A stretch of 64,000 bases of DNA from Rhodobacterales bacterium HKCCE3408 (GTDB taxonomy: Bacteria > Pseudomonadota > Alphaproteobacteria > Rhodobacterales > Rhodobacteraceae): assembly GCA_015689705.1 (NCBI GenBank), contig WVSN01000009.1, positions 1 to 64,000 on the forward strand, in the 5' to 3' direction. Shown in pieces: positions 1-64,000 of the stretch (positions are counted from its first letter, which is position 1; each line of letters opens with the position of its first letter). Both the position numbers and the translations under genes were made by a program. The notes under the pieces are model-generated. The model saw only the letters and a list, made by a program, of their open reading frames with translations, was not told the DNA's origin and searched no databases.

Positions 1-124
1 AGACGGGAGAGCGACGAGGCACCCCGCTCGGAGCGCAAAGGTCAGCTGCGCGGACCATCCGGACACCTCCTGACACCGCCCTGTCTCTGGTATGGTAGGG
101 CCCCGACAACTATGAGGCTCGGAA

Positions 125-535
125 ATGTCGATTACGCCATATCTCGTTTTCCAAGGAGGCTGCCGCGAGGCCATGACGCAGTACGCGCAGATCTTGGCTG
201 GACGGGTCACCGCCATGATGTCAGCGGCCGACCAGCCAATTCCGGATCTGCCAGAGGCCAAAGCAGATTGGGTTATGCATTGCGAATTGAGCTTGCCCGA
301 TGGCGGCCGCCTCTTCGCGTCGGATGACATCATCGGTGGTACGCCCGTGATGCAAGGTTGCAGCATCTCGCTCGACGTCCCTACGACCGCCGGCGCAGCA
401 TCCGTGTTTAAGGCTCTCTCAGAGGGAGGAGAGGTGCGAACAAAGTTCGGTCGAACATTCTGGACGCCAGGGTTCGGCACACTGCGAGATCGTTGGGGGA
501 TTAATTGGATGATCTCATCAACCGAACCACTTTAG
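125..535 (+). CDS. VOC-family (PhnB-like) protein
   Basis: 136 aa. The opening ITPYLVFQGGCREAM and the later pattern of a small beta-alpha-beta protein ending in RDRWGINWMI match the PhnB-like branch of the vicinal oxygen chelate (glyoxalase/bleomycin-resistance) superfamily, where D-R-x-G-x-W-x-I is typical. A GAGG at 114-117 lies 7 nt before the ATG and supports this start. Members of this branch are usually soluble and mostly of unknown substrate, so no reaction is claimed. It stands alone at the left end of the accessory region; the next gene (TIR-like) starts 190 nt downstream. Nothing recognisable precedes it in bases 1-124. Confidence 0.8.
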   Translation: MSITPYLVFQGGCREAMTQYAQILAGRVTAMMSAADQPIPDLPEAKADWVMHCELSLPDGGRLFASDDIIGGTPVMQGCSISLDVPTTAGAASVFKALSEGGEVRTKFGRTFWTPGFGTLRDRWGINWMISSTEPL

Positions 536-725
536 CGACAGACAGATGCCCGTTGGGCACGCAGGTGTCGCGAAGATGTGCTTGAAACCGGCGTTCGATC
601 TTGAACAAATCCCAACTTGCCGGCTTGGTCCGGCGAGGGCCGGCGGTGCGAATTCGGCTGTCCCCTGATGGACACAATACTCAACGCCCTGGTCTCAATT
701 GCCAACCTGGAGTTCGCCGCGCAGA

Positions 726-1121
726 ATGCGTACCAAGCTCTTCATCAGCCATACGCTCGACTACAGCGATGCGTACATGTCACTGGTCGCACTTTTGCGT
801 TCACGAGAGCATTTCAGATGGACGAATTGCTCCGAACCCCAGGCTGCAGCGTTTCGGCACCATTCGATTGTCGAAATTAGGGATGAACTCCGCGATCAGA
901 TCCGTGCGGCCCAATGTGTCATCATCTTGGGCGAGATGTGGGTCAACTACAGTGATTGGGTCCAGTTCGAGCTCGACTTTTCAAAAAGTATCGGGAAACC
1001 AATTCTTGGCGTCAGACCAAAGGACCGGAAAGAAATGCCAATCGCAGTTATGGCAAAGTCGGACATGATTGTAGAGTGGAATGCCGACTCCATTGTTAAT
1101 GGGATTCGCGCCATAAAATGA
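726..1121 (+). CDS. TIR-like (DUF1863/ThsB-type) domain protein
   Basis: 131 aa from the ATG at 726; an in-frame TTG at 699 would add nine residues of unlikely sequence. The protein is a single small alpha/beta domain: KLFISH at residues 4-9 is the first strand, IRDELRDQIRAAQCVIILG (51-69) the helix and strand before the active-site region, and W78-VQF-E82 has the tryptophan/glutamate arrangement in which TIR NADases carry their catalytic Glu; GKPILGV (about 90-96) follows as the next strand. This fits the MTH538 TIR-like family that includes Thoeris ThsB. In Thoeris, ThsB makes an NAD-derived signal that activates ThsA; no ThsA-like gene is visible nearby, so the role is open. Family call is firm, defence function is inference. 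Confidence 0.72.
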   Translation: MRTKLFISHTLDYSDAYMSLVALLRSREHFRWTNCSEPQAAAFRHHSIVEIRDELRDQIRAAQCVIILGEMWVNYSDWVQFELDFSKSIGKPILGVRPKDRKEMPIAVMAKSDMIVEWNADSIVNGIRAIK

Positions 1122-1651
1122 CTTGATCGGCTCGGCGAACGAAAAGACTGGCAGAAGCTTTGTGGATGCGCAGCAGAAATGACACTGCAGGTGACGAAGT
1201 TCTTAACTTCAAACTTGGATCTTGAAGAGTTCGGACATTCGCGTACCGGAACTTCTTGGGCGAAGTCGGATTGGATAGTTTGCTGACGATCGGTCTTATG
1301 AGGAGCTCTTGAGTGAACGAGTTCTAACGTTGAACGTCCGCTATGGGCTCATAGCAGACCTTCGCTGCAGGCGCGAGCGTTGTGGGTTCCGAGACAGGCG
1401 GCTGAACGTCAGAAATGCGGACAAAGCAGATTTTCGAGATGCTCGGTGAGCAACAATGGGTGCACAGTCGATATCCATTCCAATAACTGTTTACTCAACT
1501 TCAAGAGTCTGACCGAATCCGCAGAATCTGTTTGGACTAGGGCCAGGTATTCGGTATAAGTGGCGGGTTTGCTGACCTGCTGCTTACAGGCGTCGTGTTC
1601 AGGCCAAGAAACTCGTGCGCGGCTGGCCAAGGAAATACGGGGGTGGATTTG
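1122..1651. other. Long gene-free stretch between TIR-like gene and aminotransferase
   Basis: About 530 bases without an ORF I can support. It contains one copy of the dispersed hairpin repeat listed separately (1332-1433). The remaining sequence is comparatively AT-rich and shows no terminator-like T-tailed stem. Short ORFs here on the minus strand run antisense into the downstream aminotransferase and look like chance. Confidence 0.6.
1332..1433 (+). repeat. Dispersed intergenic hairpin repeat, copy 1
   Basis: Begins with a near-perfect stem: GTCCGCTATG (1336-1345) and CATAGCAGAC (1350-1359), loop GGCT, one mismatch. The run AGCAGACCTTCGCTGCAGGC at 1353-1372 and the next ten bases are identical, 30 nt in all, to 13508-13537. 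The 3' part ends in ATGCGGACAAAGC, also shared with copy 2. A third, shorter copy is at 14960-14987 and a reversed fragment at 11713-11733. Confidence 0.7.
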
Positions 1652-2803
1652 ATGAGTGACAGCTTTGTTGTTTTTGGCGCACCCGTGCTGGAACAAGAAG
1701 AAATCGACGCGGTTGTGGAGACTATGAGGAGTGGCTGGATTGGTTCTGGGCCACGCTCGGCAGCCTTTGAAGATGCGTTTAGCGATTTCAAGGGTGGTTC
1801 GGGTTACCCGGTAGCACTGAATTCATGTACTGCAGCACTACACATCTCTTTGATCGCCGCAGATCTTTCTGATGGTGATGAAGTAATCACGACTCCTCTG
1901 ACATTCTGCGCGACAGTAAACGCAATACTACATGCTGGATTGAAGCCGGTTCTGGCAGATATCGACGGCGAGACACTCAACATTTGTCCTAGAGAAATTG
2001 AGAGCAAGATCACAGAGAATACGCGCGCCATTCTACTTGTGCATTTTGCGGGTCGACCCTGCGAAATGGATGCAATCATGGATATCGCTCGCCGCCATGA
2101 CCTTATCGTCATCGAAGACTGCGCGCATGCGATCGAGACAACATACCGGAACCAGCCGGCCGGTACATTTGGCGATTTCTCGTGTTTTAGTTTTTACGTC
2201 ACCAAGAATATCACGACCGCAGAAGGCGGGATGATCCTATGCCGAAACGAAGCGGATGCTGCGCGGTGCCGTGTTCTTGCGCTTCACGGCATGTCGAAGG
2301 ACGCTTGGAAGCGGTTTTCTGATGAAGGCTATAAGCACTACCAGGTTATCGAGCGCGGCTTCAAATATAACATGACCGATATCCAGGCAGCAATTGGAAT
2401 TGAGCAACTAAAAAAGATCAACCGATTTCGCGCAGCTCGCGAAAGTATCTGGTATCAGTATAGCTCAGCATTTGCCAATTTACCTATTGTCCTACCAGCA
2501 CCCATTGAAGAGGACATGGAGCATGCCTACCACCTTTATACCATTCAGTTGGATAAAGAGGTTTGTGGAATATCAAGAGATGATTTCCTCATGGCGATGA
2601 CGAAGGCCGGGATTGGCACTGGAGTTCACTACACCTGTATGGCCGAACAGCCATACTACCAGAAAGAGCTCGGCTGGTCTCCGCAAGATACGCCCATCGG
2701 GACGCAGGTCGGCCGACAGATTTGTTCGCTACCCATCTCCGCAAAGCTTTCTGCGGGTGACGTTGAGAATGTCATTTCCGCAGTTCGATGTATCTTAAAC
2801 TAG
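1652..2803 (+). CDS. DegT/DnrJ/EryC1/StrS-family aminotransferase
   Basis: 383 aa from the ATG at 1652; the reading frame is open further upstream (1595) but the family begins near FGAPVLEQEEIDAV, so the internal ATG is preferred. A fold-type I PLP aminotransferase acting on nucleotide-linked keto-sugars: D156 in VIEDCAHA should contact the pyridine nitrogen and K185 in VTKNITTAEGG should carry PLP. Length is normal. It is followed after 10 nt by a GT4 glycosyltransferase, so the pair probably makes and attaches an amino sugar for a surface polysaccharide or glycan; no other polysaccharide genes are in view. Codon use is less GC-biased than in the core genes to the right, in keeping with acquired DNA. 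Confidence 0.9.
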   Translation: MSDSFVVFGAPVLEQEEIDAVVETMRSGWIGSGPRSAAFEDAFSDFKGGSGYPVALNSCTAALHISLIAADLSDGDEVITTPLTFCATVNAILHAGLKPVLADIDGETLNICPREIESKITENTRAILLVHFAGRPCEMDAIMDIARRHDLIVIEDCAHAIETTYRNQPAGTFGDFSCFSFYVTKNITTAEGGMILCRNEADAARCRVLALHGMSKDAWKRFSDEGYKHYQVIERGFKYNMTDIQAAIGIEQLKKINRFRAARESIWYQYSSAFANLPIVLPAPIEEDMEHAYHLYTIQLDKEVCGISRDDFLMAMTKAGIGTGVHYTCMAEQPYYQKELGWSPQDTPIGTQVGRQICSLPISAKLSAGDVENVISAVRCILN

Positions 2804-2813
2804 AAAACTGATT

Positions 2814-3971
2814 ATGCGGGTTCTCTACAGCTTCGGTCATGTGCTTGGGGCTGCCGGAATCGGTTATGCCGCGGCACAACAGATAACTTCACTCAGTCGG
2901 TTGGGATGCGACGTGACGGTCATCGCAGCGAGCAGCCGAGCCATAGCTTTCCCACCCGATGTCAGACTAATAAAGACGTTTCAGTGGGGGCGATTTCGCG
3001 CCCCGGTATCGCTCGTTGGACAGAAGCGCCTCTTCACTTTGCATGACAGAATTGTCGCTCGGACCATTCGGTTTGACCGTAAGGGCTATGATGTTGTGCA
3101 TACATGGCCTGGTTGCTGTTATTTTTCACTGCGGGCCGCAAAGGCTCGTGGGACACTCGCAGTTCGAGAGGCTCCGAATACACATACGCAGTATGCAATG
3201 GAGGTCGTGGAGCGAGAGCATCAAAAGCTAGGTGTGCCCCTGACGGGAACTCATGCCCGCGACGACGATCGGATCAAGGCCGAGGCACGAGAATATGCCA
3301 TCGCTGACTTGGTCCTTGCACCTTCGGAATTCGCCGTGGAAACATTCGTAGAGAGAGGAGTGGCGGCTGATCGGCTGGCAATCAAGCGCTACGGTTTCGA
3401 TCCTGATCGCTACGATATCGAGCCTCAAAGAAATCGGGGCAGCCTAGTCACTTTTGCATTTGTCGCGAGTTGTGAACCTCGCAAAGGATTACATTATGCC
3501 TTGGATGCTTGGCATAAGTCGAAAATCTCGGACAAATCAAAGTTCATCATAGTCGGTCGGTTTTCCGAGGGTTATCGGGAAGCTCTGGCGGAGAAACTCA
3601 ATCATCCGAATGTCGAAATACGTGGCTTCGTTAGTGATTTGAAGCCGATTTACGAGGCAGCTGATGTCCTAGTTCTTCCGTCAATTGAAGAGGGCAGTGC
3701 ACTTGTGACGTATGACGCGCAAGGAGCTGGCTGTGCACTCCTCGTTTCACGAGCGGCGGGTGCGTGGATGACGGACGGAGTCGAGGGACTCCAGCATGAT
3801 CCGGGAGATGTCGACGTCCTGGTAGGGCAAATGCGTCGATTGGTACTTGAACCAGACCTCAGGCGAAGAATGCAGCATGCCGCATATCAAAACTCTAAGA
3901 TGCTAACATGGGATGCAGCGACTTCGGATCTTCGCAGAATATACAAGTTATTTCGGCGAAACATTGGATGA
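2814..3971 (+). CDS. Glycosyltransferase family 4 protein
   Basis: 385 aa, GT-B fold. The N-terminal half starts with RVLYSFGHVLGAAGIGYAA, the glycine-rich acceptor-side loop. The C-terminal half has the donor-site elements FVASCEPRKGLHYALDAW (214-231), IIVGRF, and VLVLPSIEEGSALVTYDA (285-302). Canonical GT4 enzymes have E-x7-E here; this one reads E293-x7-D301, a conservative change worth noting. Retaining transfer from a nucleotide-sugar donor is expected; donor and acceptor are unknown. It lies 10 nt behind the sugar aminotransferase and is likely co-transcribed. Confidence 0.88.
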   Translation: MRVLYSFGHVLGAAGIGYAAAQQITSLSRLGCDVTVIAASSRAIAFPPDVRLIKTFQWGRFRAPVSLVGQKRLFTLHDRIVARTIRFDRKGYDVVHTWPGCCYFSLRAAKARGTLAVREAPNTHTQYAMEVVEREHQKLGVPLTGTHARDDDRIKAEAREYAIADLVLAPSEFAVETFVERGVAADRLAIKRYGFDPDRYDIEPQRNRGSLVTFAFVASCEPRKGLHYALDAWHKSKISDKSKFIIVGRFSEGYREALAEKLNHPNVEIRGFVSDLKPIYEAADVLVLPSIEEGSALVTYDAQGAGCALLVSRAAGAWMTDGVEGLQHDPGDVDVLVGQMRRLVLEPDLRRRMQHAAYQNSKMLTWDAATSDLRRIYKLFRRNIG

Positions 3972-4450
3972 TAACGTCCGTTAGGTCTTCTCGCATTGGG
4001 GCGGCGTCGTGGAGCGGACCGAGTGGCGAGAAGCACTAAAACTCCGCAACATAGGTGAGGTAGGAGAACCAAGGTGCTAAAGTTCACCGACCCGGCGCCG
4101 CTCATGGCGCTTGGACAATCGCAGCGGAGAACGTTTCGATGCGATGCGGTGCGACGGGCCCTTGAAGGACAACGTCTTCTGCAGGCTGTCTTAGCCGAGC
4201 ATAGCCATAGCGTATTGCCCTAAGCTCTGGAACATGGGACTTGGGCACTCATGTCAACGGTTGCACGTGATCCCGATAGCAAGCCAAGGCCAATCATGTG
4301 GCAAGACCAGGACCGGACGACTTGGCTACGCCGAGCCAACACATCGCAGCGCCGGACGCCCACATAACAAGACATCCACGAAATTTTTTCTGACGACTTG
4401 TCTAGATGAGCAGCGACAAGAAAAAGAACTTGCGCTAACCTAGGAAAGGC
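3972..4450. other. Gene-poor stretch after the glycosyltransferase
   Basis: 479 bases with no confident gene. The only coding candidate I can defend is the short GTG-start frame at 4074-4223, listed separately. Other frames here are interrupted or run antisense into the small membrane-protein gene. Confidence 0.5.
4074..4223 (+). CDS. Candidate small protein with GTG start
   Basis: 49 codons plus stop, too short for usual ORF cut-offs. A TAGGAG at 4061-4066 lies 7 nt before the GTG, a good ribosome-binding site. The translation reads VLKFTDPAPLMALGQSQRR and then an Arg/Leu/Ala-rich amphipathic stretch ending AEHSHSVLP. It is not recognisable. The combination of a strong Shine-Dalgarno sequence and a natural-looking composition is the only support. 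Confidence 0.28.
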   Translation: MLKFTDPAPLMALGQSQRRTFRCDAVRRALEGQRLLQAVLAEHSHSVLP

Positions 4451-4765
4451 ATGAAGCGGACGGGCGTCAGGTTCTTCTTTTCTGGACTGCTTATCGGGAT
4501 GGGAGCAGCGGTTCTCATTTTTGAAATAAGCGTTCATGCAGGAATCGGATCAATTGCCATTGGGGTGACCGGTCTTTTGTTCGGCACTTGGACTGCCTTG
4601 GTTGCACGCGAAAGAAATCACGCGAACATGATCCTCCTGAATGACGCGCGTTCCGATCTCTACAAGCTTATTGAACATGGAGAAATTAAATCAAATGGAG
4701 ACCTCTACAATAGCTTAAGGAGCGCAGTCCAAAAGATTCCGGATATGAAAGGCCGGGTTGAATAA
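4451..4765 (+). CDS. Small membrane protein, unknown
   Basis: 104 aa. AGGAAAGG at 4441-4448 is an excellent ribosome-binding site just before the ATG. Two hydrophobic segments (about 8-29 and 33-52) make a hairpin in the inner membrane, followed by a soluble C-terminal tail of about 50 residues with a hydrophilic helix (ARSDLYKLIEHGEIKS and onward). No family recognised. It stands alone, 480 nt after the glycosyltransferase, with no evident partner. Confidence 0.6.
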   Translation: MKRTGVRFFFSGLLIGMGAAVLIFEISVHAGIGSIAIGVTGLLFGTWTALVARERNHANMILLNDARSDLYKLIEHGEIKSNGDLYNSLRSAVQKIPDMKGRVE

Positions 4766-5019
4766 GCCGCAAGCAATAGAAATGAAAAGGAGGCGCGTCG
4801 GAGATGGTCTACTCTTCAAAGCTAATTCCTTTGAGAGCTTAAGAACAGCGCTTTCGAGCGAAGCCAAGAGTTTTGCCCTCGTACCTTAGTTGACCTCTCC
4901 CTGTACGGTATCCAAGCGGGTTGAGCTGCACCCTTGCGAGGGGGAATGGCGACCGACCACACTTTCCGCTAGAGGGCCGCAGGCAACCGTTGCGGGGTCG
5001 CAAGCCGCGAGGACTACGC

Positions 5020-5547
5020 TCAGGCGTTCAACTTGTGGATGGCCTCATCTATCGTTCCATGAACGGAGAAGTCGCCGGTCTCGTAGCGCCGAGCTTTGAT
5101 GAATAATTCAGAGATTGACGGCGCGGCGAAGGAACCGAGGCCGACCTGTCCGGTCCGAGTGGCAATAGCACCGGCCCCCGCCCACAGGGTTTTTCCCGTC
5201 ATCCCAAGTCGCACCTTGTAACCCTTAATAAGTAGAAAGAGCGACTCTTCGAAACTCGCCAGCCGAAGCTCACTGTCAACGAACGCGCTATCGTAGAGCT
5301 TTGCACAGATTCCCGTGGCGAATGCTTCGCCGATCCTGGTTACCGCGTGGAGGCTACGGTCTGCAGCGATGTCACTAGTCGTAGGAGACGGGGCTGATTT
5401 CGGGAACGTCCCAGATCCAATCCAGCGAACGGCGAGCGATGCCTTTCCCCATGCGTCGATGTCACCCCGGGTGGGGCGCAAAATTCTCGCTAAACCAAAG
5501 CTTTGGCGTGAGGCGAGCGCGGTAAACTCAGTAGGCGAAATTCTCAT
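5020..5547 (-). CDS. Hypothetical protein
   Basis: 175 aa, no recognised domain, signal peptide or membrane segment. Composition is that of a real soluble protein, with alternating hydrophobic blocks (FEESLFLLIKGYKVRLGMTG) and a C-terminal half of predicted alpha/beta character. The start lacks a clear Shine-Dalgarno sequence. It is the last of four minus-strand genes running from the MATE pump (7712) to 5020, with 42 nt to the preceding small gene, so it may belong to that transcript. No function is proposed. Confidence 0.5.
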   Translation of the reverse strand: MRISPTEFTALASRQSFGLARILRPTRGDIDAWGKASLAVRWIGSGTFPKSAPSPTTSDIAADRSLHAVTRIGEAFATGICAKLYDSAFVDSELRLASFEESLFLLIKGYKVRLGMTGKTLWAGAGAIATRTGQVGLGSFAAPSISELFIKARRYETGDFSVHGTIDEAIHKLNA

Positions 5548-5589
5548 GGCTTCACATCGCAGAAAGCGTTCAAGACAAACAGCAGTTAC

Positions 5590-5829
5590 CTAGCGGAAGC
5601 GCGAAGCAACGGCGTAGAACTGAGCGCTCGTGCAACACTTCTGCCTGAAGCGTTCGGCGAAAGCCTCCGCCTTCGCCGCGTTTAACGCTGTGCCATCTGC
5701 AGCGAGATGGTCCCCGAAACAGTAGTGTGAAACATGCTCGACGGCTCTTTTTTGGGCGGTCGACGCGGACATCTGCCCGACCGCCCGTGCCGATGCCTGC
5801 ACGGCTTGGCCCGCCGAACAGAAGTCCAT
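5590..5829 (-). CDS. Small hypothetical protein
   Basis: 79 aa, soluble, alanine-rich and probably helical, with a HYCFGDHLAADG segment and a C-terminal RFRQKCCTSAQFYAVASRF. Two adjacent cysteines and several histidines are visible but form no known metal motif. It lies 69 nt beyond the glyoxalase-like gene on the same strand. Unrecognised; the overlapping frame starting at 5875 is arginine-rich and looks spurious. Confidence 0.45.
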   Translation of the reverse strand: MDFCSAGQAVQASARAVGQMSASTAQKRAVEHVSHYCFGDHLAADGTALNAAKAEAFAERFRQKCCTSAQFYAVASRFR

Positions 5830-5898
5830 TACGGCGATGTTTGTGAAGACGATGTCGGTTAGCTCCCCTGCGCATTTCTTGAAGCTTGATGGAAGGCC

Positions 5899-6327
5899 TT
5901 ATGGATCAAGTTCGATGTGCGGCCTCCCGTCCGAGGTCCGCTCCTTCGAATACCCGTCGGGGCCCACATCTACCCGGATCTGCTTGCGCAGGTTCGAGAA
6001 GCTGTCGAAGCGTACTACGTCCACTGCTTCGTCGAGCTCGAGCACCAGCCGGAACCACCCGGGACTGATCTGGTCGGCCGCAAGCACAGTCGCGGCAAAG
6101 GGCTGCGACAGGTAGCGTCCAGTCACTTGTCCACCGGCCGTCCATGCTCTTGCCGGGTGGTCGCGCATCTTGGCGCAAAACGCGTTCCAGTCACGGAATC
6201 CATGCTGGTGTGCGATATGCTCGAGCGCCTTTGCATGGCTGATCGCCTGGCCCTGTTCGGCGAGGGCTCCGCGTAGCCGCTTCGCTTCCCGCTTCGCTTG
6301 GGCGATCGACGGAAGACCTTGCGTCAT
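5899..6327 (-). CDS. Glyoxalase-superfamily-related protein
   Basis: 142 aa. The N-terminal block SIAQAKREAKRLRGALAEQG followed by ISHAKALEHIAHQHGFRDWNA (about 29-49) is the helical signature of the small proteins annotated as glyoxalase-superfamily (Glyoxalase_8) in alphaproteobacteria. The second half (GRYLSQPFAATVLAADQI and onward) is a beta-rich domain. Its ATG overlaps the stop of the MATE gene as ATGA (6324-6327), so the two are translationally coupled. Substrate unknown; the pairing with an efflux pump suggests handling of a small reactive or toxic compound, which is inference. Confidence 0.7.
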   Translation of the reverse strand: MTQGLPSIAQAKREAKRLRGALAEQGQAISHAKALEHIAHQHGFRDWNAFCAKMRDHPARAWTAGGQVTGRYLSQPFAATVLAADQISPGWFRLVLELDEAVDVVRFDSFSNLRKQIRVDVGPDGYSKERTSDGRPHIELDP

Positions 6328-7712
6328 GCCCGCACATCCCCGGCTGCGGTAAAAAGTCCCCAGCGCAGGGATCGAGTCTGAGCGACCTGCACCAGGACGA
6401 GGGCCGTCAGCCCGACAAGCAAGACTTCCGCGAAAGGCGCTGCGAGCCAGATACCGGGCTCACCCAATGACCCGGCCAATGCAAAGGTCAGCGGCATGGA
6501 GAAGAAATAGGGCTTGGAGAGGCCAAGGATTGCCGCGCGCCCCGCATCTCCAATAGCCTGAAAGTGCATGGCGATCATCATCAGCGGCCCGGCAGCGAAG
6601 AACCCCGCCGAGATCACAGGCAGAATGCGCGCGACTTCTCCGATGACGACCGGGTCCGATACGAAGGCCGCACCGATCGGCGCTGCGAAGAACGTCATGC
6701 CGATCTGCAGCGACAGGCAATAGCCGAAGGCCGCGATAACCGCTGTCCGAAGGCTCGCGTCGCTGCGATGGAAGGCGCCTGCGCCGTAGTTATTGCCCGT
6801 GATCGTCTGCATCGCATGGGCCAGACCCAAGAGGGGCAAGAACGCGAATGTTATCAGCCGTGTGACAATGCCGTAGGCTGAGACGGTTGCGTCGTAGTCG
6901 GGGGCGTCCACCCATTGCAGTGCCGCGATGATAGCACCCGAACCCAGTGCGAGCCCGAGGAAGTTGAGGCTTTGCGGCGCGCCGAGCGTTAGGATGCCCC
7001 GCCATCCCGACAGGGGCGAATGGTGCCAGAGCGCGGACGGGCGCAAACCCGTTTCGCCGAAGACGCGGAAGCTCAGGACGATGGTGAGAGCGAGGGCCTG
7101 TGCCAGTGCCGTGCCATAGGCAGACCCCGCCACGCCCATGTCCAGGAGGCCGATCAGGACATAGTTGAAGCCCATGTTGCCGAGCGAGACGAGCAGGCTC
7201 ATCGCGGCCATGAACATCACCAGCCCCTCGTTGCGCAGAGCGTCGGAGTTGACCGACAGCACGAAGATCAAGGGCGCGGCGAAGACCATGATGCGCAGGT
7301 AGGTGAGCCCCATCGCAGCGAGGTCTTCGGATCCGCCGGCCGCGAGGAGCGCGACCGGTTTCCCGAAGGCCAGGAAGAGTGCGATCAGGATGAGGCCTAT
7401 GAAGACGGCGAGGCCATGCGCCGCGGAATACGTCGCGCGCGCCTCGTTCACCCGCCAGGCGCCAAGCTGGCGGGCAAGGATGCTCGACATGCCGGAAGAC
7501 ACCAGCGTCGCGAGCGCCACGATCAGCAAGTAGAGCGGAAACATCAGCGTGACGGCGGCAAGCGCATCAGCGCCTGCGAAATGCCCGAGGAACAGGGCGT
7601 CGACCACGGCGAGCAAGCCGTTCATGCCCATCACGAAGATGATCGGAAGCGCCGTTCGCAGATAAATGGGGCCAAGAGGCCCACTCAGAAATGTATTCGA
7701 TTGAGACGACAT
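6324..7712 (-). CDS. MATE-family efflux transporter
   Basis: 462 aa from the ATG at 7712, which is preceded by GGAAGGAACACGGG; an upstream in-frame ATG at 7745 would add eleven polar residues without a better ribosome site. Twelve hydrophobic segments are visible in two halves, with the MATE-type start LRTALPIIFVMGMNGLLAVV. The family exports cationic drugs or metabolites in exchange for Na+ or H+. It is first in a run of minus-strand genes and overlaps the glyoxalase-like gene by 4 nt. A second MATE protein at 51182-52501 is only distantly similar. Confidence 0.9.
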   Translation of the reverse strand: MSSQSNTFLSGPLGPIYLRTALPIIFVMGMNGLLAVVDALFLGHFAGADALAAVTLMFPLYLLIVALATLVSSGMSSILARQLGAWRVNEARATYSAAHGLAVFIGLILIALFLAFGKPVALLAAGGSEDLAAMGLTYLRIMVFAAPLIFVLSVNSDALRNEGLVMFMAAMSLLVSLGNMGFNYVLIGLLDMGVAGSAYGTALAQALALTIVLSFRVFGETGLRPSALWHHSPLSGWRGILTLGAPQSLNFLGLALGSGAIIAALQWVDAPDYDATVSAYGIVTRLITFAFLPLLGLAHAMQTITGNNYGAGAFHRSDASLRTAVIAAFGYCLSLQIGMTFFAAPIGAAFVSDPVVIGEVARILPVISAGFFAAGPLMMIAMHFQAIGDAGRAAILGLSKPYFFSMPLTFALAGSLGEPGIWLAAPFAEVLLVGLTALVLVQVAQTRSLRWGLFTAAGDVRA

Positions 7713-8014
7713 GACCCCGTGTTCCTTCCGGCTCAGGTCGCGCAAGGAATGGACGGGGCCCGCATTACCATCCGCGCGACAGATGCCGAGGATGACGATG
7801 ATCGTGTCAACTCACAGAACTTCACCGTGACAGGATGTCGGCGGGCGGCAGGCGTCTGTTGCCTGCGCGCCTCGTAGTCGGCTGGCCAACCCATGTCAAG
7901 CGGCCCGGTTTCCACGCCCGACACGCTCGGAAAGACCGCGTGCCAGCAATCGAAGTCTGACCAGATCGCAAAAAACAAGCAGCCTGACCTGGAAGCTGTC
8001 CGCGCACTTTCGTT
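7713..8014. other. Gene-free gap between MATE gene and GNAT gene
   Basis: 302 bases. Minus-strand frames crossing it are short and mutually overlapping, with no ribosome site that I trust. It should hold the MATE promoter (near 7713-7800) and the end of the AraC-GNAT transcript, but I see no convincing terminator stem. Confidence 0.5.
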
Positions 8015-8557
8015 TCACCGAGGCTGGCGGTTCCTTTCCATGAAGAGCGTTTCTCGTGCCCCGTAGCGCCCGATGCTTTCGCCAGAAAAGCCGGTCTTGC
8101 GCGCCACGTTGATGGAGGAGGTGTGCGCCGGATCGAATATCGCAGCCGTTTTGGGATGCTTCAGGTGCGAGTCGGCCCAACGAAGCATGGCCCCGACCGC
8201 CTCCGTCGCATATCCATGTCCATGCGCGGCCTTAGAGAAGACCCAGCCGGCTTCCGGTTTTCCGGCAAGGCTCGGAGTCGTCTCGCGGCGATAGTCTGCA
8301 AAGCCGACTTCGCCGAGGAAGATGCCGTCGTCGCGGGCGACTACCACCCAGTAGCCGAAGCCTGTGTGATGCCAGTGGCCGGTGTAGCGCAGAATGCGCG
8401 ACCAGGACTGCTCCTCGCTTGACGGCTTGCCAGAGATGTATGCGACGACCTCGGGATCGGCCCACATCGCCGCGCTGTCGGGGAAGTCGTCGAGCCTGTG
8501 ACCGCGGAGGCAAAGCCGGTTCGTGAACAGGGTCGGGACGATGTCCGGTCGGGTCAT
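8015..8557 (-). CDS. GNAT N-acetyltransferase (RimJ/RimL type)
   Basis: 180 aa. TNRLCLRGHRLDDFPDSAAM at the N-terminus and the acetyl-CoA region AGWVFSKAAHGHGYATEAVG (about 103-122) are characteristic of RimJ/RimL-like GNATs; the C-terminal INVARKTGF matches the usual N-x-x-A-x-x-x-x-x-x-G block. It transfers acetyl from acetyl-CoA to an amine of unknown identity. Its ATG overlaps the stop of the AraC-type regulator (ATGA, 8554-8557), so the two are one unit. One of three GNAT genes within 5 kb. Confidence 0.87.
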   Translation of the reverse strand: MTRPDIVPTLFTNRLCLRGHRLDDFPDSAAMWADPEVVAYISGKPSSEEQSWSRILRYTGHWHHTGFGYWVVVARDDGIFLGEVGFADYRRETTPSLAGKPEAGWVFSKAAHGHGYATEAVGAMLRWADSHLKHPKTAAIFDPAHTSSINVARKTGFSGESIGRYGARETLFMERNRQPR

Positions 8558-9603
8558 GAAAAAGTTGCCTTTTGTCCAGCCGCCTGCGTAAACGCGGCCC
8601 GGCGGTAATCGGTGGGGGACATGCCTTCGGATGCCCTGAATGCCCGGTTGAATGGGCCGATCGAGGCGAACCCCACGTCATAGGCGATGCTCAGCACGGC
8701 CCGGTCGAGTGTGTCCGGATCGACTAGCAATCGCTTGGCCTCGGCGATCCGGTAGCCATTGACGAAGCTCGGGAAGTTGCGAAAGCCCAGCACGGTGTTG
8801 ATGGCACGGCGAACCCTGTGTTCCTGGCTGTCGAGATGCGTGGCAAGCCTGCCGATGGTCAGCCCTTCCTCGCGCCAGAGCCCTGCGGCCATCGCTGCCT
8901 GTGCCTTGGCGGCTAGCGCGGTGTCGGCGGGCGCATGCGATGCAGACGGAGCCGCAGCCGCAGGTTTGGCCAGCCAGACCGTCGGTGAGAGGCGAACAGC
9001 CCAGATCAGGAACATCGCAGCGAGGGCCAGGAACACCGCGGCCTGCAATGCAAAGACCCAGGCCGGCAGATGACCCGCTTGGCCCGCCAGTTCCACCGCA
9101 GTGATCCCGATGACCACAGCGATGACGGCGAGCAGGAACATGCGCCGGAAGCCCCGTCGCGCCTCGACCAGGTCGTCGCGGGCACTCATCAGGATGGCAA
9201 GCAGCAGATGGCAGAAAAGCGCGATCACCGCCGCGCCTCTAAGCGGCTCGGTCAGCGGCACGGATGGGGGCAGCCATGCGGCGATAACGACCCCGATCAT
9301 GAGCGCGATCTGCCACCACTCGAAGGCGACATCGTCGAGAAACAGCTCCAGCGACGCCCAGTAGCCCAGGACCGGGGCGATCCCGGCCGCCAAGATCAGC
9401 AGCGGCCCGACCGGATTGGATGAGATCGGCATCGCGGGAGTGGACACCAAGAGATAGGCACAGAGCACCAAGCAGAATGCCGCGATCGACACCGATTTCC
9501 GAGTCGGACGAAGGCCGAGCAGAAAAATCAGTGCGCAAAGCGACAGGACCGCGATCGCTCCGCCGCGCAAGAACAGGTCCAGGACGGTCCATTGGGTGAA
9601 CAT
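8554..9603 (-). CDS. AraC-family regulator with N-terminal membrane domain
   Basis: 349 aa from the ATG at 9603; the open frame upstream to 9795 is polar and overlaps the divergent gene. Residues 1-215 contain six or seven hydrophobic segments, starting MFTQWTVLDLFLRGGAIAVL. After a proline/alanine linker comes a C-terminal AraC/XylS DNA-binding domain (about 245-345) with LTIGRLATHLDSQEHRVRRA and the second helix-turn-helix IAYDVGFASIGPFNRAFRAS. Such proteins sense a membrane or extracytoplasmic signal and bind DNA from the membrane. Divergent from the sterol desaturase gene, 167 nt away, which is its most likely target; co-transcribed with a GNAT gene. Confidence 0.88.
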   Translation of the reverse strand: MFTQWTVLDLFLRGGAIAVLSLCALIFLLGLRPTRKSVSIAAFCLVLCAYLLVSTPAMPISSNPVGPLLILAAGIAPVLGYWASLELFLDDVAFEWWQIALMIGVVIAAWLPPSVPLTEPLRGAAVIALFCHLLLAILMSARDDLVEARRGFRRMFLLAVIAVVIGITAVELAGQAGHLPAWVFALQAAVFLALAAMFLIWAVRLSPTVWLAKPAAAAPSASHAPADTALAAKAQAAMAAGLWREEGLTIGRLATHLDSQEHRVRRAINTVLGFRNFPSFVNGYRIAEAKRLLVDPDTLDRAVLSIAYDVGFASIGPFNRAFRASEGMSPTDYRRAAFTQAAGQKATFS

Positions 9604-9674
9604 GCGCCAAAAAGACGCGACCCCAGCCCGGCGGTCAACGCCCGGCGCATCGCCGATTCCGAAAGACTCGCCCT

Positions 9675-9707
9675 GATCCCGAATGAATTGCGCCGTTTTC
9701 CGGGATC
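9675..9707. promoter_or_regulatory. Inverted repeat in divergent promoter region
   Basis: GATCCCG (9675-9681) and CGGGATC (9701-9707) form a perfect 7-bp inverted repeat separated by 19 nt, midway between the AraC-type regulator and the desaturase. It could be an operator or chance; AraC proteins more often use direct repeats. Confidence 0.25.
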
Positions 9708-9770
9708 GGTGCGCGCATTCAGCAACGGTCGGCAATCCCTTCGCGCGAAGCAACCGGAAGGGATGAGCCC

Positions 9771-10970
9771 ATGACCACAGTCCTCGATGCGACAACGCAG
9801 ATCGCGGCCATCTATTCAGATGTCTTCGGTGGCGATCTGATGCGCTACATGTTGGGCGCAGGCGGTGTCTACCTCCTAATAAATACTGTACTCTCCCGGC
9901 GACTGGCCGCCCAGAAGATCGGGGAGCGGCCGATCCCGCAGGAACAGATTTGCAGGGAGGTCTTGGCCAGCCTGCGCACGGTGGCGATCTTTGCCGCGGC
10001 GGGCACGACGATCGCCTTCGGCGAGCGATCGGGCTTGATAGCGATCTATCACGACATCGCCGAGTACGGAATCGCGTATTTCTGGATCAGCACCGCGCTT
10101 CTGATCTTGCTGCACGACGCTTGGTTCTACTGGACCCACCGCGCGATGCACTATCCCCCAATCTACCGCAGGTTCCACCGGCTCCACCACCGGTCACACC
10201 GACCGACACCTTTCACATCCTACAGCTTCAATGCCGGCGAGGCTGTCGTGAACGGCGTCTACCTGCCCCTCGTCCTGCTCGTGCTGCCGGCGCACCCTCT
10301 GGCGCTTCTTATCTTCGTCAGCCACATGATGTTCCGTAACGCACTGGCGCATTGCGGATACGAGATTTTCCCGGCGCGCCGTGACGGGCGCCCGCTTTTC
10401 GGCTGGATGACAACCGTCACCCATCACGACATGCACCATGCGCATGCCGGCAGAAATCTCGGCTTCTACTTCAGCTGGTGGGACCGCTGGATGGGGACAG
10501 AGCATCCCGGCTATCTCGACGCCTTCCGCCGGGTCGGCCAGCCTCTCTCACCGTCCAGTCTCCGCGTTGGCATGGTCCTGGCGATCCTGCTCCTCGCGCT
10601 GGGCGCGGGCGGAGCCATGGCCGACGACCTGCAGGGGCGGTACGCCGCGCCGGGTCTCGAGATCATCGTCGAGTTCGCGCCCTGCGCCGCGGACGCGTCG
10701 GCCAGATGCGGGACAGTCGTATGGATCTGGGATCCGTCGGGCGTGCCGCAATGGCAGGTGGGCGACGTGATCCTGCCCGGTCTGTTCTTCGATGGCCGAC
10801 GCTGGAAGGGGCAGTTGACCAGCCCCCGGAAGGATCGGGCAAATCGGGGAACCGTGGCGCCGCATGGACCGGATCTGCTGTGCCTGAAAGGCTGCGCCGG
10901 TCCGATCTGCCAGGCCCAGACCTGGCGATCGGTCCGGTCACTGGCGCGTGCACTTGAGAGCGCGTCATGA
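9771..10970 (+). CDS. Sterol desaturase/fatty acid hydroxylase fused to DUF2147
   Basis: 399 aa, two-part protein. Residues about 25-255 form an integral-membrane di-iron oxygenase of the sterol desaturase family with its histidine clusters H115-DAWFYWTHRAMH127, H136-x2-HH-x2-H143 and H218-HDMHHAH225, ending in the typical FYFSWWDRWMGT. Residues 267-284 are a hydrophobic stretch ending AGGAMADD that resembles a signal peptide with cleavage site, and residues 287-385 match DUF2147 (GRYAAPGLEI, CGTVVWIWDP). A DUF2147 domain is normally a separate secreted protein, so this looks like a gene fusion that places it outside the membrane. The stop overlaps the methyltransferase start (ATGA). Hydroxylation or desaturation of a lipid is likely; the substrate is unknown. 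Confidence 0.82.
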   Translation: MTTVLDATTQIAAIYSDVFGGDLMRYMLGAGGVYLLINTVLSRRLAAQKIGERPIPQEQICREVLASLRTVAIFAAAGTTIAFGERSGLIAIYHDIAEYGIAYFWISTALLILLHDAWFYWTHRAMHYPPIYRRFHRLHHRSHRPTPFTSYSFNAGEAVVNGVYLPLVLLVLPAHPLALLIFVSHMMFRNALAHCGYEIFPARRDGRPLFGWMTTVTHHDMHHAHAGRNLGFYFSWWDRWMGTEHPGYLDAFRRVGQPLSPSSLRVGMVLAILLLALGAGGAMADDLQGRYAAPGLEIIVEFAPCAADASARCGTVVWIWDPSGVPQWQVGDVILPGLFFDGRRWKGQLTSPRKDRANRGTVAPHGPDLLCLKGCAGPICQAQTWRSVRSLARALESAS

Positions 10971-11698
10971 AACAGGTTGCGTCCCACCATGGCATCACGG
11001 ACCAGCCGCACAGACCCGCCCCGGGTCTGGGTCCCCAATCAGACGCATCTGTCAGCGGACGGGCCGACCGCCGAGGCAGTGTCTATGACCGGCTCGCACC
11101 GCGCTATGACAGGCTTCATCGGCGTTGGTTGAAATACGCGGGTGGAGAGGCCCAGGCGGCGCTGGAGGGCGCGGTGCGGGCGTTGATCCGGCCGAACATG
11201 GACATGCTGGATGTCGGCTGCGGGAACGGCGCGCTGATCCGGCGCCTTGTCGCGGACCGTATCGCACCTGAGCGCATCTGTGTCGTCGACACGTCGCAAG
11301 CCATGTTGGACCTTTGCGCCGATCTGCCTGCGTGCCGGGTTCGCGCGCCGATGCAGAACCTGCCCTTTCCGGATGCGAGTTTCGATCTCTTGACCTGCGC
11401 GTGGACGCTCGAAACCATCACAGAGAGGCACGTTGCCATCCGCGAAATGCAGAGAGTTATCAGACCAGGCGGATGGGCCTGCGTCGCCTTCTGCGCAAAA
11501 ACACAAAGCACTTCGTTGGTCGGTTGGATCATGCGTCGTGCCGTCGAGCTGCGTCGGGCAGGTGGCTTTCTCCACTTCCCGGATCTGCTGCGGGATTTCG
11601 GTCGCACGGACTTCTTCCAGGCGCGGCCTTTGCCCTGCCGTGGGCCCGCCGCAGCCATGCTTGTTCAAAGAACCGTGGAAAGACGACGTATGTCTTGA
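10967..11698 (+). CDS. Class I SAM-dependent methyltransferase
   Basis: 243 aa. The SAM-binding motif I is MLDVGCGNGALIRRL; motif II ERICVVDTSQAML and the post-motif FPDASFDLLTCAWTLETI follow in order (Methyltransf_11 arrangement). The first 30 residues are polar and variable. Translationally coupled to the desaturase fusion by ATGA at 10967-10970. The acceptor is not evident, but coupling to a membrane lipid oxygenase points to a lipid or lipid-derived substrate, which is inference. Confidence 0.85.
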   Translation: MKQVASHHGITDQPHRPAPGLGPQSDASVSGRADRRGSVYDRLAPRYDRLHRRWLKYAGGEAQAALEGAVRALIRPNMDMLDVGCGNGALIRRLVADRIAPERICVVDTSQAMLDLCADLPACRVRAPMQNLPFPDASFDLLTCAWTLETITERHVAIREMQRVIRPGGWACVAFCAKTQSTSLVGWIMRRAVELRRAGGFLHFPDLLRDFGRTDFFQARPLPCRGPAAAMLVQRTVERRRMS

Positions 11699-12034
11699 AG
11701 CTCATGAGCAATCGGCCCAAAGCGGACGTTCAGAGTTGGCACGCTTGCTGCGCGGCGGCATTTCGTACGCGGACGTTCGTCGCCATACTCAGCGTAGCTA
11801 ATGCGGTCCACCGTCTCCTTGGCGAACAGGTCAGATATCGAGTTGAGGGTCTGATACCGTTCGTGTCGAACAGCGCTGGGCGTTGGGCGTGGAATACTAT
11901 GAAGGTCTTCCGATAGTTCGCCATAGCGATGCAGACCAAGTAATGGGATAGCGCGGGTACGATGACAGAGACTATGCACAACCCATCCTTGGAACCCTTG
12001 ATCTGCAAATGGTCCCGAGCCGGTTTTGTAGGAC
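11699..12034. other. Gene-free gap after the methyltransferase
   Basis: 336 bases with no supportable gene. It carries a reversed fragment of the dispersed hairpin repeat at 11713-11733. Frames here are short and read through the repeat. Confidence 0.5.
11713..11733 (-). repeat. Fragment of dispersed hairpin repeat, reversed
   Basis: Read on the minus strand, the 21 bases give CTGAACGTCCGCTTTGGGCC and one further base. They match the left arm region of copy 1 (TGAACGTCCGCTATGGGCTC at 1331-1350) with few differences. Only half of the hairpin is present. Confidence 0.45.
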
Positions 12035-12589
12035 ATGTTTGTCCGCACGTTTGTCGTGGGGGACAACATCTTGAAGATTGAGATCGCCTTCGTTCGCTTG
12101 TCGGAGATCGAGCCCACCAAAATCGCAGATCACATGTCCGATCCGCGAGTAGCGGAGCACATGCCGCTCTTGAGGTCTACTTGGGATGAAGAGATGGCGG
12201 CGAAGTTCATACAAATGAAGGAAGCTTGCTGGACGGGGGACGGGCTGGGGCATTGGGCGTTTCTGGCCAACGGAAGATATGTCGGCTGGGGCGGCTTTCA
12301 GAAGGAAGGAGACGAGTGGGATTTCGGACTGGTGCTTCGACCCGAAGCTTTCGGACTCGGCAGGCGGATCGCAAGGAAAGCCATCGACTTTGCCATTGCT
12401 GACGCGCGCATTTCTTTCGTGACTTTTCTTCTGCCACCCTCTCGAAAGAAGCTTGGTGCACTCCAAAAACTTGGTGCTCGGCTGGTCGGCGAGGTCGAGT
12501 ACGACGGGGCTGCGTTCCTCAAGTTCCGGCTCGAGACTGAGAGCGCTGACGTTCGCACTTCAAAGCAAGGCGTTCACTCGGATACTTGA
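12035..12589 (+). CDS. GNAT N-acetyltransferase
   Basis: 184 aa as written; the true start may be internal, near KIEIAFVRLSEIEPTK, because the first dozen residues look like upstream sequence. The GNAT core is visible as GHWAFLANGRYVGWGGFQKE, the acetyl-CoA loop RPEAFGLGRRIARKAIDFA (about 113-131), and the C-terminal strand-helix LGALQKLGARLVGEVEYDG. Substrate unknown. It is isolated between two gene-poor stretches. Confidence 0.78.
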   Translation: MFVRTFVVGDNILKIEIAFVRLSEIEPTKIADHMSDPRVAEHMPLLRSTWDEEMAAKFIQMKEACWTGDGLGHWAFLANGRYVGWGGFQKEGDEWDFGLVLRPEAFGLGRRIARKAIDFAIADARISFVTFLLPPSRKKLGALQKLGARLVGEVEYDGAAFLKFRLETESADVRTSKQGVHSDT

Positions 12590-12868
12590 TCAAACGAAGG
12601 CCTGTTCGTGTGTGGATTACGTCGAGTGCAGATATTTCACGATGCTGCGGAGTGTCTTGCCCGCCCTAAGGGCACTTGAGGGTTCAGCCCCTTACGGCCC
12701 TTAGCGGACCTTTAGTCCCAGCTCACCATGATGCAGCGCGGTCCGTCAGAGCCGCCGTTCGCCGTGATTGCGAACCCCTGCTGCGGTCGGAGGTCATCTG
12801 TGCGGGACGACGCTGCCTTTCGTCAGATGCTGGCGAAGGGCGGCTTTGTACATCCGGTTCAGCCTGTC

Positions 12869-13390
12869 TCAATGGTTCTCCATTGCATGAACCCAAACTT
12901 TCGCCTCAGGTTCGTGCGGAGCTCGTTTTCCGTCCGTGATGGCACCTAGCCTCTTCGCCACGGCCTGCGAACGAGCATTCTCCCGGTCTATGTAGCTGTA
13001 TAGCCGATCTAACCCCAGCTCCTCGCGGGCCCATTTCTTGACGGCGATTGCAGCTTCGGTGGCGAAGCCTTTTCCCTCGCCCTCCTCGAAGAGATGCCAT
13101 GCCAACTCTATGTCCGGCCAGTTGGAATGCTTAATCAAGCCCACGCGCCCAACAGGCTGTCCTGTCTTCTTTTCAACGACGCTAAAGAAGCCAAAACCGT
13201 GCCAATGCCAGTGTCCGATTCCAGTCAGAAACCCAAACCAAGCCTGTTCCGCCGTGACGGTCTCTCCCTGCGCTTCCATCGATGGGGCGCTGGTCATGAA
13301 CCGGGTGAACGCCGGTAGATCATCCCGTTCAGGACCACGCAAAACCAATCTTTCGCTCGTTAGCACGGGTGCAGCAGAGAGATTATTCAT
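12869..13390 (-). CDS. GNAT N-acetyltransferase (RimJ/RimL type)
   Basis: 173 aa from the ATG at 13390 (MNNLSAAPVLTSERLVLRGP); an in-frame extension to 13456 lacks family character. The acetyl-CoA site is LFEEGEGKGFATEAAIAVKK and the C-terminal ENARSQAVAKRLGA is the usual N-x-x-S block. It resembles the GNAT at 8015-8557 in layout (for example GHWHWHGFGFFSVVEKKTG against GHWHHTGFGYWVVVARDDG), so the two may be paralogues brought in together. Confidence 0.85.
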   Translation of the reverse strand: MNNLSAAPVLTSERLVLRGPERDDLPAFTRFMTSAPSMEAQGETVTAEQAWFGFLTGIGHWHWHGFGFFSVVEKKTGQPVGRVGLIKHSNWPDIELAWHLFEEGEGKGFATEAAIAVKKWAREELGLDRLYSYIDRENARSQAVAKRLGAITDGKRAPHEPEAKVWVHAMENH

Positions 13391-13490
13391 TGGGTGCCTT
13401 TCCAGTCGCAAACGCTGGCTGAAGCCAAGTACAATAAAGATAACGCGCGCGCTCAACTAAAAGAGGTCGTTCGCGCCTGTTGCAGCATTT

Positions 13491-13586
13491 GTCCCTTTTT
13501 GGCTCAGAGCAGACCTTCGCTGCAGGCGCGAGCGTTGCGGTTCCGATACTGTCGGCTGAGCGGCAGCGATGCGGACAAAGCGGACC
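13491..13586 (+). repeat. Dispersed intergenic hairpin repeat, copy 2
   Basis: Shares 30 identical bases (13508-13537) with copy 1 and the tail motif ATGCGGACAAAGC. The left stem arm has diverged (GTCCCTTTTTGGCTC), so the hairpin is weaker than in copies 1 and 3. Confidence 0.65.
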
Positions 13587-13671
13587 TAGCCTGCGCGATG
13601 GTGATCGCCTCCTGCATTGACCGGTGACCGAGGTAGTTTAACTTGCCCGGAACATTGTTGGAGAGTGCCAT

Positions 13672-14271
13672 ATGACCCGTCCGAATTCCGCAGCAGCGAC
13701 CCTATCGCTCGCAATCCCGCTAACCCTCATTGCGTTTGCAGCCCAAGCCCATACTGGCGAAGGCATCAACACCGGGTTTGCGTCGGGTTTCTGGCACCCG
13801 ATCCTTGGTTGGGATCACGTCGTCGCGATGGTCGCCGTCGGTCTCTGGGGCGCGTTTCTCGGCGCGCCCGCGATCTGGATCTTGCCGGTCGTGTTTCCGC
13901 TGGTCATGGCTGTCGGCGGCGCACTCGGCGTCATCGGCGTGCCGCTCCCGGCCGTCGAAACGGGTATTGCCCTGTCCGGTGTCGTGCTCGGCTTGCTTAT
14001 CGCGTTTGCAGTGAGAGCGCCGATCTGGGTCGCGGCCGTCATCGTCGGGATCTTCGCGATCTTCCACGGCCATGCGCATGGAACGGAATTGCCGGAAGCA
14101 TTTTCGGCCTATGGCTACGCAGTCGGGTTCGTGGTTGGCACGGGCCTCCTCCATCTCCTCGGCATCGGCCTCGGCTTCCTGACGCGTTATCAGCAGGGCA
14201 AGATGGCGGTTCGTGGCGCCGGTGGCGTCATTGCTGCCGTGGGTGCGGCCTTCCTGTTCGGCATCGCCTGA
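13672..14271 (+). CDS. HupE/UreJ-family metal permease
   Basis: 199 aa. A signal-like first segment ending AQAHTGEG is followed by the hallmark ASGFWHPILGWDHVVAMVAV, whose histidines and aspartate are the conserved metal-site residues of the HupE/UreJ family, and later IFHGHAHGTELPEA with further histidines. Six to seven membrane helices. Family members import nickel or cobalt; no hydrogenase, urease or cobalamin gene is in view to tell which. A GGAGAG lies just upstream of the ATG. The next gene starts 7 nt after its stop. Confidence 0.88.
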   Translation: MTRPNSAAATLSLAIPLTLIAFAAQAHTGEGINTGFASGFWHPILGWDHVVAMVAVGLWGAFLGAPAIWILPVVFPLVMAVGGALGVIGVPLPAVETGIALSGVVLGLLIAFAVRAPIWVAAVIVGIFAIFHGHAHGTELPEAFSAYGYAVGFVVGTGLLHLLGIGLGFLTRYQQGKMAVRGAGGVIAAVGAAFLFGIA

Positions 14272-14278
14272 CGCTGTC

Positions 14279-14887
14279 ATGCGCAAGGCTGTCCTTGTAT
14301 CGCCGCTCGCGGCAACATTTGCCGCGAGCCGTGCTGAAGCGCACGCTTTCGAGATCGGGGCCGATTACTACTCGCAATTCCTGGAAGGCGCGTCGGTGGT
14401 ATTCACCTACCCGTCGCTTCTGCTACCGACGCTTGCCCTGGGCATTCTTCTGAGCCTCTGGCGCCTGGATGGCCTGCTGCGCGTCTGGCCGCTCTTCCTC
14501 ATCGGACTGGCGGCTGGTCTCGTGCTTGGTGCCTTTGTCGGTCCCGCTGTCTCCACGGTCCTGACGGCCGTCGGCGTCGTAACCGCTGCGCTCGCTGCTG
14601 TGCTCGGCCGTCATGTTTGGGCGGAGGCCGCAGTTCTGGCTCTGGCAACCGGTTTGCTGGTTACATCCGTAAGTCTCGAAGGGCATGGTCTCTTTGAACT
14701 CGGAGTGTTCATCTATCTGGGCATCCTGTTCGCGGCCAATATCGCACTCGCCTGGTCCGCGGCGATGGTGCGTCTCGCGCTGGAACAGATCGACCAACCG
14801 TGGGTGCGGATCGGCGGGCGGGTCGCGGCATCGTGGATCGGAGCGATCTTGGTGCTCATGCTGGCGTTCGCGATAGCAAATCCATAG
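14279..14887 (+). CDS. Multi-span membrane protein paired with HupE-like gene
   Basis: 202 aa from the ATG at 14279, 7 nt after the HupE-like stop; the frame is open upstream but only as antiparallel overlap. It begins with a hydrophobic segment and SRAEAHAFEIGADYYSQFLE, then about six membrane helices without charged residues apart from EGHGLFELG. No family is recognised with certainty. Position and the shared histidine-containing start (EAHAFE against QAHTGE) suggest a partner of the permease, perhaps in the same metal import step; that is inference. Confidence 0.68.
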   Translation: MRKAVLVSPLAATFAASRAEAHAFEIGADYYSQFLEGASVVFTYPSLLLPTLALGILLSLWRLDGLLRVWPLFLIGLAAGLVLGAFVGPAVSTVLTAVGVVTAALAAVLGRHVWAEAAVLALATGLLVTSVSLEGHGLFELGVFIYLGILFAANIALAWSAAMVRLALEQIDQPWVRIGGRVAASWIGAILVLMLAFAIANP

Positions 14888-14959
14888 CTTCATCGCATCA
14901 AGACTGCGACATCGGATGGGCCAAGAGCAGTGCGCGGGCCCGCCAAGCATCTGCAGAAG

Positions 14960-14987
14960 ATGTCCGCTTTGGGCTCTTAGCGGACAT
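14960..14987 (+). repeat. Dispersed intergenic hairpin repeat, copy 3 (core)
   Basis: ATGTCCGCT (14960-14968) and AGCGGACAT (14979-14987) form a perfect 9-bp stem around a 10-nt loop TTGGGCTCTT. The flank TCGCTGCAG is shared with copies 1 and 2, but the rest of the longer repeat is missing. Confidence 0.65.
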
Positions 14988-15130
14988 TCGCTGCAGCGCG
15001 ACAGATGGGCTTTCTCCGTAATAGACTCTGCCTTCGCGTCATCGCTTGATCGGAGGAAGCTGCTCGGCTTGTTCTGCCGACGGAACACGAGTTGTCTGTG
15101 TAATACGAAAGCTGGAACGGGTCGCGTTTG

Positions 15131-15145
15131 TGTTATAATATAACA
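15131..15145 (+). promoter_or_regulatory. Palindrome covering a -10 box, next to the start codon
   Basis: TGTTATAATATAACA is a 15-nt palindrome (arms TGTTATA and TATAACA around one base) that contains a perfect TATAAT at 15134-15139. The ATG of the next gene begins at 15149, so transcription from this box would start about 3 nt or less before the ATG, giving a nearly leaderless message. There is no Shine-Dalgarno sequence in front of the ATG, in agreement with this. Confidence 0.55.
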
Positions 15146-15148
15146 TTT

Positions 15149-15715
15149 ATGGCGTACGGCTCAGATACATCCTCCGCGGTCACGGCGGCGGACGCTTCGC
15201 TCGCGGATCAGGCTCCCGGCCGCACGGCGCCGCGGATTGAGGTCGTGGCCGAAGGTCAGGTTGAGGTTCACCTCTCCGACACAGACCAAGCCAAACGCCT
15301 CTATGGAACAAGGACCAATGAGGCAGCAGACCTGCTGCTGACAGCGGCGCTGAATGCTTTGGGCCAGAACGGCGCAGAATACATGAACCTCATGGCTGCG
15401 ATGGCGGTGGAGATGGAGCCGAGTGACGCGGTCGAGGGGATGCTGGTCACACAGATGACGGCAACGCACGTGGCGGTGACGAACATGTCCCGCCGGCTGC
15501 ATCACGCGGCATCTCCGGAATTGCGTGAAGCCTACGAACGCTCAATGACCCGTCTGAGCCGCACGTTCCTTTCACAGATGGACCAGCTGAAAAAATATCG
15601 CGCCAAGGCACAGCAAGTTGTCCGGGTCGAGCGGGTGGAAGTGAAGGACGGCGGCCAGGCCATCGTCGGCGATGTCAATTACAAGGCGGGGGGTAAGGAT
15701 GAAAACCGACGCTAA
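15149..15715 (+). CDS. Hypothetical protein (first of a phage-like pair)
   Basis: 188 aa from the ATG at 15149; an upstream TTG at 15128 is less likely because it would sit inside the palindromic promoter. Residues about 1-55 are low-complexity and polar; the remainder is helical, with NEAADLLLTAALNALGQNGA, an internal MAAMAVEMEPSDAVEGM block and a long helix before RVERVEVKDGGQAIVGDV. No family recognised. It overlaps the next gene by 17 nt. The layout, a helical protein followed by a Cys/His-rich HGG protein, is reminiscent of gene pairs in prophages and integrated elements, which is only a suggestion. Confidence 0.65.
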   Translation: MAYGSDTSSAVTAADASLADQAPGRTAPRIEVVAEGQVEVHLSDTDQAKRLYGTRTNEAADLLLTAALNALGQNGAEYMNLMAAMAVEMEPSDAVEGMLVTQMTATHVAVTNMSRRLHHAASPELREAYERSMTRLSRTFLSQMDQLKKYRAKAQQVVRVERVEVKDGGQAIVGDVNYKAGGKDENRR

Positions 15716-15971
15716 CCCCAAGAACCCGATCCAACGGTTACGTGACGCGCCCCGTTGCCGTGCCCTGGCAAAGTCGACCGGGGAGCGCTGCAAATGCCCT
15801 GCCGTTCGGGGCTGGCGGGTCTGCCGGGTCCACGGCGCACGCGGCGGTCATGCGGCCGGTCCGTCACATCCGCATTGGAAGCATGGAGGGCGGTCAAGGG
15901 AGGCTCTACGCGCTCGGAGGCTGGCGATTGAGCTTGCTGAAATTCCGGCCTGCAAAGGCCTCGATCACTAG
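15699..15971 (+). CDS. Small Cys/His-rich HGG-motif protein
   Basis: 90 aa from the ATG at 15699, preceded by GGGGTAAGG. The core is APRCRALAKSTGERCKCPAV, then WRVCRVHGARGGHAAGPS and HPHWKHGGRS. Four cysteines and six histidines in about 50 residues suggest a metal-binding fold, and the C-R-A-x-x-K-x-T-G-x-x-C ... HG-x-x-GG-x-x-x-GP order is the layout of the small HGGxSTGP-type proteins of unknown function. It overlaps the preceding gene by 17 nt and is probably translated with it. Confidence 0.65.
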   Translation: MKTDANPKNPIQRLRDAPRCRALAKSTGERCKCPAVRGWRVCRVHGARGGHAAGPSHPHWKHGGRSREALRARRLAIELAEIPACKGLDH

Positions 15972-16193
15972 GCGATCGAATTGAGCACAATCTCTTCAGC
16001 GACCTATCGCTAGTCAGAGATCCGGGATGCATCATTGTCGCGTAGCGCAGACACAAACGCCTCGTAGGCCCGTCGAAGCAGCGATAGTCGGTCTGACGTC
16101 GCTCTGTATGTGAGCATGCGGAAGCCCTGGCCAAGGCCATCCGATCGATAGTAAGGGCGCGTTGAAACCCCCGCTGCCCTCACGTGGCATCAA

Positions 16194-16595
16194 TCACTGA
16201 CACCAGAACTCCTCGCCGTCAGGGTAGTATCGGGCCAGCCCTTCGCCCACGAGGATGTCGGCAACATCCTCACCGTTGGAGCGGACGACGACTAGGACGC
16301 GCCCGTAACGGTCCTCCCCCCGTGCCTCGAGGGTAACTTCAGTTGTGTTGAGCAACTCCATGAAGCGGCGTGACGCCTCACTGGCAAGCTGCTGCTCGCG
16401 AGAACCGCCGCAAATGTTTGTCTGTGGCTCTGGAGTGTCGTAGCCGAAGGATCGGTACTTCACACCATCGAGCCAGAAGGTGTCACCGTCGACAACGCAA
16501 GTGATGCGCTGACCAGATCCGCACATATCAATCGCTGCCGCTGATGTTGCCATGCTAAGAATTGCGAACGGCAACACTGCGAGAAGTCTCTGCAT
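16194..16595 (-). CDS. Secreted thermonuclease-like protein (SNase fold)
   Basis: 133 aa from the ATG at 16595; an in-frame ATG at 16625 is possible, and the frame stays open to 16736 without family character. Residues 1-21 are a signal peptide (MQRLLAVLPFAILSMATSAA). The mature part is a compact SNase domain: CVVDGDTFWLDGVKYRSFGY (33-52) holds the calcium/active-site aspartate and arginine, DTPEP follows, and EDRYGR (94-99) holds the second catalytic arginine. Expected to cleave DNA and RNA in the periplasm or outside. It is the gene closest to the 3' end of tRNA-Glu. Confidence 0.83.
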   Translation of the reverse strand: MQRLLAVLPFAILSMATSAAAIDMCGSGQRITCVVDGDTFWLDGVKYRSFGYDTPEPQTNICGGSREQQLASEASRRFMELLNTTEVTLEARGEDRYGRVLVVVRSNGEDVADILVGEGLARYYPDGEEFWCQ

Positions 16596-16772
16596 CGACT
16601 CAATTCCGTCTCTTCTCGGCAACATAGCCAGACGTCCTAGTAGCGACAAAACCCCGTCCCAAGCTCCGGCGAGTAACGGAGCAGCCGTCGTCGCGGTGGG
16701 GGATGTACTGGGGGATGCGCCGAATGGTAAAGCCAATTTACCTTTTAATATCAGGAATTTGCAGGAATTTTT

Positions 16773-16847
16773 TGGCAGCCCGTAGGGGAATCGAACCCCT
16801 CTTTCCAGGTTGAAAACCTGGCGTCCTAACCGATAGACGAACGGGCC
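16773..16847 (-). tRNA. tRNA-Glu (anticodon TTC)
   Basis: Cloverleaf on the minus strand: acceptor GGCCCGT with ACGGGCT, D-arm beginning GTCT, anticodon stem CCAGG/CCTGG around loop TTTTCAA (anticodon TTC, plus-strand 16812-16814), T-arm GGGGTTCGATTCCCC, discriminator G and encoded CCA at 16773-16775. Its 3' end faces the accessory region 1-16.7 kb, a common integration point, although no duplicated tRNA end or integrase is visible in the window. Confidence 0.95.
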
Positions 16848-16906
16848 GCTCTTTGGCGTGGGCGGTGTTTAGATAATGCTCCGCGCCCGCGCAAGGGGGA
16901 ATCTGG

Positions 16907-18649
16907 TCACTGCGCGAAGGCCGCGTCGTCGAGCGTGAGCTGCACCCGCGTCTCGCCCCGGAAATGGTTCAGCTCGATCCGTCCGGCGAGGTGAACGAGC
17001 TGGCCATTGTGGGCTGACAGCGCGGCGCCTAGGGGGCCGTCGAAGGCGCGGAACGCGATGGCGTCGATGCGCGCGGCGCCGTCGGTCGCGGTGATCTTCA
17101 GGTGGCCCTGGCCGACCTCGCGGGCATGGGTGATGCGGCAGTCCGACAGCGCGAAGCGCGGGGCCGGGGCGCCCTGTCCGAAGGGGCCGGCGGCCTCGAG
17201 ACTCTCGACCAGGTCGGGCGTCGCGGCGGAGGGGGACAAAACCCCGTCGAGGCGCAGATCGCGCGGGCCGGCCTCTCCCGCGCCCTGCCGGGCCAGCAGC
17301 TCCGTCAGCCGCGCCATGGCCGGTTCGAGCTGGTCCCGCGTCAGGCTCAGCCCCGCGGCCATCCGGTGCCCGCCGCCCTTCTCGATCAGACCCTCCGCCA
17401 TCAGCTTCTGCACGCTCGCGCCGAGATCGATCCCGGCGACGGAGCGGCCCGAGCCCTTGCCCGCGTCGCCGTCGAAGCCGATCACGATGGACGGCCGGTT
17501 CAGCGCTTCCTTCAGGCGGGACGCGACGATGCCGACGACGCCGGGATGCCAGCCGTCGGCGGCGGCCCAGGCGAGCGCCGCGTCGGTTCCGCGCGCCTCG
17601 GCCGCTTCCATGGCGGCCAGTCGCACCGCTTCCTCGATCTCGCGCCGTTCGCCGTTCAGCCGGTCGAGTTCGGCGGCGAGGCGGGCGGCTTCGGCGGCGT
17701 CGACCGTCGACAGGCAGCGCGCGCCCAGGTCTGCCTGGCCGATCCGCCCGCCGGCATTCACGCGCGGGCCGAGCACGTAGCCGAGATGGTAACTGTCGGG
17801 CGCACGGTCGAGACCGGCGACGTCGCTCAGCGCCACGAGGCCGGGCCGCCCGCGCTGCGCCATGATCTTCAGGCCCTGCCGGACGAGCGCGCGATTGACC
17901 CCGGTCAGCGGCGCGACGTCGGCGACGGTGGCGAGCGCCACGAGATCGAGCATCCCCATCAGGTCCGGCCCGCGGCGGCCACTCTCCTTCAGCCGGCGGT
18001 TCACCTCGACAAGCGTCAGGAACACGACGGCCGCGGCGCAGAGATGCCCCTGGCCGGACGTGTCGTCGGGCCGGTTGGGGTTCACGACGCCAACGCAGTC
18101 GGGCAGCTCGGCCCCGGCGAGGTGGTGATCGAGCACGACGACATCCGCGCCCTCAGCCGCCGCGATCGGCCCGTGCGACAGCGTTCCGCAATCGACGCAG
18201 ACGATCAGGTCATGGTCGCGGGCGAGCGCCGCCATCGCCTCGTCGTTCGGGCCGTAGCCCTCGTCGATCCGGTCGGGCACGTAGAGCGTGATCTTCCGGC
18301 CCATCGTCCGGAACCAGTCGATCAGAAGCGCGGCGGAGGCGCCGCCATCGACATCGTAATCGGCGAAGACCGCGATCCGCTCTGACCGGTCGAGCGCCTG
18401 CAGGAGACGCTCGGCGACCGGTCCCATGTCCTTGAGCGTCATCGGGTCGGGCAGGAGATCCCGCAGGGTCGGCGCGAGATAGGCGGACGCGGCCTCGGGC
18501 GCGACGCCCTGCCGGGCGAGAACCTGCGCCACGGCGGGCGGCAGCGCGGCCTGCTGCACGAGCGCGGCGGCCATGCGCTCGGTCTCGAGGTCCGGGCCGG
18601 TCCAGCGGCGGCCGGTCAGGCTGCTTTCGACGCCCAGAAAGGCGGTCAT
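16907..18649 (-). CDS. recJ: Single-strand DNA 5'-exonuclease RecJ
   Basis: 580 aa, normal length. The DHH phosphoesterase core is clear: [16 protein letters not shown] (motif I), LIVCVDCGT (motif II), and [14 protein letters not shown] (motif III, the DHH signature), followed by the DHHA1 domain with GKGSGRS and [10 protein letters not shown] and a C-terminal OB-type domain. RecJ digests ssDNA 5' to 3' in recombination and base-excision repair. Its ATG overlaps the stop of the upstream cysteine hydrolase (18646-18649), so recJ is last in a unit glpX-hydrolase-recJ. Confidence 0.97.
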
Positions 18650-19212
18650 GCCGGGACCGAGGCGAGAATCTCGGCGGTTCCGCGGGCCGTGACGAATTCC
18701 CCGTGCAGGTGGCTGACGGCGCTGTCATGGATCGCCTGCGGCGTCATCGGCGCCGCGCCGGACCAGCCGCTATCGGCATTCGCCGCGAAGGCGGCGCAGG
18801 CATCGTGGGCGAGCGTGACGCGGAAGCCGAGATTGGCGGCCATGCGCGCGGTGGTCGACACGCAATGCGGCGTGGTCAGGCCGCAGATGACAAGATCGGT
18901 CACCTGCGTGGTGCGCAGATGCGCCTCGAGCCCTGTGCCGATGAAGGCGGAATTGACCGATTTCTCGAAGACCGGCTCGCCGGCGTCCGGCGCGACCTCG
19001 GGCTTGAAGGCTGAGCCGGGCCCGGGGCCGAGCGGGCTGCCCGGTTCGACCGAGACATGGCGGATATGGACGACCGGCCGGCCGTGCGCGCGCCAGGCCC
19101 GCAGCAGCTCGCCCGCCCGCATCTCGGCCTCCGGGTTGTTCCGCGCGCCCCATCGGGCGTCGTCGAACCCGGCCTGAATGTCGATCAGGATCAGCGCCGG
19201 TTCAGCGCTCAT
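18646..19212 (-). CDS. Cysteine hydrolase (isochorismatase family)
   Basis: 188 aa. The catalytic triad of the family is visible: D in [14 protein letters not shown] in [10 protein letters not shown], and C in [19 protein letters not shown]. Such enzymes hydrolyse amides or vinyl ethers (nicotinamidase, ureidomalonate- or isochorismate-like substrates); nothing here tells the substrate. It overlaps glpX by 11 nt at its start and recJ by 4 nt at its end, so all three are co-translated. Confidence 0.88.
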
Positions 19213-20185
19213 GCCCCGGCGACCGTTCGATCGGGTTGCGATAGGACATCCGCCGGACCGAGCCGGTTTTCGACCGCATCAGGATCGTCTCGGCGGTCAG
19301 GAAGCCCGGTTCCCGCTTGATGCCGGCGAGGATCGAGCCGTCCGTCACACCGGTCGCGGCGAAGATCACGTCGGCCGTCACCATGTCGTCGCGGGTATAG
19401 ACCCGGTCGAGGTTCTTGATCCCGGCCTTCTTGGCGCGGCCCTTCTCGTCGTCGTTGCGGAACAGGAGCTTGCCGAACATCTGTCCGCCCATGCATTTCA
19501 GCGCAGCGGCGGCCAGAACGCCCTCGGGCGCCCCGCCGGCGCCCATGTACATGTCGATGCCGGTCGAGGGCTCGGCGCAGTGGATCACCCCGGCCACGTC
19601 CCCGTCGGTGATGAGCCGGATGGCGCAGTCGGTCGAGCGCAACTCGGCGATCATGTCCTGGTGGCGCGGCCGGTCGAGCACGCAGACGGTGATGTCCTGG
19701 GTCGAGCAGCCCTTGGCGGCGGCCAGCGCCGAGACGCGTTCGGCCGGGCTCATGTCCATCGTCACCACGCCGCGGCGCAGGCCGGGGCCGATGGCGAGTT
19801 TTTCCATGTAGACATCCGGTGCGTGCAGCAGCGTGCCGCGCGGCGCCATGGCGATCACGGTCAGCGCGTTCGGCATGTCCTTCGCGGTCAGCGTCGTGCC
19901 CTCGAGCGGGTCGAGCGCGATGTCCACCTCGGGGCCTTTGCCGTTGCCGACCTCCTCGCCGATATAGAGCATCGGCGCCTCGTCGCGCTCGCCCTCGCCG
20001 ATGACGACGGTGCCCTTGATGTCGAGCAGGTTGAGCTGATCGCGCATAGCGTTGACGGCGGCCTGGTCAGCGGCCTTCTCGTCGCCACGGCCGATCAGGC
20101 GGGCGGAGGCCAGCGCCGCTGCTTCGGAGACCCGGGCAAGCCCGAGCGAAAGCATGCGGTCGCTGAAACCGGTCGGTTCGGTCAT
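19202..20185 (-). CDS. glpX: Class II fructose-1,6-bisphosphatase
   Basis: 327 aa from the ATG at 20185; the open frame to 20308 is proline/arginine-rich read-through. GlpX motifs visible: [13 protein letters not shown] near the start, [16 protein letters not shown] with the metal-binding glutamates, [11 protein letters not shown] (substrate/metal-binding D-x-L-E-G-T), and [20 protein letters not shown]. It removes the 1-phosphate of fructose-1,6-bisphosphate in gluconeogenesis. In many Rhodobacteraceae it lies between hom and recJ, as here, although a sorted-protein gene now separates it from hom. Confidence 0.96.
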
Positions 20186-20270
20186 GTGGGCGGTCCCTCG
20201 GGATTGGCTTCCTCGGGGCCTCTGGTAGCCGCTCACCCCCGGCGGAGCAAGCGCCGTCCGGCCGGCGGCG

Positions 20271-20897
20271 TCAGACCTTTCGGCGGCGGAAGAACGCCAG
20301 ACCGCCAAGCGCGGCAGCCAGAAGCGGCAGTCCGGCGGGCACCGGCACGGCGGCCACGGTGATCGAGTTCAGGCGGAAGATGTCGTTGTTCTGCAGGCCG
20401 CCGAAGGCGAAGAACCGCCCGTTATCGGAGACCGACAGGATCCCGGTGCGGCCGGCCATGACCTCGATCGGCAGGAAACCGGCGGCGAAATCGCCCGGCG
20501 GCACGGCGTCGAGCGCGGCGTAGACCACGTCGTCGACGCTGTCGACATTGCTGAAGGTCGCGCCGAGCAGGCGCACGGTGCGGTCGAACAGGAAGAAGAT
20601 GACGTTGTTGCCGCCGAGCCCGTCGATATCGGGGCTGGTGTCGTCGGTGTCGAGCACGCCGAGCCCGGTGCCGCCCGCGGTGTCGAGCATCGCCGAGGCG
20701 TCGTTGAACAGGCGGTAGTCGCCCGACTGGCGGCGCGAAAGGTTATCCGCATCGATCAGGAAATTCGCGCCCGCGGCGCTTCCCGAGAAGGTGGCGGCGG
20801 GGCCGGAATACCCGGTCAGGTCGATGGTGACGGGGGCGGCCGAAGCGGCGCCGGTCAGAAGCGCGGCGAAGGCGAGGGCAAGCTTGAATGTCTTCAT
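20271..20897 (-). CDS. VPLPA-CTERM-type exosortase-sorted protein
   Basis: 208 aa. Residues 1-20 form a signal peptide (KLALAFAALLTGAASAA). The mature part is a beta-rich, Asp/Gly-rich domain with DTDDTSPDIDGLGGNNVIFF. The C-terminus is the sorting signal: AAVPVPAGLPLLAAALGGLA followed by FFRRRKV, that is, a VPxPA motif, one membrane helix and an Arg-rich tail. Such tails are cut by an exosortase in the envelope and the protein delivered to the surface or matrix. No exosortase is in the window. It sits between hom and glpX, both on the same strand, with its own upstream region of 148 nt. Confidence 0.88.
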   Translation of the reverse strand: MKTFKLALAFAALLTGAASAAPVTIDLTGYSGPAATFSGSAAGANFLIDADNLSRRQSGDYRLFNDASAMLDTAGGTGLGVLDTDDTSPDIDGLGGNNVIFFLFDRTVRLLGATFSNVDSVDDVVYAALDAVPPGDFAAGFLPIEVMAGRTGILSVSDNGRFFAFGGLQNNDIFRLNSITVAAVPVPAGLPLLAAALGGLAFFRRRKV

Positions 20898-21045
20898 GGC
20901 GAATGTCCGAAACTGGTTAACACGCGACAGAATGGACGAGCCGTTGTCGCGGCCTGCCCAACATTTACCATAATTTCGCCATTCGCCTCAGTAAATCGCC
21001 AAAACCGCACCGGGCTGGAAACAAAGCGTTTTCCGTCTCGTCGGT

Positions 21046-22332
21046 TCAGACTTCCTCGATCCGCAGCGCGACGGGCGCGCCGGTGACCACGCCGGTTCGC
21101 GGCAGCTGGCCCAGTGCCGCGTCCAGATCGGCGCGCGCAGTCTTGTGCGTCACGATCAGGACCGGGGCGTTGTCGCCGGGGTGATCGTACTGGCGCATCC
21201 GGTCGATCGATACGCCGTTATCGCCGAGGATCGTCGCGACCTTGGCGAGCGCGCCGGGTTTGTCGGTAAGCTCCATGCGCAAGTAATAGGCCGAGGGCGC
21301 GCCGGCATTGGCGCGGGTCGGGCTGGCCAGCGTGGTGGCGGGCTGGCCGAAGGTCGGCAGGCGCAGGCCGCGGGCGATGTCGCAGATATCCGACAGGACG
21401 GCCGAGGCGGTCGGGCCTTCGCCCGCGCCCGCGCCACGCAGGACGATCTGCCCGACGCTGTCGCCTTCCAGCACGACCATGTTGGTGCCGCCGGTCAGCT
21501 GGCCGAGCGGCGAAGCCGACGGGACGAGGCAGGGCGACATGCGGGTTTCGAGCCCGCGGCCGGTCGATTGCGCGACGCCCAGAAGCTTGATCCGGTAGCC
21601 CATGTCGTCCGCCCGGCGGATGTCCTCGATGGTGATCGAGCCGATACCCTCGAGCTGGATCGCGTCGAAATCGACCTTCGTGCCGAAGGCGATGGCGGCG
21701 AGGATGGCGAGTTTGTGGGCCGCGTCGATGCCGCCGACATCGAGGTTCGGATCGGCCTCGAGATAACCCAGGCCGTCAGCCTCGGCGAAGGCCTCCTCGT
21801 AGGTCAGGCCAGCATCGCCCATGCGCGTCAGGATGTAGTTGCAGGTGCCGTTCATCACGCCCATGACGCGGCTGATCCCGTTGCCGGCAAGGCCTTCGGT
21901 CAGCGCCTTGATGACCGGGATGCCGCCCGCGACGGCGGCTTCGTAGCGGAGCGCGACGCCCTTGGCTTCGGCGGCTTCGGCCAGCTCCTGGCCGTGCAGG
22001 GCAAGCATGGCCTTGTTCGCGGTCACCACGTCCTTGCCGGCCGCGATCGCGGCCTCGGTCGAGGCCTTGGCGGGACCGGCATCGCCGCCCATTAGCTCGA
22101 CATAGACGTCGATATCGGGGCGGCGGGCGAGTGCGACGGGGTCTTCTTCCCAGGCGTATTTCGACAGGTTCACGCCGCGGTCCTTGTCGCGGGTGCGGGC
22201 GGAGACGGCGGTGATCTCGACCCGGCGGCCGGTGCGCGCGGAGATCAGCTGCGACTGGCGCTGGACGATCTTCACGACGCCGGCGCCGACAGTGCCGAGC
22301 CCGGCGATCCCGAGGCGGAGCGGTTCGGTCAT
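21046..22332 (-). CDS. hom: Homoserine dehydrogenase
   Basis: 428 aa, usual length for the monofunctional enzyme. Order of domains: NAD(P)-binding (LGIAGLGTVGAGVVKIVQRQ), catalytic domain with GGIPVIKALTEGLAGN and GVMNGTCNYILTRM plus DGLGYLEADPNLDVGG containing the catalytic region, and a C-terminal ACT domain (YYLRMELTDKPGALAKVATI, from about 345). It reduces aspartate semialdehyde to homoserine for threonine and methionine synthesis; the ACT domain gives threonine feedback in the family. Confidence 0.97.
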   Translation of the reverse strand: MTEPLRLGIAGLGTVGAGVVKIVQRQSQLISARTGRRVEITAVSARTRDKDRGVNLSKYAWEEDPVALARRPDIDVYVELMGGDAGPAKASTEAAIAAGKDVVTANKAMLALHGQELAEAAEAKGVALRYEAAVAGGIPVIKALTEGLAGNGISRVMGVMNGTCNYILTRMGDAGLTYEEAFAEADGLGYLEADPNLDVGGIDAAHKLAILAAIAFGTKVDFDAIQLEGIGSITIEDIRRADDMGYRIKLLGVAQSTGRGLETRMSPCLVPSASPLGQLTGGTNMVVLEGDSVGQIVLRGAGAGEGPTASAVLSDICDIARGLRLPTFGQPATTLASPTRANAGAPSAYYLRMELTDKPGALAKVATILGDNGVSIDRMRQYDHPGDNAPVLIVTHKTARADLDAALGQLPRTGVVTGAPVALRIEEV

Positions 22333-22409
22333 GTGGGTCGGTCCTCCTGCGGGCAGCGTGACGCGACGGTGTTACCGGCAGAGCGGGCGGGGTGCAATCG
22401 GCGGTCGGG

Positions 22410-22661
22410 TCAGAGCGGCATGGCGCGCAGTTCGGCCGCGCGGCGGCGCAGGTCCGCGGCACGCCATTCGAGGCTGCGGCCGGCGGCGGCAGCCTGGTCG
22501 GGCAGGAGCGATCCGGCCTCGTCGAAGACGGGTCCGAGCGGCACAAGCTCGGGATAATCCGCGGCGCGGGCGGTTGCGCTGATACGCGATTCGAGCTCCG
22601 GGGAAGGATAGGTGCAGGAGGTTACTGCTAGGTAAAGGACTGGGAGCAGGGCGCGGCGCAT
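22410..22661 (-). CDS. Small lipoprotein
   Basis: 83 aa from the ATG at 22661. The N-terminus RRALLPVLYLAVTSCTYPSP is a lipoprotein signal with lipobox VTSC, so cysteine should be lipidated and the protein anchored in the envelope. The mature part is polar and helical, rich in Ala, Arg and Glu, with two blocks resembling a short coiled coil. No family recognised. Divergent from the TetR-type gene, 76 nt away. Confidence 0.7.
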   Translation of the reverse strand: MRRALLPVLYLAVTSCTYPSPELESRISATARAADYPELVPLGPVFDEAGSLLPDQAAAAGRSLEWRAADLRRRAAELRAMPL

Positions 22662-22708
22662 GGAGCTTCGGTAGCGGATCGGCGGGCACCGGTCCATAGC
22701 GGTTGAAT

Positions 22709-22722
22709 TGAACGGGTGTTCA
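22709..22722 (+). promoter_or_regulatory. Candidate TetR operator
   Basis: TGAACGGGTGTTCA: perfect 5-bp inverted repeat TGAAC/GTTCA with a 4-nt centre, 16 nt before the TetR-type start codon and between it and the divergent lipoprotein gene. Size, symmetry and position suit autoregulation by the adjacent regulator. Confidence 0.5.
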
Positions 22723-22737
22723 GATAATCTGCCGGTC

Positions 22738-23328
22738 ATGGCGCGCACGCAGGGATCCCATGCCGAGACGACCGGCCCGCGGGTGCGGGCGGCCGCGCTG
22801 AAACTGTTCGCGCGGCATGGCTACGCCGCCGTCTCGATGCGCCAGATCGCGGCCGAAGTCGGCGTGCAGGCCGGGGCGCTCTACCTCTACACGCCGGACA
22901 AGCAGACGCTGCTGTTCGAGCTGATGCGCGGCCATATGGAGGACCTGCTGGCCGACTGGACGCCGGTCGGCGGCAGCCCGGTCGCGGAGCTGGAAACCTT
23001 CGCCAGACACCATATCCGCTACCATCTCGACCGCCCCGACCTCGTCTTCATCGCCTATATGGAACTGCGCAATCTGGACCCCGAGAACTTCAGCGTGATC
23101 GAGGAATTGCGGCGCGCCTACGAGAACCGGCTGGAGGGTATCCTGCGGGCGGGGGTGGAGCGCGGGCACTTCGCCGTGCCGGACACCAAGCTGGCGACGC
23201 TGGCGATCATCGCGATGCTGACCGGCGTGACGACCTGGTACCGCGAGGGTGGGCGTCTGAGCCGCGAAAAGGTCGGCGATATCTACTGGGACATGGTGCG
23301 CAAGGCGGTGCGCGCGGGCCACGCGTGA
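22738..23328 (+). CDS. TetR-family transcriptional regulator
   Basis: 196 aa from the ATG at 22738. The N-terminal helix-turn-helix is RVRAAALKLFARHGYAAVSM followed by RQIAAEVGVQAGALYLYTPD, a textbook TetR motif; the helical C-terminal domain (from about 65) is the ligand-binding part with FIAYMELRNLDPENF. The ligand is unknown; related regulators often control fatty-acid or acyl-CoA metabolism. The palindrome at 22709-22722 is a likely self-operator, and the lipoprotein gene divergent from it a likely target. Confidence 0.9.
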   Translation: MARTQGSHAETTGPRVRAAALKLFARHGYAAVSMRQIAAEVGVQAGALYLYTPDKQTLLFELMRGHMEDLLADWTPVGGSPVAELETFARHHIRYHLDRPDLVFIAYMELRNLDPENFSVIEELRRAYENRLEGILRAGVERGHFAVPDTKLATLAIIAMLTGVTTWYREGGRLSREKVGDIYWDMVRKAVRAGHA

Positions 23329-23330
23329 CC

Positions 23331-23486
23331 GGGCGGTTAACCGTCCGGCCAAGGGGTTAACGCCCCTGAACCTGCCCGAAACCGCGGAATCGGGGCATGA
23401 TGGCGCCGGTATGCCTGACGGTATGCCTGTCCATACATCCGCGACCGGCGCACATGAGAGCGCCGTTCGGTGGTTAACCGTGCGCA
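23331..23486. repeat. 155-bp intergenic element, copy A
   Basis: Matches 41611-41766 at a constant offset of 18280 without any gap. Conserved blocks: TTAAC at 23337, 23357 and 23474; CGGGGCATGATG from 23391; then 23 identical bases 23406-23428 containing the direct repeat GGTATGCC-TGAC-GGTATGCC; CCATACAT; CGCACAT; and GTGGTTAAC. It lies between the convergent ends of the TetR and hydrolase genes, so it is not a promoter of either. Confidence 0.75.
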
Positions 23487-23500
23487 GGCGCGAGGCGCCG

Positions 23501-25519
23501 CTATTCCGCCGCGCCGAGCATCCGTTCGATCTGCGCCTGGAACGGGACCGAGTAGCGCGGCGTCATCGCGCAGTCGAAGGACGGCTGGCGCGCCGGATCG
23601 TCTAGGAAGGCCGCCGCGATGTCGCCGGCGCAGCCATCGAGGCTGCGGGCGGCGATGACATGCCCCTCGGACGGCCATTCGAGGAAGAAGCTGTTGGCCA
23701 GCGTCTCGGCCGTGGTGCGCCCGAAGGAGACCGGGGTCTGCGTGTCGAGACCCTGCGAGAAGATCAGCGATGGCGTGTCGCTGACCACCGGGCTCAGCAT
23801 TTCGGCCTCGGTGAACGGGGTGGGGTAGAGCGAGCAGACCGCGCGCATCTGGCGGTAATCGTCGAGGTCCTGGACGAGAACGCCCGGATAGGGCGTGGCG
23901 GCGATGTAGTCGGCGGCGACCTCCTCGGGGGCGAGGGAGATATCTTCGGAACAGTTGACTGCGAACATCGCGCCCATGGCGATGCCGATGCCCAGAGAGC
24001 GCTCCGAGCCGCCCGACATCAGCTCGGCCACGTCGCCGATTGCCCACATCGTCTGGCGCAGGGTCTGCCGGTCCATCGCGCCGACGAGTGCGTTGGCTTC
24101 GGCCGCGATGTCGGGCGCAAGGTGCTCGTCCGCGAACCCGGTGAGCGCCGAGGCGTCGGTGCCCTGAACGGGCAGGAGCGCGAATTCGACCATGTCGCGG
24201 ATCACCTCGGCCTGCATTTCGCCGGCGCGCAGCCGCTGTTCGAAAGCGCCGATGACGAGATCGACCCAGTCGCCGCTGAGCGATGAATCCTCGTCGTCAG
24301 CGGCGGCGCGGGCGAGGATGAGGTCGATCGACGGGGCGATGTAGCTGTCGTCGGCGTCGATCACGTCGTCGGCCGTGGCGAGTTCGTCGACGGCGACCGC
24401 CTCGGGCTGGCTGCCCCGGCCCATGAGCGTACGGATCGTCTCGGTATCGCGCTCCTCGATCGCGGCGATCATGGCCGGCAGGACAGAGGCCATGCCGCCC
24501 TGGAGCGCGCCGTTGTTGAGAAGCGCGAAGGTGGCGAAGAAGCCGGGGTCGATCTGCGGCACGATGGTGAAGCGGGCGCGCGCGAAGTCGTTCGGGACGA
24601 GCGGCGGGTCGAAGACGAGCGGTTCCTCGGCAAGATCGGCGAGGATAGCGATGAAGCGGTTCCGCAGATCCGGATATTCCGCCGCGCACCAGGCGTCTTC
24701 GGCGCAGAGCCGGAAGATCGTGTCGTAATGTTCCTGCACCTTGGCGGTGGTGAGGGCGGTCCCCGGTATCGCGGGCGAGACGGTGCCGTCGAGGACGACC
24801 GCGCGGATATGGTCGGGTGTCGAGCGCAGCGCGTTCAGCGCGAGCCGGGTGCCGTAGCTGGTGCCGTAGAGGTTGTAGCCGCCGTCATAGCCGAGCGCGG
24901 TGACGAGTGCCGCGATGTCACGCGAGGAGGCGACGCTGTTGTACTGGGCGAAATCGACATCGGCGGCGGCATAGGCCTGCGCGCAGATGGCGAGCATCAG
25001 CGTCTGGCCCTGACCCTCGGCGCTGAGCGCCTCGAGCCGGTCCATGTCGATACCGGGCCGGTCGCCGAAAAGCTCCCCCACCACGCCGATCGCGGCGCCG
25101 AAGGGTCCGCAGGCCAGCAGGTTGGAATGCCCGGTGCCGCGCTGGTCGAAGAAGATCACGTCGCGCCGTTCGCGGAGCTGATCCATGTTCAGATGCAGGG
25201 GCGGATTCGTGGAAATCTCGTGCAGCGCCGAGCCGCCGGGGCCGCCGGAGAGATAGACGACCGGGTCGGGCGCGGGCGACAGCGTCGAGGCGTTGAGGCG
25301 GAGATAGGTCAGCTCGATCGTGCGGACGTCGGGGTCGTCGTGGTTCTCGGGCACGATGACGACGCCGCAGGAATAGGTCTCGCCCTCGGTCTCGCCGTCC
25401 CAGGGGAGGGGCAGGGGACAGGGCATTTCTTCGGGTGTGCCGGTCTGTTGCGCCTGTGCCGCAGTGGCGCCGAGGACGAGCGCGGCGAGCCCCGCGGCCA
25501 GTGTCGTGAGCCGTGCCAT
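23501..25519 (-). CDS. Secreted alpha/beta hydrolase (proline iminopeptidase/TAP-like)
   Basis: 672 aa from the ATG at 25519. Signal peptide ARLTTLAAGLAALVLGATAA with cleavage near AQA. The catalytic domain has the oxyanion region VVYLSGGPGGSALHE, IFFDQRGTGHSN, and the nucleophile elbow in NLYGTSYGTRLALN; a large helical insertion follows, and the C-terminal QGLDTQTPVSFGRTTAETLA and SEGHVIAARS carry the predicted aspartate and histidine (TAP-like C-terminal domain). Expected to release N-terminal residues from peptides, or to act as an esterase, in the periplasm or outside. It is unusually long for the family because of the insertion. Confidence 0.88.
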   Translation of the reverse strand: MARLTTLAAGLAALVLGATAAQAQQTGTPEEMPCPLPLPWDGETEGETYSCGVVIVPENHDDPDVRTIELTYLRLNASTLSPAPDPVVYLSGGPGGSALHEISTNPPLHLNMDQLRERRDVIFFDQRGTGHSNLLACGPFGAAIGVVGELFGDRPGIDMDRLEALSAEGQGQTLMLAICAQAYAAADVDFAQYNSVASSRDIAALVTALGYDGGYNLYGTSYGTRLALNALRSTPDHIRAVVLDGTVSPAIPGTALTTAKVQEHYDTIFRLCAEDAWCAAEYPDLRNRFIAILADLAEEPLVFDPPLVPNDFARARFTIVPQIDPGFFATFALLNNGALQGGMASVLPAMIAAIEERDTETIRTLMGRGSQPEAVAVDELATADDVIDADDSYIAPSIDLILARAAADDEDSSLSGDWVDLVIGAFEQRLRAGEMQAEVIRDMVEFALLPVQGTDASALTGFADEHLAPDIAAEANALVGAMDRQTLRQTMWAIGDVAELMSGGSERSLGIGIAMGAMFAVNCSEDISLAPEEVAADYIAATPYPGVLVQDLDDYRQMRAVCSLYPTPFTEAEMLSPVVSDTPSLIFSQGLDTQTPVSFGRTTAETLANSFFLEWPSEGHVIAARSLDGCAGDIAAAFLDDPARQPSFDCAMTPRYSVPFQAQIERMLGAAE

Positions 25520-25664
25520 CTGCGGATCCCCCCTGTGAGCCCGGATGCAAGTGCGCGGAGGGTAGCCGAGGGCGGGCCGAATCCAAAATGAACCTGCGCG
25601 CACCCGGCGCGCGATTGGAAAAACGAAATACGGGTAGGGGGTCTGGCCTATCAGGGCCGGCGGG

Positions 25665-26723
25665 TCACTCCGCCGGCACCGCCATGGCCTGCCGCCGCTT
25701 CGGGAACGGCACGAGCCGTTCCTGGTCCTCGTCCCAGAGCTTCAGCGTGAAGCTGCGCAGCGCCTCGGGCCAGCCGATGGTCTGGACCTCGTATTTCTCG
25801 CGCAGGGCGCGGTGGCATTTGCGGAGCCGATAGCTCGGGATGTTGGCGTTGAAGTGATGGATGTCGTGATAGGCGATGTTGCCGGTGCCGAGATCCCACC
25901 ACCAGCCGAGATCGAGGCCGGAGGAGCCCTGAAGCGCGGCGCGCGCCGGGTTCAGGTCGGGCTTCCGGTCCCACCAGGTGTCTTCGAAATTGTGCTGCAG
26001 GTAGACGAGGAAGACGCCGATGCAGCCGGCGACGAAGACGGTGCCCGCGTAGATCACGAGACCGGGGATGCCGGCGAGCGCGTAGATCACCAGGATCCAG
26101 GTGACGATGCCGATATTGTGCAGCAGCGTACCGAAGGCGTCGATCACGCCCGCATTCTTCGGCCAGCGATAGGCGATCACGTAGGTGAACAGCCCGCCGA
26201 CCGGGATCATCAGGAACGGGTTGCGGTAGAGCCGGTAGTGCAGCCGCTGCCAGAAGCCGGCGGTTTCCCATTCGCGTTTCGTCATCGTGTAGATCTCGGT
26301 CGTGTGGCGTTCGTCGAGATTGCCGAGATGCGAATGGTGTTCGTTGTGGTTGTGGCGCATGACGCGGAAGGGCGTCAGCGTGAAGACCGACGAGGCGTGG
26401 CCGGCCAGCTCGTTCTTCCGGCGGGTCGAGAACATCGAGTTGTGGCCGAAATCGTGCTGGAGCACGTAGAGGCGGACGCCGGCGAAGGCGTTGATGACGA
26501 CGAGCGGGACGGTCAGCCACGGGTTCGGCCAGGCCATGACGGCAAGCCAGAGCGTGGCGAAATAGGCCGCGAGCGTGCCGGTCCAGCTGATCAGCGCGAG
26601 GCGGTCGTCCTTCACGCTCCAGTCGCGGGTGAACAGCCGGATCTCCCGCTCGGCCTGGCGGCGGAAGTCTTCGGGGTATTTCGACGAGGCGGTAACGAAC
26701 ATCGGCGGCCGGTCCCGGATCAT
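25665..26723 (-). CDS. Fatty acid desaturase, membrane di-iron type
   Basis: 352 aa; ATG at 26702 (MFVTASSKYPEDF) is an alternative start. The three histidine boxes are in place: H90-DFGH94, H124-NHNEHH130 and H286-DIHH290. Four or more membrane helices lie between (about 45-65, 70-90, 170-190, 205-240). Introduces a double bond into an acyl lipid or acyl chain using O2 and electrons from ferredoxin or cytochrome. The context (no carotenoid or sphingolipid genes) points to membrane phospholipid desaturation. Confidence 0.88.
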   Translation of the reverse strand: MIRDRPPMFVTASSKYPEDFRRQAEREIRLFTRDWSVKDDRLALISWTGTLAAYFATLWLAVMAWPNPWLTVPLVVINAFAGVRLYVLQHDFGHNSMFSTRRKNELAGHASSVFTLTPFRVMRHNHNEHHSHLGNLDERHTTEIYTMTKREWETAGFWQRLHYRLYRNPFLMIPVGGLFTYVIAYRWPKNAGVIDAFGTLLHNIGIVTWILVIYALAGIPGLVIYAGTVFVAGCIGVFLVYLQHNFEDTWWDRKPDLNPARAALQGSSGLDLGWWWDLGTGNIAYHDIHHFNANIPSYRLRKCHRALREKYEVQTIGWPEALRSFTLKLWDEDQERLVPFPKRRQAMAVPAE

Positions 26724-26815
26724 CTTGGTGTGGTGCGACGGGGGTCAAAACGGCCGAAATGGCCGCCATCCCCACGCGTTAACGACTATGTGCCATCATG
26801 CGATGTGGCGTTCAA

Positions 26816-26839
26816 GGGCCGCCCGGCAAGGGGCGGCCC
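26816..26839 (-). terminator. Probable terminator of glyA
   Basis: GGGCCGCCC (26816-26824) and GGGCGGCCC (26831-26839) form a perfect 9-bp GC stem with a 6-nt loop, 18 nt beyond the glyA stop in the direction of transcription. Only a short T run (TT) follows, so efficiency is uncertain. Confidence 0.5.
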
Positions 26840-26856
26840 GGATGGCCATGTGCCGC

Positions 26857-28152
26857 CTAGAGGCCGGGATAGACCGGGAAGCGGCCGCAGAGCTCCAGCA
26901 CCTCGCCGCGGACGCGGGATTCGACGTCCGAATTGCCGTCCTCGCCGTTCGCCGCGAGGCCGTCGACCACGTCGGTGATCCAGCGGGCGATCTGGTGGAA
27001 TTCGGGCTCGCCGAAGCCGCGCGTGGTGCCGGCCGGAGAGCCGAGGCGCACGCCGGAGGTGATCGTCGGCTTTTCGGTGTCGAACGGGATGCCGTTCTTG
27101 TTGACCGTGATATGAGCCCGGCCGAGGGCGGCCTCGGTCGCCTTGCCGGTGACCTTCTTGGGCCGCAGGTCGACGAGAAGGACATGGGTGTCGGTGCCGC
27201 CGGTGACGATGTCGAGGCCGCCCGACATCAGTTCGTCGCCGAGGGCCTGCGCATTGCGGATGACCTGGGCCTGGTAGTCCTTGAATTCTGGGCGCAGCGC
27301 CTCGCCGAAGGCCACGGCCTTGCCCGCGATGACGTGCATCAGGGGGCCGCCCTGGATGCCGGGGAAGATCGCCGAATTGACCTTCTTCGCGATGTCCTCG
27401 TCATTCGTGAGGATCATACCGCCGCGCGGGCCTCGCAGCGTCTTGTGCGTCGTCGTGGTGGCGACATGGGCGTGCGGGAAGGGCGAGGGGTAGAGACCCG
27501 CCGCGACGAGGCCCGCGAAATGCGCCATGTCGACGAGAAGGTAGGCGCCGACGGTATCGGCGATCTCGCGCATCTTCCTGAAGTCGATGATCCGCGGAAT
27601 GGCCGAGCCGCCCGCGATCAGCAGCTTCGGCTTGTGCTGAGCGGTCAACTCCGCGATCTGGTCGTAGTCGATCTGCAGGTCCTGGCGGCGAACGCCGTAC
27701 TGAATGGCGTTGAACCACTTGCCCGACTGGTTGGGCTTGGCGCCGTGGGTCAGGTGACCGCCGGCATCGAGGCTCATGCCCAGGATCGTGTCGCCGGGCT
27801 GGATGAGCGCCTGCATGACGCCCTGGTTGGCCTGCGAGCCCGAGTTCGGCTGGACGTTGGCGAAGCCGCAGGAGAACAGCTTGCAGGCGCGCTCGATGGC
27901 GAGGTTTTCGGCCACGTCGACATACTGGCAGCCGCCGTAGTAGCGCCGGCCCGGATAGCCTTCCGCGTACTTGTTCGTCATCACCGAGCCCTGCGCCTCG
28001 AGCACGGCAGCCGAGACGATGTTCTCGGACGCGATCAGCTCGATCTCGTCGCGCTGGCGGCCGAGCTCGGAGCGGATGGCGCCGTAGAGCTCCGGGTCGC
28101 GGGTTTCGAGACCTTCGGTGAAAAATCCTTCGTCGCGGTGGGGGGCGTTCAT
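26857..28152 (-). CDS. glyA: Serine hydroxymethyltransferase
   Basis: 431 aa from the ATG at 28152, which has GGAGGATCGCTGCC in front of it. The PLP lysine is in [58 protein letters not shown] and [12 protein letters not shown] are the other standard blocks. Converts serine and tetrahydrofolate to glycine and methylene-THF. Single gene, with a terminator-like stem behind it and a divergent nadK 170 nt away. Confidence 0.97.
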
Positions 28153-28323
28153 GGCAGCGATCCTCCTGTCCCAGGATATGGAGGAGGGTTTAGGGCAGAT
28201 GGCCCCGCGGGGAAAGGCGGTTTGCGGCATGGCGCGCACGGGTCGCGCCATCGCGGGGCATGTGGGGATTGTGTTTCGGGTCCCTGCGGGCAAAGACTGG
28301 CCGGGTGCGCGAGGGGAGGGACC

Positions 28324-29091
28324 ATGCCGGCGGCACGCAACATCGCCTTTCTGGCATCCGACATGGCGCTGGCGCAGGAGGCGAAGGCGCGGCTTGGCGC
28401 CGTCTACGGTGACTTTCCGCCCGAGGAGGCGGACGTGATCGTCGCGCTCGGCGGCGACGGTTTCATGCTCCAGACGCTGCACGGGACGCAGGCGCTGGAC
28501 GCGCCGGTCTACGGCATGAACCGCGGCACGATCGGCTTCCTGATGAACGAATATGCCGAAGAGGGGCTGATCGGCCGGCTCGAGGCGGCCGAGGAGACGG
28601 TCATCAACCCGCTGCGCATGAAGGCCACGACGGCCGAGGGCACCACGACCGAGGCGCTGGCGATCAACGAGGTGAGCCTCTTGCGCGCCGGTCCGCAGGC
28701 GGCGCGGCTGGCGATCTATGTCGACGACCGGCTGCGGATGGAGGAGCTGGTCTGCGACGGGGTCATGGTCTCGACGCCGGCGGGGTCCACGGCCTACAAT
28801 TACTCGGCCCACGGGCCGATCCTGCCGATCGGCGCGGACGTGCTGGCGGTGACCGCGGTCGCGGCCTACCGGCCCCGGCGCTGGCGCGGCGCGCTTCTGC
28901 CGAAGGACGCCGAGGTGCGGTTCGAGGTGATGAACCCGGGCAAGCGGCCGGTCATGGCCGATGCCGACAGCCGGTCGGTCGCCGACGCGGTGATCGTCGA
29001 AGTCCGGTCCGAGCCGGAGATCCGCCACCGGCTGCTGTTCGATCCCGGTCACGGGCTGGAGGAGCGCCTGATCCAGGAGCAGTTCGTGTGA
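28324..29091 (+). CDS. nadK: NAD kinase
   Basis: 255 aa from the ATG at 28324 (AGGGGAGGGACC precedes it). Motifs: [16 protein letters not shown] with the GGDG phosphate loop, [20 protein letters not shown], and [20 protein letters not shown] (conserved T-P-x-G-S-T-A-Y). Phosphorylates NAD to NADP. The reading frame is open far upstream, but that part runs antisense through glyA and is not coding. Divergent from glyA and 43 nt before maeB; NADP supply and an NADP-dependent malic enzyme are a sensible pair. Confidence 0.95.
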
Positions 29092-29134
29092 CCGCCCGCG
29101 CCCGACACACCCGATCCACGCAGAAGGGATAGCC

Positions 29135-31414
29135 ATGACATCCGACACGCCCGACACGCTGCGCGAGGCGGCGCTGGCCTATCACCGCAACCCGAAACCG
29201 GGAAAGCTCGAGATCCGGGCGACGAAGCCGCTGGCCAACGGCCTGGACCTGGCGCTGGCCTATTCGCCGGGCGTGGCCGAGGCCTGCCTGGAGATCAAGG
29301 ACGACCCGGTGCACGCCGCCGACTATACCGGGCGCGGCAACCTGGTGGCTGTGGTGACGAACGGGACGGCGGTACTCGGACTGGGGAATATCGGGGCGCT
29401 GGCGTCGAAGCCGGTGATGGAGGGCAAGGCGGTCCTGTTCAAGAAATTCGCCAATATCGACTGCTTCGACATCGAACTGAACGAGCCAGACCCCGAGAAG
29501 CTTGCCGATATCGTCTGCGCGCTGGAGCCGACCTTCGGGGCGATCAACCTCGAGGACATCAAGGCGCCGGACTGCTTCATCGTCGAACGGCTGTGCCGCG
29601 AGCGGATGAACATCCCCGTGTTCCACGACGACCAGCACGGCACGGCCATCGTCGTCGGCGCGGCCGCGACGAACGCGCTGCGGGTGGCGGAGAAGACCTT
29701 CGAGGACATCAAGGTCGTGTCCACCGGCGGCGGCGCGGCGGGGATCGCCTGCCTAGACATGCTGCTGAAGCTTGGCGTGAAGCGCGAGAACGTATGGCTG
29801 TGCGACCTGCACGGGCTGGTTCACGAGGGCCGCGAGATCGACATGACGCCGCAGAAGGCGGCCTATGCGCAGCCCGGCGGGCCGAAGACGCTGGCCGAGG
29901 TGATCGCGGGCGCGGACCTATTCCTCGGCCTGTCGGGGCCGAACGTCCTGACGCCCGAGATGGTGGCCGAGATGGCCGATCCGCCGATCATTTTCGCGCT
30001 GGCCAATCCCCGGCCCGAGATCATGCCCGAGGCCGCGCGGGCGGTGAAACCCGACGCCATCATCGCCACCGGCCGGTCGGATTTTCCTAACCAGGTCAAC
30101 AACGTGCTGTGCTTTCCGTTCATCTTCCGGGGCGCGCTGGACGTGGGCGCGACGACGATCAACGACGAGATGGAGATCGCCTGCGTCGAGGGGATCGCGG
30201 AACTGGCCCGGGCGACGACCAGCGCCGAGGCCGCCGCCGCCTACCAGGGCGAGAAGCTGAGCTTTGGGCGCGACTACCTGATCCCGAAGCCGTTCGACCC
30301 GCGCCTGATCGGCGTGGTGGCAAGCGCGGTGGCCGGCGCGGCGATGGAGACCGGCGTCGCCACCCGGCCGGTCGACGACCTGGCCGCCTACAAGGCGACG
30401 CTCGACCAGTCGGTGTTCCGCTCGGCGCTGATCATGCGGCCCGTGTTCGAGGCGGCGTCGACGGCAACGCGCAAGATCGTCTTCGCCGAGGGCGAGGACG
30501 AGCGGGTGCTGCGCGCCGCCCACGCGATGCTGGAGGAGATGACCGACAAGCCGATCCTGATCGGCCGGCCCGAGGTGATCGAGGCGCGGGCCGAACGCGC
30601 GGGGCTGAAGCGCGAAGCGGTGGCGCGGTTCGAGCTGGTGAACCCCGAGAGCGACGCGCGCTACCGCGACTACTGGGAGACCTACCACCGGCTGATGGAG
30701 CGGCGCGGCGTGACGCCCGACCTGGCGCGCGCGATCATGCGCACGAACACCACCGCGATCGGCGCGGTGATGGTGCATCGCGGCGAGGCCGACAGCCTGA
30801 TCTGCGGCACGTTCGGGCAATACCTGTGGCACCTGAAATACGTCACCGAAGTGCTCGGCACGGCCGAATTGCACCCGATCGCGGCGCTCAGCCTGATGGT
30901 GCTGGAGGACGGACCGCTGTTCATCGCCGATACGCAGGTGCACCAGTGCCCGACGCCGCAGCAAATCGTGGAGACGGTGATCGCCACCGCGCGCCATGTC
31001 CGGCGCTTCGGGATCAAGCCCAAGATCGCGCTCTGCTCGGCCAGCCAGTTCGGCAATCTCGACAGCGACAGCGGGCGGACGATGCGCGCGGCGCTGGCGA
31101 TGCTCGACGCCTCGGGCGCGGATTTCGACTACGAGGGCGAGATGGCGGTGGACAGCGCGCTCGACCCGGCGCTGCGCGCGCGGATCTTCCCCCATGCCCG
31201 GATGGAGGGGCCAGCCAACGCGCTGATCTTCGCCAATGGCGACGCGGCGGGCGCGGTGCGCAACATGCTGAAGGCGAAGGCGCGGGGGCTGGAGGTCGGG
31301 CCGATCCTGATGGGGATGGGGAACCGGGCGCATATCGTGACGCCGGCGATCACGGCGCGCGGATTGCTGAACATGTCGGCGCTGGCGGGCACGCCGGTGG
31401 CCCATTACGGCTGA
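29135..31414 (+). CDS. maeB: NADP-dependent malic enzyme (malic enzyme-PTA fusion)
   Basis: 759 aa, the usual length of MaeB. Malic N-terminal domain with [16 protein letters not shown] and NVLGIGNIG-like [19 protein letters not shown](P)-binding domain around [16 protein letters not shown]; and from about residue 430 a phosphotransacetylase-like domain ([35 protein letters not shown]) that in this family is regulatory, sensing acetyl-CoA, and not catalytic. It decarboxylates malate to pyruvate, giving NADPH. The start at 29135 is preceded by AGAAGGG. Confidence 0.95.
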
Positions 31415-31419
31415 GCCCT

Positions 31420-31451
31420 GCGCCGGACGCCCCGGGGAGGGCGCCCGGCGC
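31420..31451. terminator. Stem-loop after maeB
   Basis: GCGCCGGACGCC (31420-31431) and GGCGCCCGGCGC (31440-31451) pair over 12 positions with one A-C mismatch, 5 nt beyond the maeB stop. It also lies 8 nt beyond the stop of the minus-strand micro-ORF, so it could serve both. No T run on either side. Confidence 0.4.
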
Positions 31452-31458
31452 GCGGTCG

Positions 31459-31515
31459 TCACTTGCCGGTCTTGCCGCCGGCAGCTTTCTTCGTGGTCGT
31501 CTTCTTGTCGCCCAT
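31459..31515 (-). CDS. Candidate basic micro-protein
   Basis: 18 codons plus stop from the ATG at 31515: MGDKKTTTKKAAGGKTGK. A TGAGG ending at 31525 lies 9 nt upstream of this ATG, good spacing; a second ATG at 31524 touches the same TGAGG and is less likely. Seven of 18 residues are lysine or Thr-flanked lysine, giving a highly basic, unstructured peptide like the tails of histone-like or ribosome-associated proteins. Too short for ordinary gene calls. Confidence 0.33.
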   Translation of the reverse strand: MGDKKTTTKKAAGGKTGK

Positions 31516-31697
31516 GGGCGTCATCCTCACTGCTCGGGCCCGCACCATGCCGGTCCGGCAGAAGAATCCAGACGCCCGATTTTCGAGTCGCGCAAGGGGC
31601 TCGCGCACCGGCCTGCGGCACCATGGCCAACTTGCGCCGACGCGGCCCGCGGCGCTAACGTCCCGGCGGGAGACGGCACGGCGGAGGAGGCGGGGCG

Positions 31698-33590
31698 ATG
31701 GGCTACCGGGAGGTGTACGAGGCGGCCGCGGCCGATCCGGAAACGTTCTGGATCGCGGCGGCCGAGGATGTCGACTGGGACCGGGCGCCGTCCCGTGCGC
31801 TCTTCGCCGAAAACGCGCCGCTCTACGAATGGTATTCAGACGGGCTGCTGAACGGCTGCTGGAACGCGGTCGACCGGCATGTCGAGGCCGGCCATGGGGA
31901 CCGGGTCGCGATCATCCACGACAGCCCGGTCACCGGCACGATCCATCGCATCACATATGCCGAGCTGCAGGACCGCGTCGCGCGGCTGGCCGGGGCGCTG
32001 GCCGCGCGCGGTGTCGGCAAGGGCGACCGGGTCGTCATCTACATGCCGATGGTGCCCGAGGCGCTCGAGGCGATGCTGGCCTGCGCGCGGCTCGGCGCGA
32101 TCCATTCGGTCGTCTTCGGCGGCTTCGCGGCGCATGAACTGGCCGTCCGCATCGACGACGCCACGCCCAAGGCGATCATCGCGGCCTCCTGCGGGATCGA
32201 GCCCGGGCGGGTCGTCCACTACAAGCCGCTTCTGGACGGCGCGATCGAGGCGGCGAAACACAAGCCCGACTTCTGCGTGATCTTCCAGCGCGAACAGGAG
32301 GTCGCGGCGCTGACGCCGGGCCGCGATCTCGACTGGCACGAATTCCAGCACGGCGTCGCGCCGGCCGACTGCGTCCCGGTCGAGGGCAACCACCCGGCCT
32401 ATGTGCTCTATACCAGCGGCACGACGGGCCAGCCCAAGGGCGTGGTGCGGCCGACCGCGGGGCATCTCGTGGCGCTCAACTGGACGATGAAGAACCTCTA
32501 CGACGTGGAGCCGGGCGAGGTGTTCTGGGCGGCCTCCGATGTCGGTTGGGTCGTGGGCCATTCCTACATCTGCTACGCACCGCTGGTCTATGGCTGCACC
32601 ACCGTGGTGTTCGAGGGCAAACCCGTCGGCACGCCGGATGCCGGCACCTTCTGGCGGGTGATTTCCGATCACGACGTGAAATGCCTGTTCACCGCGCCGA
32701 CCGCGTTCCGCGCCATCAAGCGCGAGGATCCCGAGGGCCGGCTGATCGGCAAGTACGACCTGTCGGGCTTCCGCAGCCTGTTCCTGGCCGGCGAGCGGGC
32801 CGACCCGGCGACGATCGAATGGGCGGCGGACAAGCTGCGCGTGCCGGTCATCGACCACTGGTGGCAGACCGAGACCGGCTGGTGCATCGCCGGCAACCCG
32901 CTCGGCATCGAGGCGCTGCCGGTCAAGCTCGGCTCGCCCGCCGTGCCGATGCCCGGATGGGACGTGCAGATCCTCGACGAAGGCGGGCACCCGCTGCCGG
33001 CGGGACAGCTCGGCGCGATCGCGGTTAAGCTGCCGCTGCCGCCGGGCACGCTGCCGACGCTGTGGAACGCCGAGGCGCGGTTCCGGAAAAGCTATCTCGA
33101 GCATTTCCCGGGCTATTACGAGACCGGCGATGCCGGCTACCGCGACGAGGACGGCTATCTCTACATCATGGCGCGCACCGACGACGTCATCAACGTGGCC
33201 GGCCACCGGCTGTCCACCGGCGCGATGGAGGAAGTTCTGGCCAGCCACCCGGACGTGGCCGAATGCGCGGTGATCGGCGCGGCGGATCCGCTGAAGGGGC
33301 AGGTCCCGGTCGGGTTCCTCTGCCTCAATGCCGGGGTGAACAAACCCCACGAGGAGATCGTGGCGGGCTGCGTGAAGCTCGTCCGCGACCAGATCGGCCC
33401 GGTCGCCGCGTTCAAGCAGGCCATCGTCGTCGACCGGCTGCCGAAGACGCGGTCGGGCAAGATCCTGCGCGGCACCATGGTCAAGATCGCCGATGGCGAG
33501 GAGTTCAAGACCCCGGCGACGATCGACGATCCCGCCATCCTCGACGAGATCGGGACGGCGCTGAAGCGCCTTGGTTATCCAATGAGCTAA
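31698..33590 (+). CDS. prpE: Propionyl-CoA synthetase
   Basis: 630 aa. Acetyl-CoA synthetase-like adenylating enzyme with the prpE-type start YREVYEAAAADPETFWIAAA and YEWYSDGLLNGCWNAVDRHV. AMP-binding core: VLYTSGTTGQPKGVVRPTAG; acyl pocket ASDVGWVVGHSYICYAPL; HWWQTETGW; and the C-terminal KTRSGKILRGTMVKIADGEE with the catalytic, acetylatable lysine. Makes propionyl-CoA from propionate, CoA and ATP. Stands alone between maeB and the nucleoside operon. Confidence 0.95.
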   Translation: MGYREVYEAAAADPETFWIAAAEDVDWDRAPSRALFAENAPLYEWYSDGLLNGCWNAVDRHVEAGHGDRVAIIHDSPVTGTIHRITYAELQDRVARLAGALAARGVGKGDRVVIYMPMVPEALEAMLACARLGAIHSVVFGGFAAHELAVRIDDATPKAIIAASCGIEPGRVVHYKPLLDGAIEAAKHKPDFCVIFQREQEVAALTPGRDLDWHEFQHGVAPADCVPVEGNHPAYVLYTSGTTGQPKGVVRPTAGHLVALNWTMKNLYDVEPGEVFWAASDVGWVVGHSYICYAPLVYGCTTVVFEGKPVGTPDAGTFWRVISDHDVKCLFTAPTAFRAIKREDPEGRLIGKYDLSGFRSLFLAGERADPATIEWAADKLRVPVIDHWWQTETGWCIAGNPLGIEALPVKLGSPAVPMPGWDVQILDEGGHPLPAGQLGAIAVKLPLPPGTLPTLWNAEARFRKSYLEHFPGYYETGDAGYRDEDGYLYIMARTDDVINVAGHRLSTGAMEEVLASHPDVAECAVIGAADPLKGQVPVGFLCLNAGVNKPHEEIVAGCVKLVRDQIGPVAAFKQAIVVDRLPKTRSGKILRGTMVKIADGEEFKTPATIDDPAILDEIGTALKRLGYPMS

Positions 33591-33651
33591 ATATTGCACC
33601 GGCCCGCCGGCCGGCCTGGATACGGGCGACACTGCCGGACCGGACGGCCGT

Positions 33652-33711
33652 CCCGTCTTTGCTTCCCCAAATACCTCCGGGGGGAGCCGCAGGCGGGGGG
33701 CAGCGCCCCCC
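33652..33711 (+). repeat. GC-rich dispersed intergenic repeat, copy 1
   Basis: CGTCTTTGCTTCCCCAAATA and CCTCCGGGGGGAG here resemble the minus-strand reading of 52503-52546 (CGTCTTTGCTTCGGAAAATA followed by CTCCCGCCGGAGGCG). A GC hairpin (GGGGGGCAGCGCCCCCC, 33695-33711) follows. Similar stretches occur between genes in Rhodobacteraceae; function unknown. Confidence 0.45.
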
Positions 33712-33781
33712 AACCCCGGCCCTTGCCCTCGCTCCGTACGCAGACCAATGTGGGGCGAACCCGCCCCCGGAGGCCCGATCC

Positions 33782-34174
33782 ATGTCGCTAGTCGATGACG
33801 CCGCGCGCGTGCGCCTGAATGCCCACGCGCCTTATTCCAACTTCAAGGTCGGCGCCGCGATCCGGTCGGTCGAGGGCAACCTGCATCTCGGCTGCAACGT
33901 GGAGAACGTCGCCTATCCCGAGGGCACCTGTGCCGAGGCCGGCGCCATCGCGGCGATGATCGCGACCGGGGACCGGCGGATTGCCGAGGTCGCGGTGATC
34001 GCCGACAGCCCGTCCCCCGTCCCGCCCTGCGGCGGCTGCCGCCAGAAGCTCGCCGAATTCGCCGATGGCGACGTGCCGGTGACCCTGGCCACGACGGGCG
34101 GCGCGACGCTGCGCACGACGGTGGCCGAACTCCTGCCCGGCGCCTTCGATGCCGGCCACATGGAGCGGTCCTGA
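33782..34174 (+). CDS. cdd: Cytidine deaminase
   Basis: 130 aa from the ATG at 33782, preceded by CCCCGGAGGCCCGATCC. The zinc site is complete: C-A-E in YPEGTCAEAGAIAAM and P-C-x-x-C in VPPCGGCRQKLAEF; NAHAPYSNFKVGAA is the substrate-binding N-terminal block. Deaminates cytidine and deoxycytidine to uridines. First gene of a plus-strand nucleoside-salvage operon; the frame upstream of 33782 is a shadow of prpE. Confidence 0.96.
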   Translation: MSLVDDAARVRLNAHAPYSNFKVGAAIRSVEGNLHLGCNVENVAYPEGTCAEAGAIAAMIATGDRRIAEVAVIADSPSPVPPCGGCRQKLAEFADGDVPVTLATTGGATLRTTVAELLPGAFDAGHMERS

Positions 34175-34178
34175 CCGC

Positions 34179-35486
34179 ATGGAGGCGCGTACGATCCTGG
34201 CCAAGCTGCGCGACGGCGGCGTGCCGACCGAGGCCGAGCTTTTCTGGTTCGCAGAAGGCCTCGCCGACGGCACGGTGACCGACGCGCAGGCCGGCGCGTT
34301 CGCCATGGCCGCCTGCACGCGCGGGCTCGGGCCGAAGGCGCGGGTGATGCTGACCCGTGCCATGCGCGAGACCGGGGAGACGCTCGACTGGGATCTCGAC
34401 GGGCCGGTGATCGACAAGCATTCGACCGGCGGGGTGGGCGACTGCACCTCGCTTTTGCTCGCCCCGGCGCTGGCCGTCTGCGGCGCCTATGTCCCGATGA
34501 TCTCGGGCCGGGGGCTCGGGCATACCGGCGGCACGCTCGACAAGCTCGAGTCGATCCCGGGTTACAGGGCCGAGATCGACGTGGAGGACCTGCAGGAGAT
34601 CGTCGCCGATATCGGCTGCGCCATCGTCGGCGCGACGGCGGATATCGCGCCGGCCGACCGGCGGCTTTATGCGGTGCGCGACGTGACCGGCACGGTCGAG
34701 TCGATCGACCTGATCACCGCGTCGATTCTGTCGAAAAAGCTCGCCGCCGGGCTCGAGGCGCTGGTGCTGGACGTCAAGACCGGCTCGGGCGCGTTCATGT
34801 CCGACCCCGCCCAGGCGCTGCAACTGGCGCAGGCGCTGGTCGACACGGCGCAGGGCGCGGGCTGCATGACCTCGGCGCTGGTGACCGACATGGATCAGCC
34901 GCTGGCCGATGCGGCGGGCAATGCGCTCGAGATCATCGCGGTGATGGAAGCGCTGACCGGGCAGGAGCGGGAGGGGCGGCTGACCCGGCTGGCCGTCGCG
35001 CTTGGCGGCGAATTGCTGGCCCTCGGCGGGCTGGCCGCCGATGCCGCCGACGGCGAGGGCCGGATCGCGCGGGCGATCGAGAGCGGGCATGCCGCCGAGC
35101 GCTTCGGCGAGATGGTCGCGGCGATGGGCGGGCCGGGCGATTTCACCGATCACTGGCGCGACAGGCTGCCGGCGGCCTCCGTCGTCGCCGATGTCATTCC
35201 CGCCAGCCCCGGTTACGTGGCGGCGATCGACGCCCGCGCGCTCGGCGATATCGTCGTGGCGCTTGGCGGGGGGCGGCTGCGCGAGGGCGACCGCATCCAT
35301 CCCGGCGTGGGCCTGAGCGAGATCGCGCCCGTCGGCGCCGAGGTCGGGGGCGAGCGCCCGATCGCGCGCATCCATTCCACCGACACGGCCGCCGCCGAGG
35401 CGATGGCCGCGCGGCTTCGTGTCGCGATCACGATCGGCGACACGCCGCCCGCGCCGCGGCCACTGATCCTCGAGAGGATCGGGTAG
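34179..35486 (+). CDS. deoA: Thymidine phosphorylase
   Basis: 435 aa from the ATG at 34179, 4 nt after cdd. The family signature KHSTGGVGDCTSLLLAPALA (about 81-100) and GRGLGHTGGTLDKLESIPGY are both present; ALVLDVKTGSGAFM is the phosphate-binding region. Cleaves thymidine or deoxyuridine with phosphate to base and deoxyribose-1-phosphate, which DeoB then isomerises. Confidence 0.96.
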   Translation: MEARTILAKLRDGGVPTEAELFWFAEGLADGTVTDAQAGAFAMAACTRGLGPKARVMLTRAMRETGETLDWDLDGPVIDKHSTGGVGDCTSLLLAPALAVCGAYVPMISGRGLGHTGGTLDKLESIPGYRAEIDVEDLQEIVADIGCAIVGATADIAPADRRLYAVRDVTGTVESIDLITASILSKKLAAGLEALVLDVKTGSGAFMSDPAQALQLAQALVDTAQGAGCMTSALVTDMDQPLADAAGNALEIIAVMEALTGQEREGRLTRLAVALGGELLALGGLAADAADGEGRIARAIESGHAAERFGEMVAAMGGPGDFTDHWRDRLPAASVVADVIPASPGYVAAIDARALGDIVVALGGGRLREGDRIHPGVGLSEIAPVGAEVGGERPIARIHSTDTAAAEAMAARLRVAITIGDTPPAPRPLILERIG

Positions 35487-36680
35487 ATGGCGCGCGCGTT
35501 TCTCGTCGTGCTGGACAGCGTCGGCGCCGGTGGCGCGGCCGATGCGGACGCGTTTTTCAATGCGGGTCAGCCGGATACGGGCGCGAACACGCTCGGCCAC
35601 ATCGCCGAGGCCTGTGCCGCCCTGCCACGTGGCGCGCTCCGGATGCCCAATCTCGACCGGCTCGGGCTCGGCGCCGCCGTGCGGCTGGCTTCGGGCGCCC
35701 GGATGGAGGGGTTCGACGCCAAGCCCGAAGGCATCTGGGGCGCGGCCGAGGAGATCAGCCCGGGCAAGGACACGCCGTCGGGGCACTGGGAACTGGCCGG
35801 CCTGCCGGTGCCGTGGGACTGGGGCTATTTCCCGAAGACCGATCCGTGCTTCCCGGACGATCTGGTGGCCGAGATCTGCCGGCTGGCGGGCACCGACGGT
35901 ATCCTCGGCAACCGGCATTCCTCGGGCACACTGATCATCGACGAGGAGGGCGAGGCGCATCAGCGGACCGGCTGGCCGATCTGCTACACCTCGGCCGACA
36001 GCGTGCTGCAGATCGCGGCGCATGAGGAAACCTTCGGGCTGGAGCGGCTGATCGGGCTGTGCGAGGCGCTGGCGCCGCGCTGTCACGCGATGAAGATCGG
36101 CCGGGTCATCGCGCGACCCTTCGTGGGCGATGCGGGCGACTACAAACGCACGCAGAACCGGCGCGATTTCGCGATCACGCCGCCAGATCCGACGCTGTGC
36201 GACTGGGTCACCGGGGCCGGGCGGCCCGTCCACGCGGTCGGCAAGATCAAGGACATCTTCGCCGGGCGCGGGATCACCGACGTGGTTAAGGGCGACGACG
36301 CGACGCTGATGGAGCATCTCGTCCGGCTGACCGCCGAGGCCGAGGACGGCAGCCTGGTCTTCGCGAATTTCGTCGAGTTCGACAGCCTTTTCGGCCACCG
36401 GCGCGACGTCGAGGGCTATGGCGCGGCGCTGGAATGGTTCGATGCGCAGGTGCCGCGCGTGCTGGCCGGACTGGGGCCCGAGGATCTGGTGATCTTCACT
36501 GCCGATCACGGCAACGACCCGACCTGGATCGGGACGGACCATACACGGGAACGGGTTCCGGTCGTCGGCGCGGGGCCGTATTCGGGGCAGGTGGGACTCG
36601 TCGCCTTTGCCGACGTCGCCGCCTCGGTGGCGCGGCATCTGGGCGTCGCGTCGCAAGGACCTGGAAGGAGTTTCCTGTGA
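35487..36680 (+). CDS. deoB: Phosphopentomutase
   Basis: 397 aa; ATG directly follows the deoA stop. Alkaline-phosphatase-fold metal sites are visible: AFLVVLDSVGAGGAADADAF at the N-terminus, SPGKDTPSGHWELAG with the phosphothreonine site, and VIFTADHGNDPTWIGTDHTR with further metal ligands. Converts (deoxy)ribose-1-phosphate to the 5-phosphate. Stop overlaps the add start. Confidence 0.96.
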   Translation: MARAFLVVLDSVGAGGAADADAFFNAGQPDTGANTLGHIAEACAALPRGALRMPNLDRLGLGAAVRLASGARMEGFDAKPEGIWGAAEEISPGKDTPSGHWELAGLPVPWDWGYFPKTDPCFPDDLVAEICRLAGTDGILGNRHSSGTLIIDEEGEAHQRTGWPICYTSADSVLQIAAHEETFGLERLIGLCEALAPRCHAMKIGRVIARPFVGDAGDYKRTQNRRDFAITPPDPTLCDWVTGAGRPVHAVGKIKDIFAGRGITDVVKGDDATLMEHLVRLTAEAEDGSLVFANFVEFDSLFGHRRDVEGYGAALEWFDAQVPRVLAGLGPEDLVIFTADHGNDPTWIGTDHTRERVPVVGAGPYSGQVGLVAFADVAASVARHLGVASQGPGRSFL

Positions 36681-37663
36681 GCGTCTCGGATTTGCCGAAG
36701 ATCGAGCTGCACCTGCATCTGGAGGGCGCGGCGCCGCCCGATTTCATCCGCCGCATCGCGGACGAGAAGAAGCGGCGGCTGCACGGCGTCTTTGCCGAGG
36801 ACGGCAGCTATTCCTACCGGGATTTCAACCACTTCCTGCGGGTCTACGAAGAGGCGACGAGCGTCCTGACAACGCCGCAGGACTATGCGCGGCTGGTCAC
36901 CGCGGTCTGCGAGGAACTGGCCGAGCACGGCGTCGTCTATGCCGAGACCTTCCTCAGCCCCGATTTCTGCGGCGGCGGCGATGTGGCGGCGTGGCGGGAG
37001 TACCTCGCCGCGATGACCGAGGCGGCGGACGGCGCGGAGGCGAAGCTTGGCGTGACGCTGCGGGGGATCGTCACCGCGATCCGCCATTTCGGGCCCGAGC
37101 GGTCGAAGGCGCCGGCGATCTGCGCGGCCGAGACGCAGGGCCGGTTCCTGCGCGGCTTCGGGCTGGCGGGCGACGAGCTGCAATTCGCACCGAAGGATTT
37201 CCTCTGGGCGTTCGACTGCGCGCGCGAGGCGGGGCTGCACATCACCGCCCATGCCGGCGAATGGGGCGGGGCCAGGTCGGTGCGGGATACGCTCGAGGCC
37301 CTGAACCCCGAGCGGATCGGGCATGGCGTGCAGGCGATCGAGGACCCGGAACTGGTCGACATCCTGGCCGAACGCGGCACGGTGCTGGAGGTCTGTCCGG
37401 GCTCGAACGTGTTTCTCGGCGTCTTCAGGACCTGGCCGAAGCATCCGGTGGAGCGGCTGCGCGAGAAGGGTGTGAAGGTCACGATATCCACAGACGATCC
37501 GCCGTTTTTCCACACGAACATGTCCCGCGAATACGTTCTTTTGAATGAACATTTCGGTTGGGACGAGGAGATCTTCAAAGAGGTCAACCGCACCGCCTTG
37601 GACGCCGCGTTCTGCGACGAGGAGACGCGCGCCGCGGTGGCCAAACGCCTGGAGGGGGAATGA
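36677..37663 (+). CDS. add: Adenosine deaminase
   Basis: 328 aa. The start is a GTG at 36677 whose last bases overlap the deoB stop (GTGA), with GAAGGAG at 36664-36670 just ahead; this is the only start that fits the family, since [19 protein letters not shown] contains the first metal histidines. [10 protein letters not shown] and [14 protein letters not shown] carry the catalytic residues and [14 protein letters not shown] the metal aspartate. Deaminates adenosine or deoxyadenosine; a few members of this branch prefer adenine, which cannot be excluded here. Confidence 0.93.
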
Positions 37664-38292
37664 TCGAACACCTGACCATCGTCCAGCACCCGCTGGTCCA
37701 GCACAAGCTGACGCTGATGCGCGAGAAGGAGACGCCGACCGCCGTGTTCCGGCAGCTTCTGCGCGAGATCAGCCATCTTCTGGCCTACGAGGTCACGCGC
37801 AATCTCGAGATGACAAGCGTCCATATCGAGACGCCGCTGACCGAGATGCGGGCGCCGAAGCTGGCGGGCAAGAAGCTGGCGCTGATCTCGATCCTGCGGG
37901 CGGGCAACGGGCTGCTCGACGGCATCCTCGACCTGATCCCCTCGGCCCGGGTGGGCTTCGTCGGGCTCTACCGCGACGAGGAGACGCTGAAGCCGGTGCA
38001 GTACTATTTCAAGGTTCCGACCGAGCTCGAGGACCGGCTGGTGATCGCCGTCGACCCGATGCTGGCGACGGGCAATTCCTCGGCCGCGGCGATCGATCTG
38101 CTGAAGCAGGCCGGGGCGACGAATATCCGGTTCCTCTGCCTTCTGGCCGCGCCCGAGGGTGTGAAGCGGATGGCCGAAGCTCATCCCGACGTGCCCATCG
38201 TGACGGCGGCGCTGGATTCGCATCTGAACGAAAAAGGGTATATCGTGCCGGGGCTTGGCGATGCCGGTGACCGGATGTTCGGGACCAAGTAA
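37660..38292 (+). CDS. upp: Uracil phosphoribosyltransferase
   Basis: 210 aa from the ATG at 37660, overlapping the add stop as ATGA and preceded by [28 protein letters not shown] is the typical start; the PRPP loop is [20 protein letters not shown] and the uracil-binding C-terminus is [17 protein letters not shown]. Makes UMP from uracil and PRPP, completing the salvage route from cytidine, uridine or thymidine-type nucleosides begun by cdd and deoA. Confidence 0.96.
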
Positions 38293-38307
38293 CCCTGGGG
38301 AGGGACC

Positions 38308-38799
38308 ATGCGATACCTAATCCTGGCGCTGGCGCTGATGGCCGGCCCGGCCGCGGCCGGCGGGCTTGTGACGACCTATGGCGGCGGCAGCGCCTGCCCG
38401 AACCTGCACATCCCCGACCGTTTCGTGCCGCACGGCTACCGCAGCGCCTGGACCGACGGGCGGCTGAACCCGCGCCGCGGGCCCTGCACCGAGGTGGGTG
38501 ACGCGATGATGGGCGCGGTCTGGACCGACACCGTTCCGATGCGGGCGGAGAACCCGAGCACCCGGGGCGCGGCCCTGCGCGGTGCGGGACCGGCCTATGT
38601 CGTCGCCGGGCGTTTCGCGACCCCGGCCGAGGCGGAGGCCGCGGGCGGTATCGTGGGCGCGAGCGGGACGGCACGGATGGGGCATGGCTATGCCGTGCTG
38701 ATCGGGCCCTATGCCAACATGGACCTCGCGCGGGACGGGCTTGAGACGGCCTATGCCGCCGGACTGCGCGACGCGCGGATCACGCGGATCGCCAACTAG
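38308..38799 (+). CDS. Secreted SPOR-domain protein
   Basis: 163 aa. Signal peptide RYLILALALMAGPAAAGG. The central part has a conserved-looking cysteine pair (SACPNLHIP and RGPCTEVGD). The C-terminal 70 residues (AYVVAGRFATPAEAEAAGGI to RDARITRIAN) are a SPOR-type repeat domain, which in other proteins binds denuded peptidoglycan at division sites. It follows upp by 15 nt but has no evident link to nucleotide salvage. Its stop overlaps, convergently, the stop of the next gene. Confidence 0.72.
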   Translation: MRYLILALALMAGPAAAGGLVTTYGGGSACPNLHIPDRFVPHGYRSAWTDGRLNPRRGPCTEVGDAMMGAVWTDTVPMRAENPSTRGAALRGAGPAYVVAGRFATPAEAEAAGGIVGASGTARMGHGYAVLIGPYANMDLARDGLETAYAAGLRDARITRIAN

Positions 38800-39812
38800 C
38801 TGCCGCAGATTTCCTGCAGCGCGATCCAGTCGCCATCGGTGATGAGCGGGTTGCGCAGGCGGCCGCGCATCGGGTCGGCCTCGATCAGGCCGAGGACGGT
38901 TTCCCCCGTCACATCAAGCGCATAGGCGTAGGGCTGAGACGAGATTCCGGCAGCGTCGAAGCGGGCGAGCATGGCTTCGTCCTCCGGGCGGTCGTGCCGT
39001 TCGGTCAGCCGCCGTGTCGCATCTTCGTGCAGCCGCGCAGTGGGCATTGCACCAGTCGTCAGCAGCTTGAACGTCGCCATGAGACCCGCCCGTTCGAGCA
39101 GCTCCCGGACCGGATCGGTGGCGTCCATGCGCTCGGCCTCGGCCAGGAGATAGCCGGCGAGCACTTCGGGCGTTTCGTAATCCTCCACCAGCCCGGCATC
39201 GACGATGACGATGTCGCCCGGCAGGTGCGCGGTGGCGGCGATCACGCGCGGCAGGACGACGATGCGCGGCGAGTCGGGGCCGAGCGTGCGGCGGCCGAGG
39301 CGCTGGAGCGCGGCGGTTCCGGCCTCGGTGGCGCAGGGCCGGCCAGACAGCGTCGCCATCTCGCCGAGCATCCGGCGCCCGATCTCGGCGCGCTTGGCCT
39401 CGGGCAGAAGCGCCGCGGTCTGGCGGGTGAGTGCGCCGGGCAGCCAGAACACCGCGAAGGCGGCGACGATCAGGGCGATCAGCGCGGTCAGACCGAAGCG
39501 CAGGCGGCCGGGATGGGGCCGCGCGGTCTCGATCGCGCCGCGCACCTTCTCGATCGCGGCGATCATCTCGGGTTCGGCGATCTCCAGCGTTTCATCGGCA
39601 TCGTCGGCCGGCGCGTAGAGCGCGGGGCGCTTGCCCGGGTTCAGCCGGTGGACGGCGGGCAGGGACCAGTGCGACAGCGCGGATTCGGCGATGGTCGAGA
39701 TCACCAGCGTCGCGTCGCCGAGCGAGACGAGCACCTCACGCCGCTGCGCCTCGGGCCGGTCGCGCCAGAGCCCGGTCGATTCCAGTCGCTGGTATTGTGT
39801 GACCGCGGTCAT
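38796..39812 (-). CDS. Membrane protein with degenerate M48-peptidase-like domain
   Basis: 338 aa from the ATG at 39812 (MTAVTQYQRLESTGLW). Residues 1-100 are soluble and resemble a PH-like or wall-facing domain; 106-127 form a single membrane helix. The rest follows the layout of M48 metallopeptidases: PRIVVLPRVIAATAHLPGDI, IVIVDAGLVEDYETPEVLAG, then LLAEAERMDATDPVRELLER. Where active M48 enzymes have HExxH, this reads AGYLLAEAER (219-228) without histidines, so it is probably a pseudo-peptidase. Convergent with the SPOR gene, both stops sharing the palindrome CTAG. Confidence 0.62.
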   Translation of the reverse strand: MTAVTQYQRLESTGLWRDRPEAQRREVLVSLGDATLVISTIAESALSHWSLPAVHRLNPGKRPALYAPADDADETLEIAEPEMIAAIEKVRGAIETARPHPGRLRFGLTALIALIVAAFAVFWLPGALTRQTAALLPEAKRAEIGRRMLGEMATLSGRPCATEAGTAALQRLGRRTLGPDSPRIVVLPRVIAATAHLPGDIVIVDAGLVEDYETPEVLAGYLLAEAERMDATDPVRELLERAGLMATFKLLTTGAMPTARLHEDATRRLTERHDRPEDEAMLARFDAAGISSQPYAYALDVTGETVLGLIEADPMRGRLRNPLITDGDWIALQEICGS

Positions 39813-39903
39813 GGCGGGCGTGCTGCTCGGTTTATCGTTTGGGCAGAGGATAGCCCAAGCCGCGCCGTCGCTCAATATTTTGGGGGCGGCGCTGTGGACG
39901 GCC

Positions 39904-41535
39904 CTAGAGGTCGGCGGCCTGCTTGCGCAACTCGAACTTCTGGATCTTGCCGGTCGAGGTTTTCGGCAGCTCTTGGAAGACGATGCGCTTTGGCGTCTTG
40001 AAGCCGGCCAGCGTCTCGCGGGCGAAGGCGATGAGATCGGCCTCGGTCGTCTCGGCGCCCTCTTTCAGTTCGACGAAGGCGCAGGGCACTTCGCCCCATT
40101 TCTCGTCCGGCTTCGCGACCACGGCGCAGAGCAGCACGGCGGGGTGGTGCATCAGTCGGTCCTCGACCTCGACGGAGCTCACGTTTTCGCCGCCCGATAT
40201 GATGATGTCCTTCGCGCGGTCGGTGATCTGGACGTAGCGGTCGGGATGCAGGACGGCAATGTCGCCGGTGTGGAAGTACCCGCCCTCAAAGGCTTTTTTC
40301 GAAGCCTCGGGGTTCCGGTAATAGCCCTTCATGGTGGAATTGCCGCGCATCATGATCTCGCCCATTGTGCGGCCGTCGGCGGGGACTTCCTCCATCGTCG
40401 TCGGGTCCATGACGGTGATGCGGTCCATGTTCGGGAAGGCGACGCCCTGGCGGGCCTTGATCGCAGCGCGCTCGGCGCCCTTCAGTTCACCCCACCTGTC
40501 CTCCTGCCAGGTGCATTCGGTCGCGGGGCCGTAGACCTCGGTCAGGCCGTAGACCTGCGTGACGTTGAACCCCATGGTTTCGATGGCTGCGAGCGTGGCC
40601 GCCGCGGGCGGGGCGCCGGCGGTGAAAACCTCGACGACATGGTCGAAATCGCGCCGCTCCGCGGGCTTCGCATTGACCAGCATGTTGAGCACGATGGGCG
40701 CGCCGCCGAAATGCGTAACCCCTTCATCTGCAATGGCATTGTAGATGTTTGCCGCGGTGATATCGCGGCAGCAGACGGTGGTGCCGCCCAGGACGGGCAT
40801 GGTCCAGACGTGGCACCAGTTGTTGCAGTGGAAGAGCGGGACGATGGTCAGGTAGACGGGGTAGAGCGTCATCCGCCACGAGATCGGCGTGCCCATGGTG
40901 ATGAGATAGGCGCCGCGGTGGTGGTAGACGACGCCTTTCGGCCGGCCGGTCGTGCCGGAGGTGTAGTTCAGCGCGATCGATTCCCATTCGTCCTGCGGCA
41001 TGATCCAGGCCGCGCCGGGGTCGCCTTCGGAGAGCAGCTCCTCGTAGGTCGTGTACTTGCCCGAGGCGGGAAAGCCGGCGGCCTCGTCCGGCACTTCGAT
41101 CAGGATCGGGCGCGGGCCGGTCAGCTCGTCGAGCGCCTCTTCGACCGGGGTGAGGAACTGGCTATCGACCAGGACGACCTTCGCGCCGCCATGGTCGAGG
41201 ATGTAGGCTATCGTATTGATATCGAGGCGGATATTGATCGAATTGAGGATCGCGCCGGCGGCCGGAACGCCCCAGTGCGCCTCGACATGGGCGGGGATGT
41301 TGGGCAGAACCGCGGCGACGACATTGCCGGGTTCGACACCGCGCGCGGCCAGCGCCGAGGCGAGGCGGGAGACGCGGTCGTGCATCTCGGCATAGGTCTT
41401 GCGGAAGGTGCCGTAGACCAGCGCGGTGCGCTGCGGGAAGACGCGGGCGGCGCGGTGCAGATGGCTGAGCGGGGTCAGCGGCACGAAGTTCGCCGTCCGC
41501 TTTTCAAGCCCGGTTTCGTCCTGCATCCAGCCCAT
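39904..41535 (-). CDS. Acyl-CoA synthetase (AMP-forming)
   Basis: 543 aa. ANL-superfamily enzyme: ALNYTSGTTGRPKGVVYHHR (P-loop), VPLFHCNNWCH, QVYGLTEVYGPATE, and the hinge/C-terminal YFHTGDIAVLHPDRYVQITD with RAKDIIISGGENVSSVEVED and catalytic K in PKTSTGKIQKFELR. Activates a medium/long fatty acid (or an aryl/alkylthio acid) with ATP and CoA. The neighbouring beta-oxidation genes make fatty acids the likely substrate. The 155-bp element copy B lies 76 nt upstream. Confidence 0.9.
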   Translation of the reverse strand: MGWMQDETGLEKRTANFVPLTPLSHLHRAARVFPQRTALVYGTFRKTYAEMHDRVSRLASALAARGVEPGNVVAAVLPNIPAHVEAHWGVPAAGAILNSINIRLDINTIAYILDHGGAKVVLVDSQFLTPVEEALDELTGPRPILIEVPDEAAGFPASGKYTTYEELLSEGDPGAAWIMPQDEWESIALNYTSGTTGRPKGVVYHHRGAYLITMGTPISWRMTLYPVYLTIVPLFHCNNWCHVWTMPVLGGTTVCCRDITAANIYNAIADEGVTHFGGAPIVLNMLVNAKPAERRDFDHVVEVFTAGAPPAAATLAAIETMGFNVTQVYGLTEVYGPATECTWQEDRWGELKGAERAAIKARQGVAFPNMDRITVMDPTTMEEVPADGRTMGEIMMRGNSTMKGYYRNPEASKKAFEGGYFHTGDIAVLHPDRYVQITDRAKDIIISGGENVSSVEVEDRLMHHPAVLLCAVVAKPDEKWGEVPCAFVELKEGAETTEADLIAFARETLAGFKTPKRIVFQELPKTSTGKIQKFELRKQAADL

Positions 41536-41898
41536 GGCTCATCCTCCCCGTGCCGCGCAACAATCCACACGCAGGGATGGCCCAACACGCAAGAAAAGGG
41601 AAGGGTTGTGCGTGGGTTAACGCGCGACCGCAGAGGTTAACGCCGGTCATACCGGCGAAAGACCCGGATTCGGGGCATGATGCATCCGGTATGCCTGACG
41701 GTATGCCTTTCCATACATACGCATTCATCGCACATCAGTCGTCCGATCCGTGGTTAACGGTGCGCGACTGCACCACTTGTCCACAGATCGAGGCCACCCC
41801 CCGAGAATCCCGCTTCGCGGACCGGCCCCGATGCAGTAGCGTCCGGCGTCGGGGGATCAGGCAATTTGGCGCGGGGCCGATCACCCCGTGAAGCGATC
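41536..41898. other. Intergenic region holding element copy B
   Basis: 363 bases between the divergent acyl-CoA synthetase and Cys-rich protein genes. It contains the 155-bp repeat (41611-41766) and must hold both promoters. No ORF here has a family match; frames beginning within the repeat are discussed as a finding. Confidence 0.6.
41611..41766. repeat. 155-bp intergenic element, copy B
   Basis: Second copy of the element at 23331-23486. TTAAC occurs at 41617, 41637 and 41754, the same spacing as in copy A; CGGGGCATGATG begins at 41671; the 23 bases 41686-41708 are identical to 23406-23428. Of the 50 bases 41671-41720, 45 match copy A. Unlike copy A it lies between divergent genes. Confidence 0.75.
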
Positions 41899-42147
41899 AT
41901 GAAGATACCCGTTCACAAGCCCAACCCGGTCCGACCCACGAGCCGCCGCCCCGATCCGCCGGGCGAAGGCCGCCGGTGCCACCGATGCGCCGGCTCCGGC
42001 CGGTCGCCCTGCTCGGTCTGCGGCGGGCAGGGCCGGACCCTGAAAGCCTACGACCGGAACGGGACGCCGCAATTCGACCGCTGTGACGGATGCTTCGGCA
42101 CGCGGACCGCGCGCTGTTCGGTCTGTTCGGGCGAAGGGTTCCTGTAG
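41899..42147 (+). CDS. Small DnaJ-type zinc-finger protein
   Basis: 82 aa from the ATG at 41899. Four CxxCxGxG-like units in a row: CHRCAGSGR, CSVCGGQG, CDGCFGTR and CSVCSGEG, the pattern of the DnaJ cysteine-rich domain, which binds two zinc ions. There is no J-domain or substrate-binding domain, so it is an isolated zinc module, perhaps a chaperone-like or redox-sensing accessory. Divergent from the acyl-CoA synthetase; convergent with the fadJ-like gene across a stem-loop. Confidence 0.7.
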   Translation: MKIPVHKPNPVRPTSRRPDPPGEGRRCHRCAGSGRSPCSVCGGQGRTLKAYDRNGTPQFDRCDGCFGTRTARCSVCSGEGFL

Positions 42148-42154
42148 AGAGCGA

Positions 42155-42174
42155 CGCCCGGACGGAGCCGGGCG
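42155..42174. terminator. Convergent stem-loop
   Basis: CGCCCGG (42155-42161) and CCGGGCG (42168-42174) form a 7-bp GC stem with 6-nt loop between the convergent stops at 42147 and 42185. No T run. Confidence 0.35.
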
Positions 42175-42184
42175 CCGTCCCGGA

Positions 42185-44386
42185 TCAGGCGGCTTTGGCC
42201 TCGGGGCCGAAGCGGCCGTAGAAGGTCTGGCCCTTTTCGGCCATTTCGCGCAGGAGCTTCGGCGCGGCGAAGCGATCGCCGTGGCTGGCGGCGAGATCGT
42301 CGCAAAGCTGCACGGCCTTCGCGGCCCCCATCATGTCGAGCCAGGAGAACGGGCCGCCGGACCAGGGTGCGAAGCCCCAGCCGAGGATCGCGCCGACATC
42401 GCCTTCGCGGATGTCCATGAGCACGCCGTCTTCCAGCGCACGGACGGCCTCGAGCACCTGCGCGAAGAGCAGGCGGTGCTGGACCTCATGCACGTCGGGC
42501 TGTTGATCGTTGTGTGGATAACGGTCGGCGAGACCCTCCCACAGACCGAGACGTTTGCCTTTGTCGTCATAGGCATAGAAGCCGGAGTTCGACTTGCGGC
42601 CGAGGCGTCCCTGGTCGGCGAGCCAGAACAGGACCTCGTCGCTTTCGTCGTTGTCATAGGCGTCGCCCATGGCGGCCTTGGTCGCCTTGGCGATCTTCAC
42701 GCCGAGGTCGATCGAGGTCTCGTCGGTGAGCTGGAGCGGCCCGAGCGGCATGCCCACGAGCTTCGCCGCGTTCTCGATCAGTGCCGGTGTCACGCCTTCA
42801 CGCACCATGCGGACCCCTTCGTTGATGTAGGGGATGATGCAGCGGTTGGCGTAGAAGAAGCGCGCGTCGTTGACGACGATCGGCGTCTTGCGGATCTGCC
42901 GGACATAGTCGAGCGCCTTGGCCACGGCGACGTCCCCCGTTTCCTTGCCCTTGATGATCTCGACCAGCATCATCTTGTCGACGGGCGAGAAAAAGTGGAT
43001 GCCGATGAACTGGTTAGGCCGTTTCGACGCCTTGGCGAGATCGGAGATCGGCAGGGTCGAGGTGTTGGTGGCGAAGATCGCGGTGTCGGGGATCACGGCC
43101 TCGGCCTTCGCGGTCACGTCGGCCTTGACCTTCGGGTCCTCGAACACGGCCTCGACGATCAGGTCGCAGCCGTCGAGCGCGGCGTAATCGGTCGTGGCGT
43201 TGATCCGGCCGAGCACCTCGGCCTTCTTGTCCTCGGTCACCTTGCCGCGCTTCAGCCCCTTGTCGAGGATGCCCTCGGAATAGGCCTTGCCACGGTCGGC
43301 GGCGGCCTGTTCGGCGTCGATCAGCACCACCTCGATCCCGGCATTGGCTGACACATATGCGATGCCAGCCCCCATCATGCCGGCGCCGAGCACGCCGACT
43401 TTTTTCACTTTTTGATCATCCACCGCCGGACGGTTCGCGCCTTTCTCGAGCGCTTCCTTGTTCAGGAAGAGCGACCGGATCATGGCGCTGGACGACGGGT
43501 TCATCAGGATCTGTGTGAAATACCGCGCCTCGATCTTCAGCGCGGTGTCGAAGGGCACGAGCGCGCCTTCGTAGACCGCCGAGAGCAGCGCCTTGGCCGC
43601 CGGGTAGACGCCCTTGGTGCGGCCGTTGATCATGGCCGAGGCGCCGACGAAGGTCGGGAAGCCGGCCGGGTGGTAGGGCGCGCCGCCGGGCATCTTCCAG
43701 CCCTTCTGGTCCCAGGGCTTCACGATATCGGCGTCGGTCGCGGACAGGACCCAGTCCTTCGCGGCCTGAAGCAGGTCTTCGGGCGCGACGACCTCGTCGA
43801 TCAGGCCGGCATTCTTCGCCGCCTTGGGCGCCAGCATCTTGCCTTCGAGCAGGACGGGCGCGGCGGCCATGGCGCCGACCATGCGCGAATAACGGGTGGT
43901 GCCGCCCGCGCCGGGGAAGAGCCCGACGAGGATTTCCGGCAGGCCGATCCGGGCCTTGTCGTTGTCGGCCATGAAGCGGCGATGGGTGCAGAGCGCGAGT
44001 TCGGTCCCGATGCCGGCGCAGGTGCCGGGGATCGCGGCGGCGACGGGCTTGCCGCCCTTGTTCGTCTTGGGGTCCATGCCCGCACGCTCGATCTTCCGCA
44101 TGAAGGCGTGGGCGCCCATGGTGAAGTCGAACAGCGCCTGGGCCGGGCTGTCGCCGGCCTCTTCGCGGATGCGCGCGAGGACGTTCAGGTCCATGCCGCC
44201 GGCGAAGCTGTCCTTGGCCGAGGTGATGACGATGCCCTTGACCGCGTCGTCGGCGAGCGCGTCGTCGATGAGACCCTCGAGGACCGGGATCGCCTCGCGC
44301 CGGAGCACGTTCATGGACTTGCCGGGCAGGTCCCAGGTGATGATCGCGACGCCGTCGGCGCCTTTTTCCATGGTGAAATCGGACAT
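42185..44386 (-). CDS. fadJ: Enoyl-CoA hydratase / 3-hydroxyacyl-CoA dehydrogenase
   Basis: 733 aa from the ATG at 44386 (MSDFTMEKGADG). N-terminal crotonase half: ITSAKDSFAGGMDLNVLARI, AIPGTCAGIGTELALCTHRR and LPEILVGLFPGAGGTTRYSR with the two catalytic glutamates. From about 320, the NAD-binding dehydrogenase VGVLGAGMMGAGIAYVSANA, then FSPVDKMMLVEIIKGKETGD. Hydrates enoyl-CoA and oxidises the 3-hydroxy product in fatty acid beta-oxidation. The symbol is given for the FadJ/FadB type, not a proven orthologue. The NTF2-like gene ends one base upstream. Confidence 0.92.
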   Translation of the reverse strand: MSDFTMEKGADGVAIITWDLPGKSMNVLRREAIPVLEGLIDDALADDAVKGIVITSAKDSFAGGMDLNVLARIREEAGDSPAQALFDFTMGAHAFMRKIERAGMDPKTNKGGKPVAAAIPGTCAGIGTELALCTHRRFMADNDKARIGLPEILVGLFPGAGGTTRYSRMVGAMAAAPVLLEGKMLAPKAAKNAGLIDEVVAPEDLLQAAKDWVLSATDADIVKPWDQKGWKMPGGAPYHPAGFPTFVGASAMINGRTKGVYPAAKALLSAVYEGALVPFDTALKIEARYFTQILMNPSSSAMIRSLFLNKEALEKGANRPAVDDQKVKKVGVLGAGMMGAGIAYVSANAGIEVVLIDAEQAAADRGKAYSEGILDKGLKRGKVTEDKKAEVLGRINATTDYAALDGCDLIVEAVFEDPKVKADVTAKAEAVIPDTAIFATNTSTLPISDLAKASKRPNQFIGIHFFSPVDKMMLVEIIKGKETGDVAVAKALDYVRQIRKTPIVVNDARFFYANRCIIPYINEGVRMVREGVTPALIENAAKLVGMPLGPLQLTDETSIDLGVKIAKATKAAMGDAYDNDESDEVLFWLADQGRLGRKSNSGFYAYDDKGKRLGLWEGLADRYPHNDQQPDVHEVQHRLLFAQVLEAVRALEDGVLMDIREGDVGAILGWGFAPWSGGPFSWLDMMGAAKAVQLCDDLAASHGDRFAAPKLLREMAEKGQTFYGRFGPEAKAA

Positions 44387-44387
44387 G

Positions 44388-44867
44388 TCAGCGTCTCCTT
44401 GAAGTGCCGGCCGCGGCATGGGCGATGGCCTGGGCCGCGGCGATATCGGGGCTGAGGACGGCGAGGTCGGTGTTGCGGATCGCGCTTTCGACGCGCGCCG
44501 CCTTCCAGTCGCCGCCGATGCGGATGAGGGTCATGTGGCTTTCGTAACGGTCCACGCAGGGCGTGCCGTCCCGCGTGGTGCACCAGGTGTCGTGGATGCC
44601 GGTGATCATGTCCCACAGGCCCGGGACGAAGCGGGCCTGCCGGCAGATCCGGTGGTAGCGGACGACGCCGCGGGCCAGGAGCTGGTCGCGGAAATCGGTC
44701 ATCACGAGGTCGAGCTCCTCGACGGAGGAGATGACGATCTCGGCATCCTCGGTGGCCATCAGGTTGGGCAGCGCGAGGTGGCGGGTCATGGCGTCGGTGT
44801 CGCCGGCCAGGAGCGCCGCGCTGACGGCGTCGAGATTGGCCTGGTAGATGTCCCGGGCGCTGTTCAC
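44388..44867 (-). CDS. NTF2/SnoaL-like protein
   Basis: 159 aa. A helix-first small protein, ARDIYQANLDAVSAALLAGD and then MTRHLALPNL, followed by an alternating strand pattern (RYESHMTLIRIGGDWKAARV) typical of the NTF2-like cone fold. No catalytic residues recognised. Ends 1 nt before the fadJ-like start and sits behind the thiolase, so it is embedded in the beta-oxidation operon; a role as accessory or in hydration of an acyl-CoA is inference. Confidence 0.6.
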   Translation of the reverse strand: MNSARDIYQANLDAVSAALLAGDTDAMTRHLALPNLMATEDAEIVISSVEELDLVMTDFRDQLLARGVVRYHRICRQARFVPGLWDMITGIHDTWCTTRDGTPCVDRYESHMTLIRIGGDWKAARVESAIRNTDLAVLSPDIAAAQAIAHAAAGTSRRR

Positions 44868-44955
44868 GACGCGGATCTCCGCGCGGCCGAACGGGCCGGG
44901 ACGCCGGGGCGTCCGGTCCGCACGGGATGGCTCCGGGCCGGGCGGCGCATGGCGC

Positions 44956-46167
44956 TCAGACCCGCTCGAGGATGGTGGCCGCGCCCATGCCGGAGGCGAC
45001 GCAGAGCGTGGCGAGGCCGGTTTCGCGGTCCGACCGCTCCATCTCGTCCAGCAGCGTGCCGAGGATCATCGCGCCGGTGGCGCCGAGCGGGTGGCCCATG
45101 GCGATCGCGCCGCCGTTGACGTTGACCTTGCCGTGGTCGGCGTCGAAGGCCTGCAGGAAGCGCAGGACGACGGCCGAGAAGGCCTCGTTCACCTCGAAGA
45201 GGTCGATGTCGCCGAAGCTCATCCCGGTCTCGGCCAGGATCTTCTGGGTCACGGGCACGGGGCCGGTGAGGTTGATCGTCGGGTCGGTGCCGATCTTGGC
45301 GTTGGCGCGGATGCGGGCGCGGGGCTTCAGGCCGCGGGCCTCGCCCCATTCCTTCGACGCGATCAGGACGGCGGCGGCGCCGTCGACGATGCCGGAGGAA
45401 TTGCCGGCGTGGTGGATGTGTTCGATCCGCTCGAGATGCGGGTACCGCATCAGCGCGACGGCGTCGAAGCCGGGCATCGCCTCGCCCATCTCCTTGAAGG
45501 CGGGCTTGAGCGCGCCGAGCGACTGCATGTCGGTCTGGGGCCGCATGTATTCGTCGCGGTCGAGGATGGTCAGGCCGTTGCGGTCCTTCACCTCGATCAC
45601 GGATTTCGAGAACCGCTCCTCCTCCCACGCCCTGGCGGCGCGCTTCTGGCTTTCGACGGCATAGAGGTCGCAATCGTCGCGGCTGATCCCGTATTCTGTC
45701 GCGATGATGTCGGCCGAGATGCCCTGCGGCACGAAATAGGTCTCCATCGCGATCGACGGGTCGACGGCGATGGCGGCCCCGTCCGAGCCCATCGGCACGC
45801 GGCCCATCATCTCGACCCCGCCGGCGATATAGGCCTGGCCCGCACCGGCCTTCACCTGATTCGCGGCGAGGTTCACGGCCTCGAGGCCGGAGGCGCAGAA
45901 GCGGTTGATCGAGAGGCCGGGGATCGACTCGTCGAGATCGGAGGCCAGCACGGCGGTCCGCGCAAGGCAGCCGCCCTGTTCGCCGACCTGGGTGACGTTG
46001 CCCCAGATCACGTCCTCGACGGCATGCCCGTCGAGCCCGTTCCGCTCTTTCAGCCGGTTGAGCGTGAAGGCGGAGAGACGGGCCGAGGTGACCTCGTGCA
46101 GGGAGCCGTCCTTGCGGCCCTTGCCGCGCGGCGTGCGGATGGCGTCGTAGATATAGGCGTCGGTCAT
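44956..46167 (-). CDS. Acetyl-CoA C-acyltransferase (thiolase)
   Basis: 403 aa. Nucleophile cysteine in SINRFCASGLEAVNLAANQV; the catalytic ends are LFEVNEAFSAVVLRFLQAFD with the NEAF block, GGAIAMGHPLGATGAMILGT with the active histidine, and the final cysteine in LATLCVASGMGAATI. Degradative FadA-type layout: completes beta-oxidation with the hydratase/dehydrogenase downstream. A second thiolase in the window (60608-61798) is of the AtoB/PhaA type. Confidence 0.93.
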   Translation of the reverse strand: MTDAYIYDAIRTPRGKGRKDGSLHEVTSARLSAFTLNRLKERNGLDGHAVEDVIWGNVTQVGEQGGCLARTAVLASDLDESIPGLSINRFCASGLEAVNLAANQVKAGAGQAYIAGGVEMMGRVPMGSDGAAIAVDPSIAMETYFVPQGISADIIATEYGISRDDCDLYAVESQKRAARAWEEERFSKSVIEVKDRNGLTILDRDEYMRPQTDMQSLGALKPAFKEMGEAMPGFDAVALMRYPHLERIEHIHHAGNSSGIVDGAAAVLIASKEWGEARGLKPRARIRANAKIGTDPTINLTGPVPVTQKILAETGMSFGDIDLFEVNEAFSAVVLRFLQAFDADHGKVNVNGGAIAMGHPLGATGAMILGTLLDEMERSDRETGLATLCVASGMGAATILERV

Positions 46168-46183
46168 TGTGTCGCTCTCCTCG

Positions 46184-46816
46184 TCAGCCCTTCCATGCCC
46201 GTGGCATGAGGTCGTAGGGGTGTTTCCAGCCCGGCAGGCCCGGCAGGGTGTCGAGCCAGCGGTCGATATTGGGGAAGGCCGTCCGGTCGAAGCCGAATTC
46301 CTCGGGATAATAGAGATAGCCGCAGCAGGTCAGGTCGGCATTGGTGGGGCCGTCGCCGACGATGAACTCGCGGCCGTCGAGATGGGCGTCGAGCACCTTG
46401 TAGGCGCCCTGCACCCGGCCCTGGCAGAAGGCGATGACATCGGCGTTGCGCTTCTCCTCGGGGAGGTAGTTCATCAGGAAGCGGGTGACGCCGGCCATCG
46501 AGCTGAGCTTGTGGTTGTCCCACAGGACCCAGCGCAGGACCTCGCGCTTCTCCTCGGGCGTGTCGCCGCCGAACCGGCCGGTCTTCTCGGTCAGGTAGGT
46601 CTGGATGACGCCCGATTGCGTGAGACGGACATCGCCGTCGACGAGAACCGGCGCCTCGCCCATCTCGTTCACCTCGGCGCGGTAATCCGGGCCGCGGGTC
46701 TCGCCGGCGAAGAAATCGACATAGACCGGTTCCCAGTCGAGGCCGTGCAGGTTGAGCGCCAGCGCCGCCTTGTAGGAATGGCCGGATTCGCCGAAGCAGT
46801 AGAGCTTGATGGTCAT
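46184..46816 (-). CDS. Glutathione S-transferase
   Basis: 210 aa from the ATG at 46816. N-terminal thioredoxin-fold domain starts TIKLYCFGESGHSYKAALAL, where S/Y near residue 12 should activate glutathione, and APVLVDGDVRLTQSGVIQTY holds the gamma-glutamyl site; helical C-terminal domain with DGREFIVGDGPTNADLTCCG. Conjugation or maleylacetoacetate-like isomerisation are both possible. 17 nt before the thiolase on the same strand, so part of the operon. Confidence 0.88.
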   Translation of the reverse strand: MTIKLYCFGESGHSYKAALALNLHGLDWEPVYVDFFAGETRGPDYRAEVNEMGEAPVLVDGDVRLTQSGVIQTYLTEKTGRFGGDTPEEKREVLRWVLWDNHKLSSMAGVTRFLMNYLPEEKRNADVIAFCQGRVQGAYKVLDAHLDGREFIVGDGPTNADLTCCGYLYYPEEFGFDRTAFPNIDRWLDTLPGLPGWKHPYDLMPRAWKG

Positions 46817-46862
46817 GGTCCGCGCCTCCCTTGCGCGTCTTGCCTCGTTCGTTCGTCGCGCG

Positions 46863-46883
46863 GCGGGGGTTTTGCACCCCCGC
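46863..46883. terminator. Stem-loop upstream of the GST gene
   Basis: GCGGGGGT (46863-46870) and ACCCCCGC (46876-46883) form a perfect 8-bp stem with loop TTTGC, in the 287-nt gap between GST and the small gene at 47109. It may end the transcript coming from the acyl-CoA dehydrogenase. Confidence 0.35.
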
Positions 46884-47108
46884 ACCCCCGCAGAGTAGTT
46901 CGGGAAAGATGAAGGGGCGCGTAACCCTTTCTTAACCTTGCCCGCCGATCCTTTCCCTCGCGGTACAGGCTGGAGAGCCGATGACCGTGAAAGGTGAAGG
47001 CATCCCGTCGTTCAGTGCAGCGCCCCGTCGCGGGGAACACTCGGTCCGGCGGGATGTCCCGCCTTCGGCTTCATCTTTCTCCAAATACTCGAATTCCTCC
47101 CTTGCCGC

Positions 47109-47321
47109 TCAGCGCTTCCGGTCGTCGATCTCCGAATTGAAGATCCGCAGCCGCGCGATCAGCATTTCCTCGTCGATGACGCTGTTCCAGTTCTCGAACA
47201 GGAAGGACAGAAACTCGCCCTCGTCGAGCCCGGCCTCGCCCGCCAGCGACCTGAGCCGCCGGAAGGCGTCTTCGGACATGGCCAGGTGCGGCCGGCGGGT
47301 GAGGCGCAGGCGCTTGGGCAT
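47109..47321 (-). CDS. Small hypothetical protein behind acyl-CoA dehydrogenase
   Basis: 70 aa from the ATG at 47321, whose last base touches the stop of the acyl-CoA dehydrogenase (47321-47323). Reads PKRLRLTRRPHLAMSEDAFR, RLRSLAGEAGLDEGEFLSFL and FENWNSVIDEEMLIARLRIF: a basic start followed by helices, like a small DNA- or protein-binding module. No family known to me. Translational coupling suggests that it works with the dehydrogenase or its regulator. Confidence 0.65.
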   Translation of the reverse strand: MPKRLRLTRRPHLAMSEDAFRRLRSLAGEAGLDEGEFLSFLFENWNSVIDEEMLIARLRIFNSEIDDRKR

Positions 47322-49096
47322 CAGAAGTTCGCCGCGTCGAGCGCCATGACCGGCTCGGCCCCGGACTGGATCCGGGCGAGATGGGTGGCGGTCATCGGCA
47401 GCTGGCGGGCCATGTAGTACCGGGCGGTGGCGAGCTTGGTCTCGTAGAACTGGGGATCGCCGGTGCCCGATGCCAGAGCCTCGAGCGACGCTTTCGCCAT
47501 CTTCGCCCACATCAGCCCGAGGCAGACATGGCCGAAGAGGTGCATGAAGTCGTAGCTGCCCGAGAGCGCGTTGTTGGGGTTCTTCATGCCTTCCTGCATG
47601 AAGTACATCGCGGCCGCCTGCAGGTCCTTCGAGCCGCGCTTCAGCGGGTCGAGGAACTCGGCCATGCCGTCGACCTCGGCGTTGTCCTTGGCGAAGCCCT
47701 TCACGAGGTCGAAGAAGGCCATGACGTGCTTGCCGCCATCCTGCGCCAGCTTGCGGCCGACGAGGTCGAGCGCCTGGACGCCGTTGGCGCCTTCGTAGAT
47801 CTGGGTGATCCGGGCGTCGCGGGCGAACTGCGACATGCCCCATTCCTCGATATAGCCGTGGCCGCCATAGACCTGCTGGGCCTTGATCGCCATGTCGAAG
47901 CCCTGGTCGGTCAGGAAGCCCTTCAGGACCGGGGTGAGGAGCGAGATCAGGCCCTCGGCATCCTGGTCATCGGCGCGGTGGGAGGCGTCGATCATCGTGG
48001 CGCCCCAGAGCATGAAGGCGCGGGCGCCCTCGGCGAAGCTTTTCTGGTCCATCAGCGAGCGGCGGATGTCGGGATGGACGATCAGCGGATCGGCCGGGCC
48101 GTCGGGGTTCTTCGGTCCGGTCACGTCGCGGCCTTGCAGGCGGTCCTTGGCGTAGGCGAGCGCGTTCTGGAACGCGACCTCGGCCTGGCTGAGGCCCTGC
48201 ATGGCGACGCCGAGGCGGGCCTCGTTCATCATGGTGAACATCGCGCGCATGCCCTTATGCTCCTCGCCGAGGAGGAAGCCGGTCGCGCCGTCATAGTTCA
48301 TCACGCAGGTCGAGTTGCCGTGGATGCCCATCTTCTCCTCGATCTTGCCGCAGGAGACGCCGTTGCGCTGCCCGAGGCTGCCATCCTCGTTGACGAGGAA
48401 TTTCGGCACGATGAAGAGCGAGACGCCCTTGATGCCCTCGGGGCCGCCGGGGATCTTGGCGAGGACGAGGTGGATGATGTTGTCGGCCATGTCGTGTTCG
48501 CCGGCCGAGATGAAGATCTTCTGGCCGGTGATGGAATAGCTGCCGTCGGACTGCGGCTCGGCCTTGGTGCGCATGAGCCCGAGATCCGTGCCGCAATGCG
48601 GCTCGGTCAGGTTCATCGTGCCGGTCCAGTCGCAGGAGACCATTTTCGGCAGGTAGGTCGCCTTCTGCGCCTCGGTCCCGTGGGCGAGGATCGCGGAGGC
48701 GGCGCCGTGAGTGAGGCCCTGGTACATCGTGAAGGCCTGGTTGGCGGCGGAGAAATATTCGCCGACGGCGGTGCCGAGGACGTAGGGCATGTTCTGCCCG
48801 CCGAATTCCTCGGGCATGTCGATGCCGGGCCAGCCGCCGTCCTTCATCTGGTCGAAGGCGTCCTTGAAGCCGGTCGGCGTGCGAACGACGCCGTTTTCCA
48901 GCCGGCAGCCTTCGGTGTCGCCGACGGCGTTGAGCGGCGTCAGGACTTCGGAGGCGATCTTGCCGGCTTCCTCGAGGACGGCGCCGGTGAAATCGGCGTC
49001 CATCTCGTCATAGCCCGGAACGGAGGAGCCCGAGACGTTCAGCACTTCGTGCAGGATGAACTGGGTGTCCTTGGTGGGGGCGTTGTAAGTCGGCAT
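47321..49096 (-). CDS. Acyl-CoA dehydrogenase with C-terminal extension (DmdC-like)
   Basis: 591 aa from the ATG at 49096; the longer frame to 49249 is not family-like. Longer than ordinary ACADs (about 380 aa). FAD/acyl-CoA blocks: [60 protein letters not shown], and [20 protein letters not shown] with the catalytic-region G-H-G-Y; about 120 extra residues at the C-terminus. This long type includes DmdC, the 3-methylmercaptopropionyl-CoA dehydrogenase, and general long-chain enzymes; the substrate cannot be decided here. A MerR regulator lies 22 nt upstream. Confidence 0.92.
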
Positions 49097-49118
49097 CAGA
49101 ATCCTCCCGGAAGATCGG

Positions 49119-49520
49119 TCATTCGGCGGCGCGGGCCGGGCTGGCGACGCGCGAGAGCATGTCGTTGACGAGACCCATCTGCGAGCGCAGGTCGTCGATC
49201 GCGGCATCGAGCTCGGCCCGGCGCTGTTCGAGATCGTCGAGGCGCGCACGGGCGACGTCGAGGGTGCGCGCGAGCTGCGTGGCCTGGCCGTCGCCGAGCT
49301 CGTAGAGATCGAGCAGCTGACGGATCTCCTCGAGGCTGAAGCCGAAGCGCTTGCCCCTCAGGATGAGTTTCAGGCGCGCGCGGTCGCGGCGGGTGAAGAG
49401 CCGCTTCGTGCCCTGGCGGATGGGGAACAGAAGCTCTTTCTGTTCGTAGAAGCGGAGGGTGCGCGGCGTCACGTCGAAGGCGTCGCACATCGCACGGATG
49501 GTCATCGTTTCAGCGCTCAT
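49119..49520 (-). CDS. MerR-family regulator
   Basis: 133 aa from the ATG at 49520. Winged-helix N-terminus [20 protein letters not shown] followed by [22 protein letters not shown]-type second part; a coiled-coil dimer helix ([20 protein letters not shown]) closes the protein. No cysteines for metal binding. This is the LiuR-like branch that controls acyl-CoA dehydrogenase and leucine or fatty-acid catabolism genes; it directly precedes the acyl-CoA dehydrogenase (22 nt). Confidence 0.9.
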
Positions 49521-49597
49521 GGAGTCGTCCGATAAATCGAAAAGGAACATTTGACGGGCCCGATGTGACGCTTCGGGCCGAGTCCTACAAGAAGAGG

Positions 49598-49612
49598 TGA
49601 CGTTTACGTAAA
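49598..49612 (-). promoter_or_regulatory. Palindromic site before MerR gene
   Basis: TGACGTTTACGTAAA, containing the perfect 10-bp palindrome TTTACGTAAA (49603-49612), 78 nt upstream of the MerR start at 49520. MerR-type regulators bind such short palindromes between -35 and -10 elements; this is the most likely operator for that gene and its downstream operon. Confidence 0.5.
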
Positions 49613-49619
49613 TGGAACG

Positions 49620-49644
49620 TTGCGTCACTTTCAGGGTGACGCAA
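49620..49644. promoter_or_regulatory. Long inverted repeat next to the MerR site
   Basis: TTGCGTCAC (49620-49628) and GTGACGCAA (49636-49644): perfect 9-bp arms around TTTCAGG. It carries the same TGACG core as the other sites and is not followed by a T run, so it is read as operator and not terminator. Confidence 0.45.
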
Positions 49645-49754
49645 GGACAAGAAAGATGACGCCCGTTTGGCGCAACAAAATGTGATTGCGTCGGCGGCTT
49701 GGCAGGCCCGAAAGGTAAGGAAAACCGTAGTCGGGCTGAGAGCGGGTGGCCGGG

Positions 49755-50126
49755 TCAGGCGAAGGGGCCGGCGGTCGCGTCGCGCAGGCGTTTCAGCTCG
49801 TCTATGACCTCGTCGAGCTCGCGCCGCTGCTCGTCGAGCACGGCGAGCTGGCGGTCGGCCAGTTCGACCCAGGCTTTCTGCTGGGTCTCGCCCTCGGGGT
49901 CGGCGTCGTAGAGTTCCAGCCATTGCCGGACCTCTTCGAGCGAGAAGCCGAAGCGGCGGCCGCGCAGGATCAGCGTCATCCGCGCGATCTCGCGCGGGCC
50001 GTAGAAGCGGGCGCGGCCCTCGCGCTCAGGGGCGAGAAGCTCGATATACTCGTAGTGGCGCAGGGTCCGGGGCGTGACCTCGAACCGCGCGCACATCTGC
50101 TTGAAATCGAGCCGTTCCTCAGTCAT
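49755..50126 (-). CDS. MerR-family regulator, second
   Basis: 123 aa. Opens MTEERLDFKQMCARFEVTPR with TLRHYEYIELLAPEREGRAR and FYGPREIARMTLILRGRRFG; C-terminal coiled coil DRQLAVLDEQRRELDEVIDE. Clearly a paralogue of the MerR protein at 49119-49520 (shared TPRTLR-Y and [14 protein letters not shown] blocks). TGACGCTACGTCA at 50149-50161 lies 23 nt upstream. Probably controls fatty-acid degradation genes or the divergent thioesterase operon. Confidence 0.9.
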   Translation of the reverse strand: MTEERLDFKQMCARFEVTPRTLRHYEYIELLAPEREGRARFYGPREIARMTLILRGRRFGFSLEEVRQWLELYDADPEGETQQKAWVELADRQLAVLDEQRRELDEVIDELKRLRDATAGPFA

Positions 50127-50148
50127 CCCGTCGCGTGTTATGGACCTC

Positions 50149-50161
50149 TGACGCTACGTCA
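50149..50161. promoter_or_regulatory. Palindromic site between second MerR gene and thioesterase operon
   Basis: TGACGCTACGTCA: perfect 5-bp arms TGACG/CGTCA with centre CTA, 22 nt upstream of the MerR start and 81 nt before the divergent thioesterase start. It shares the TGACG core with the sites at 49598 and 49620, so cross-regulation is plausible. Confidence 0.45.
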
Positions 50162-50242
50162 CGAACTTAACAGACGTGCGGTGATTGAAAAGCCGTGATT
50201 GGGTCAGGCGACACCCGGCAGCCAGGCGAACGGACGGCAGCG

Positions 50243-50683
50243 ATGGCATTGAGCGAAGCGGACAGGCAGCGGATCGCGCGGCAGTTCATCGAGGCGATTC
50301 CCTTCAGCCGGGCGCTGGGCATGGAGCTGAAAGAGGTCGGCGAAGGTGTGGCGGTGATCTCGATGCCGTGGAACGAGGCGTTGGTCGGCGACCCGGAGAC
50401 CGGCGTGATCCACGGCGGCGCGGTGTCGGCACTGATGGATACCTGCGGCGGCGCGGCGGTGCTGAGCGCCGCGCCCGATGGCGGCGCCACGGCGACGCTG
50501 GACCTGCGGATCGACTACATGCGCGCGGCGCGGCCCGGTGCCGTCATCACCGCGCGGGCCGAGTGCCATCACATGACCCGCACCGTCGCCTTCGTCCGCG
50601 CGAGCGCCTGGGACGACGACGCGGCCGACCGGCCGGTCGCCACGGCGCATGGCGCCTTCACCGTGTCAGGCGGTGCGGCATGA
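50243..50683 (+). CDS. PaaI-family hotdog thioesterase
   Basis: 146 aa from the ATG at 50243. Hotdog-fold core: TGVIHGGAVSALMDTCGGAA with the HGG-x-x-x-x-x-x-D catalytic pattern, then TLDLRIDYMRAARPGAVITA. Hydrolyses an acyl-CoA (phenylacetyl-CoA-like or other). Its stop overlaps the next thioesterase (ATGA), the first of a three-gene operon ending in a MATE pump. Confidence 0.9.
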   Translation: MALSEADRQRIARQFIEAIPFSRALGMELKEVGEGVAVISMPWNEALVGDPETGVIHGGAVSALMDTCGGAAVLSAAPDGGATATLDLRIDYMRAARPGAVITARAECHHMTRTVAFVRASAWDDDAADRPVATAHGAFTVSGGAA

Positions 50684-51180
50684 GCGGCCGGCCGCGCCCC
50701 GAACCGGTCCAGGCGGTCAAGCAGCGCCGCGACACGGCGTTGCGCGCGCTGATCGGGCAGGTGCCGATGATCGGCTACATGGGCGTCACCTTCGACCGCC
50801 GGGGCGACGAGCTGACCGCGGTCATGGGCTTCGACGAAAAGCTGATCGGCAACCCGTTCCTGCCGGCGCTGCATGGCGGGGCGACGGCGACCTTCCTCGA
50901 GATCGCGGCCATCGTGGAGCTGAGTTTCCAGGCGATGTGGGACGATATCGAGAGCGGGCGGCTGGATCCGGAGGCGCCGGGCCGGATCGCGATGCCGAAG
51001 ACGATCGATTTCACCGTCGACTACCTGCGGTCCGGCCTGCCGCGCGACGCCTATGCGCGGGCGCGGGTGAACCGGTCGGGCCGGCGCTATGCCAGCGTCC
51101 ATGTCGAGGCCTGGCAGGACAACCGCGACCGGCTGTTCGCTCAGGCCACGGCGCATTTCCTGATGCCGCCGCGGGGCTGA
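50680..51180 (+). CDS. PaaI-family hotdog thioesterase, second
   Basis: 166 aa from the ATG at 50680, overlapping the previous gene by 4 nt. Catalytic loop FLPALHGGATATFLEIAAIV, with E in place of the D of the first protein; TIDFTVDYLRSGLPRDAYAR follows. Two different hotdog proteins side by side may form a heteromer, as some PaaI/YbgC relatives do; that is inference. Ends 1 nt before the MATE start. Confidence 0.88.
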   Translation: MSGRPRPEPVQAVKQRRDTALRALIGQVPMIGYMGVTFDRRGDELTAVMGFDEKLIGNPFLPALHGGATATFLEIAAIVELSFQAMWDDIESGRLDPEAPGRIAMPKTIDFTVDYLRSGLPRDAYARARVNRSGRRYASVHVEAWQDNRDRLFAQATAHFLMPPRG

Positions 51181-51181
51181 G

Positions 51182-52501
51182 ATGGAGCTCGCCGCCGGGC
51201 CGCTGACCCATCGCCGCATCCTGAAGATCGCCGTGCCGGTGGTGCTGTCGAACGCGACGGTGCCGATCCTGGGTGCGGTCGATACCGGCGTCGTCGGACA
51301 GCTCGGCGCGGCGGCGCCGATCGGCGCGGTCGGTGTCGGCGCCATCACGCTGTCGACGGTCTACTGGATCTTCGGCTTTCTGCGGATGGGCACGGCGGGG
51401 CTGGCCGCGCAGGCCATCGGCGCGCGCGACGAGGCGGAGGTCGCCGCGATCCTGACCCGCGTGCTGATGATCGCGGGCGCGGCCGGGATCACGCTCATCG
51501 CGCTGCAATCGGCGATTTTCTGGGCCGCCTTCCGGCTGGCCCCGGCGAGCGACGAGGTCGAGGGGCTGGCGCGCGCCTACATGGCCGTCCGGCTTTGGTC
51601 GGCGCCGGCGGCGATCGCGATGTACGGGATCGGCGGCTGGCTGGTGGCGCGCGAGAACACCGTCGGGCTGTTCGTCATGCAACTGGGTGCGAACGGGCTG
51701 AACATCGCCCTGTCGCTGTGGTTCGTCCTCGGGCTTGGCTGGGGCGTCGAGGGCGTGGCCCTGGCCACCGTCATCTCGGAATGGGTCGGGCTGTCGATCG
51801 GGCTGTGGCTGACGCGCGCGGCCTTCGCGGTGCCGGCCTGGCGCGACTGGGCGCGAGTCTTCGACGCCGCCCGCCTGCGGCACATGGCGATGGTCAACAC
51901 CGACATCCTGATCCGGTCGGTGATCCTGATGGCGGGGTTCACGAGCTTCATCTATCTCGGGGCCGATTACGGCGACCGGGTGCTGGCGGCGAACCAGATC
52001 CTGCTGCAGTTCCTCTATATCACCGCCTACGCGATGGACGGCTTCGCCTTCGCCGCCGAAGCGCTGATCGGGCAGGCCACGGGCGCGCGGTCGACCGGCC
52101 GGGTGCGGCGGGCGGCGGTAATGACGAGCGAATGGGGTTTCGGCACCTGCGCCGTCCTGTCGGCGGGCTTCGCGATCGGGGGCCCGTGGCTGATCGACGT
52201 GATGACCACGGCCGAGGGCGTGCGCGAGGTGGCGCGGGACTACCTGCCGTGGATGATCGCGGCGCCGGTGCTCGGTTGCGCGAGCTGGATGCTGGACGGT
52301 ATCTTCATCGGCGCGACGCGCAGCCGGGACATGCGCAACATGATGATCGTGTCGGGGATCTTCTATCTCGGCTGCCTTGTCCTGTTCCTGCCGCTGTTCG
52401 GCAATCACGGCCTGTGGGCGAGCCTGATCCTGTTTTTCGTCATGCGCGGCCTGACCCTCGGTGCGCGCTACCCGGCGCTGGAGCGCGCGGCGTCGGGCTG
52501 A
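51182..52501 (+). CDS. MATE-family transporter (DinF type)
   Basis: 439 aa, twelve hydrophobic segments. Starts ELAAGPLTHRRILKIAVPVV with the family block LGAVDTGVVGQLGAAAPIGA and a P-N-x-x-L-x-type second half (GYGDRVLAANQILLQFLYIT). DinF-like branch, linked elsewhere to oxidative-stress and drug tolerance. Translated with two acyl-CoA thioesterases, which hints at export of a released organic acid; this is inference. Confidence 0.88.
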   Translation: MELAAGPLTHRRILKIAVPVVLSNATVPILGAVDTGVVGQLGAAAPIGAVGVGAITLSTVYWIFGFLRMGTAGLAAQAIGARDEAEVAAILTRVLMIAGAAGITLIALQSAIFWAAFRLAPASDEVEGLARAYMAVRLWSAPAAIAMYGIGGWLVARENTVGLFVMQLGANGLNIALSLWFVLGLGWGVEGVALATVISEWVGLSIGLWLTRAAFAVPAWRDWARVFDAARLRHMAMVNTDILIRSVILMAGFTSFIYLGADYGDRVLAANQILLQFLYITAYAMDGFAFAAEALIGQATGARSTGRVRRAAVMTSEWGFGTCAVLSAGFAIGGPWLIDVMTTAEGVREVARDYLPWMIAAPVLGCASWMLDGIFIGATRSRDMRNMMIVSGIFYLGCLVLFLPLFGNHGLWASLILFFVMRGLTLGARYPALERAASG

Positions 52502-52502
52502 G

Positions 52503-52546
52503 GGACGCCTCCGGCGGGAGTATTTTCCGAAGCAAAGACGGGGCGG
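52503..52546 (-). repeat. GC-rich dispersed intergenic repeat, copy 2
   Basis: On the minus strand reads CGTCTTTGCTTCGGAAAATA, then CTCCCGCCGGAGGCG; compare 33655 onward. A looser relative is at 47068-47098 (CATCTTTCTCCAAATACTCG). It lies in the 52-nt convergent gap between the MATE and methyltransferase genes and may act as a terminator. Confidence 0.45.
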
Positions 52547-52553
52547 TCCGGTC

Positions 52554-53363
52554 TCAGGCGGTGGCCGTCACCACGTTGGAGACGTGGGGCACGGTCATCG
52601 AGGTGCCGTCGCAATGCGGTCCGAGCCCGTCGAGGAAGGCGTCGATGCAGGCGGTGCGGTCGGCCTCGGAGGCCTGTGACAGCCAGTTGCCGGTATGCAT
52701 GCCGCCCATCGCGCCGGCGGCGAAGGCGCGGGCGTCGGGGTGGTGGAGCGTCAGCGTGACCGACTGGACGGAGATTGCCGCGAACCCGGCCGCCTCGAAG
52801 GCCGCGCGAACGGCGTCGGCCCCGGGCCAGCCGCAGATCGCGCGGACGGCGTCGCCGGCGGAGGTGCCGACGAAGCGGTCGAGCGCGGCGCTTTGTGCGG
52901 CGAGGAGCGGGTTCAGGTCGATCGAGCGCTGGATGCAGGCCGCGATGCGGCCGCCGGGTTTCAGGACGCGGCGGGTTTCGGACAGGGCGGCGGCCCGGTC
53001 GGGAAAGAATTGCAGGGCCTGCTGGCAGAGAACGAGATCGAAGCTGTCGTCGTCGAAGGGCAGGGCGCCGGCATCGGCTTCGACCCAGTCGGCCTCGATG
53101 CCCACCGCCTCGGCCATGGCCCGAGCGACGGCGAGCATCCCGGCGCTGTGATCCGCGCCGGTGAGCGAGCCTGGGTTTTTCACGACGCCGGCCACTTCGC
53201 GGGTGACGGCCCCGGTGCCGCAGGCGAGGTCCAGAATGTCTTCGCCGTCTTTCGGACCGGCCCGCCGGATCAGTTCCTGCGCCCAGGGGCGGAAGATGAC
53301 CGGGACGAGCACGGAGTCGTAATTCTCCGCGAAGGTCGCGGGCTGTCTGTCGCTTTCGCCCAT
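52554..53363 (-). CDS. Class I SAM-dependent methyltransferase
   Basis: 269 aa from the ATG at 53363. SAM motif I EDILDLACGTGAVTREVAGV, motif II TGADHSAGMLAVARAMAEAV, FDDDSFDLVLCQQALQFFPD and the following ETRRVLKPGGRIAACIQRSI give a complete UbiE/COQ5-like arrangement. Substrate unknown; a quinone or small metabolite is typical for the shape. Single gene, 55 nt behind pyrD on the same strand. Confidence 0.88.
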   Translation of the reverse strand: MGESDRQPATFAENYDSVLVPVIFRPWAQELIRRAGPKDGEDILDLACGTGAVTREVAGVVKNPGSLTGADHSAGMLAVARAMAEAVGIEADWVEADAGALPFDDDSFDLVLCQQALQFFPDRAAALSETRRVLKPGGRIAACIQRSIDLNPLLAAQSAALDRFVGTSAGDAVRAICGWPGADAVRAAFEAAGFAAISVQSVTLTLHHPDARAFAAGAMGGMHTGNWLSQASEADRTACIDAFLDGLGPHCDGTSMTVPHVSNVVTATA

Positions 53364-53418
53364 GATGGTGTCCCCCCGTCGTCTCCCCGCGGGGAGTGTA
53401 TCACGAACGGGGTCGCGA

Positions 53419-54471
53419 TCAGAGCCAGCTTGCGCGATCGGTGCCGACGGCCTCGGCGACCGAGGTGAAGCCGGCCTCGGCGAGGCGGCGGTCGAGGCCT
53501 TCGGCGATCTGCGTGACGAGGCTGAGGCCGTGATAGACGAGGCCGGTATAGAGCTGGATGGCATGGGCGCCTGCGCGGATCTTGGCCCAGGCCTGGTCGG
53601 GCGAACCGATGCCGCCGACGCCGATGAGCGGCAGATCGGGGCCGGCCAGGTCCGACAGGGTGGCGAGCACGCGGGTCGAGCGGTCGAAGAGCGGCTGGCC
53701 GGAGAGGCCGCCGGTTTCGGTCGCATGGCGGCTGGTCAGGCCGGCGCGGTCGGTCGTGGTGTTGGTGGCGACGATGCCCGAGATGCCGGTCGCCTTCACC
53801 ACGGCGACGATGTCGGCGAGATCCTTCGCTTCGAGATCGGGGGCGATCTTGAGAAAGACCGGGATCGGACGGGCGAGGCTGGTGCGCGCCTCCATCACCC
53901 GGCCGAGCAGCGCCTCGAGCGCGGCCGGGCCCTGCAGGTCGCGCAGGCGCTCGGTATTGGGCGAGGAGACGTTGACGGTGGCGAAGTCGATATGCGCGCC
54001 GCAGCGGGCGAGGACGCGGGCGAAATCGCCGGCGCGGTCGGCGCTGTCCTTGTTCGCCCCGAGATTGAGGCCGACGGGCACGAGCCGGGGACGGGCGGCG
54101 AGACGGTCGGCGATGACCTCCATGCCGTCGTTGTTGAAGCCGAAGCGGTTGATCGCGGCTGCATCCTCGGCCAGCCGGAAGAGCCGCGGCTTCGCATTGC
54201 CGGCCTGCGGCAGCGGGGTCGCGGCGCCGGCCTCGAGAAAGCCGAAGCCGGCATGGGCCAGCCCGTCGAGCGCTTCGGCGTTCTTGTCGAAGCCGGCGGC
54301 GAGGCCGACAGGGTTCTTGAGCGCGATGCCGGCGAGATCGGTGGCGAGCCGGTCCGACGTCACCGGGCCGGGCCGCAGCGTCAGGCCCGTCCGCAGCGCC
54401 GCGATCGCGAGCCGGTGCGCGCGCTCGGGCTCCAGCCGCTGCATGACCGACAGGCCGAACCGCTCCCACAT
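53419..54471 (-). CDS. pyrD: Dihydroorotate dehydrogenase (quinone)
   Basis: 350 aa from the ATG at 54471 ([19 protein letters not shown]), which is the class 2 N-terminal helix for membrane attachment. [40 protein letters not shown] with the catalytic serine (class 2), [20 protein letters not shown] and [20 protein letters not shown] with the FMN phosphate site. Oxidises dihydroorotate in pyrimidine synthesis with quinone. 5 nt behind the DUF952 gene. Confidence 0.96.
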
Positions 54472-54476
54472 GGGTG

Positions 54477-54812
54477 TCAGAGCCCGCCGGGGAAGGCGTG
54501 GGTTTCGCCCTCGAAGGGCAGGGGCGCGTGCCAGATGACGTCCGCCAGCCGCAGCTTGCCGTAGAGATGCGGGAACATCTGGCCGCCGCGCGACGGCTCC
54601 CATTTCAGATCGGGGCCGAGGGCGTCTGCGTCGAGCGCGAGGAGCACCAGATCGGTTTCGCCGCGGAAATGGCGCAGGGCCGTTTCGCGCACCTGGTCGG
54701 CGGTCGAGAAATGCACGAAGCCGTCGGCGATATCGACGGGCGCGCCGTCGGTTTCGCCGGACGTCTGCAGATCGGCCCATTCACCGGCCCGGAGGATCTT
54801 GTAGATGCGCAT
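54477..54812 (-). CDS. DUF952 protein
   Basis: 111 aa. [60 protein letters not shown] and [20 protein letters not shown] are the DUF952 blocks, including the conserved H of FVHFS and HLYG. A small ADP-ribosyltransferase-like fold of unknown reaction. The pairing with pyrD recurs in related alphaproteobacteria. Confidence 0.88.
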
Positions 54813-54947
54813 GGCCGGGACGCATGACGCCCGGGCCGGCTTACGTCAAGTCACATCGGGCGCGACACATGGCCGATACCAATGCGCTTTACGCGGGCCG
54901 CGTGAGCCGCCAATCTGGCTCGGGTACAATCTCACGGGGAGAATTCC

Positions 54948-56543
54948 ATGTCTGCGAACCTGTTCCGCACCACGGCGATGGTTGCGGCCGTCGGCGTCGC
55001 CGCGCCGGCCATGGCCGATACGACTCTGACCATCCTGCATTTCAACGACTTCCACAGCCGGATCGAGCCGATCAACGCCTTCGATTCGACCTGCTCGGCC
55101 GAGGATGACGCGGCCGGCGAATGCTTCGGCGGCATCGCCCGCATGGCGACCGCGCTGAACGAGCTGCGCGCCGACGCAGTCAACCCGGTCGTGGTCGCCG
55201 CCGGCGACATCTTCCAGGGCTCGCTGATGTACACGACGTTCAAGGGCGACGTGGAAATCGAGATGATGAACGCCATCGGTCTCGACGTGCTGGCGCTGGG
55301 CAACCACGAATTCGACGATGGCCCCGCGAACCTGCACCGGACGCTGCAGATGGCCGAATTCCCGGTCATCTCGGGCAACCTCGACCTGAGCCAGTCGCCC
55401 GATCTGACCGACATGGACGTGGACGATTACGTGATCCTCGAGATCGGCGGCGCGCAGGTCGGGTTCATCGGATCGCTGACAACCGACACCGTCGAGATCG
55501 CGAGCCCCGGGCCGAACATCATCTTCCAGGACGAGATCGACGCCATGCAGGGCGACGTGGACGACCTGGCGGCGCAGGGCGTCGACATCATCATCGCGGT
55601 GACCCACAACGGTTACGTGCTGGACCAGGAGATCGCGGCCAGCGTCACCGGACTCGATGCCATCATCGGCGGGCACAGCAACACGCTGCTGGGCCAGATG
55701 GAAGGCGCGATGGGCCCCTATCCGACGATGGTCGCCAACCCGGACGGCGTGATGGTGCCGGTCGTGCAGGCCTATGCCTATTCCAAGTACGTGGGCGAGC
55801 TGGTCCTGAACTTCGACGATGAGGGCAACCTGGTCGAAGCCGGCGGCACGCCGGTCCTGCTGGACGCCGCCTTCGCGCCGGATCCGGACATCGCGGCGCG
55901 CGTCGCCGAGTTCGCCGAGCCGATCGCCGAGGAAATGGCGGTTGTCGTGGGCGAGAGCACCGGCCCGATCGAGGGCGACCGGTCGTTCTGCCGGGCGGTG
56001 GAATGCGAGATGGGCAACCTCGTGGCCGACGCCATGCTGGACCGCGTCCGCGACCAGGGCATCCAGATCGCGATCCAGAACGGCGGCGGTCTGCGCGCCT
56101 CGATCGACGAGGGCGAGGTCACGATGGGCGAGGTTCTGACGGTTCTGCCGTTCCAGAACACGCTGGCCACGTTCCAGCTGACCGGTGAAGGCGTCATCGA
56201 GGCGCTGGAGAACGGCGTCAGCCAGGTCGAGGAGGGTGCTGGCCGCTTCCCGCAGGTTGCGGGGCTGCGCTTCACCTGGGATCCGGCGGCCGAGCCCGGC
56301 AGCCGCATCGTCTCGGCCGAGGTCGACATGGACGGTGAATGGACCGCCATCGATCCGGCCGCGACCTACGGTGTCGTGTCGAACAACTACATGCGCGGCG
56401 GCGGCGACGGTTACGCCACCTTCACGCAGGCAGCCAACGCCTATGACTTCGGTCCGGGCCTCGAACAGGTGGTGGCCGACTACATTTCGGCAAATTCGCC
56501 ATACGAGCCCTATACCGACGGGCGGATCAGCGAAGCTGAATAA
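54948..56543 (+). CDS. Secreted 5'-nucleotidase / cyclic-nucleotide phosphodiesterase
   Basis: 531 aa. Signal peptide FRTTAMVAAVGVAAPAMA. Metallophosphatase domain with TLTILHFNDFHSRIEPINAF (D-x-H), AAGDIFQGSLMYTTF, ALGNHEFDDG (GNHE) and IIGGHSNTLL; C-terminal 5'-nucleotidase domain from about 330 with AIQNGGGLRASIDEGEVTMG, FQNTLATFQLTGEGVIEALE and SNNYMRGGGDGYATF. Releases phosphate from extracellular nucleotides. ATG preceded by GGGGAGAATTCC. It feeds nucleosides to the salvage operon at 33.8-38.3 kb, a functional link by inference. Confidence 0.93.
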   Translation: MSANLFRTTAMVAAVGVAAPAMADTTLTILHFNDFHSRIEPINAFDSTCSAEDDAAGECFGGIARMATALNELRADAVNPVVVAAGDIFQGSLMYTTFKGDVEIEMMNAIGLDVLALGNHEFDDGPANLHRTLQMAEFPVISGNLDLSQSPDLTDMDVDDYVILEIGGAQVGFIGSLTTDTVEIASPGPNIIFQDEIDAMQGDVDDLAAQGVDIIIAVTHNGYVLDQEIAASVTGLDAIIGGHSNTLLGQMEGAMGPYPTMVANPDGVMVPVVQAYAYSKYVGELVLNFDDEGNLVEAGGTPVLLDAAFAPDPDIAARVAEFAEPIAEEMAVVVGESTGPIEGDRSFCRAVECEMGNLVADAMLDRVRDQGIQIAIQNGGGLRASIDEGEVTMGEVLTVLPFQNTLATFQLTGEGVIEALENGVSQVEEGAGRFPQVAGLRFTWDPAAEPGSRIVSAEVDMDGEWTAIDPAATYGVVSNNYMRGGGDGYATFTQAANAYDFGPGLEQVVADYISANSPYEPYTDGRISEAE

Positions 56544-56565
56544 CGCTTCATAATCAAGCTGCTGA

Positions 56566-56597
56566 GGCCGGTGCGCATCCCGCGCGCCGGCCTTTTT
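56566..56597 (+). terminator. Rho-independent terminator of the nucleotidase gene
   Basis: GGCCGGTGCGC (56566-56576) and GCGCGCCGGCC (56582-56592), loop ATCCC, one T-G pair, followed by five Ts (56593-56597), 23 nt beyond the stop. Confidence 0.88.
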
Positions 56598-56709
56598 GCT
56601 GCTATGCAGCATTTGCAAGGCCGCTTTCGCCAAGCGTCAGTTGTGAATGCTGGTAGCGCTATCATATCAGAGCCGTGAAGGGGCAACGCTAACACGAGGA
56701 GACATCGAC

Positions 56710-56871
56710 ATGAGCATCGTCAGCACCCTCCGCGACGCAGCCCGCAAGCGCGCCGCCTACAACCGCACCGTGGCCGAAATCGAGGCCCTGCCGCTCGACG
56801 TGGCACTGGACCTCGGGATCTACCGCGAGGATGCCCGCCGGATCGCCCAGAGCGCCGTTTACGGCGCCTGA
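56710..56871 (+). CDS. DUF1127 small protein
   Basis: 53 aa from the ATG at 56710, preceded by GAGGAGACATCGAC. SIVSTLRDAARKRAAYNRTV and EIEALPLDVALDLGIYREDA match the DUF1127 signature (helix, then L-x-x-L-G-I-x-R-x-D-I). In other alphaproteobacteria such proteins influence small-RNA turnover, phosphate or stress responses. Single gene between two terminators. Confidence 0.88.
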   Translation: MSIVSTLRDAARKRAAYNRTVAEIEALPLDVALDLGIYREDARRIAQSAVYGA

Positions 56872-56924
56872 GCTTCGGCGACGGACATCGCGACCGGGGA
56901 TGTCCCGGATCGCCATACGACACC

Positions 56925-56955
56925 GAGGGGGCCCAACCGCCCCCTCTTCTGTTTT
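56925..56955 (+). terminator. Rho-independent terminator of the DUF1127 gene
   Basis: GAGGGGG (56925-56931) and CCCCCTC (56940-56946), extendable by one C-G pair, then a pyrimidine-rich TTCTGTTTT tail. Confidence 0.75.
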
Positions 56956-56982
56956 CCGGGGGGGCGCACTAGGCTTCGCGCC

Positions 56983-57642
56983 ATGTGCGGCCGCCTGACC
57001 ATGACCCACCCGACCGACGCGATGGCGCGGCTCTTCGAGGCCGTGCCGTCGAACGACCTGCCCGACGGGCCGCGCTACAACGTCTGCCCGACGCAGACGC
57101 TGGCCGTGGTTACGGCGGACGCGGGCACGCGGCGGCTGCGGCCGATGCGCTGGGGCTTCCTGCCGGTCTGGTACAAGACGCCGCGCGACGGGCCGCTGCT
57201 GATCAACGCGCGGGCCGAGACCATCGCCGAGAAGAACGCCTTCCGCGCCGCGGTGCGGGACCGGCGCTGCCTGATCCCGGCGACGGGCTTCTACGAATGG
57301 ACCAAGGATGCCGACGGCAACCGCCTGCCGTGGTATTTCGAGCCCGCGGACGGGTCCGTGCTGGTGTTCGCCGGCATCTGGCAGGACTGGGAGCGGGACG
57401 GCGAGTCCTACACGACCTGCGCCATCGTCACGACCGGCGCGGGCGAGCGGATGTCGGAGATTCACCATCGCGAGCCGGTGCGGATCGCGCCGGACGACTG
57501 GGCGTTGTGGCTGGGCGAAGGCGAGGGGAAGGCCGCGCCCCTCATGAAAGCGGCGCCGGACGAATATTATCGCCGGCACCGCGTGGACCCGAAGGTCAAT
57601 TCCAATCGTGCCGAGGGGCCCGAGCTGGTCGAGCCCCTCTGA
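56983..57642 (+). CDS. YedK/HMCES-type abasic-site DNA-crosslink protein
   Basis: 219 aa. Catalytic Cys2 directly after the start Met (MCGRLTMTHPTDAM), INARAETIAEK with the conserved Asn, PATGFYEWTKDA with the Glu, and MSEIHHREPV with the His: the full SRAP active site. Binds abasic sites in ssDNA through a thiazolidine link and shields them. Length is normal. Independent gene behind a terminator. Confidence 0.93.
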   Translation: MCGRLTMTHPTDAMARLFEAVPSNDLPDGPRYNVCPTQTLAVVTADAGTRRLRPMRWGFLPVWYKTPRDGPLLINARAETIAEKNAFRAAVRDRRCLIPATGFYEWTKDADGNRLPWYFEPADGSVLVFAGIWQDWERDGESYTTCAIVTTGAGERMSEIHHREPVRIAPDDWALWLGEGEGKAAPLMKAAPDEYYRRHRVDPKVNSNRAEGPELVEPL

Positions 57643-57648
57643 GCGCCG

Positions 57649-58536
57649 TTATTCCGTGACCGGAATGAGGATCTCCTCGGTCACCGGTTCGCCGGTGCCG
57701 TCGAGCGCCAGTTCCTCTTCGCGAACCGGCTCGCCCAGACGGTCGTTCAGCCGGTCGCGCAGCACTTCGCGCGCCTCGTCGGTCAGTTCGTGGACCGGGT
57801 TGGTCACGCCGTCGAGCGCGTCGTTCTCGGCCTGAAGCGCCTCGTCATAGGCGTCCTGGGCTTCGCCGGCTTCCGTGGTGGCCGTCTCGACCTCGCCCTC
57901 GAGGCGGTCGATCTCGTCGAGATAGTCGCCGTAATCGGCGAGTTGCCCGGTGAGGATGTCCGCTTCGTCCTGAAGCTGCATGTACTCGGTGGAGGTCGGG
58001 TCGAGACCCGCCTGCGCCGTCTCGATCTCGCCGAGACGGGTGGTCGCGGCATCCGGGTCGAAGCCGGCAAGGTCGCCATTTTCCATCAGGTAGGTGTCGA
58101 GCGCTTCCTGGGCCAGGCGGGCGTTTTCGAGCGCGATGTCGAGATCTTCCTGCGCGAAGCCGGTCTCGCCCATCAGCTCGTGCACTTCGCGCAGGCGGCC
58201 GATCATCGAGTTGTCGGAGGCGTTGGCGAAGGCCTGCGGCGAGGCGTGGGAGGCGTTCGCGCCGCCGAGGGCCCGCGCGATGATGCCGTTGCCGTTGCCA
58301 TGTCCGTTGCCCCGGCCCGGACGGTCGTCGCGGTCGCGGCCGCCGGCACTGGCGTGATCGGGCGGGCCGCCGCGTTCGGAATTGCCGTTTCCGCCGTTTC
58401 CATTGCCATTGCCGTTCCCGCCGCGGTCGGCGAAGGCGGCATCGGTCGAGACCGCGGTGATCGCGGTCGTGGTGGCCAGCATGGGCAGCGCCGCAAGGGC
58501 CATTGCGGCAACGCGAATCGATAGTCTTTGCGACAT
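57649..58536 (-). CDS. Secreted Asn/Gly-rich coiled-coil protein, unknown
   Basis: 295 aa from the ATG at 58536 (MSQRLSIRVAAMALAALPML). Signal peptide 1-36 ending AFA. Residues about 38-85 are a low-complexity Gly/Asn stretch (RGGNGNGNGNGGNGN and later GRGNGHGNGNG). The rest is mostly helical and acidic with heptad-like segments (SMIGRLREVHELMGETGF, EDLDIALENARLAQEALDTY, TQAGL-type repeats), so a coiled coil is likely. A GN-rich spacer and long helix suggest a surface or matrix protein. No family known to me. Confidence 0.72.
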   Translation of the reverse strand: MSQRLSIRVAAMALAALPMLATTTAITAVSTDAAFADRGGNGNGNGNGGNGNSERGGPPDHASAGGRDRDDRPGRGNGHGNGNGIIARALGGANASHASPQAFANASDNSMIGRLREVHELMGETGFAQEDLDIALENARLAQEALDTYLMENGDLAGFDPDAATTRLGEIETAQAGLDPTSTEYMQLQDEADILTGQLADYGDYLDEIDRLEGEVETATTEAGEAQDAYDEALQAENDALDGVTNPVHELTDEAREVLRDRLNDRLGEPVREEELALDGTGEPVTEEILIPVTE

Positions 58537-58682
58537 GAATTCTTTCTCCGGTGGATTTTGGGGGGATCCGATGTGCCGATAAGACACCAAAGAGATGTGT
58601 CTTAACTAGGGAAAAGTCTGCCCGGAAATCGCCACATTCCGGTTTCCGGCGCGATTCCGCCAAGCAGAGAGGCCTAAAAAGG

Positions 58683-58715
58683 AGAAAGCCCGCCATCGGG
58701 GGATGACGGGCTTTC
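58683..58715 (-). terminator. Terminator of the small secreted protein gene
   Basis: AAAGCCCGCCATC (58685-58697) and GATGACGGGCTTT (58702-58714) pair over 13 positions with one mismatch; on the minus strand a CTCCTTTTTA tail follows. 34 nt beyond the stop at 58749. Confidence 0.8.
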
Positions 58716-58748
58716 GGTTGCCTTCGGCAGTGCCTTCAGGCTCTGGGG

Positions 58749-59117
58749 TTATTCCGTGTCGATCATCTCGGCCAGCATCTCGTCGGTCATAGGCTCGAGG
58801 CCGACCGACGCCATCTGCACCGTGTTCTGCGCCACGAGCGTCGCCTCGTAGGCGGCGGCTGCGGCTTCGGAGGCGCGGAGAAGCGCCTCGATCTCTGCAT
58901 CGCCCGCACCGGCCGCGATCGCGTCCTGGTGGAGCTGGTAGGCAATCTGCCAGCCGGCGAACAGCATCGTGGCCGCGCCGGAGTCTTCCGTGATGTCGGC
59001 CATGACGGTGGCATCGACCGAGTTCTCGAAAATCACCGCGTCGCTATCGGCGTCCTGCGCCGTGGCGGCCGTGGCGACCAGAAGGGCGGCGATGGTGCCG
59101 CAGATCGTCGTACGCAT
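58749..59117 (-). CDS. Small secreted protein, unknown
   Basis: 122 aa. Signal peptide MRTTICGTIAALLVATAATA with cleavage before QDAD. The mature part is acidic and helical (AGDAEIEALLRASEAAAAAY) without cysteines. No family. Own terminator behind it, so a single gene. Lies between two other exported-protein genes. Confidence 0.65.
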   Translation of the reverse strand: MRTTICGTIAALLVATAATAQDADSDAVIFENSVDATVMADITEDSGAATMLFAGWQIAYQLHQDAIAAGAGDAEIEALLRASEAAAAAYEATLVAQNTVQMASVGLEPMTDEMLAEMIDTE

Positions 59118-59360
59118 AGGCTTGCTCCCCTCGTCGCAAGGTCATCTGGGAACAAGCTGCCGGTGGTTTCGGGCGAAACTGGGGCGCGACCGGGACAAGA
59201 TTGCGCTTATTGCATCCCTGGGCCGAGCATCCTCCAGGCGGGCGGGGTTATCATGTTTTGAACCAAATTGCGCCCAACTGGCACCCACACGCGCGGCAAC
59301 CCTGCTAGGGTGACAGCAGATGGCGGCCGCTGACCCGACCCGCCAACGGAGAGACCGTAC

Positions 59361-60569
59361 ATGACCTTCGCCCGGATCACGCCCCGCCTCGCTTTCGCGC
59401 TCGGCCTGCTGGCCGCGCCGGCGGTGGCGCAGGACTACACGCTGACGCCGGCCTTCGGCGAAATCGCGATCACGACCGGCTTCATGCCCGACCCGGCCTG
59501 GGTCGGCGTTCTGGCCGGCGGCGACATCGTGCCCGAGAAGATCGAGGCCGCGGATGGCGAGCCCTGCGTCGGCTACATCGCCGACGCGCCGGATTTCCGG
59601 GTGCATTACACGGCGGGGGACGAGTTCCCGTTCAGCCTGTTCGTCGAAAGCGAGGCCGACACGGTGCTGGTGGTCAACGCGCCGGACGGATCCTGGCATT
59701 GCAACGACGATACCAACGGGCTTGACCCGGCGATCACCTTCGAGGATCCGCAATCGGGCCAGTACGATATCTGGGTCGGCACCTACGCCCCCTTTCAGGG
59801 CGACAACTTTCCCTGGGCGCGGCTGTCGATCACCGAGCTTCAACCGTTTGCCGGCACGCTCGAGCGCACCTTCTTCGGCGAGGACGACCGCGTGATCGCC
59901 GATAGCGGCGAGGGGCCGTGGCGCATGATCGGCCTGGTCGAGATGCGGAACGGCTTCTGCACCGGCACGCTGATCGGGCCGAGGACGGTCCTGACCGCGG
60001 GGCATTGCGTCGCCGAGCTTGGCACCCCGATCAACCTGCCCGTCACGTTTTCAGCCGGCTATGCCGAGGGCGCGTTCGCCGCGAGAACGCAGATCACAGG
60101 CTATCACGTGCCGCCGGGCTGGCAGCAATCCGAGGCAGAGGGGACGGATTTCGCTTTCCTGTTCCTGGCCGAACCGATCGGCGAGCAGATCGGCTGGATG
60201 GAAGTCGGGCCGCTGAGCGATGACGAGGTCAGCGACATCGTATCGGGCGCCGGGCCCGCCGTCATGCAGGGCGGCTACAGCCGCGACCAGCACGAGGTGC
60301 TGACGGTCAACCTGCACTGCCCGATCCTCGGGATCCTGCCGCAGAACCGGGTCAGCCACCAGTGTGACACGCTGCAGGGCGATTCCGGCTCGCCGCTGTT
60401 CATCGAAAGCGACGATGGTTTCCGCATCATCGGCGTCGAGAGCCACACGCTGTTCCAGCCCGAGGCGGAATGGGATCTGAACGTGGCGATGTATGCCGAA
60501 GGCGTCGCGGCGGAGTTCGCGACGTTGTCCAACGACGGCGCCGGAATGTCGTCGCGCCCGACGAAGTAA
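59361..60569 (+). CDS. Secreted trypsin-like serine protease
   Basis: 402 aa. Signal peptide FARITPRLAFALGLLAAPAV. Residues about 75-150 resemble a pre-peptidase C-terminal (PPC) beta-domain placed at the N-terminus (SLFVESEADTVLVVNAPDG, QYDIWVGTY). The S1 protease domain follows with the triad H215 in VLTAGHC, D263 in GTDFAFLFL, and S342 in QGDSGSPLF. C320-C335 and other cysteines could form disulfides. Trypsin-like specificity cannot be read with certainty. Single gene upstream of a stem-loop. Confidence 0.9.
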   Translation: MTFARITPRLAFALGLLAAPAVAQDYTLTPAFGEIAITTGFMPDPAWVGVLAGGDIVPEKIEAADGEPCVGYIADAPDFRVHYTAGDEFPFSLFVESEADTVLVVNAPDGSWHCNDDTNGLDPAITFEDPQSGQYDIWVGTYAPFQGDNFPWARLSITELQPFAGTLERTFFGEDDRVIADSGEGPWRMIGLVEMRNGFCTGTLIGPRTVLTAGHCVAELGTPINLPVTFSAGYAEGAFAARTQITGYHVPPGWQQSEAEGTDFAFLFLAEPIGEQIGWMEVGPLSDDEVSDIVSGAGPAVMQGGYSRDQHEVLTVNLHCPILGILPQNRVSHQCDTLQGDSGSPLFIESDDGFRIIGVESHTLFQPEAEWDLNVAMYAEGVAAEFATLSNDGAGMSSRPTK

Positions 60570-60576
60570 TCACGGG

Positions 60577-60597
60577 ACCGGGGGCCGCGCCCCCGGT
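60577..60597. terminator. Convergent stem-loop
   Basis: ACCGGGGGC (60577-60585) and GCCCCCGGT (60589-60597) form a perfect 9-bp stem with loop CGC between the convergent protease and thiolase genes. No T tract. Confidence 0.4.
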
Positions 60598-60607
60598 CGT
60601 CCCGGTT

Positions 60608-61798
60608 TCAGCTCAGCCGTTCGAGTGCGATGGCCGTGGCTTCTCCGCCACCGATGCACAGCGAGGCGACGCCCCGGCTCACGCCATTCTTCTCCATCGC
60701 GGCCAGCAGCGTGACCATGATCCGCGCGCCCGATGCGCCGATCGGGTGGCCGAGCGCGCAGGCGCCGCCATGGATGTTGACCTTGTCATGCGGCAGATCG
60801 AGATCGCGCATCGCGGCCATGGCGACGACGGCGAAGGCCTCGTTGATCTCGAAAAGCCCGACATCCTTCAGGTCCCACCCGGTCCGCTCGGACAGCTTGC
60901 GCATCGCCCCGATGGGCGCGGTGGTGAAGAGGTTCGGCTCCTGCGCGTGGGTGGCGTGGCCGCGGACGACAGCTAGCGGGGTAAAGCCGCGCCGCTCGGC
61001 CTCGGACATGCGCATCATCACGAGCGCTGCCGCGCCGTCGGAGATGGAACTGGAGTTTGCCGCGGTCACCGTGCCGCCCTCGCGGAAGGCGGGCTTGAGG
61101 CTCGGGATCTTGTCGGGCCGCGCCTTGCCTGGCTGCTCGTCGATCTCGACGAGGCTGTCGCCCTTGCGGCCCTTCACCGTCACCGGCGCGATCTCTCCGG
61201 CGAAGCTGCCATCGGCAATGGCTTTCTGCGCGCGTTCCAGCGAGGTGATCGCGTAGGTGTCCTGCGCGTCGCGGGTGAACTGGTAGGCCTCGGCGCAATC
61301 CTCGGCGAAAGTCCCCATCAGGCGGCCCTTGTCGTAGGCGTCTTCGAGCCCGTCGAGGAACATGTGGTCGATGACCTGAGCGTGCCCGAGCCGCGCGCCG
61401 CCGCGCATCTTCGGCAGAAGGTAGGGGGCGTTCGTCATCGACTCCATGCCGCCCGCGACGGCCACGTCGGCCGAGCCGGCGAGGATCAGGTCGTGGACGA
61501 GCATCGCGGCTTTCATGCCGGAGCCGCACATCTTGTTGACCGTGGTGGCCCCGGTCGAGAGCGGCAGGCCAGCGCCGAGCGCCGCCTGACGCGCGGGGGC
61601 CTGGCCCTGTCCGGCGGGCAGCACGCAGCCGAAGACGATCTCGGCCACGTCTTCGGGCGGGACGCCGGCGCGTTCAAGCGCGGCGCGGACCGAGACGGCG
61701 CCAAGCTCGGAAGCGGTCGCGCCCGAGAGGTCGCCCTGGAAGCCGCCCATCGGCGTGCGCGCCATGCCGGCAATGACGACGGGATCGTGGATGGTCAT
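60608..61798 (-). CDS. Acetyl-CoA C-acetyltransferase
   Basis: 396 aa. Biosynthetic-type thiolase: nucleophile in TTVNKMCGSGMKAAMLVHDL, LFEINEAFAVVAMAAMRDLD, ACALGHPIGASGARIMVTLL and final C in VASLCIGGGEATAIALERL. Condenses or cleaves acetoacetyl-CoA, for polyhydroxybutyrate or ketone metabolism. Alone between two convergent/divergent neighbours. Confidence 0.93.
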   Translation of the reverse strand: MTIHDPVVIAGMARTPMGGFQGDLSGATASELGAVSVRAALERAGVPPEDVAEIVFGCVLPAGQGQAPARQAALGAGLPLSTGATTVNKMCGSGMKAAMLVHDLILAGSADVAVAGGMESMTNAPYLLPKMRGGARLGHAQVIDHMFLDGLEDAYDKGRLMGTFAEDCAEAYQFTRDAQDTYAITSLERAQKAIADGSFAGEIAPVTVKGRKGDSLVEIDEQPGKARPDKIPSLKPAFREGGTVTAANSSSISDGAAALVMMRMSEAERRGFTPLAVVRGHATHAQEPNLFTTAPIGAMRKLSERTGWDLKDVGLFEINEAFAVVAMAAMRDLDLPHDKVNIHGGACALGHPIGASGARIMVTLLAAMEKNGVSRGVASLCIGGGEATAIALERLS

Positions 61799-61847
61799 GC
61801 GGAGCCCTCCCTTGCTGGCCTTTATGAGGGGTGTCGCGGCCCTGCCG

Positions 61848-64000
61848 TCAAGCCGGCCGGTCGACGAAGCGCGGCGGCCGGTCGACGCTGAGCGGCGGAA
61901 CGGGCTTCGTCCACGGCTCGACGAAGACGGTCGCGGTATGGGCCGAATTTCCCTGGCTGAGCCCGGAGCAGCCCTTGTCGAGCGTCACCGCGTTCGGGTT
62001 GCCGCCAAGCTCCAGCCATTCGCCGTCGATCTCGGCCGGGTCGTACCAGGCCCCGGTCGCCAGCGCGATGCAGTCGGGACGGATGTCGTCCGTGAGCCGC
62101 ACCCCGGCGAGGCAGGCGCCGCGGGAATTGAAGATGCGGACGATCTGCCCCTCTGTGATGTCGCGCGCGGCGGCCGTGTCGGGGTGGAGGTAACAGGGTT
62201 CGCGCCCGTCGATCTTGTCGGCCAGCGCCTCCGCGCCGCGGTCGTTCTGGGAATGAAGCCGGGTCGCGGGCTGGCCGGAGATGAGGTGAAGCGCGCCGGG
62301 TGCGGCGTTCAGCAGGCTCTCGGCCGGTTCCATCCAGGCAGGGTGACCCGGGCAGTCGGGCAGGGCGGCCGCGGCGATGGCTCGGTTGAAAAGCGTGATC
62401 TTCCCGCTTTCGGTGTTCAACGGCTTCGCATCCGGATCGGCCACGAAGTCCTGCATCAGGATCCGGGTCTCTTCTGCGCGCGGCACGTCGAAGCGGCCAG
62501 TTGCGCGGAAGGTCCGAAGATCGGGCAGGTCGATCCCGTGCGCCTCGCCGACCTTGCGCGCCTCGTCCCACATCCAGCCGAGCCAGTCTTCCGTATCGCG
62601 GCCCTCGGTGAAGGCCTCTTCGAAGCCGAGTTCGGCAGCGAGCCGACGGAAGATGTCGTGATCGTTCTGCGCCTCGCCTGCCGGGTCGTTCAGGGCCGAC
62701 ATCCACAGGAGTGTCGGATCGCGGCGCGTCAGCATGACGTCCTCGCGTTCGAGCGGGGAAGTCGAAGGCAGCACGATATCGGCCCGGCGGGCGGTCGCGG
62801 TCCAGGAATGGTCGTGGACGATGACGGTTTCGGGCCGGGTCCATGCGGCGTCGAGCCGGCGCAGGTCCTGGTGGTGGTGGAACGGGTTCCCGCCGCACCA
62901 GTAGATCAGCCGGATATCGGGGTAGGTCCGCGTCTCGAGATTGTAGGAGTAGCCGTCGCCGGGCCGCTCCAGCATCTCGGCTATGCGGGCGACGGGAATG
63001 TAGTCGCGGACCGGGTTCCGGCCCTGCGGAACCGAGGGCCAGGGGATCAGACGGGCGGGCCGTCCGACCGCGGTGGTCGAGCCGTAGCCGAAGCCGAAGC
63101 CGGTGCCGGGCTGGCCGATCTGGCCGAGCATAGCGGCCAGTGCGAGGCCGGCCCAGAGCGGCTGTTCGCCGTGATCGGCGCGCTGGAGGCCCCATGGCAA
63201 CGCGATCATCGTCCGGTTCGCCGCCATGGTGCGGGCGAGGTCGCGGATCGTGTCGGCGCCGATATCGGTGACCGGCGCGGCCCAGTCGGCGGTTTTCGCC
63301 TGACCGTCCGCGCTGCCGTCGAGATAGGCGCGGAATTCGGGCCAGCCGCTGGTGCGGGTGGCTAGGAAGGTCTCGTCGTGAAGCCCTTCGGTCAGCAGCG
63401 TATGGGCGAGCGCCAGCATCAGCGCGACGTCGGTATTCGGGCGGATGGCGAGCCAGTCGGCGCCAGGATAGTCGCTCCGCTGCGGCGAGACATTGACGAC
63501 CCGCGCCTTCAGCCGGCCGAGCCAGTGTTCGACTTCGTGGGTCGCGGTGCCGGAGGAATTGATCTGCGCCGTCCGCCCGGAGATGCCGCCGAAGGTGACC
63601 AGAAGCGTGCAGTGTTCGGCCACCAGCGGCCAGCTCGTTACGTTGTCCTGCACGTCGCGGTTCGTCAGGCCGAGAACATGCGGGAAGAAGACTTCCGCCG
63701 CCGCGTGGGAGTAGGTGTCGCGCGCGCTCACGAAACCGCCGGCGAGGTTGAGGAAGCGCCGCATCTGCGATTGCGCGTGGTGGAAGCGCCCGGCGCTGGC
63801 CCATCCGTAGGAGCCAGCGAAGATCGCGCCGTTTCCATGGTCCGTGCTGACGCGGTCGAGTTCTCCGGCCGCGAGCGCGATGGCGCGGTCCCACGAGACT
63901 TCGACGTAATCGTCCTTGGCACGTTTCGCGCCGCCATCGCCGGCCAGCCAGCCCGCGCGGATCGCCGGTCGAAGGATACGGCTGTTCCGGTCGCGCGCCG
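61848..64000 (-). CDS. Molybdopterin S/N-oxide-type reductase, 5' end outside window
   Basis: About 716 codons visible; the N-terminus lies beyond base 64000. Begins in the window with RNSRILRPAIRAGWLAGDGG and DYVEVSWDRAIALAAGELDR, then IFAGSYGWASAGRFHHAQSQ, the segment that in the TMAO/DMSO/biotin-sulfoxide reductase branch supplies the serine ligand to molybdenum. VNVSPQRSDYPGADWLAIRP, YWCGGNPFHHHQDLRRLDAA and the C-terminal LHLISGQPATRLHSQNDRGA complete the bis-MGD binding. Whether it carries a twin-arginine signal (periplasmic) or is cytosolic (BisC-like) cannot be seen. Length fits the branch. Confidence 0.9.
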   Translation of the reverse strand, partial: ARDRNSRILRPAIRAGWLAGDGGAKRAKDDYVEVSWDRAIALAAGELDRVSTDHGNGAIFAGSYGWASAGRFHHAQSQMRRFLNLAGGFVSARDTYSHAAAEVFFPHVLGLTNRDVQDNVTSWPLVAEHCTLLVTFGGISGRTAQINSSGTATHEVEHWLGRLKARVVNVSPQRSDYPGADWLAIRPNTDVALMLALAHTLLTEGLHDETFLATRTSGWPEFRAYLDGSADGQAKTADWAAPVTDIGADTIRDLARTMAANRTMIALPWGLQRADHGEQPLWAGLALAAMLGQIGQPGTGFGFGYGSTTAVGRPARLIPWPSVPQGRNPVRDYIPVARIAEMLERPGDGYSYNLETRTYPDIRLIYWCGGNPFHHHQDLRRLDAAWTRPETVIVHDHSWTATARRADIVLPSTSPLEREDVMLTRRDPTLLWMSALNDPAGEAQNDHDIFRRLAAELGFEEAFTEGRDTEDWLGWMWDEARKVGEAHGIDLPDLRTFRATGRFDVPRAEETRILMQDFVADPDAKPLNTESGKITLFNRAIAAAALPDCPGHPAWMEPAESLLNAAPGALHLISGQPATRLHSQNDRGAEALADKIDGREPCYLHPDTAAARDITEGQIVRIFNSRGACLAGVRLTDDIRPDCIALATGAWYDPAEIDGEWLELGGNPNAVTLDKGCSGLSQGNSAHTATVFVEPWTKPVPPLSVDRPPRFVDRPA

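Follow-up and report, generated by a model that had tools for sequence, protein, structure and literature searches.

Two intergenic elements, copies A and B, lie in the window, the stretch of 64,000 nucleotides analyzed here. The core of both is a head-to-tail array of the 12-bp unit CGGTATGCCTNN, and such arrays occupy 18 intergenic places in the genome of the same bacterium (G000). Address, orientation, and GTTAAC flanks of the arrays persist in a second species of the genus (G001), where another unit, with another period, takes the place of this one at the 11 loci compared. Copies A and B are tentatively explained, at somewhat less than even confidence, as members of a genome-wide set of intergenic multi-site platforms on double-stranded DNA for a sequence-specific DNA-binding protein.

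Copies A and B and the array set of the own genome

As the first-pass annotation had described, copies A and B are aligned without a gap at an offset of 18,280, and three TTAAC words (each part of a GTTAAC), the TCGGGGCATGATG block, and a 23-base identical run keep the same relative positions in both. Of 156 bases, 112 are identical. The longest identical runs are of 23, 13, and 10 bases, and matching positions cluster beyond the level of shuffled sequences (sum of squared runs, P = 0.002; longest run, P = 0.012). In a BLAST search of positions 23325–23490 against the own genome, copy B was the top match after copy A (E = 1.3e-22, with 78% across 134 bases). The run of 23 bases reads CCGGTATGCCTGACGGTATGCCT, and the identical core consists of two head-to-tail copies of NNCGGTATGCCT. 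That this direct repeat is a tandem unit of 12 bp, found at 18 places of the genome, goes beyond the earlier annotation. The GTTAAC boxes of both copies are located at −72, −52, and +65 relative to the array, the first two with a 15-nt spacer (20 nt start to start). The features of the two copies are as follows.

23331–23486, plus strand: copy A, extended element (match of model R2 at 23330–23495, E = 1.9e-35; A is among the five sequences used to build the model)
23336–23341, no strand assigned: GTTAAC box 1 of A
23356–23361, no strand assigned: GTTAAC box 2 of A
23390–23402, plus strand: TCGGGGCATGATG block of A, preceding the array
23405–23416, plus strand: 12-bp unit 1 of A (NNCGGTATGCCT)
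23417–23428, plus strand: 12-bp unit 2 of A
23429–23440, minus strand: last unit of A, inverted and decayed, with CATAC inside
23449–23455, plus strand: CGCACAT word of A
23473–23485, plus strand: right-hand box of A, GTTAACNGTGCGC (third GTTAAC, starting at 23473)
41611–41766, plus strand: copy B, extended element (match of model R2 at 41611–41774, E = 1.2e-35; B is likewise among the five model-building sequences)
41616–41621, no strand assigned: GTTAAC box 1 of B
41636–41641, no strand assigned: GTTAAC box 2 of B
41670–41682, plus strand: TCGGGGCATGATG block of B, preceding the array
41685–41696, plus strand: 12-bp unit 1 of B
41697–41708, plus strand: 12-bp unit 2 of B
41709–41720, minus strand: last unit of B, inverted and decayed, with CATAC inside
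41729–41735, plus strand: CGCACAT word of B
41753–41765, plus strand: right-hand box of B, GTTAACNGTGCGC (third GTTAAC, starting at 41753)

Copy A is flanked by convergent gene ends, as had been noticed before: a TetR gene ends at 23328 and an alpha/beta-hydrolase gene at 23501. Copy B is located upstream of an AMP-binding enzyme gene (39904–41535, minus strand). Between copy B and a FadB-like gene there is a small ORF (41866–42147, plus strand), which shows CxxCxGxG-like motifs by eye and has no Pfam match. The G+C content is 52–64% across positions 1–16775 of the window (~16 kb), possibly an integrated island, and 66–70% past the tRNA gene at 16776–16847.

With two mismatches or fewer allowed, the pattern GGTATGCCNNNCGGTATGCC gave 32 matches across the own genome and the reversed control gave 2; three two-mismatch places (C45:6405, C43:140690, and C1:371181) were left out, being not array-like and without a model match. 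A sequence-only model built from 16 copies recovered those 16, which match by construction, and two new ones, giving 18 arrays. The scores show a sharp gap after this set (E = 3e-5 for the 18th array and E = 0.017 for the next new place), and one extra piece, C3:98800 (E = 0.02), is part of an array already counted. The earlier annotation had left an old chance duplication as the explanation if no further copies were found; the 18 own copies and the arrays at orthologous places in the sister species indicate more than that. Its proposal of a search in relatives is refined by the result: relatives lack the same words, and some have analogous arrays of other words.

Five copies have the long layout (A, B, C24, C13, and C1:413). 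The model built from them gives E < 1e-27 for the same five, by construction, and 6e-11 for one further, partial copy. GTTAAC boxes are found at −72/−73 and −52/−53 in A, B, and C24, at −67 in C13 and C1:413, and at +65/+66 in all five, with CGCACAT sitting between the array and the right-hand box. An inverted unit terminates the array in all five long copies; across both species, an inverted core is present within 25 nt after the last unit in 5 of 18 own arrays and 2 of 27 G001 arrays, and before the first unit in 0 of 45. GTTAAC occurs between −90 and +110 of the array in 13 of 18 own arrays versus 3 of 83 control gaps (p = 5e-10), and in 14 of 27 G001 arrays versus 2 of 97 control gaps (p = 2e-9). 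CcrM sites (GANTC) are not enriched at the arrays.

Among the 51 own units, two spacer positions carry only 0.31 and 0.08 bits, and the other non-core positions 0.84–1.72 bits; the five-base core was fixed by the search and so stands outside this comparison. Weakly constrained positions in an otherwise fixed unit look like the result of selection on a contacted word, not of recent copying. The constraint on geometry proposed from the A/B pair is seen across the set: the period is fixed at 12 bp in all 18 copies, and each unit has two positions under weak constraint.

All 18 own arrays are located between predicted genes: 5 in convergent gaps, 1 in a divergent gap, and 12 in same-direction gaps (6 in each orientation). 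The G001 arrays comprise 5 in convergent, 2 in divergent, and 19 in same-direction gaps (12 along the genes and 7 against them), with 1 unclassified. These classes come from a simple hexamer gene caller; in G001, a gene on the left is missing for one array, a single gap contains two arrays, and one array overlaps a small, doubtful gene prediction. Arrays of the genus seldom occupy divergent gaps, which are rich in promoters (3 of 44 arrays versus 64 of ~192 other gaps, p = 2e-4, where the control total comes from an estimated subtraction and the same kind of gene call). After several arrays, a start codon follows within about 50 bp. Neighbors recognized through Pfam include YebC, a dipeptide-type transport operon, RraA/PrpF, and the TetR regulator, and one more neighbor is, by its sequence, what we take to be a glutamate-synthase small-subunit-like (gltD-like) enzyme. 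No common pathway was seen among the flanking genes inspected.

Arrays in the sister species and in other genera

The exact pair GTATGCCTNNCGGTATGC was found in 0 of 100 relatives, G001 included. G001, the one other species of the genus among the search returns, has 27 arrays of the 11-bp unit CGGGTAGAANN. The pair pattern of this unit has 51 matches in G001; the control gave 0 matches, as did the other 60 genomes searched. The 121 G001 units have one near-free position (0.11 bits) and one weak position (0.74 bits). A GAACCGGTA-like junction is common to the own and G001 units, a resemblance suggestive by eye alone.

Comparison of orthologous intervals revealed a G001 array for 11 of the 18 own arrays, in the same orientation in 11 of 11, as read from the GGTA common to both units. 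The G001 ortholog of the TetR gene beside copy A shows 82% nucleotide identity, and a CGGGTAGAANN array lies downstream of it, past one extra G001 gene; at C23, the extra G001 gene is on the far side. Copy B has no counterpart, since the corresponding G001 gap of 133 bp contains no array, and arrays must therefore be gained or lost. For the other six own arrays, no G001 array of the exact pattern was found next to the flanks, and 16 of the 27 G001 arrays are without a partner in the own genome.

All 61 genomes of the family yielded a match to the gltD-like protein, in two cases at just 37–38% identity. Among 29 gltD-like loci from other genera (at one, L275, the stretch was misread and is not a spacer), 4 have a direct-repeat array immediately after the gene. 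These four arrays (G036, G011, G049, and G056) each consist of a different unit, and they were read by eye because the automatic tandem finder detected nothing, the own array included. A 200-kb sample of G036 contained one more array of its unit. No direct-repeat family stood out in G025 or G012 in samples of 327 and 395 kb, a size at which only two or three arrays would be expected.

The G056 unit was searched in the complete G056 chromosome with up to two mismatches, and 54 matches versus 7 for the control were found. About 26 array loci with period 11 are spread around the chromosome, a count that excludes six weak single two-mismatch matches, and gene context was available for 23 of the 26. 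Two positions are near-free among 56 G056 units (0.13 and 0.14 bits). In same-direction gaps, 15 of 17 G056 arrays are antisense to the genes (p = 0.002), and no such bias is observed in the genus (6 of 12 in G000 and 7 of 19 in G001). Divergent gaps contain 3 of 23 arrays versus 68 of 239 for the control, which shows no clear avoidance, and overlap with a predicted gene was seen for 5 of 23. The presumed leading strand is followed by 19 of 26 arrays (p = 0.03), with replication arms assigned by hand from GC skew and the locus at 99 kb ambiguous. GTTAAC association was not found (0 of 23 arrays versus 7 of 215 controls). The neighbors of G056 arrays and of the arrays in the genus (g1) coincide, within two genes, at 3 places, and ~2.8 are expected by a rough estimate. 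With sharing at chance level, the gltD place is at most the one location suggestive of array homology across genera. No match to copy A, to one G001 array, or to one G056 array was found on plasmids.

A family-wide BLAST search with copy A returned 8 of 393 other genomes, each with a short partial match of 21–43 bases. This search was insensitive, as it scored two candidates per genome and recovered just 2 of the own copies. Across 60 relatives, model R1 gave one borderline match, in G032 (E = 0.008). In G025, locus L132 matches CGGAATCGGGGCATGATGG of copy A, and no such array was seen beside it. Two other Rhodobacteraceae records, L066 (972–991) and L079 (5225–5244), have a single own-unit pair each, in a near-identical common context. 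In the post-gltD spacer of several other genera (L257–L280), palindromes similar to TAGGTCAG...CTGACCTA were recognized by eye. Outside the family, 35 contig stretches and 42 viral stretches were returned, many of which are Gly-Met-Pro coding repeats by eye. In a Paenibacillus stretch (L060, ~6236–6255) and a viral stretch (L112, ~7192–7211), GGTATGCCTAACGGTATGCCT is followed by a T run, resembling an intrinsic terminator.

Possible role of the arrays

Each platform would carry two to four head-to-tail sites, about one per helical turn, and the putative protein would probably assemble in adjacent positions on the DNA. An inverted site at one end and flanking GTTAAC boxes, perhaps for a second factor, would be added in the extended form. 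Binding of a protein to double-stranded DNA is suggested by direct repeats one turn apart, weakly constrained spacer bases, inverted end units in some arrays, occurrence in both orientations in the genus, and conserved addresses. Of the causes named in the first-pass annotation, multi-site protein binding appears the likeliest, given 18 arrays of fixed period and sister-species arrays at orthologous places. At the 11 loci compared, the word has been replaced. This points to a change of binding specificity, in which the recognition word would have changed and the arrays followed. A bound array would most likely act as a road-block, an insulator, or a chromosome-organizing site at gene ends and spacers, not as a promoter operator, a role to which the evidence points weakly.

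The sharp score gap after 18 arrays, the weakly constrained positions, the orthologous addresses with orientation kept, the GTTAAC flanks, and the scarcity in divergent gaps argue for the platform reading. Against it stand the lack of a common pathway among flanking genes and of a G001 counterpart for copy B. The antisense bias in G056 is not predicted from a purely double-stranded role, and G056 shows neither the GTTAAC association nor clear avoidance of divergent gaps, with neighborhood sharing at chance level.

A wider form of this reading is possible but doubtful: Rhodobacteraceae may maintain some 20–30 platforms at inherited addresses, with the word of the whole set rewritten as lineages diverge, together with a putative co-evolving protein. 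Satellite DNA and PRDM9 motifs co-evolve rapidly with their binding proteins, and rewritten platforms would be a bacterial counterpart. Binding words in bacteria usually outlast the surrounding spacer; the reverse is seen here between two species. If a protein tracks the changes of the unit, a joint shift in specificity of a protein and dozens of sites could be traced by sequence comparison; if none does, the arrays would be dispersed bacterial repeats that evolve in concert in an unusual way. Among the matches listed in a search of mostly open-access literature, no description of such arrays in Rhodobacteraceae was found.

The main rival, which we regard as rather unlikely, is a REP-like family: small non-autonomous elements, spread and homogenized through a mobilizing enzyme or gene conversion in permissive spacers at gene ends, each species having its own variant and the cell gaining no function. 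The arrays resemble REP and REPIN-BIME elements (RAYT-associated) in being dispersed, extragenic, and species-specific (18 and 27 copies), in their gene-end and intra-operon places, and in their scarcity in divergent gaps, and the absence of copy B from G001 also agrees with this reading. REP diversity is ascribed to co-evolution with RAYT genes in PMC3116915. However, the units are head-to-tail direct repeats of 11–12 bp and not palindromes, their folding is weak, and an inverted last unit is present in just 5 of 18. The loci number 18, 27, and ~26, versus usually more than 100 REPs per genome according to PMC2817692. Replacement of the unit in place and orientation at 11 orthologous addresses is not expected from independent jumps, and the weakly constrained positions in an otherwise fixed unit favor selection over recent copying. 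The title of PMC3733652 names a GTAG or CGTC tag for REP elements; the G001 unit contains GTAG, CGTC is found across the G056 unit, and the own unit has neither.

It is improbable that the arrays are operators through which an ordinary global regulator, such as an OmpR/PhoB-type protein, controls the neighboring genes. Proteins of this type bind head-to-tail repeats of ~11 bp, about one turn apart, at the promoters of their regulon. The period of 12 or 11 bp, the head-to-tail layout, and the arrays close upstream of start codons agree with this; however, the arrays lie mostly off promoters (5 of 18 own arrays in convergent gaps and 1 of 18 in a divergent gap), and the neighbors inspected are diverse and form no coherent gene set. 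Such regulators seldom change their word completely within a genus, whereas it is wholly different between these two congeners. The flanking GTTAAC boxes resemble CtrA half-sites. The earlier annotation judged their spacing incompatible with a CtrA site, and this stands for a reported full motif, TTAAC-N5-GTTAAC (PMC7232146), which the 15-nt spacing in A and B does not fit, although half-sites are said in the same source to matter in R. capsulatus. In off-promoter location and change of word, the arrays differ from CtrA sites as well. Sites at which chromosome-organizing proteins bind in clusters (parS, matS, and iteron-like arrays) are likewise dispersed, non-coding, limited in number, and free of any regulon logic. 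Words of these types are usually conserved across genera, unlike the array words, which change within a genus.

The RNA hairpin, peptide, and promoter readings fit poorly. In the first of these, which is very improbable, tandem GGUAUGCC units would pair (8 pairs, two of them G-U) into hairpins that end or stabilize transcripts. Minimum free energy structures of many own copies do show the 8-bp hairpin, and in the Paenibacillus spacer L060 a T run comes after the same repeat. Neither the G001 unit nor the G056 unit, as read from its sequence, can self-pair, and folding is weak: with mononucleotide shuffles, the mean z was −1.58 sense versus −0.70 antisense for the 18 G000 arrays, and −1.33 versus −0.89 for the 27 G001 arrays. 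In same-direction gaps, 6 of 12 own arrays, and 13 of 31 over the two species, are antisense, and Rfam at gathering score returned just a tRNA from the window. The RNA fold, which the first-pass annotation had offered beside protein binding, was accordingly rejected as a general reading.

A short peptide or coding minisatellite, suggested by a period that is a multiple of three and by an open frame ATGATG...TAA in A and B, was rejected on frame and period and can be set aside almost entirely: A, B, C24, and C1_413 retain both the frame and its stop, but C24 and C1_413 have no ATG at the same place, the stop of C13 is out of frame, and the period is 11 in two other species.
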